Shown: positions 1 through 21,623, counted from the first letter of the stretch. The stretch is DNA of 21,623 nt from a virus (IMGVR_UViG_3300030419_007689:1-21623); one strand, 5' to 3'. The notes: generated by a model not told the origin, from the letters alone. Translations and numbers: made by a program.

Positions 1-138
1 TGTGCCAAGCTGGCCGAAAGTTTTCAAAAGGCTTGCTGGCTATTCAGGCAGCTAGAGTACGCCAACAATAGAGGCACAGGCGAACATCAGTTTGACCTAC
101 TAGAAGAACACTTTAATGCGAAAGAAAGTCTTTACTAG
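1..138 (+). CDS. C-terminal end of an unidentified protein (partial)
   Basis: The first 45 codons of frame 1 are open and end at TAG 136-138, so a gene entering from the left ends here; its start is outside the window. The tail is hydrophilic and probably helical, with the readable stretches KLAESFQKACWLFRQLEYAN and FDLLEEHFNAKESLY. No family is recognisable from so short a piece. Base composition matches the small genes that follow. Coding status is inferred only from the open frame and normal-looking protein sequence. Confidence 0.55.
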   Translation, partial: CAKLAESFQKACWLFRQLEYANNRGTGEHQFDLLEEHFNAKESLY

Positions 139-161
139 GACAGCGGATGTCTCACCCCCTA

Positions 162-170
162 TGCTATACT
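162..170 (+). promoter_or_regulatory. Possible extended -10 promoter
   Basis: TGCTATACT has an extended -10 (TGn followed by TATACT at 165-170). No convincing -35 lies 16-18 bases upstream. Transcription would begin near 177, giving a short leader before the ATG at 195. Unlike the modules further right, this one would not be leaderless. Confidence 0.4.
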
Positions 171-194
171 AGACACAGTTAAAGATTAAAGATT

Positions 195-425
195 ATGAGT
201 ATGAGTAACAACAAAAAGACCGAGTTAGAAGGTCAGAAGGTTTACGCACACGGCGTGAACAAGGATACACACTTCAACACACCACAAGGCCCAAGGCTTT
301 ACCCTCAATATCGTAAGTCGAATAATCGGCCAGTGGTAAACAACCTTCCCAATTATGACAAGATGTGGAATGTAGAAGGTTATTACAATGACAATGATGG
401 CAATGATATCAGAGACAGAGACTAA
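195..425 (+). CDS. Small hydrophilic protein, 76 aa, unknown
   Basis: I do not recognise this protein. It is polar throughout, rich in Asn, Asp, Lys and Tyr, with no membrane segment, no cysteines and no clear fold. It contains HFNTPQGPRLYPQYRKS and ends in an acidic, disordered-looking tail (NDNDGNDIRDRD). Two Met codons (195 and 201) could start it; neither has a Shine-Dalgarno, and the upstream bases are purine/AT-rich (AAAGATTAAAGATT). It precedes the block of MND-starting genes but does not share their promoter-start module. It may be a small early host-interaction protein, by analogy with other phages; that is inference. Confidence 0.6.
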   Translation: MSMSNNKKTELEGQKVYAHGVNKDTHFNTPQGPRLYPQYRKSNNRPVVNNLPNYDKMWNVEGYYNDNDGNDIRDRD

Positions 426-444
426 AAAAAATTAAAAAAACCTC

Positions 445-482
445 TTGACTTATTTAAGAAATTGAGGTAGAGTATTCTCAAG
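445..482 (+). promoter_or_regulatory. Leaderless promoter module, copy 1
   Basis: The -35 TTGACT (445-450), a 17 bp spacer and the -10 TAGAGT (468-473) are followed by nine bases ending CAAG and then ATG at 483. A start site about seven bases past the -10 would fall at or next to the ATG, so the mRNA should be leaderless. A-tracts just upstream (424-440) look like an UP element. Confidence 0.8.
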
Positions 483-746
483 ATGAACGACTTACTAAAA
501 GAACTCAGCCCAGAAGAAACCGCCAAGCTGCAAGCAGCCATTGAAGCGGGCGCAACTCACGCACGGTTTACCTACGCCGACGGTAGCTTTCACCCTTACC
601 CTATCGAGGAAATCAATCGAGGCATGAACGCGCATCGCCGCCAACGTCTTGGTTTGGAGCTTGTCAAAGTAACCCCCGATACAAAGTTGGCGAGCTTGCC
701 CTTCTGGAATAGCTTTGTGGATGACCGTGAAATTAATCCACATTAA
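483..746 (+). CDS. Small protein, paralogue of the gene at 2099
   Basis: This 87 aa soluble protein belongs to no family I know. It is clearly paralogous to the product of 2099-2386: both carry GATHARFTYAD, SFHPYPIEE, NRGMNAHR and LASLPFWNSFVD at matching positions, with differences concentrated at the N-terminus and the extreme C-terminus. An acidic helical N-terminus (LLKELSPEETAKLQAAIEAG) is followed by a mixed, aromatic-rich domain. The ATG is fixed by the module just upstream (-10 nine bases before it) and by the shared start MND. There is no Shine-Dalgarno. Conservation of the core across two copies argues that it is a real folded protein. Confidence 0.8.
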   Translation: MNDLLKELSPEETAKLQAAIEAGATHARFTYADGSFHPYPIEEINRGMNAHRRQRLGLELVKVTPDTKLASLPFWNSFVDDREINPH

Positions 747-749
747 TCA

Positions 750-787
750 TTGACAACGACACGAATTTTTGATTTAATCTAACCAAG
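750..787 (+). promoter_or_regulatory. Leaderless promoter module, copy 2
   Basis: TTGACA (750-755), 17 bp spacer, TTTAAT (773-778), then CTAACCAAG and ATG at 788. The spacer shares GAATTTTTGA with copy 6 (2061) rather than with copies 1, 3, 4 and 5, so there are two subtypes. Confidence 0.75.
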
Positions 788-1078
788 ATGAACGACATGA
801 AAAAAGACACCTACACACTCTGGATTGACGATGAACTAGTAGCCAGCCGTGACCATACTCGCGAAGGTTATAACGACCTCTTGGCCTATGCTCAAGAGCA
901 TTTGGCACAGACTCCAGAGATTTATTCGAGTCGCGAGGAACAAGCCGTATGGTGGGCCGACATGGACGCTGACGAGTTTCGCGACATGATGCCAACCAGT
1001 GAAGAGTTTTACGCTGATGCAATGGGGCCAGAGCCATACGAGCCAAGTCCCTACGATGGAACTTACTCGGAGATGTAA
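788..1078 (+). CDS. Small acidic protein, 96 aa, unknown
   Basis: Unrecognised soluble protein starting MNDMKKD, strongly acidic over its second half (many Asp, Glu and Met; WWADMDADEFRDMMPTSEEF). The N-terminal part (TYTLWIDDELVASRDHTREG) looks like two short beta strands, and the C-terminal 20 residues (EPYEPSPYDGTYSEM) look disordered. Such an acidic profile is seen in some DNA-mimic or inhibitor proteins of phages, but no specific family can be assigned. The start is set by promoter copy 2; there is no Shine-Dalgarno. A strong terminator lies about 90 bases downstream, so this gene closes a transcription unit. Confidence 0.75.
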   Translation: MNDMKKDTYTLWIDDELVASRDHTREGYNDLLAYAQEHLAQTPEIYSSREEQAVWWADMDADEFRDMMPTSEEFYADAMGPEPYEPSPYDGTYSEM

Positions 1079-1093
1079 ACCGTTAAAACTATC

Positions 1094-1147
1094 ATGACTA
1101 ATCGCATAAGAGATCGGCCCTACGGCCAGCCACAAGGCCCACGTTAG
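1094..1147 (+). CDS. Possible 17-residue peptide in the leader of the terminator
   Basis: ATG at 1094 opens a 17-codon frame, MTNRIRDRPYGQPQGPR, closed by TAG 1145-1147 just ahead of the terminator. The ending QPQGPR recalls TPQGPR in the gene at 195, which may be chance. There is no Shine-Dalgarno and the frame overlaps GC-rich inverted repeats, so the sequence may be structured RNA rather than coding. Confidence 0.2.
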   Translation: MTNRIRDRPYGQPQGPR

Positions 1148-1156
1148 GGCTTGGCC
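1124..1156 (+). other. GC-rich inverted repeat ahead of terminator
   Basis: GGCCAGCC (1124-1131) can pair with GGC-TT-GGCC (1148-1156), enclosing a smaller GCCC/GGGC stem (1137-1140 with 1147-1150) as an alternative fold. Together with the terminator stem just downstream this makes a tandem-hairpin 3' end or a small structured RNA. Confidence 0.4.
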
Positions 1157-1163
1157 AAACTCG

Positions 1164-1189
1164 CCCCCCGCTCTGGCGGGGATTTTTTT
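1164..1189 (+). terminator. Rho-independent terminator
   Basis: CCCCGC (1166-1171), loop TCTG, GCGGGG (1176-1181) form a perfect six-pair GC stem, followed after one A by seven T (1183-1189). This is a textbook intrinsic terminator for the transcript carrying the 788-1078 gene. Confidence 0.9.
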
Positions 1190-1199
1190 GTTTGCATTT

Positions 1200-1232
1200 T
1201 TGGCATGGGACGGGCTGCCCGCCGCGTGCCAA
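1200..1232. repeat. Inverted repeat (hairpin or protein site)
   Basis: TTGGCA (1200-1205) and TGCCAA (1227-1232) are perfect inverted arms enclosing an inner CGGGC/GCCCG repeat around 1211-1221, with a partly mismatched segment between. There is no T-run afterwards, so it is not an intrinsic terminator. It lies directly left of the DnaA-box pair. Confidence 0.55.
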
Positions 1233-1255
1233 GTGTCAAGCATAATCACCGAAAG

Positions 1256-1276
1256 TTATTCACAGCGTGTGCATAA
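1256..1276. promoter_or_regulatory. Inverted pair of DnaA-box matches
   Basis: TTATTCACA (1256-1264, + strand) and TGTGCATAA (1268-1276, i.e. TTATGCACA on the - strand) both match the TTATNCACA DnaA-box consensus and face each other across three bases. An AT-rich stretch and promoter copy 3 follow. The site could bind host DnaA to regulate the 1332 promoter or mark a replication origin. The match is seen; the function is inferred. Confidence 0.5.
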
Positions 1277-1294
1277 GTTTGTTTGTTTTAGGGG

Positions 1295-1331
1295 TTGACT
1301 TTTTTAAGTTTTATGGTATTGTATTAACAAG
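1295..1331 (+). promoter_or_regulatory. Leaderless promoter module, copy 3
   Basis: TTGACT (1295-1300), 16 bp spacer beginning TTTTTAAG, TATTGT (1317-1322), then ATTAACAAG and ATG at 1332. The distance from -10 to ATG is nine bases as in the other copies; only the spacer is one base shorter. Confidence 0.75.
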
Positions 1332-1574
1332 ATGAACGACACGAAGAACAAGACCAGCGAAGAACTGAACGCAGCATTCGAGAACTTTCACAAGGCTGCG
1401 GCCAACGCAATCGAAACGTGCGAGGCATTTATCGGAATGGACATCAACCAAGAGCCACGCGAGGCAACTTTCGTACGCCTATTGAACGAAGGCGAGAAGT
1501 CATCCCTTCCAAAGGGGCAACCTTTCTTTGCTGATGCCAAGGCCGAGTTTGGGGAGACTGTAGACTGTGAATAA
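1332..1574 (+). CDS. Small helical protein, 80 aa, unknown
   Basis: Unrecognised. Begins MNDTKNKTSEELNAAFENFH; the first 35 residues look like one long amphipathic helix (ELNAAFENFHKAAANAIETC), followed by a less regular acidic half ending FGETVDCE. Two cysteines, no membrane segment. Promoter copy 3 fixes the start, and there is no Shine-Dalgarno. Promoter copy 4 starts 17 bases after the stop, so this gene probably has its own transcript. Confidence 0.7.
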   Translation: MNDTKNKTSEELNAAFENFHKAAANAIETCEAFIGMDINQEPREATFVRLLNEGEKSSLPKGQPFFADAKAEFGETVDCE

Positions 1575-1591
1575 CTTTCTGAGATTGGCTA

Positions 1592-1629
1592 TTGACTTTT
1601 TTAAGAATTAACCTTATAGTATTACCAAG
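1592..1629 (+). promoter_or_regulatory. Leaderless promoter module, copy 4
   Basis: TTGACT (1592-1597), 17 bp spacer, TATAGT (1615-1620), ATTACCAAG, then ATG at 1630. It is identical to copy 5 over 49 bases (1592-1640 against 1829-1877). Confidence 0.85.
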
Positions 1630-1809
1630 ATGAACGACATACAAATCACAAACAACGATGCAGCCCTGATCATTGACGGGGTGGCTCACCAAATCAAAAC
1701 TATCAACGAGCAAGATCACGAAGGCCATTGCTGGCTTTACGTTGAACTGCAAGACGGTGGCGAATACCTCTCTTATGATGATGGTGAAACATGGCAGGAG
1801 ATGGAGTAA
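1630..1809 (+). CDS. Small protein, 59 aa, unknown
   Basis: Short gene supported by promoter copy 4 immediately upstream and the shared ATGAACGAC start. It begins MNDIQITNNDAALIIDGVAH and continues with KTINEQDHEGHCWLYVELQD and then GGEYLSYDDGETWQEME. The pattern of alternating hydrophobic and polar residues suggests a small all-beta fold with a beta-hairpin around WLYVELQDGGEYLSY. There is no membrane segment and I know no family. The downstream module (copy 5) begins 19 bases after the stop. Confidence 0.75.
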   Translation: MNDIQITNNDAALIIDGVAHQIKTINEQDHEGHCWLYVELQDGGEYLSYDDGETWQEME

Positions 1810-1828
1810 AAAAAGTTGAAAAAACTAC

Positions 1829-1866
1829 TTGACTTTTTTAAGAATTAACCTTATAGTATTACCAAG
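1829..1866 (+). promoter_or_regulatory. Leaderless promoter module, copy 5
   Basis: TTGACT (1829-1834), 17 bp spacer, TATAGT (1852-1857), ATTACCAAG, ATG at 1867. A-tracts upstream (1808-1824) resemble an UP element. Identical to copy 4 from the -35 into the fourth codon. Confidence 0.85.
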
Positions 1867-2055
1867 ATGAACGACATGAAAAAGATCACCAACTGGACAA
1901 GCTACAAACAAGACCGTTTCAACAAGGCAGAATTCGACGCTGAAATGGCTCGCATTGAAAAGCAAACCTTTATTCTCCAAACCATTACAGCCTTTTGCAT
2001 CGGTGCAAGTGTTGCGCTTGGATTTGTTTTGATTCACCAAATTTATTTCGCATAA
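1867..2055 (+). CDS. Small single-pass membrane protein, 62 aa
   Basis: Begins MNDMKKITNWTSYKQDRFNK. A polar, charged N-terminal half (about residues 1-33) is followed by one strong hydrophobic segment, roughly residues 35-61 (FILQTITAFCIGASVALGFV and onward), ending almost at the C-terminus. This is a tail-anchored topology with the N-terminal domain probably cytoplasmic. Possible roles, by analogy only, include superinfection exclusion or a membrane-targeted early function. Start set by promoter copy 5. Confidence 0.7.
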   Translation: MNDMKKITNWTSYKQDRFNKAEFDAEMARIEKQTFILQTITAFCIGASVALGFVLIHQIYFA

Positions 2056-2060
2056 AAGTA

Positions 2061-2098
2061 TTGACTTCAACCAGAATTTTTGAGACTATAAACCCAAG
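2061..2098 (+). promoter_or_regulatory. Leaderless promoter module, copy 6
   Basis: TTGACT (2061-2066) lies exactly 32 bases before ATG 2099, as in copies 1, 2, 4 and 5. At the aligned -10 position the sequence is GACTAT (2084-2089), a weak match; TATAAA (2087-2092) fits better but needs a 20 bp spacer. The spacer shares GAATTTTTGA with copy 2. Confidence 0.65.
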
Positions 2099-2386
2099 AT
2101 GAACGACATGAAAAACTTACTACAAGAACTCACGCCAGACGATTGGAAGAAGTACACCGACGCAGTGGCAGCGGGTGCAACCCACGCACGGTTTACTTAT
2201 GCCGACCACAGCTTTCATCCTTACCCTATTGAAGAACTTAATCGCGGGATGAACGCACATCGCACGCAAAACCTTGGTTTGTTACTGGTCAAAGTAACCG
2301 ACGAAGGCACTACCGAGATTGCCAGCTTGCCGTTCTGGAATAGCTTTGTAGACGAGAGGGAAATGTTCTACGCTAAAAGAAATTAA
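2099..2386 (+). CDS. Small protein, paralogue of the gene at 483
   Basis: 95 aa, unknown function. It matches the 483-746 product across its core (GATHARFTYAD, SFHPYPIEELNRGMNAHR, LVKVT, IASLPFWNSFVDERE), with a slightly longer start (MNDMKNLLQELTPDDWKK) and a different tail (MFYAKRN). It lies four genes away from its partner, so either the pair arose by duplication and was then separated, or each copy arrived with its own promoter module. Start fixed by the ATGAACGACATG context; no Shine-Dalgarno. Confidence 0.8.
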   Translation: MNDMKNLLQELTPDDWKKYTDAVAAGATHARFTYADHSFHPYPIEELNRGMNAHRTQNLGLLLVKVTDEGTTEIASLPFWNSFVDEREMFYAKRN

Positions 2387-2393
2387 AAAAAAT

Positions 2394-2422
2394 TTGCGCT
2401 AACACCCTTTCCGTGTTATTGT
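2394..2422 (+). promoter_or_regulatory. Sigma70-like promoter
   Basis: TTGCGC (2394-2399), 17 bp, TATTGT (2417-2422), with an A-tract just upstream (2384-2392). Transcription would begin near 2429, leaving a leader of about 60 bases before ATG 2492. It is thus unlike the leaderless modules upstream. Confidence 0.65.
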
Positions 2423-2428
2423 ATAAGC

Positions 2429-2485
2429 AACGGGTGAAACCATAAAGGTAAGACCCACCAAAGGCGCAAGCCATTAACCAAAGGA
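2429..2485 (+). promoter_or_regulatory. Structured 5' leader with Shine-Dalgarno
   Basis: Outer stem GGGT (2432-2435)/ACCC (2453-2456) and inner stem ACC (2439-2441)/GGT (2447-2449) are separated by a symmetric GAA/AAG internal loop, compatible with tandem G-A pairs. A second hairpin GGC-GCAA-GCC (2463-2472) has a GNRA tetraloop. The Shine-Dalgarno AAGGA (2481-2485) follows, six bases before ATG. The fold is seen by eye; I cannot assign a riboswitch class. Confidence 0.45.
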
Positions 2486-2491
2486 ATCAAG

Positions 2492-2773
2492 ATGCATTTA
2501 AGCAAGGCGTGCAAACGCGCATTAAAAACTCTCACTAGAATGGGATGCACAATCAAACCCATTAAAGCGGGTTGGAGAATCACACCACCTCGCGCTTCTT
2601 ACAAAGACTCAAACGGCCTAGTAAAGAATGAGGCTTACACCTTACACCCTAATGATAGACATCTCGGTGCGCTCATGGATCACATCGTCAGAAGCTGGGA
2701 CTTTGATGTGATCGCTAATCATGTGAGGGACTTGGCTAAAGCTTACCCACCTATCCAGCAGAAGGTCAAGTAG
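2492..2773 (+). CDS. Small basic protein, 93 aa, unknown
   Basis: Begins MHLSKACKRALKTLTRMGCT. Basic N-terminal helix, then a strand pair (TIKPIKAGWRITPP), then a helical C-terminal half (HLGALMDHIVRSWDFDVIAN). The helix followed by GCTIKPIKAGWRI loosely recalls the small HicA/dsRBD-like fold, but no catalytic His is in the expected place, so this is weak. It is the only small gene in the left block with a true leader and a strong Shine-Dalgarno (AAGGA, spacing six), so its control differs from the MND genes. A terminator follows 13 bases after the stop. Confidence 0.7.
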   Translation: MHLSKACKRALKTLTRMGCTIKPIKAGWRITPPRASYKDSNGLVKNEAYTLHPNDRHLGALMDHIVRSWDFDVIANHVRDLAKAYPPIQQKVK

Positions 2774-2786
2774 CAATCCACCACGG

Positions 2787-2827
2787 GCCTCCCCCTATTA
2801 AATGATTTTTTTAGGGGTGGCTTTTCT
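2787..2827 (+). terminator. Intrinsic terminator
   Basis: GCCTCCCCCTA (2787-2797) pairs with TAGGGGTGGC (2812-2821), with one mismatch and one extra C, across a T-rich loop. TTTTCTT follows from 2822. It ends the transcript of the 2492 gene and sits at the border between the balanced-composition left block and the AT-rich right part. Confidence 0.75.
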
Positions 2828-2897
2828 TAATTCAGCCGTAGGGGGTTGGTGTATATCTGGACACGAATCAATGAATCTTGTTATATAGGAGCCGAAA

Positions 2898-3161
2898 ATG
2901 AGCAATTTACATAAACCGCACAATAATCTTCGCCATGTACATAGAAAAAGCTTTAATCAAGGAGCTCACAGCGGCTCTCGCTCTCTTAGATGCGCGTATG
3001 TATCTTCATTGTCAGAGCAAAATCCCGTTATAGGATACCAGCAATCAGAATGGGAGAAAACTTGTAAAAAATATAATGAACAAAATAATTGGGAAACCAA
3101 AGAGGAAAAACATAATCAATTAAAATTATTATTACTAAATATAAATAAAAATAAAAAATAA
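2898..3161 (+). CDS. Small basic protein, 87 aa, unknown
   Basis: Starts at ATG 2898 behind a good Shine-Dalgarno (AGGAG 2887-2891, spacing six). The product (MSNLHKPHNNLRHVHRKSFN...) is His-, Arg- and Asn-rich at the N-terminus and Lys/Asn/Glu-rich at the C-terminus, ending in a charged helix. No family recognised. The gene straddles the composition change: its first half resembles the left block, while the last third is made almost entirely of A/T-rich codons (Lys, Asn, Leu by TTA). The low-complexity tail may be a degenerate extension. Confidence 0.55.
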   Translation: MSNLHKPHNNLRHVHRKSFNQGAHSGSRSLRCAYVSSLSEQNPVIGYQQSEWEKTCKKYNEQNNWETKEEKHNQLKLLLLNINKNKK

Positions 3162-3186
3162 ATAAAAAATACCCCTACCCCTTTAA

Positions 3187-3957
3187 ATGAATAAATACCA
3201 AAAGATATTTATTAATATTAATTCGCTTAAAAAATACGCGGGGCCATCTTTAATTTCGGGGTATCTTGTTATATACTATCTGATGTTTAATTTGGTGGTC
3301 GCTAAACACAATGAAGATGTTCAATCGTGGATAGATAGTGATCCCATTCGTGATAACTGTAACGTATTCTTATATAATAAGGGGGGCGACTTCACGGCAA
3401 AGCATTTGTGTCATTATCAAATTTTACCAAATATAGGAAGGGAATCTCATACGTATTTAACTCATATTGTTGATAATTATAAAAATTTATCTGATATAAC
3501 TATTTTCCTTCAAGGAAACCCTTTTCCTCATTCTTATAACGAATATGGAGAACGTTTGTGGGATTTTATTGAAATTTTAAAAACCGAAAAAAATATTAAA
3601 TATTTACCTTTATATGGCCTCTTAAATGAATTTAAACGCTCTCGACAAATGTACGGATACTATGGGGAATCAACTAGTGACCCAAGAAACGACGTTGCCC
3701 CCGCTGTTCAACGTTTAGCTAAAAGAATTTTCTCTGAAAATGTAATTATCCCTGAAAAACTTTATTTTACAACAGGAGCTCAATTTGCTTGCTCTAAAGA
3801 GGTTATACATTATCATTCAAAATCATTTTATAAAAAATGTTTAGATTTACATGAAGAATCAACTGAAGATGCAGCATGGATGCCTTATGTTATGGAAAGA
3901 TTTTGGCGGTATATATTTCAAGATGATTATTTATTTTATAAAAATATAAGGTTATAA
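3187..3957 (+). CDS. DUF3431-family protein, probable sugar-related enzyme
   Basis: Matches, from memory, the DUF3431 pattern found in bacteria, algae and fungi: LVVAKHNEDVQSW near the start, VFLYNKG, LPNIGRESHTYLTHIVDNY, DITIFLQGNPFPH, then GAQFACSKEVIHYHSKSFY and MERFWRYIF at the end. The family is often found beside glycosyltransferases and may be glycosyltransferase-like, but its reaction is not known to me. The conserved domain begins at the Met encoded at 3283. The 32 residues before it (hydrophobic around GPSLISGYLVIYYL) may be extra, so the real start could be 3283; neither start has a Shine-Dalgarno. It heads the sugar cluster and is followed directly by two HNH genes. Confidence 0.7.
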   Translation: MNKYQKIFININSLKKYAGPSLISGYLVIYYLMFNLVVAKHNEDVQSWIDSDPIRDNCNVFLYNKGGDFTAKHLCHYQILPNIGRESHTYLTHIVDNYKNLSDITIFLQGNPFPHSYNEYGERLWDFIEILKTEKNIKYLPLYGLLNEFKRSRQMYGYYGESTSDPRNDVAPAVQRLAKRIFSENVIIPEKLYFTTGAQFACSKEVIHYHSKSFYKKCLDLHEESTEDAAWMPYVMERFWRYIFQDDYLFYKNIRL

Positions 3958-3958
3958 G

Positions 3959-4507
3959 ATGGGGCATTTGTTAGATAACAAAGAATTATTGGTAAGACTT
4001 TATATCAAAGAAAAAAATACTCTTGTTAAATTATCTAAAAAATACAAAATAGGACGCAAAAAACTTTCAGCCCTATTTAAGAAACATAACATAAAATTAA
4101 GAACCCATCGCGAAGCCATTACCGACCAATATACTCCTTTTAGGTTTTACATGAGTGGATTGAGAAAAAGTAATTACGGCAAACGTCCCAATCTTGCTCG
4201 CTTACAACCTACGGCCAAACAAAAAAAACTTACTCTTGCTCACTTAAAAGAAGTATGGGAAAAGCAAAGAGGAACTTGTCCATATACTAACATTAAATTA
4301 AAATTATTTACTCTCTCTAAAGCTAAGTACCAAAAAGGTGGACTCAAAGGCGATCTGAGAAATGCTTCTCTTGATAGAATAGATTCTTCGAAGCCCTATG
4401 AGATAGGTAATGTTCAATTTGTAGTGTGGCCCATTAATTACGCCAAAAATACCCTATCAGACAAACAAATGAAGAAATTCATGAAGTTGATAAGACAAAG
4501 CTATTGA
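3959..4507 (+). CDS. HNH-type homing endonuclease with N-terminal HTH
   Basis: 182 aa. Residues about 8-50 form a basic helix-turn-helix (TLVKLSKKYKIGRKKLSALF), probably for DNA binding. The C-terminal half carries an HNH-like nuclease core: CPYTNIKL at 107-114, SLDRIDSSKPYEIGNVQFV at 137-155 and an Asn at 160, the usual Cys / D-R-I-D / G-N-x-x / N layout. This matches free-standing phage HNH endonucleases. It starts one base after the upstream stop, with a possible AAGG seven bases before ATG. Together with its neighbour it splits the DUF3431 gene from the sugar genes, suggesting insertion. Confidence 0.8.
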   Translation: MGHLLDNKELLVRLYIKEKNTLVKLSKKYKIGRKKLSALFKKHNIKLRTHREAITDQYTPFRFYMSGLRKSNYGKRPNLARLQPTAKQKKLTLAHLKEVWEKQRGTCPYTNIKLKLFTLSKAKYQKGGLKGDLRNASLDRIDSSKPYEIGNVQFVVWPINYAKNTLSDKQMKKFMKLIRQSY

Positions 4508-4532
4508 CAGAGCACAAATATTTTTTTATAGT
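4504..4532 (+). promoter_or_regulatory. Sigma70-like promoter for leaderless mRNA
   Basis: TTGACA (4504-4509, perfect) overlaps the stop of the upstream gene. After 17 bp comes TATAGT (4527-4532), and ATG follows six bases later at 4539, where transcription would be expected to begin. This gives the second HNH gene its own promoter. Confidence 0.75.
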
Positions 4533-4538
4533 TCTGTA

Positions 4539-5291
4539 ATGGGCAAGAAAGGTTATTCTAATTGGAAAGATTTAGTTTTTCCTGATGGAAGCGTTAGTCC
4601 TGACTATAAAGTTAGATTAATTCCTGATTATCCCTATATAACAGTAAAATCAAAAAAAAGAGTAATAATTAGAGGAGATGGAGTCAAGCAACCTCAAAAA
4701 GAAAAAAATTTAAAACCTCAATTCTATAAAAATAAAAAACGAGAAAATCCCCCTACATATATTAGATTTTCACTTTATAAAAAATTTAAAAAAGTACATT
4801 TATTCGTTCACAAAATAATTAGACATACTTTCCCTAATAAACTAAGAAATTCTGAAAATTTAAAAAAATATCCTAATATAGATCATATCGACCAAAATCC
4901 TTTAAATAATAAAATAAACAATTTAAGGTGTGTTACTAATAGCGAAAACCAACAAAACATCTCTCCCAAAAAGGGAAAAAATTTAATTGGAGTTCATTTT
5001 CATAAGTGGGTAGCCCAAAACAAAAAAACCAAAAATGTTTGGGCGGCATTCGCCACCTTTGAGCAAAAAAAGATACAAAAACATAAAATGTTTCCAACTC
5101 AAGTAGAAGCGGCAGAACAACACGATTTGTGGACCATTGATTACTATAAAAATAAAAATTTTAAACCTCTTTTAAATTATCCAGAAAAAATGCCAAAATA
5201 CGAAAAAATGTTAAAAGGTATGAAAAAAATTAGAAAACTTAAGAAGAGACCTTTGGTTTATGACTTCAATACGTTTTCGCTTATTAATTAA
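4539..5291 (+). CDS. HNH homing endonuclease with AP2-like DNA-binding domain
   Basis: 250 aa. The HNH core is visible as VHKIIRHTF (89-98), then IDHIDQNPLNNKINNLR (114-130) and NSENQQN (134-140), the standard arrangement of phage HNH_3-type endonucleases. Residues about 148-205 (IGVHFHKWVAQ... VWAAFATFEQ... TQVEAAEQHD) resemble the AP2-like domain often found after such cores. The N-terminal 70 residues are Lys-rich. It has its own TTGACA/TATAGT promoter and no Shine-Dalgarno; the mRNA is probably leaderless. A selfish element by family knowledge; the target site is not visible here. Confidence 0.85.
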   Translation: MGKKGYSNWKDLVFPDGSVSPDYKVRLIPDYPYITVKSKKRVIIRGDGVKQPQKEKNLKPQFYKNKKRENPPTYIRFSLYKKFKKVHLFVHKIIRHTFPNKLRNSENLKKYPNIDHIDQNPLNNKINNLRCVTNSENQQNISPKKGKNLIGVHFHKWVAQNKKTKNVWAAFATFEQKKIQKHKMFPTQVEAAEQHDLWTIDYYKNKNFKPLLNYPEKMPKYEKMLKGMKKIRKLKKRPLVYDFNTFSLIN

Positions 5292-5300
5292 AATAATTTT

Positions 5301-6173
5301 ATGAATCATTACATTATGTTACATAGTGCAATGGGAGACTCTCTTGTTGCTTTTCGACATATAATTAAATTTTCTGAAGAAAATAAAGAAAAGAAAATCA
5401 ATGTAATATATAATCAAAATATTGATCCGTTCATGAAGAATTGGACATGGCCTGATAATATTACATTAATGCCTTTGGAGCAAACCGTTCATGATTTCGA
5501 TAATCTTTATCCTTTTCCTTATAAATGTGATAATCAAGAAATCGTAGAAGCTTTTCATAAAAAACAAGAAAACGCTCATGATCTCAGGCCATTTTTTGTC
5601 CAAAGAGATCATTTGGTCGTAGAAAATAATTTAAAAGATATTTTACCAGATAGAGCCCCTTTTGTGCATAGTATAGGTTCGTATGTTGCGTTACAGCCTA
5701 TTTCTACTATACATCAAGCTTATTCGATAAGGTGGATCGATGAGGAAATGGAAACTTATGAAAAATTTTTAATTAATCTTTTGGAGCATATTCATATGCT
5801 TACACCTCTTTCGGTTGTTGCCGTGGGAACTCATGATGATGCTGCTAAGTTTCCTCATTTTAATAGTATTAAATCTAACAATAGATATTTTAATTTAATG
5901 GGACATCTAAATATTGAAGATTATTGTGATACTATCCAGCATTCTTCTGCTGTTTTTGGCTTGAGTAGCTCTGCTATTAATTTAGGTAATTATGTTTTTG
6001 GAAAACCTGTTGTCTCTTGGAGGTTAAGACCGCCTTGGGGAGATTTATTTGATAATTTTTTAGATGATAATTCTAAAGCTATTCATAGACCTTGGGAGCA
6101 AGAAATGAATTTTTATAGTGACTTTTTAGAAAAGGGAGTTCTGAATGAAAAAAAACAAAATATCAATAGTTAG
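5301..6173 (+). CDS. GT9-like glycosyltransferase
   Basis: 290 aa. N-terminal HSAMGDSLVAFRHIIKF resembles the opening glycine/acceptor loop of heptosyltransferase-type (GT9, GT-B fold) enzymes. The second half has VALQPIST, then VVAVGTHDDAAKFP, then INLGNYVFGKPVVSW after AVFGLSSSA, matching the donor-binding domain of GT9 proteins, in which a conserved stretch reads like D-S/G-L-x-H-x-A/G. Here SSSAINLGN replaces the usual Asp/His site, so activity is not certain. It probably transfers a sugar built by the neighbouring genes. No Shine-Dalgarno (AAATAATTTT before ATG). The next gene begins 29 bases before this stop. Confidence 0.65.
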   Translation: MNHYIMLHSAMGDSLVAFRHIIKFSEENKEKKINVIYNQNIDPFMKNWTWPDNITLMPLEQTVHDFDNLYPFPYKCDNQEIVEAFHKKQENAHDLRPFFVQRDHLVVENNLKDILPDRAPFVHSIGSYVALQPISTIHQAYSIRWIDEEMETYEKFLINLLEHIHMLTPLSVVAVGTHDDAAKFPHFNSIKSNNRYFNLMGHLNIEDYCDTIQHSSAVFGLSSSAINLGNYVFGKPVVSWRLRPPWGDLFDNFLDDNSKAIHRPWEQEMNFYSDFLEKGVLNEKKQNINS

Positions 6174-6573
6174 CGGCGGTTTTGACCCATTACACGTAGG
6201 TCACATAGAGCTCTTTAATAACGCTAGAGAGCTCTCTGACGCTCTTTTTGTTATCTTGAATAGTGATAGGTTCCTTTTTGAAAAAAAGTCTAGGGTGTTC
6301 ATGCCTTTCGAGGAAAGAAAGATAATGGTAGAAAGCGTGAAGGGTGTTGATATGGTAGTGCCTTGTATTGATGATGATAGTACGGTTTGTAAAACTTTAG
6401 AGAAATTATCTTCCCTCACCGAAGCTGTAGACGCTCAGTTGCTATTTTGCAATGGAGGAGACAGAACCAGTGGTGAAAACACTCCAGAACATAAAATATG
6501 TCAAAAATTAAATATAGAGACTGTTTACGGTTTAGGAGATAAAATTCAAAGCAGTAGCTGGTTAACCAAATGA
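6145..6573 (+). CDS. Cytidylyltransferase-like nucleotidyltransferase
   Basis: 142 aa, the normal length for single-domain class I nucleotidyltransferases (glycerol-3-phosphate cytidylyltransferase / HldE-C type). GGFDPLHVGHIELF contains the HxGH motif at residues 17-20; NSDRF and FEERKIMVESVKGVD follow, and NGGDR near 104-108 and SSSWLTK at the end match the second nucleotide-binding motif. It couples a phosphorylated sugar or alcohol to CTP (or ATP); the substrate cannot be read. The start is behind a real Shine-Dalgarno (GGGAG 6134-6138, spacing six) inside the preceding gene, unusual for this AT-rich region. It overlaps rmlA by four bases (ATGA). Confidence 0.8.
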   Translation: MKKNKISIVSGGFDPLHVGHIELFNNARELSDALFVILNSDRFLFEKKSRVFMPFEERKIMVESVKGVDMVVPCIDDDSTVCKTLEKLSSLTEAVDAQLLFCNGGDRTSGENTPEHKICQKLNIETVYGLGDKIQSSSWLTK

Positions 6574-7427
6574 AAGGCATTATTCTGGTAGGAGGTAAAG
6601 GTACAAGGGTGTACCCTATGACATTAGGCGTACCCAAGAGCTTGCTTCCTATTTATGACAAACCATTAATATATTATTCTTTATCTACTTTTTTAGAGAA
6701 TGGTATTAATGATATTTGTGTTATTTCTACGCCTGAGCATTTACCAGCTTTTAAGCTAACTCTTGGTGATGGTTCCCGCTTTGGGGCAAAAATATCATAT
6801 AAAGAGCAAACGGAGCCCAAAGGTATAGCGGAAGCTTTTACGATTGCAAAAAATTTCATTAAACAGGATAATGTTTCACTTTTGCTGGGTGACAACCTTT
6901 TTTATGGAAGTTCTGTATTTTCTAGAGCTTTTAAAAACTTTTCTTCAGGAGGTTCAATTTTCGCGTATGAAGTAAATGACCCCGAAAGATATGGCGTTAT
7001 ACAATTAAGTAAATCGGGCGTCCCGCTTTCACTCGAAGAAAAACCACAAAATCCAAAAACGAATTTAGCTATTCCTGGTCTTTATATATTTGATAAATCT
7101 GTTGTTAAAGTTGCAACGTCTTTAAAGCCTTCTGCGCGAGGAGAATTGGAAATTACAGATGTTATTCAGTTTTACCTCAACCAAAAAAATTTGAAAGTTT
7201 ATAAAATCAATCGCGGTTGCGCTTGGTTAGATGCGGGCACATGTCAAAGCATGAATGAAGCAGGTGAATACGTAAGAGTCATCGAGCAGCGACAAGGAAT
7301 AAAAATAGGTTGTCCTGAAGAAGCAGCGTTTAAAGCTGGCTTTTTATCCAAAAAATCCTTAGAACAAGAAATATTGAAAATGCCTAATGTAGAATATAAA
7401 ACTTATTTAAATAAATTATTAAAATGA
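6570..7427 (+). CDS. rmlA: Glucose-1-phosphate thymidylyltransferase (RmlA)
   Basis: 285 aa, near the normal RmlA length. It makes dTDP-glucose from glucose-1-phosphate and dTTP, the first step of dTDP-deoxysugar synthesis. Seen: the signature GGKGTRVYPMT (residues 8-18; usual form GGSGTRLYPLT), PKSLLPIYDKPLIYY, the metal-binding LLLGDNLFYG, VNDPERYGVI, LEEKP, GLYIFD and AWLDAGTCQSM. All core motifs are present; the Thr/His usual in WLDTGTH is replaced by Ala/Cys, a mild change. It starts inside the stop of the preceding gene without a Shine-Dalgarno and overlaps the next gene by four bases, indicating translational coupling. Confidence 0.93.
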   Translation: MKGIILVGGKGTRVYPMTLGVPKSLLPIYDKPLIYYSLSTFLENGINDICVISTPEHLPAFKLTLGDGSRFGAKISYKEQTEPKGIAEAFTIAKNFIKQDNVSLLLGDNLFYGSSVFSRAFKNFSSGGSIFAYEVNDPERYGVIQLSKSGVPLSLEEKPQNPKTNLAIPGLYIFDKSVVKVATSLKPSARGELEITDVIQFYLNQKNLKVYKINRGCAWLDAGTCQSMNEAGEYVRVIEQRQGIKIGCPEEAAFKAGFLSKKSLEQEILKMPNVEYKTYLNKLLK

Positions 7428-8287
7428 TTGGAATATTAGGAGCATCAGGTTATATAGGTCAAGCTTTCGTTCAAGAGCTTATTGATCAAAATACATCATT
7501 TAGAGAATTTAGCAGAAAAAAAGATAATTATTATTCTTTAGAATCCTTAATAAATATTATTCATGATAATGGTTTATCTGTTTTGATTAATTGTGCGGGT
7601 TATACTGGTAAGCCTAATGTAGACGTATGTGAAAGTAATAAAGAAGAATGTTATAAAGCTAATGTTGAATTAGCTAAAATTATTTCTACAGCGTGCGCTT
7701 TAACAAATGTTACTTTGTTACATATCTCTTCTGGCTGTATTTACACTGGCGACAATAAAGGGTTAGGTTTTACGGAGGAAGACGACCCAAACTTCCATTC
7801 ATTTTCTGAAATAACAGGTAGTTTTTATAGTCATACCAAAACGATAGCCGAATCAATTGTCAAATCTACATGGGAAAAATCTTACATAGCTAGATTAAGA
7901 ATTCCTTTTGATGGTGTAGGTGGACCTCGTAACTATTTAACCAAGTTGCAGAAATATGAAAAACTATTAGAAGCTGATAATTCTATTAGTCATAGAGGTG
8001 ATTTTGTAAAAGCATGTATTCATTTATTAAAAAATAAAGCTGATTTTGGGATATATAATATAGTTAACACTGAACCCGTTACCACATCGGAAGTAGCTAA
8101 ACTTTTGAAGAGCGAAGGGTTATTAGAGGATTATACCCTTTTAAATGAAGAGGAGTTTTATAAGGATGTAAAACCTAAAGCGCCTAGGTCTAATTGCGTT
8201 TTAAATAATAATAAATTATTAGATACTGGATTCAAGATGAGAAATTCCAAAGACGCCCTTATTGAAAGCATACGAGAATTAAAATGA
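7424..8287 (+). CDS. NRS/ER-like dTDP-4-keto-6-deoxyglucose epimerase-reductase
   Basis: 287 aa short-chain dehydrogenase/reductase. GASGYIG (residues 6-12) binds NAD(P)H; ISSGCIYTG includes Cys105, and FYSHTK supplies the catalytic Tyr135 and Lys139. NCAGYTGKPNVDVCESNKE, the GLGFTEEDDPNF stretch, GSFYSHTK and GGPRNYLTKL resemble, from memory, plant NRS/ER and mimivirus L780, which carry out both 3,5-epimerisation and 4-reduction to give nucleotide-rhamnose. It could thus replace RmlC plus RmlD. A plain RmlD-type reductase is the alternative. Overlaps both neighbours by four bases (ATGA). Confidence 0.78.
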   Translation: MIGILGASGYIGQAFVQELIDQNTSFREFSRKKDNYYSLESLINIIHDNGLSVLINCAGYTGKPNVDVCESNKEECYKANVELAKIISTACALTNVTLLHISSGCIYTGDNKGLGFTEEDDPNFHSFSEITGSFYSHTKTIAESIVKSTWEKSYIARLRIPFDGVGGPRNYLTKLQKYEKLLEADNSISHRGDFVKACIHLLKNKADFGIYNIVNTEPVTTSEVAKLLKSEGLLEDYTLLNEEEFYKDVKPKAPRSNCVLNNNKLLDTGFKMRNSKDALIESIRELK

Positions 8288-8691
8288 AGAAAATAATTTT
8301 TACTAATGGGTGTTTTGATATTCTTCATAGAATGCATGTAGAATTATTTCGATTTTGCAAATCCAAAGGTGATAAAGTAATAGTAGGTTTAAATAGTGAC
8401 TCTAGTATTAAAAGACTTAAAGGGGAGCAACGGCCCATCTTCAACCAAGACGATAGAAAGTTTCTGCTAGAATCCTTAGATTGCGTAGACGAAGTTATTA
8501 TCTTTGATGAAGATACTCCGTATGAATTGATAAGAAAAATAAAACCTGATTACATAGTTAAGGGCGGCGATTATAAACCTGAAGATATAGCGGGAAATAC
8601 TATAACTAAAGTAATTATCTTTAATTATAATGAAAACTATTCTACAACTAGAGCATTGCAATCGCTTCAAAAGGCTAGTATAAATAAATAA
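8284..8691 (+). CDS. HldE-C/RfaE2-like adenylyltransferase, altered HxGH
   Basis: 135 aa, a single nucleotidyltransferase domain like the C-terminal part of HldE (heptose-1-phosphate adenylyltransferase). Seen: TNGCFDILHRMHVELF, GLNSDSSIKRLKG, RPIFNQDDRKFLLESLDCVD, DYIVKGGDY and STTR, in family order. The nucleotide-binding HxGH reads HRMH (residues 15-18): Met replaces the near-invariant Gly, by codon ATG 8332-8334. Activity may be reduced or changed. No heptose kinase or isomerase accompanies it, so the true substrate may not be heptose. Coupled to the upstream reductase by ATGA; three bases separate it from rmlB. Confidence 0.8.
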   Translation: MKKIIFTNGCFDILHRMHVELFRFCKSKGDKVIVGLNSDSSIKRLKGEQRPIFNQDDRKFLLESLDCVDEVIIFDEDTPYELIRKIKPDYIVKGGDYKPEDIAGNTITKVIIFNYNENYSTTRALQSLQKASINK

Positions 8692-8694
8692 CAT

Positions 8695-9636
8695 ATGAAA
8701 TTGTTAGTAACAGGCGGGGCAGGTTTTATAGGCTCTAATTTTATTAACTATATTTTAGAAAAATGTAAAGAAGTTGAAAGCGTATTAAATGTAGATTGCT
8801 TGTCTTACGCTGCTAACGAAAAAAATTGCCAAAAATTTCTTTCAAATCCAAAGTATTCTTTTAGACATTTAGATATCACCAGAAACCCTCAAGTACAGGA
8901 TGTCTTTAAAAGATATACTCCTACTCATGTTGTTCACTTCGCAGCTGAAAGTCATGTAGATAATTCTATAAAAAATCCTAATATTTTTTTAGAAACAAAT
9001 GTTATGGGAACCCACAACCTACTTAAAGCCGCGCTTTCTAGTAAGGTAAAAAGGTTTCATCACATTTCAACAGATGAGGTTTATGGGAGCCTTGGCCAAA
9101 CTGGAAAATTTAAAGAAACCACTCCTTACGACCCTCGTAACCCTTATTCCGCTTCCAAGGCTGCTGCCGATCATTTAGTAAGAACTTTTCATCATACATT
9201 TAGCTTACCTATTACTATTTCCAATTGTTCTAATAATTATGGACCTAATCAGCATGGAGAAAAATTTATACCAACTATCTTAAAGAATTTAATAAAGGGG
9301 AAAAAAATTCCTGTTTATGGACAGGGTGCAAATATCCGTGATTGGATTTACGTAGAAGATCATTGCTCGGCGGTTTGGAAAATTTTAACCGAAGGTGAAG
9401 TAGGGGAAACTTATAATGTTGGTGCGAATTGTGAAAAAACTAATTTAGAAATAATAAATGCAATTTGCTCAATAATGAAAATTGAGCCCAGTTCCTATAT
9501 AGAATTCGTAAAAGATAGATTAGGACACGATTTCAGATACGCTATTAATGCTTCTAAAATACGCTCTAAGCTCTCTTGGAAACCTTCTTATACCTTTAAG
9601 CGCGGTCTTATTAAAACTATAGCTTCCTATGCATAA
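8695..9636 (+). CDS. rmlB: dTDP-glucose 4,6-dehydratase (RmlB)
   Basis: 313 aa, somewhat shorter than the usual 330-360. Converts dTDP-glucose to dTDP-4-keto-6-deoxyglucose with bound NAD+. Seen: TGGAGFIG (Rossmann), HFAAESHVDNSI, STDEVYGS (catalytic Thr-Asp-Glu), YSASKAAADH (Tyr-x-x-x-Lys), NNYGPNQHGEKFIPT, then GQGANIRDWIYVEDH and GETYNVGAN. Every catalytic signature is intact, so an active enzyme is likely. It acts between RmlA and the epimerase-reductase upstream. TATAAATAA lies just before the start but is part of the preceding reading frame. It overlaps the following oxygenase by eight bases. Confidence 0.94.
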   Translation: MKLLVTGGAGFIGSNFINYILEKCKEVESVLNVDCLSYAANEKNCQKFLSNPKYSFRHLDITRNPQVQDVFKRYTPTHVVHFAAESHVDNSIKNPNIFLETNVMGTHNLLKAALSSKVKRFHHISTDEVYGSLGQTGKFKETTPYDPRNPYSASKAAADHLVRTFHHTFSLPITISNCSNNYGPNQHGEKFIPTILKNLIKGKKIPVYGQGANIRDWIYVEDHCSAVWKILTEGEVGETYNVGANCEKTNLEIINAICSIMKIEPSSYIEFVKDRLGHDFRYAINASKIRSKLSWKPSYTFKRGLIKTIASYA

Positions 9637-10594
9637 TACATCACATCCTTCCATAAAATTTTATTTAGATAACTTCCTTCAAAAAGAAAATGTATATAAA
9701 TTAAAAGGGTGGATTTTTCACGCTGAAGAACGTATTCAAAAAGTCAGTGTTAAATACAACCAAAGTGAGACCGCGACTTCTACTTTTCATGATAGAAATG
9801 ACGTAGTTGATGTTTACGTGTCTCAATTTCCAAAGATAGATAAATCCGTAGGTTTTGAAATCTCTTTTGAAACTAATGAAGATTTTAAAGACGTAAAGTT
9901 TTCTTGTGCCGTTAATAACGGGGGCGGGGACATATTATACGACGTAGTAACTGTTCCCAATCCTTTTTATAAACCTGAACAACCCGAAGGGGAAATAGGG
10001 AATATTCACCCTAGTATTATCGCTGTAGATGATTTTTATGCTCACCCTGATGAAGTTAGAGAATACGCTCTTGGTTTAGATTTCCAACATAACAAAGAGT
10101 ATCACAAAGGTCAACGCACTAAGCAAAGAACTTTCTTTAAGGGCACTCGTGAATTTTTAGAAGATACTTTAAAGAAAAAAATAACCAGTTGGGATAATCA
10201 ACCTCATAATGGAGTTTTTCAATTCTGTACGGCAGAAGATCAATTAGTTTATCATACCGACAGTCAAACGTATGCTGCCGTAGTTTTTTTAACCCCCGAT
10301 GCTCCTGCGGAGTGTGGAACTAGTTTTTTTAAACATAAGAGTAATAATTTAAGGAAATACCCTACAGCTGAAGATTGTAAGAAATTTAATAAATCAATGG
10401 ACGAACTTTATTGGGATATGTTTAAGGGTAATTTTTATGATAAAACGCCGTGGGAGTTGGTAGATGTAGTAGGTAATGTTTACAATAGAATGGCGATATG
10501 GGATGCAAAATTAGTTCATGCTGCCACCCAATACTTTGGTGGTACAAAAGAAAACTCAAGATTATTTCATATGTTTTTCTTCGATGCTGAGTAA
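9629..10594 (+). CDS. 2OG-Fe(II) oxygenase with N-terminal beta-sandwich domain
   Basis: 321 aa, two parts. Residues about 8-110 (LKGWIFHAEERIQKVSVKYN... FHDRNDVVDVYVSQFP... VGFEISFE) follow the GW / R-x-D-V / GF pattern of an immunoglobulin-like domain known from N-termini of some glycosyltransferases. Residues about 126-321 form an oxygenase: iron ligands His209-x-Asp211 (YHTDSQTYA) and His297 (KLVHAAT), with Arg311 (ENSRLF) for 2-oxoglutarate, resembling DUF6445-type proteins. It likely hydroxylates a protein or sugar; the substrate is unknown. The start overlaps rmlB by eight bases, placing it at the end of the sugar operon. Confidence 0.8.
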   Translation: MHNTSHPSIKFYLDNFLQKENVYKLKGWIFHAEERIQKVSVKYNQSETATSTFHDRNDVVDVYVSQFPKIDKSVGFEISFETNEDFKDVKFSCAVNNGGGDILYDVVTVPNPFYKPEQPEGEIGNIHPSIIAVDDFYAHPDEVREYALGLDFQHNKEYHKGQRTKQRTFFKGTREFLEDTLKKKITSWDNQPHNGVFQFCTAEDQLVYHTDSQTYAAVVFLTPDAPAECGTSFFKHKSNNLRKYPTAEDCKKFNKSMDELYWDMFKGNFYDKTPWELVDVVGNVYNRMAIWDAKLVHAATQYFGGTKENSRLFHMFFFDAE

Positions 10595-10600
10595 TTTAAG

Positions 10601-10608
10601 TGTAATAT
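10601..10608 (+). promoter_or_regulatory. Candidate phage promoter motif TGTAATAT (before phoH)
   Basis: TGTAATAT begins 13 bases before ATG 10614, in one of the few non-coding gaps of this region and preceded by AAG. The same heptamer TGTAATA recurs before 11655 and 17998. A late promoter for the phage sigma factor is a guess; no -35 is visible. Confidence 0.3.
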
Positions 10609-10613
10609 TAAAT

Positions 10614-11390
10614 ATGGCAAATGCTAAGAAAGCTGGTCGTTCCAGAACCAGCCTAAAGAAGGAAGTGGCTGAAGAAATTAAAGATTCTTTGGTCGATAAC
10701 TATTTTCCTGAAAACCCCATTAAAAGGCAAATTAAATTAAAACAATTTCCTTGGACGGAAAAACAAAAAGATTTTTTTAAAGTTGCTTTGCATCCCGATA
10801 CAAAAATTGTTTTAGTTAATGGGCCAGCAGGGACTTCTAAAACTCTCTTGGCGACTTATTGTGCTCTTCAGTTACTTAATATGAAAGTTATAGAAGATAT
10901 TATGTATCTTCGTTCTGCTGTGGAATCCTCTGATAGAAGTTTAGGGTTTTTACCAGGATCCGCAGAAGAAAAACTGAGGTTTTTTAATTTACCATTTTTA
11001 GATAAGTTAGAAGAACTTTTAGAGAGTACTCGCGTAGAAAAATTAGAGCAGGAAGGTAGAATAAGTATGTTTCCAGTTAATTTCGCAAGAGGAATGAATT
11101 GGAGAGCTAAATGTATTATTTTAGATGAAGCTCAAAATTCTACTGTTAAAGAAATTACTACTGTTTTAACAAGATTGGGTGAAGGAAGTAAATGCTTTAT
11201 TTTAGCTGATCCTATGCAAACAGATATCAAACAAGGTGAAAAGCAACACGGGTTTGAAAAAATGTTTAAACTTTTTTCTGACCAAGAAAGTATAGCTCAA
11301 GGTATTAACACTTTTACGTTTGATGAAGAAGACGTAATGAGGTCTGAACTTGTTAAATTCTTAACAAAGAAATTAAAATTAATTTGTTAA
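10614..11390 (+). CDS. phoH: PhoH-like ATPase
   Basis: 258 aa from ATG 10614. The reading frame is open further upstream to 10518, but those residues overlap the oxygenase gene, and MANAKKAGRSRTSLKKEV is the natural start. P-loop NTPase of the PhoH family, common in phages: Walker A GPAGTSKT (70-77), RSAVESSDRSLGFLPG, Walker B IILDEAQN (168-175), TRLGEGSKCFILADPMQTD. The basic N-terminal 40 residues precede the helicase-like core. It probably acts in nucleic-acid or phosphate metabolism; the exact role is unknown even in well-studied phages. Its stop overlaps that of a small opposite-strand gene (shared TTAA). Confidence 0.92.
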   Translation: MANAKKAGRSRTSLKKEVAEEIKDSLVDNYFPENPIKRQIKLKQFPWTEKQKDFFKVALHPDTKIVLVNGPAGTSKTLLATYCALQLLNMKVIEDIMYLRSAVESSDRSLGFLPGSAEEKLRFFNLPFLDKLEELLESTRVEKLEQEGRISMFPVNFARGMNWRAKCIILDEAQNSTVKEITTVLTRLGEGSKCFILADPMQTDIKQGEKQHGFEKMFKLFSDQESIAQGINTFTFDEEDVMRSELVKFLTKKLKLIC

Positions 11391-11557
11391 TCTAAATTTT
11401 CTTTTATTACTTTATAACAATCATGAGCTAAACGATTAATACTTTTTGCGTTTTCTTTTATTTCGTCATTAGAGTGAGAGCAGTTTTCAATAGTTAAATC
11501 TCCGATTTTTTTTAATTTTTCTAAAAGACCATTTTTTTGAGAATACTTCTCTTTCAT
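11387..11557 (-). CDS. Small antisense-strand helical protein, 56 aa
   Basis: The complement of 11557-11387 reads as an open frame from ATG to TAA, 56 residues beginning MKEKYSQKNGLLEKLKKIGD and continuing LTIENCSHSNDEIKENAKSI and then NRLAHDCYKVIKENLD. It looks like a helical, charged protein, not junk. The frame stays open upstream of the ATG but without an obvious earlier start. It would be the only - strand gene in the window and converges on phoH with a four-base stop overlap. The + strand has no long frame here, leaving a 264-base gap that this gene mostly fills. Function unknown; it might be a small regulator. Confidence 0.55.
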   Translation of the reverse strand: MKEKYSQKNGLLEKLKKIGDLTIENCSHSNDEIKENAKSINRLAHDCYKVIKENLD

Positions 11558-11641
11558 ACAGCATTTTACACCAAAAGAGATTTGAGTTACACTCTTTTTT
11601 GTAAAAATATTAATTTTTATTTTGTTTTTTATTTTTTTTAC

Positions 11642-11649
11642 TGTAATAT
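11642..11649 (+). promoter_or_regulatory. Candidate phage promoter motif TGTAATAT (before 11655)
   Basis: TGTAATAT starts 13 bases before ATG 11655, the same distance as before phoH. The surroundings are T-rich (11580-11640). Confidence 0.3.
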
Positions 11650-11654
11650 AGTTT

Positions 11655-12011
11655 ATGAGTAATTTAAAGGTTTATTGCCAAAGTTGTGGTTTTGCACATG
11701 CTTATACTTTACAAAAGCCCAACTTTTGCCAAAGTTGCGGAGCTTCACTAGGCAGCGTAAAAAAAGGGTCCCCTTCGGAACTTCAAGTAGAAACTGAAGA
11801 TAACCCCGTTTCCTTTTCAAGTTTGAATGCTTTAGAATTTGGACTAGAAACCTTCGATTCACCTGCTCCGACTTTAGGAAGTATTATGGAGCAACACTCC
11901 TCTTCGCCCCCTAGAAAAGAGCCTGAAAGAGAAAGAAATCCACTTTCACCAGAGGAAACCTTAGACCAACTCAAGAAAGAGAGTTCTGCTATTAGGCCCA
12001 AATCCTCTTAA
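11655..12011 (+). CDS. Zinc-ribbon protein, 118 aa
   Basis: The N-terminus carries two Cys pairs, YCQSCGF (8-14) and FCQSCGAS (24-31), a compact zinc ribbon. The rest is a Ser/Pro/Glu-rich, probably disordered tail (SSSPPRKEPERERNPLSPEE and on). There is no catalytic motif. It lies four bases before the sigma-factor gene, so the two are probably co-expressed, and a role as a transcription co-factor or RNA polymerase-binding adaptor is plausible but only inferred from position. No Shine-Dalgarno; the start follows a TGTAATAT motif. Confidence 0.75.
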   Translation: MSNLKVYCQSCGFAHAYTLQKPNFCQSCGASLGSVKKGSPSELQVETEDNPVSFSSLNALEFGLETFDSPAPTLGSIMEQHSSSPPRKEPERERNPLSPEETLDQLKKESSAIRPKSS

Positions 12012-12015
12012 TAAA

Positions 12016-12699
12016 TTGAGCCATAACTCTAAAAAATTTGAAGAGTGTATTGACATTATCGATGAAGAAATACGTAAAAGAAAATCGAAATGGAATTTAC
12101 AATCTTTGGCGTGGATGGATTTTGATGACGTTTCTCAAATAATAAAAATACATATCTTTAAGAAATGGGCACTTTATGATCCGCAGCAGCCTTTGCGGCC
12201 TTGGCTAAATAGAATAATTTCTAATCAGCTTAAAAATTTAGTAAGGAATAATTATGGAAATTTTACACGACCATGCTTAAGGTGCGCTGCCGCCGAAGAG
12301 CCAGACGGTTGCATTTTATTTGAGAAGCAGTGTATTAGTTGTCCACTTTATGAATATTGGAATAAAAACAAAAAAGATGCCCAAAATTTAAAGATACCTG
12401 TTTCTATGGATTATCATTCTATAGAAATCAAGAATTTAACGTATGACAATAATAGCTTTAATTCTAATAAACTAAAGCTTCATGAGGTTATGATGTCAAA
12501 ACTTAAGCCTTTAGAAAGGTCAGTGTATAAATTAATATATATGGAAAATAAGTCTGATGAAGAAGTCGCTAAAATAATGAATTATAAGAGTTCCGAAGAA
12601 GGAAGGCCTCCTGGATACAAGCATATCAAAAATATCAAAAAGGCCATTATAGAAAAAGTTAAAAAAGTTTTAGAAAAAGGGGAGGTAGATATAATATGA
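12016..12699 (+). CDS. Phage sigma70-family factor with cysteine insertion
   Basis: 227 aa, ECF/gp55-like. Region 2-like: WMDFDDVSQIIKIHIFKKWA (33-52) and PLRPWLNRIISNQLKNLVRN (59-78). Region 4-like: LKPLERSVYKLIYMENKSDE (163-182) and EVAKIMNY plus a basic recognition helix near YKHIKNIKKA. Between them C87xxC90, C99 and C106xxC109 form a probable zinc-binding insertion. It likely redirects host RNA polymerase to middle or late genes. The start is TTG at 12016; the next Met is residue 34, inside the conserved region, so TTG is preferred. It overlaps the next gene by four bases. Confidence 0.8.
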   Translation: MSHNSKKFEECIDIIDEEIRKRKSKWNLQSLAWMDFDDVSQIIKIHIFKKWALYDPQQPLRPWLNRIISNQLKNLVRNNYGNFTRPCLRCAAAEEPDGCILFEKQCISCPLYEYWNKNKKDAQNLKIPVSMDYHSIEIKNLTYDNNSFNSNKLKLHEVMMSKLKPLERSVYKLIYMENKSDEEVAKIMNYKSSEEGRPPGYKHIKNIKKAIIEKVKKVLEKGEVDII

Positions 12700-13781
12700 G
12701 TAATGAAATAATTTTATCGACAGAGCAGACTGAAAATATAATCCAAGAATGGAATTCTCGCCCTAATAACCCACCCTCTTTATTAGAACTAATTAATATT
12801 GCTTTCCCTGATAAAAACGTAGACGGAAGAAGTAAAGAAGGTAAAGCCGTAAAGGCTTTTTTGGCTACTCAAAGTATTAAAGCGAGAGCCGCTCAAGAAT
12901 ACAAAGCTAAAGAAGCAAAATTAACAAAAGAGCATCAAGAATTTATTGATAATAATTATAAAATGATGACTTTTGTAGAAATCGCTAGAGTGATTTTTGC
13001 TAACGAAAAAATAACCAATTTAAATAAGGAAGCTAAAGTCGTTGAAAATTATATAAAACAAATAGACCCATCTCATGATTCTTCGGAAGAAATAAATATT
13101 ACTCACGAGCAATATAAACCCCCTTCTACTTTTAGTTTAGCTTTATCTAAAATTAATAAATATATTTACGAAAAATGGGATAAAGAAAAACTTGTAGCTA
13201 GAGAAAAGAAAAATGTAGAAGCTTTATTAGGTTACATGAATACTTACCGTTTTATACATCAGATTAATAGTTATAATTCGGAGCCTACTCGGGAGCTTTT
13301 TGAATCTAGCTTTGTAAGGTACACCTGTGATAAAAATGATCTTACGCAAGAAGAAGTAGATCAATACATCGTGTTATCCTCAGAGGTCGTAATAGCTTCT
13401 AATATCCAGAATAGAGTTGAACATTTACAAAATTTATTAGATGACGCTGCTAATGATACAGACGGTAGACGTATTGCAATGTCCTTGGTGGAAGCCATAA
13501 ATACGGCACAAAATGAATACCATCAATCAGTGAATAGACAGCAAAAACTTTTAGAAAGCCTAAAAGAAAAAAGAAGTGATCGACTTAAAAACCAACTAAA
13601 AGAGAACGCTAGTATTTTAAATTTAGTAGAAATGTGGAAATCAGAAGAGTCACGTCATAAAATGATTCACCTTGCTAATTTAAGGAAAGAAGCGGTTGCT
13701 GAAGAAGTTGAAAAGTTAAGTTCAATGGATGAAATTAAAGCAAGAATTATGGGGTTATCAGAAGGTGAAGTATTAAATTAA
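12696..13781 (+). CDS. Helical protein with internal repeat, unknown
   Basis: 361 aa, almost wholly helical, no membrane segment. Two N-terminal repeats resemble each other: PSLLELINIAFPDKNVDGRS-KEGKAVKAFLA (about 27-57) and MTFVEIARVIFANEKITNLN-KEAKVVENYIK (about 90-120), both hydrophobic helix, turn, then KExxxVxxxx, like paired small HTH units. The C-terminal two thirds look like coiled coil (EYHQSVNRQQKLLESLKEKR). Lying between the sigma factor and the packaging genes, it might be a DNA-binding or small-terminase-like protein, but I cannot show that. A strong Shine-Dalgarno (GGGGAGG 12679-12685) sits ten bases before the ATG, which lies in the sigma-factor stop. Confidence 0.7.
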   Translation: MSNEIILSTEQTENIIQEWNSRPNNPPSLLELINIAFPDKNVDGRSKEGKAVKAFLATQSIKARAAQEYKAKEAKLTKEHQEFIDNNYKMMTFVEIARVIFANEKITNLNKEAKVVENYIKQIDPSHDSSEEINITHEQYKPPSTFSLALSKINKYIYEKWDKEKLVAREKKNVEALLGYMNTYRFIHQINSYNSEPTRELFESSFVRYTCDKNDLTQEEVDQYIVLSSEVVIASNIQNRVEHLQNLLDDAANDTDGRRIAMSLVEAINTAQNEYHQSVNRQQKLLESLKEKRSDRLKNQLKENASILNLVEMWKSEESRHKMIHLANLRKEAVAEEVEKLSSMDEIKARIMGLSEGEVLN

Positions 13782-13782
13782 A

Positions 13783-14520
13783 ATGATTTTACATGATAAA
13801 AAAATAATTTTCATACATATCCCCCGCACGGGAGGTACGAGTGTAGAGGAGTATTTTCAATTTAAACATCAACACGGATGGAAACCCGATACGGCTCAAC
13901 ATTTAACACTGAAAGAATACAGTGATCATTATGACGTAGAAGATTATTTTAAATTTACAATTGTAAGGAATCCTTGGGATAGATTAGTTTCTTGGTATTT
14001 ATGGTCTCATGCTGAAGTAATTTATTTTCAATACCTTGCTGAAACAGGCCGCTTTAGTACACGGGGGGAATCTGCAAGAAATAAAGCTTGGAATAAAGGA
14101 AGGGATTTAATCAGTGATAAAAAAAATACTTTTACTGATCCGAAATTATTTTTAAAATTTAAAACCGCTTTTTCCAGTTTCATTGAGAGGCTTAATGATC
14201 AAGAAGAATTAGTTTATGATCCGTACTTCGACAATAATGCGATTTTGAGTAATCGCTTAAGCGGTAGATGGATAATGCCTCAAGTGAGATGGATTGAAAT
14301 AAATAATAAAATTAATTTAGATTATATTTGTAAGTTTGAAAAATTAAAAAACAACTTCAATACAGTATTAAGAAAAAATAAATTAAAAAATACCACTCTA
14401 GAAAGAAAAGGTAAAATCCATCATAAGCCTAATTATAGAAAATTTTACACCAAGAAAAATCAAGAAATCATAGGCCGTCTTTATAAAGAAGATGTAAAAA
14501 AATTTAAATATGAGTTTTAA
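13783..14520 (+). CDS. Carbohydrate sulfotransferase-like protein
   Basis: 245 aa. The 5'-phosphosulfate loop is clear: IIFIHIPRTGGTSVEEYF (8-25), and the 3'-phosphate motif is TIVRNPWDRLVSWYLW, as in the Sulfotransfer_2 family of sugar sulfotransferases using PAPS. The C-terminus YKEDVKKFKYEF is also typical. It would add sulfate to a glycan, fitting with the sugar genes to the left. There is no PAPS synthesis gene in view, so host PAPS must be used. One base separates it from the upstream stop, and the downstream ERCC4 gene starts 11 bases before this stop. No Shine-Dalgarno. Confidence 0.85.
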   Translation: MILHDKKIIFIHIPRTGGTSVEEYFQFKHQHGWKPDTAQHLTLKEYSDHYDVEDYFKFTIVRNPWDRLVSWYLWSHAEVIYFQYLAETGRFSTRGESARNKAWNKGRDLISDKKNTFTDPKLFLKFKTAFSSFIERLNDQEELVYDPYFDNNAILSNRLSGRWIMPQVRWIEINNKINLDYICKFEKLKNNFNTVLRKNKLKNTTLERKGKIHHKPNYRKFYTKKNQEIIGRLYKEDVKKFKYEF

Positions 14521-15466
14521 ATGTAAAGTTTGCGGTCAAGAGTTTGAAACCGAAAGAAAACTTCATTCTCACTTAAAGAAACATGACTTGAGGGTAGCTG
14601 CTTATTATCAGCAATATTACCCCCGTTATGATTTATACGATGGAAAAATAATTAAATTTAAATCTAAAGAATATTACTTTAAAACAGATTTTAATACTAA
14701 AACTAATTTATTAAAATGGTTGGATAATCTACCAGAAAAAAAAGCGAAAGAATATTTAAAAAATATATTAACTCAAAGAAAAGAAGAAAAAAATCTACTT
14801 TATTCCCCCTGTCAGGTGGAGCTTCGAAGCTTGGGTTATCCTTCTATAATATCTTTTGAAAAAAAATTTAAAGATTATTATAAGCTATGTAAATCTTTGG
14901 GTTTTGAAAATAAATACCAAAAACTCTTACTAGAAGAAGGTAAATTTTTAGGAGCCACAGCTATAGGTAAAGACAGTGAGGATTGTAAAATTTACGTGGA
15001 TAGTCGGGAGCAATTACCGCTGAAATTTAACTTACCTACAGAAAAAAAAGGTTTAAAATTTGGAGATTATGCTTTAAGCGATAAATCATTAACATGTAAT
15101 TGTTATATAGAAAGAAAATCTTTAGCTGATTTTATTTCAACTATTAGCGTATTGAATCACGATAGATTTTGTAGAGAAATCGAAAGGGCTTCAGAAAATA
15201 ATGCCAATTTAATCATATTAATAGAGGACACTCTTACGCACGCTCTCTCTTTTCCTTTCTTGCCTTATATTTCCAAAAAAATAAAAGTAACTCCTGAATT
15301 TATTTTTCACAAAGTAAGAGAAATGATTCAAAAATATGATCATATACAATTTTTGTTTGTGAACGGAAGGAAAGAAGCAGTAAGGGTTATAGAAAAGATA
15401 TTTTTTTCTAATTGTCTTTATAAAAAAATTGATTTACAATTGCATTACGATAATAAAAAATTATAA
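14510..15466 (+). CDS. C2H2 zinc finger - ERCC4-type nuclease
   Basis: 318 aa. Residues 5-25 form a classical C2H2 finger (Cys5, Cys8, His21, His25; CKVCGQEF... LHSHLKKH). After a Lys-rich linker of about 130 residues comes an ERCC4/XPF nuclease domain: YVDSREQLPLKF (Asp164, Glu167), KFGDYALS (Asp186) and IERKSLADF (Glu201, Arg202, Lys203), the GD-x(n)-ERKxxxD signature, followed by DRFCREIERA. It should cut structured or branched DNA in recombination, repair or packaging. The finger plus ERCC4 arrangement is unusual. No helix-hairpin-helix domain is visible after the nuclease. Confidence 0.85.
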   Translation: MSFKCKVCGQEFETERKLHSHLKKHDLRVAAYYQQYYPRYDLYDGKIIKFKSKEYYFKTDFNTKTNLLKWLDNLPEKKAKEYLKNILTQRKEEKNLLYSPCQVELRSLGYPSIISFEKKFKDYYKLCKSLGFENKYQKLLLEEGKFLGATAIGKDSEDCKIYVDSREQLPLKFNLPTEKKGLKFGDYALSDKSLTCNCYIERKSLADFISTISVLNHDRFCREIERASENNANLIILIEDTLTHALSFPFLPYISKKIKVTPEFIFHKVREMIQKYDHIQFLFVNGRKEAVRVIEKIFFSNCLYKKIDLQLHYDNKKL

Positions 15467-15472
15467 AATTTT

Positions 15473-16141
15473 ATGTTTTTAAGTCACCAACAATATAAAA
15501 ATTCTTCCCCTTTTCCTAATATAGTAATAGATAATTTTTTTAGCGACGAAGAATTAACCCAATGTATGCAATCCATTTTAGATAACATTAATAATTTAGA
15601 GTGGAAACAGCAAGATTATCATTTTCAAGTTAATAAACGTTGGTTAGAGGACATTGTCAAGATGCCGTTGGAAGTCAAAAAGATTATGTGGCAACTTCAC
15701 TCTACTGAATTTTTATGTTTTTTAAAAGATTTAACTGGCATCAAAGGGATAATTGATGACCCCTTAAACATAGGGGGCGGTATTCATTGTACAGGGGCTT
15801 GCGGTAAGTTAAACATTCATAAAGATTTCAACTATAATAAAGAAACGGGTTTAACAAGAAAAATTAATGTTTTAGTTTTTTTAAATAAAGAATGGCGTCC
15901 TGAATGGAACGGTAATTTAGAACTCTGGTCAAGAGATAGATCACAAAAAGTGAAGGAGATACCTCCTAATTTTAACAAAATGGTTATTTTTAATACCGAC
16001 GAAGATTCTTATCATGGTTGTCCTGCGCCCTTAGAATGTCCTGATGATAGATTTAGACTATCCTTAGCTACTTATTATTACATTCATGAAGAAAACTTAG
16101 ATGAAAGCCAGCAAAGGCATCATTCGGAATTTTACGACTAA
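15473..16141 (+). CDS. 2OG-Fe(II) oxygenase, prolyl-4-hydroxylase-like
   Basis: 222 aa. Starts FPNIVIDNFFSDEELTQC, the typical opening of this family. Iron ligands His116-x-Asp118 (LNIHKDFNYN) and His181 (SYHGCPAPL) with Arg195 (DRFRLSLATYYY) for 2-oxoglutarate are all present, and FLNKEWRPEWNGNLELW is the characteristic core. Probably hydroxylates a protein or a sugar. It is unrelated in detail to the oxygenase at 9629. Weak promoter-like bases (TTGCAT 15440-15445, 16 bp, TATAAA 15462-15467) lie five bases before ATG; no Shine-Dalgarno. Two bases separate its stop from the terminase gene. Confidence 0.88.
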   Translation: MFLSHQQYKNSSPFPNIVIDNFFSDEELTQCMQSILDNINNLEWKQQDYHFQVNKRWLEDIVKMPLEVKKIMWQLHSTEFLCFLKDLTGIKGIIDDPLNIGGGIHCTGACGKLNIHKDFNYNKETGLTRKINVLVFLNKEWRPEWNGNLELWSRDRSQKVKEIPPNFNKMVIFNTDEDSYHGCPAPLECPDDRFRLSLATYYYIHEENLDESQQRHHSEFYD

Positions 16142-16143
16142 AA

Positions 16144-17976
16144 ATGTGGTATTGCCCTGATAAATATAAAAAAAATTTACCTGATACTAATTCAGAACTT
16201 TTAAAATTAGAAGGTATCTTAGAGGATAAGGAAGCTAAAATTTCTTTAGCTAGATTTTTGAGCGCCAACTTAGGTATTACCACGGAGCTTATTTCAGGAA
16301 TTAAACTTGCCCCTTTTCAAGAGATTACATTGAAAGGAATGATGAATAGAAATTTTTCTATGTGCGTTTGGGGTCGGGGTTGCGGGAAAACTTTTATTGC
16401 TTCTGTATTTTGTTTTCTTCAATGTATATTTAATCCTGGAACTAAAATTTTAATTGCGGGACCTACGTTTCGTACCGCTAGATTTATTTTTAATAATTTA
16501 GAAAAATTAGTACAATCCAAAGGCGCGGAATTATTGCAGCAAGCTTTTTCCACAAAACCCTCTAAAAGAAACGATCAATTCGAATGGTCTATTAACGGAG
16601 GAACTATTACAGCTATACCCCTTAATGGAGAGAAAATCCGTGGCTTTAGAGCAAACATTCTATTATTAGATGAGTTCCTATTGTTACCTGAAGAATTAAT
16701 AAATACAGTATTAATGCCTTTTTTGGTAGCCCCCCAGAATATGAAAGAGAGATTAGAAGTAAGAGCTCTGGAAGATGATTTAATTAAGAGAGGGAAGATA
16801 ACAGAAGAAGATAGAATGCCCTTTGAAAATAATTCTAAAATGATAGCTTTGTCTTCCGCTTCTTATACTTTTGAAAATTTATATAAGACTTATAGAGAGT
16901 GGACTAATAAAATATATTCCGACGAACAAGGTGATGCCAATTATTTTATATCTCAAATGGGGTATGAAGCTTTACCAGAAGAAATGATAGATAAAACTGT
17001 TATAGAAGAAGCTCAAGACGGAGGGGCTTCGCATTCGTCTTTTTTAAGAGAGTATTGCGCTCAATTTACAGATGGTTCTGACTCTTATTTTAGTGCTAAA
17101 AAAATGCATGAATGTACAATCCCTGACGGAGAAAGTCCTACCACTTTAATAAAGGGGTCTTCAGATTCAGTTTACATCTTGGGTATTGACCCTTCTTTTT
17201 CAAATAGTCCAAGTTCGGACTTTTTTGCTATGTCTTTACTAGAGGTGGATAAAAACACGTCCGAAGGAACCTTGGTACATAGTTATGCTGTGGCGGGTGG
17301 AGACTTAAAAGATCATATTAATTATTTATATTATCTTTATACCAACTTTAATATAGAATTAATTGTTATTGATAATGCAGGGTATCAGTTTTTAGATAGC
17401 TGTAATGAATCTGAAAACTTCGTAAATGCGGGTATTAATTTAAAATTTATAGATTTTGACTCAGCAAAAGATGGCTCTGATTATTTAAAAGAAATTAGGA
17501 AATTTAAAAGAGACTTAAACAAAACAGATCATCGTATTTGTTTTAAGCAAAATTTTACAAGTGATTTTTTAAGAAAAGCCAACGAACAACTTCAGGCTGC
17601 TATTGATCATAAAAAAATATGGTTTGCTTCTCGAACCACAGCTAATGGCTCAATGTTTGATAAACAGTCTAATTATCATATTAATTTGAAATTAGTTGGG
17701 GAAAACAATATTGGTGAATTTATAGAAACTCAAGACACCTTAGTTTATTCCACTAAAAAACAATGCGCTCTCGTAGAGGTAAAATCTACCGCTAAAGGAA
17801 CTCAAACTTTTGATTTACCACAGCATTTAAAGAGAAGCACCTCTCCCCACCGCGCTCGAAAAGACAATTACACGACTTTAATGCTGGCTAATTGGGGCCT
17901 TAAATGTTACAATGACAGTAGAAATACAAACGAAAAAGAAATAAATTCCACCTTTTTACCTCAAATGTTCCGTTAG
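16144..17976 (+). CDS. terL: Terminase large subunit
   Basis: 610 aa, a normal T4-like length. The motor domain has Walker A GRGCGKT (77-83) and Walker B ILLLDEF (172-178); a coupling motif SSAS follows near 237-240. The nuclease domain has GIDPSF (Asp349), LIVIDNAG (Asp410) and a late Asp in ARKDNYTTLMLANWG near 580. It packages DNA through the portal encoded next. All catalytic residues are visible, so the enzyme should be active. The start follows a TAAAA run without Shine-Dalgarno. No obvious small terminase sits beside it; the helical protein at 12696 is a remote candidate. Confidence 0.93.
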   Translation: MWYCPDKYKKNLPDTNSELLKLEGILEDKEAKISLARFLSANLGITTELISGIKLAPFQEITLKGMMNRNFSMCVWGRGCGKTFIASVFCFLQCIFNPGTKILIAGPTFRTARFIFNNLEKLVQSKGAELLQQAFSTKPSKRNDQFEWSINGGTITAIPLNGEKIRGFRANILLLDEFLLLPEELINTVLMPFLVAPQNMKERLEVRALEDDLIKRGKITEEDRMPFENNSKMIALSSASYTFENLYKTYREWTNKIYSDEQGDANYFISQMGYEALPEEMIDKTVIEEAQDGGASHSSFLREYCAQFTDGSDSYFSAKKMHECTIPDGESPTTLIKGSSDSVYILGIDPSFSNSPSSDFFAMSLLEVDKNTSEGTLVHSYAVAGGDLKDHINYLYYLYTNFNIELIVIDNAGYQFLDSCNESENFVNAGINLKFIDFDSAKDGSDYLKEIRKFKRDLNKTDHRICFKQNFTSDFLRKANEQLQAAIDHKKIWFASRTTANGSMFDKQSNYHINLKLVGENNIGEFIETQDTLVYSTKKQCALVEVKSTAKGTQTFDLPQHLKRSTSPHRARKDNYTTLMLANWGLKCYNDSRNTNEKEINSTFLPQMFR

Positions 17977-17979
17977 AAG

Positions 17980-17987
17980 TGTAATAA
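17980..17987 (+). promoter_or_regulatory. Candidate phage promoter motif TGTAATAA (before portal)
   Basis: AAGTGTAATAA, in the 21-base gap before the portal gene, repeats the AAGTGTAATA seen before phoH. It begins 18 bases before ATG. Confidence 0.3.
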
Positions 17988-17997
17988 TTTATTAATT

Positions 17998-20025
17998 ATG
18001 AGTAAACCTAAAAAAGCTGCAAAAACTTCTAATACTGGAAGAAAACCTGCAAAAAAGTCAGCTAAGAAGATGACGAGCACCGCCTCGAAGAAAGATCAAG
18101 GGGATACTACTCCTTTTATGGCTTATGAATCTACCGCCAACATTACGACAAATTATACTTCTACTCGACGTAACAAAGCGGCCACTATTAATCGTACGGA
18201 TAAATATGCTAATATATCTAACGGTTTAGTGCCATTCAAATATTCTTACGAATATGGGGATAGTGGTACAAAAAGTCTGGACGTTAGGGATGCTGTAATT
18301 TTATGTCAAAAAGCTTATTATAATTTCTCTCAATTTAGAAATGTTATTGATTTGATGACCGAGTTTTCTTTGGGGAATATTTACTTCAGAGGGGCTAGTA
18401 AAAAGTCGCGAGCTTTTTTTGAAGCTTTATTTAATAAATTAAATATTTGGGATTTTCAAGATCAATTTTTTAGAGAATATTATAGATCAGGAAACGTATT
18501 TGTTTATAGATTTGATGCTACCCTTAGCAATCAAGAGGTTAGTAAAATAACCCAAACTTTTGGTAGTAACTTATCTTCTACTTTAAGTTCCACTAATAAA
18601 ATCCCTAGTTCTTACATGTTGGTAAATCCCGCCGACATTAGAATGACAGGAACTTTGGCTTTTAATAATCCTGTTTACTATAAATTAGTAACTAATTACG
18701 AGTTAGAAAGATTAAAAACTCGTAAAACCGAAGAGGACAAACAAATGTTTGATTCTCTCCCTAAAAATATTCAGAAACAAATCGATACTACGAGAAGCGC
18801 GGCTGTTCAGATTCCTTTGGATGTAGATAGAATAAAGGCAGTTTTTTATAAAAAACAAGACTATGAGCCCTTTGCTGTTCCTATGGGCTATCCTGTTTTA
18901 GCTGATATAAGTTTTAAAGATGAACTTAAAAAAATGGACATGGCTATTGGTAGGTGTATGCAACAAGCTATCCTATTAGTCACAATGGGGACTGATCCTG
19001 AAAAGGGTGGAATCAATCAACGTAATCTTCAAGCCATGCAGGAACTTTTCCAAAATGAGTCAGTAGGTAGAGTCCTTATAGCTGATTATACTACTAAAGC
19101 TGAATTCGTTGTTCCTAAAATTGCGGAATTAATGGACCCTAAAAAATATGAGATTTTTGATAGAGACATTAACAATGGTCTTAATAACATATTAGTAGGC
19201 GGTGAAAAATTTGCTAACCAAGAAAGTAAAGTTAAGGTATTTGTATCTCGACTTAATCAGGGTAGGCAAGCTTTTTTAAATAATTTTATTATCCCTGAGA
19301 TTAAAAGAATTTCTAAAAATTTAGGATTTAAGAATTACCCGATTCCTTATTTTGATGAGATGTCTCTTCAAGATAGCGTTTTAAAAGATAGGGTTTATTC
19401 TCGTCTCTTGGAATTAGGTATTCTTACCCCAGAAGAAACTTTGACCGCTATAAATACGGGTAGGTTGCCCGATAAAGAATCCTCATTAGAAAATCAAAGG
19501 GAGTACATGAAACAAAGAAACGAAGGTCTTTATACGCCCTTAGTTGGAGGAAGCCCGCTAGCCCAAACTATTAAAGTAGAAGAAACTAGCGACAAGAAAA
19601 AATCCCAAACACCACCAAAAGAAGCAGGTAGACCTGACGGTACATCAGGAATCCCGCAAGAAAACAGGAAAGTTTCTCCAGTAGGTCAAGGAGAAAATTC
19701 ACAAGCTTATAGTTTAGATAAAGTAAAAGACAACATGATTCTAGCTCAAAAATTGGAAAGCTCGGTCTCTTCGGAACTTAGAAAAACCCATAAAGTAAAA
19801 AGGTTAAATAAAACTCAAAAAGAGGTTGCTATTCAAATATCGGAAACTATTATAGCTAACGAAACCCCTGATCAATGGGAAAAAAGTATTAAAAAATATT
19901 GCAAGAAACCTGTTGACCATAACAGTGAAAGAGTAGAGTTTGTTAGGCAAATTGCTGATAAACATCAATTAGATTTTTATTTAGCGAGTATTTTAGCGTC
20001 AAGTTTAAAAATAGAAGAAAAATAA
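17998..20025 (+). CDS. Portal protein
   Basis: 675 aa, consistent with large T4-like portals. The basic, Lys/Ala-rich N-terminus (about 1-40) is followed by the portal core: SQFRNVIDLMTEFSLGNIYF, FQDQFFREYYRSGNVFVYRF, MLVNPADIRM, and a helical crown/stem section LKKMDMAIGRCMQQAILLVT. Later EETLTAINTGRLPDKESS and a long Gln/Lys-rich C-terminal extension (about 525-675) ending in a helical domain. It forms the dodecameric ring at the capsid vertex and docks the terminase. Assignment rests on these stretches and on position right after terL; the C-terminal extension might carry a separate scaffold or DNA-binding role. Confidence 0.87.
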   Translation: MSKPKKAAKTSNTGRKPAKKSAKKMTSTASKKDQGDTTPFMAYESTANITTNYTSTRRNKAATINRTDKYANISNGLVPFKYSYEYGDSGTKSLDVRDAVILCQKAYYNFSQFRNVIDLMTEFSLGNIYFRGASKKSRAFFEALFNKLNIWDFQDQFFREYYRSGNVFVYRFDATLSNQEVSKITQTFGSNLSSTLSSTNKIPSSYMLVNPADIRMTGTLAFNNPVYYKLVTNYELERLKTRKTEEDKQMFDSLPKNIQKQIDTTRSAAVQIPLDVDRIKAVFYKKQDYEPFAVPMGYPVLADISFKDELKKMDMAIGRCMQQAILLVTMGTDPEKGGINQRNLQAMQELFQNESVGRVLIADYTTKAEFVVPKIAELMDPKKYEIFDRDINNGLNNILVGGEKFANQESKVKVFVSRLNQGRQAFLNNFIIPEIKRISKNLGFKNYPIPYFDEMSLQDSVLKDRVYSRLLELGILTPEETLTAINTGRLPDKESSLENQREYMKQRNEGLYTPLVGGSPLAQTIKVEETSDKKKSQTPPKEAGRPDGTSGIPQENRKVSPVGQGENSQAYSLDKVKDNMILAQKLESSVSSELRKTHKVKRLNKTQKEVAIQISETIIANETPDQWEKSIKKYCKKPVDHNSERVEFVRQIADKHQLDFYLASILASSLKIEEK

Positions 20026-20026
20026 T

Positions 20027-21196
20027 ATGAGCGATAATGACAAAAAAGACATGGAGGAAAACCATATCAAATCAGTAGGGTATGGCGAAATCCCAACGGA
20101 TATCGTAATGCCTGATATTTTGATTCCACCACCTCAAAAGGATGAAACTAAAAAAGTTGTAGAAGATGAAGTAGATGTAGCTTTTAATTTCGCTTTTTTA
20201 GGCGCAGGTCAAGGAGGCTCTAGAATTGCTGAAAATTTTCATAAACTTGGCTATAGAAGAACAGCGGTAATTAATACAGCCCAACAAGATTTAAATTCTA
20301 TTGATTTAGAAAATAAATTATGTTTTGGTGAAGGCGGCGCGGGCAAAGCTCCCGAGGTAGCTACTCAGGCATATCAAGAAAGAAGTGAAGATATTTCTGA
20401 TTTCATGAAAAGGTCTTTTGGGGATAATGTTGATAAAATTTTTGTTTGTGCTGGAGCGGGAGGAGGAACAGGAGCAGGTTCTGTTGTCCCTGCTGTAAGG
20501 TCAGCAGTAGAAATTCAAGCTAAATCTAATTCATCTAAAAAAGTAGGAGTTATTTTGGCTTTGCCCAAAGCTTCCGAAGGTAAAAGGGTAAATGCTAACG
20601 CCGCGCAAACTTTAAATTCTGTTTATGATTTAGTGGAGCAAGGAGTAGTGTCTCCATTGATTTTAATTGACAACGAAAAGATAGGAGAACTTTACCCTAA
20701 TTTAGTGGTTTCAGAATTTTGGAGTGTAGCTAATCAAAGTATGGCTGGCCTTTTTCATTTATTCAATCATACGGCAGCTAAAGACAGTACATATTCATCT
20801 TTTGATTCTAATGACTACAAACAAGTTTTAGATTCGGGTTTGATAGTATTTGGGGCATCGCCCGTTTCAGAATGGAAAGATTCTGTTAGTATAGCGCGAG
20901 CAGTTAGAGAAAACCTCAGAAATAACCTATTGTCAGGAGGCATAGATTTGAGCACTGGCAATTCTGCTGCTGCGATTATTATTGGGGGCACTGAACAGCT
21001 TAACAGTATCCCACAAAGCTATCTAGACGAAGCGTTTGATCAACTTTCTCGCATGATGAGACCTAATAGCGTGGTTCATCGTGGAATTTATAGCGGTGAT
21101 AAACCCGCTTTAAACGTTTTCTCTTCAATTGGTGGGTTAGGAAGACCCCAAGAGAAAATAAGTCAACTTAAAAAATTAGGTGACTTACCTGAATAA
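20027..21196 (+). CDS. Tubulin/FtsZ-family GTPase
   Basis: 389 aa. After about 50 charged, disordered residues comes a tubulin/FtsZ GTPase domain: GAGQGGSRIAENF (59-71), NTAQQDLNSI, and the signature GAGGGTGAGS (143-152; FtsZ/tubulin form GGGTG[AS/TG]). The T7-loop region reads SFDSNDYKQVL with Asp260 and Asp263 where FtsZ has NxDxxD, so polymer-activated GTP hydrolysis is plausible. Phage tubulins (PhuZ, TubZ) position or segregate DNA; this one is one base after the portal gene and may serve packaging or capsid positioning. No FtsZ-type C-terminal FtsA/ZipA-binding peptide is evident. No Shine-Dalgarno. Confidence 0.85.
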   Translation: MSDNDKKDMEENHIKSVGYGEIPTDIVMPDILIPPPQKDETKKVVEDEVDVAFNFAFLGAGQGGSRIAENFHKLGYRRTAVINTAQQDLNSIDLENKLCFGEGGAGKAPEVATQAYQERSEDISDFMKRSFGDNVDKIFVCAGAGGGTGAGSVVPAVRSAVEIQAKSNSSKKVGVILALPKASEGKRVNANAAQTLNSVYDLVEQGVVSPLILIDNEKIGELYPNLVVSEFWSVANQSMAGLFHLFNHTAAKDSTYSSFDSNDYKQVLDSGLIVFGASPVSEWKDSVSIARAVRENLRNNLLSGGIDLSTGNSAAAIIIGGTEQLNSIPQSYLDEAFDQLSRMMRPNSVVHRGIYSGDKPALNVFSSIGGLGRPQEKISQLKKLGDLPE

Positions 21197-21208
21197 ATAG
21201 TATATAAT
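21180..21208 (+). promoter_or_regulatory. Sigma70-like promoter for leaderless mRNA
   Basis: GTGACT (21180-21185), 17 bp, perfect TATAAT (21203-21208), then eight bases to ATG 21217. Same geometry as the left-hand modules, giving the lysis-type genes their own start. Confidence 0.65.
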
Positions 21209-21216
21209 AAAATATT

Positions 21217-21435
21217 ATGGCAGCTAATAAAAATAATAATGATCCCAAGCCAGGTTGGAAAAGTACCGAGTTTTGGGTCACCGTTGTAGTCGCTTTGGCA
21301 TCTTTAGCTTGGGGCGCAGGTATCGTGGACCCAGCAGGGGACTCGGGAGCAGATAAAACTTTTGGATTTGTATGTTCAGCGCTTTCAGCGTTGGGTTATA
21401 CTGTCTCCAGAGGTATGGCCAAGAAGAAAGCTTAA
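21217..21435 (+). CDS. Holin-like small membrane protein
   Basis: 72 aa with two probable membrane segments, about residues 19-37 (FWVTVVVALASLAWGAGIV) and 47-64 (KTFGFVCSALSALGYTVS), a polar N-terminus (MAANKNNNDPKPGWKSTEFW) and a positively charged end (RGMAKKKA), the layout of class II holins. It would form pores in the inner membrane at the end of infection. No sequence family can be claimed from holins, which are poorly conserved. Its own TATAAT promoter and the shift back to higher GC separate it from the upstream structural genes. Confidence 0.65.
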   Translation: MAANKNNNDPKPGWKSTEFWVTVVVALASLAWGAGIVDPAGDSGADKTFGFVCSALSALGYTVSRGMAKKKA

Positions 21436-21449
21436 TTTCTTAAACGCTA

Positions 21450-21623
21450 ATGTGGGCCACTTTACTCAAGGCTGTTTTGGATTGGTTGACGGGTTTAACT
21501 CGCGAAGATACCAAGGCGAGTGACGCCGACGTTACACCTAAGAGCCTTAAGGATAAATGGCGTAAACGCATACAAGAACAAGAGCGAAAGTCCAAAAATG
21601 AAAAAGATAGCGATTCTAATTCT
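21450..21623 (+). CDS. Small protein after holin, truncated by window edge
   Basis: ATG 21450 opens a frame that stays open for 58 codons to the last base of the window: MWATLLKAVLDWLTGLTRED, then TKASDADVTPKSLKDKWRKR and a charged tail IQEQERKSKNEKDSDSNS. An amphipathic or hydrophobic N-terminus followed by a basic linker and charged tail resembles small proteins found next to phage holins, possibly a spanin-like or lysis-accessory protein, but the C-terminus is missing. It starts 14 bases after the holin-like gene; no Shine-Dalgarno. Confidence 0.6.
   Translation, partial: MWATLLKAVLDWLTGLTREDTKASDADVTPKSLKDKWRKRIQEQERKSKNEKDSDSNS

Follow-up and report, generated by a model that had tools for sequence, protein, structure and literature searches.

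Six small genes and their promoter modules

The window analysed here is the whole of a 21,623 nt stretch of viral DNA (IMGVR_UViG_3300030419_007689:1-21623), which towards its start encodes six small genes:

483-746, forward strand: gene 1, 87 aa, MNDLLKELSPEE..THARFTYADG..; paralogue of gene 6; its relative at L025 lacks a module and starts MENLLSELSP
788-1078, forward strand: gene 2, acidic, 96 aa; G011 has a relative (MNEKKPTYTLW), as do, judged by eye, G010 and G008
1332-1574, forward strand: gene 3, 80 aa, ..CEAFIGMDIN..; relatives start MKNEE.. (G008) and MRDTTK.. (G019)
1630-1809, forward strand: gene 4, 59 aa
1867-2055, forward strand: gene 5, 62 aa, likely membrane protein, ..NWTSYK..
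2099-2386, forward strand: gene 6, 95 aa, ..THARFTYADH..; paralogue of gene 1 under a different module

Searches of Pfam and PHROGs returned no convincing family for any of the six small proteins. The paralogues starting at 483 and 2099 have 15, 12 and 36 differences at codon positions one, two and three respectively, and this concentration at third positions indicates that both are real genes. The relatives of gene 5 (in G001, G007, G008, G012 and G019) all have leaderless-type promoters, the sequences of which are mostly different. Each of the six genes is preceded by a promoter module that continues into its first codons, and a further start of leaderless type is found beyond this range:

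445-491, forward strand: module 1; -35 TTGACT 445-450, -10 TAGAGT 468-473, predicted +1 at A480, AAG leader, ATGAACGAC 483-491
750-796, forward strand: module 2; -35 TTGACA 750-755, weak extended -10 TGA-TTTAAT 773-778, CAAG, ATGAACGAC 788-796
1295-1340, forward strand: module 3; -35 1295-1300, -10 TATTGT 1317-1322, CAAG, ATGAACGAC 1332-1340
1592-1640, forward strand: module 4; -35 1592-1597, -10 TATAGT 1615-1620, CAAG, ATGAACGACAT; same as module 5
1829-1877, forward strand: module 5; -35 1829-1834, -10 TATAGT 1852-1857, CAAG, ATGAACGACAT
2061-2107, forward strand: module 6; -35 TTGACT 2061-2066, weak extended -10 TGA-GACTAT 2084-2089, CAAG, ATGAACGAC 2099-2107
4504-4541, forward strand: seventh leaderless-type start; TTGACA..TATAGT, six bases, ATG 4539 of an HNH endonuclease gene, without the MND head

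The six -35 hexamers were found where the sequence-only reading had placed them (445, 750, 1295, 1592, 1829 and 2061), with the corresponding ATG codons at 483, 788, 1332, 1630, 1867 and 2099; the gap from hexamer to ATG is 32 bases in five modules and 31 in that at 1295. That reading also had the -10 nine bases before the ATG in every copy, which is clear in four of them (TAGAGT, TATTGT and TATAGT twice), but depends on the alignment in modules 750 and 2061, where the aligned -10s are weak (TTTAAT and GACTAT) and each has a TGA directly 5', giving an extended -10 (TGn). An automated scan did not count module 2061, owing to its weak -10, and read module 750 as TAATCT at a distance of seven. 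The weak -10s of modules 2 and 6 count against the explanation favoured below.

All six exact copies of CAAGATGAACGAC in the whole window belong to the modules, and the pattern TTGAC-N24..33-AAGATG matches six times in positions 1-2900, as against 0.03 times per first-order Markov shuffle. Approximately 49 bases, from TTGACT to ATGAACGACAT, are the same in modules 1592 and 1829, whose flanks and genes are unrelated. An in-frame stop lies 15-27 bases 5' of each of the six ATGs, hence none is part of a longer reading frame starting upstream of the promoter. Packing is tight, with only 3-19 bases from the previous stop to the -35 in five of the six modules.

Predicted position of the transcription start

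In IMG/VR, searches by pattern and by protein recovered the same architecture from about 15 related uncultivated phages. A scan of this clade (436 kb from 16 genomes) recorded TTGAC(A/T), a spacer of 16-18 bases and TANNNT wherever an ATG no more than 60 bases farther on opened a frame of at least 35 codons. In 97 of the 116 strong sigma70-type promoters detected, the ATG lay 5-9 bases after the -10, with the remaining 19 at 10-60; the distances peak at six (n=34), eight (n=24) and nine (n=26). Reversed sequence gave one match in all, at 47, and none at 6-9. The clade-wide ratio is inflated because several contigs had been gathered by means of the module pattern; those fetched by protein similarity only (G005, G006 and G007) had 22 close ATGs against eight others. 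Close ATGs accounted for one of two matches in T4, none of two in Microcystis phage LMM01 and none of two in unrelated viral contigs, these being the control stretches, and for 6 of 11 in phiYS40, a known leaderless phage, in the same scan.

Transcription usually starts seven bases after the -10. Base seven is an A in all 27 copies with a distance of nine, where it is usually preceded by a C, and in 89% of those with a distance of eight; leaders of zero, two (AG) or three (AAG) bases are therefore predicted. In G010, the ATG either falls exactly at base seven or comes after a leader trinucleotide that also reads ATG (ATGATGAAC). None of the six module genes has a Shine-Dalgarno (SD) sequence, which is present at the neighbouring genes 2492 and 2898. 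However, SD use is low across the window (4 of its 30 genes) and overall (17%, against 8% in shuffles), such that a missing SD is not by itself special to the modules. It had been inferred from the window alone that the transcripts should begin at or next to the ATG, without a ribosome site. In support of such leaderless or near-leaderless starts are the peak of distances across the clade, the A at base seven, the absence of SD sequences and the six-base and ATGATG variants, although the transcript 5' ends remain an inference.

Ribosomal protein S21, considered as a helper of leaderless translation, was found in only one of 18 records and is not a general explanation. Messages with leaders of two to three bases are expected to be translated more poorly than those with a 5'-terminal AUG (PMC9031893), which counts against the explanation favoured below, as do the lack of RNA data and the fact that neither the host nor its ability to translate leaderless messages is known.

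Exchange of modules between genes

Within one genome, unrelated genes can be identical over 45-57 bases, a stretch running from the -35 to codons 3-7. Three unrelated genes in G019, for instance, have around 57 bases in common, including ATGAGAGACACAAYGAAAACA, and begin with the head MRDT(M/T)KT. Across 114 modules, the spacers of non-homologous genes have an identity of 0.46 if both lie in one genome and of 0.37 if they lie in different genomes; the observed difference was 0.096, whereas permuted genome labels never gave one above 0.032. Near-identical spacers (identity of at least 0.8) make up 4.9% of comparisons within genomes and 0.5% of those between. In near-identical pairs, identity is at background level beyond about 20 bases 5' of the -35, and drops after codons 4-6. 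The shared spacers could be partly due to a genome-specific regulator instead of copying.

The shared head differs by genome (MND, MKNE or MRDTMKT), and orthologues take on the head of the genome in which they lie: the CEAF gene starts MNDTKNK in the window, MKNEETT in G008 and MRDTTKT in G019. Promoters and genes are also differently combined. At L034, the module 2061 promoter type precedes a different gene, with the THARFTYAD gene there being under the 1592/1829 type, whilst at L024 the THARFTYAD gene is under yet another promoter, six bases before ATGATG. At L025, this gene directly follows the end of a relative of gene 195, without a module, and starts MENLLSEL; in the window, module 445-491 lies between gene 195 and the THARFTYAD gene, and the coding match with L025 resumes at codon four. 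Which state is the older is undetermined.

The proposal that promoter and first codons form one portable unit is thus supported: genes without homology bear identical cassettes, the heads of orthologues are specific to the genome, and at one locus the unit is present in one record and absent from another. The outcome that was to refute it, conservation ending at the ATG in related phages with no interchange of genes, was looked for and not found. The position of the modules, the sharing of cassettes and their exchange are demonstrated at sequence level, and we consider it probable that the modules are portable promoter-start heads, giving leaders of 0-3 bases and copied between genes. Each would be a complete expression head, in which a sigma70-type promoter is fused to the start codon. 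The host RNA polymerase would make a message beginning 0-3 bases before the AUG, as inferred from promoter position, with that in the window predicted to read 5'-AAG-AUG-AAC-GAC and to lack a ribosome site. Translation would follow a leaderless or 5'-end-dependent route, the mode being inferred, and the arrangement would serve small genes that each have their own promoter and are probably expressed early, a timing that is likewise inferred. The unit from the -35 to codons 3-7 appears to be copied among the genes of a genome, with recombination or gene conversion as the inferred route, leaving unrelated genes with a common promoter and an N-terminal head typical of the genome.

DnaA-box-like sites upstream of the promoters

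Two of the modules in the window have DnaA-box-like sites upstream:

1256-1276, forward strand: two DnaA-box-like sites, TTATTCACA at 1256-1264 and TGTGCATAA at 1268-1276, 39 and 27 bases before the module 3 -35
1566-1574, forward strand: DnaA-box-like site, TGTGAATAA then CTTT, 26 bases before the module 4 -35; overlaps the gene 3 stop

Within 80 bases 5' of the -35, 37 strict TTATNCACA sites were found in 33 of the 114 modules, as against 1.9 expected, representing half of all such boxes in these loci. Forward boxes start at -27/-26 (17 cases), -17 (five), -36/-35 (two) and -15 (one), following the helical period, whereas reverse boxes cluster at -14/-13 (six). The consensus is AAAGTTATTCACA, with a conserved AAAG flank. 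In the window, boxes accompany only modules 1295 and 1592; module 1829 has none despite sharing its promoter with 1592, hence the box is not part of the copied unit.

These boxes may bind host DnaA, or a phage mimic, and so activate the promoters, which would add to the explanation by portable heads without replacing it. With binding only inferred, we regard this as finely balanced, the doubts slightly outweighing the support. The number and phasing of the sites speak for it, and DnaA is a known activator of transcription, including at ori-lambda, where it stimulates transcription (PMC8203912). However, 71% of modules lack a box, and it could be some other protein that is marked by the AAAG flank and by the strong T at the variable position. 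A phage-encoded DnaA DNA-binding domain (PF08299) was detected in none of 15 clade records, from which we infer that the candidate binder is host DnaA or another protein; if DnaA, it must be that of the host. DnaA-box-like sites are also found downstream of lambda pO (PMC3985674). Lambda resembles the modules in having the host replication initiator near a phage promoter (PMC8203912, PMC3985674), its binding at the module sites being putative, but the module sites are upstream, helically phased and present at many promoters. Such phased sites would tie the small-gene programme to the replication state of the host. We offer only tentatively, and with considerable doubt, the wider proposal that this widespread phage clade runs much of its small-gene programme from self-copying leaderless cassettes, which overwrite the N-termini of unrelated genes by gene conversion and many of which are switched on by host DnaA through helically phased boxes.

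The first codons and alternative explanations

The MND head ascribed to the N-termini of these proteins holds for the window but is specific to it, relatives having other heads. Conservation into codons 2-4 had been taken to suggest an aid to initiation or a recombination joint. There is a general preference for A and against T in codons 2-6 of module genes, where A makes up 53% and T 12%, the corresponding values for other long frames being 42% and 27%, which fits with the finding that CA repeats after the start codon aid leaderless initiation (PMC9031893). Yet there is no one fixed signal: the letters of ATGAACGAC vary across the clade, indicating that codons 2-4 are mainly cargo of the copied unit, inherited by descent. 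Shared N-terminal residues in such proteins should be read as cassette cargo and not as homology.

The same composition, and the same effect of CA repeats, would be expected were the shared promoters and heads the product of convergent selection, through a genome-specific regulator or initiation efficiency, with no copying at all. We think this unlikely, as the identity takes in whole codons as well as the letters of the spacer (in G019, about 57 bases), varies by genome and ends abruptly on both sides, and as the whole unit can be present or absent at one locus. Slightly less likely still is that these are ordinary promoters brought near to the ATG by compaction, with normal leaders supplied from promoters farther upstream and CAAGATGAACGAC acting as a protein-binding site or translation signal. 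The short distances between the previous stops and the -35s are what compaction would produce, and CAAGATGAACGA is found without a directly preceding promoter at L013 and L020; however, peaks at exactly six, eight and nine bases and an A at base seven are not predicted, the letters of CAAGATGAACGAC are lost in relatives that preserve the spacing, and SD sequences are absent from all six modules.

Comparison with known systems

Several bacterial groups, among them Deinococcus and Actinobacteria, commonly have leaderless genes with TANNNT beside the start (PMC3160421, PMC12340547). As in the modules, the -10 is about 6-9 bases before the start codon, there is no SD and a leaderless or near-leaderless message is expected; four of the six window modules have TANNNT at nine bases, the other two having only the weak extended -10. 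The bacterial examples are nevertheless chromosomal promoters of single genes, whereas the phage modules comprise a full -35 and -10 plus codons, are repeated and swapped, and often have a leader of two to three bases. The Thermus phage phiYS40 has leaderless middle and late transcripts, as reviewed in PMC3594737, and so, like the module clade, is a phage with a class of leaderless messages and close ATGs (6 of 11). The genes concerned are nonetheless the middle and late ones of a single thermophile phage, for which the text consulted describes neither a shared N-terminal head nor swapping (PMC3594737).

The T4-type PeSLs are mobile composite promoter-terminator cassettes (Arbiol 2010; Comeau 2014; both cited in PMC4503421), and are likewise repeated promoter cassettes tied to small-gene shuffling in plastic regions. 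The modules share the repetition of a promoter among small shuffled genes, early timing being inferred, but extend into coding sequence. That they are themselves PeSL cassettes, each a promoter with a stem-loop terminator, is very improbable and was rejected despite the repeated promoters amid small plastic genes of shuffled content, as the terminator half of a PeSL is missing: only 6 of 113 copies have a G+C-rich hairpin within 60 bases 5' of the -35, and the gaps in the window are often too short for one.

A limited literature search found no report of a cassette carrying promoter, start codon and head together. Each ingredient has a precedent, in bacterial leaderless genes, phiYS40 or the T4 PeSLs, and it is the combination that appears to be new. 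It makes a case, resting on sequence comparison, for a unit of phage regulatory exchange that includes the translation start and first codons, and which could hence be grafted onto any reading frame without a ribosome site. Such grafting would explain how small genes stay expressed whilst being shuffled, and leaderless translation during infection becomes testable on dozens of parallel genes.

Relatives of the phage

The portal protein is 52-62% identical to that of the window in six of seven relatives tested, and belongs to a larger family found on more than 580 contigs. Searches of cultured phages gave no relative of the portal, of the module region or of the small gene used as a query; terminase and PhoH have only distant relatives there. 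Searching GTDB genomes with the module pattern gave 18 matches, which were rejected as chance-like by their spacing and translation. Two phyla, represented by 398 and 395 genomes, were searched with the portal for the host; nothing was found, which in the absence of a positive control is uninformative. Lastly, the window has a step in G+C content at about 2.9 kb, which might suggest a chimeric contig. This is disfavoured by the 136 kb record G010 (L035), in which a relative of gene 195, relatives of the small genes and sugar genes like those of the window share one neighbourhood; as the sugar genes there adjoin the small-gene relatives, the step is not obviously the mark of a chimera.

Other features of the window and related loci

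The G+C content of the window falls from about 45% in 1-2900 to 30% in 3000-21623, a step located where the small genes give way to the late and sugar genes. Upstream of the first module, gene 195 has its ATG 24 bases after TATACT (window 165-195), a distance implying a normal short leader; this type of upstream region (GGATGTCCCACCCC..TATACT) also occurs in L035, a locus of the relative G010, and in L024, there with 6 bases. Many of the -35 elements have phased DnaA-box-like sites, AAAGTTATTCACA, upstream (window 1256-1276 and 1566-1578; loci L063, L202, L205 and L207). On the minus strand of L035, the palindrome GGGACCGGTCCCG-TTGAGACTNAGTCTCA recurs between small genes, near 7165, 6210, 5210 and 4230, and could represent terminators or protein sites.

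Beyond the modules, a DUF3431 protein (3187-3957) is encoded beside sugar-nucleotide genes (6145-9636). A sigma-like protein (12016-12699; phrog_36, phrog_1740), the listed start of which is a TTG without a Shine-Dalgarno sequence, may direct late transcription. The protein encoded by 20027-21196 bears a GAGGGTGAG signature and, by eye, resembles FtsZ/tubulin; its match to phrog_17961 is weak. One clade member encodes ribosomal protein S21 (PF01165; L209, G005:C1:25800-25955).
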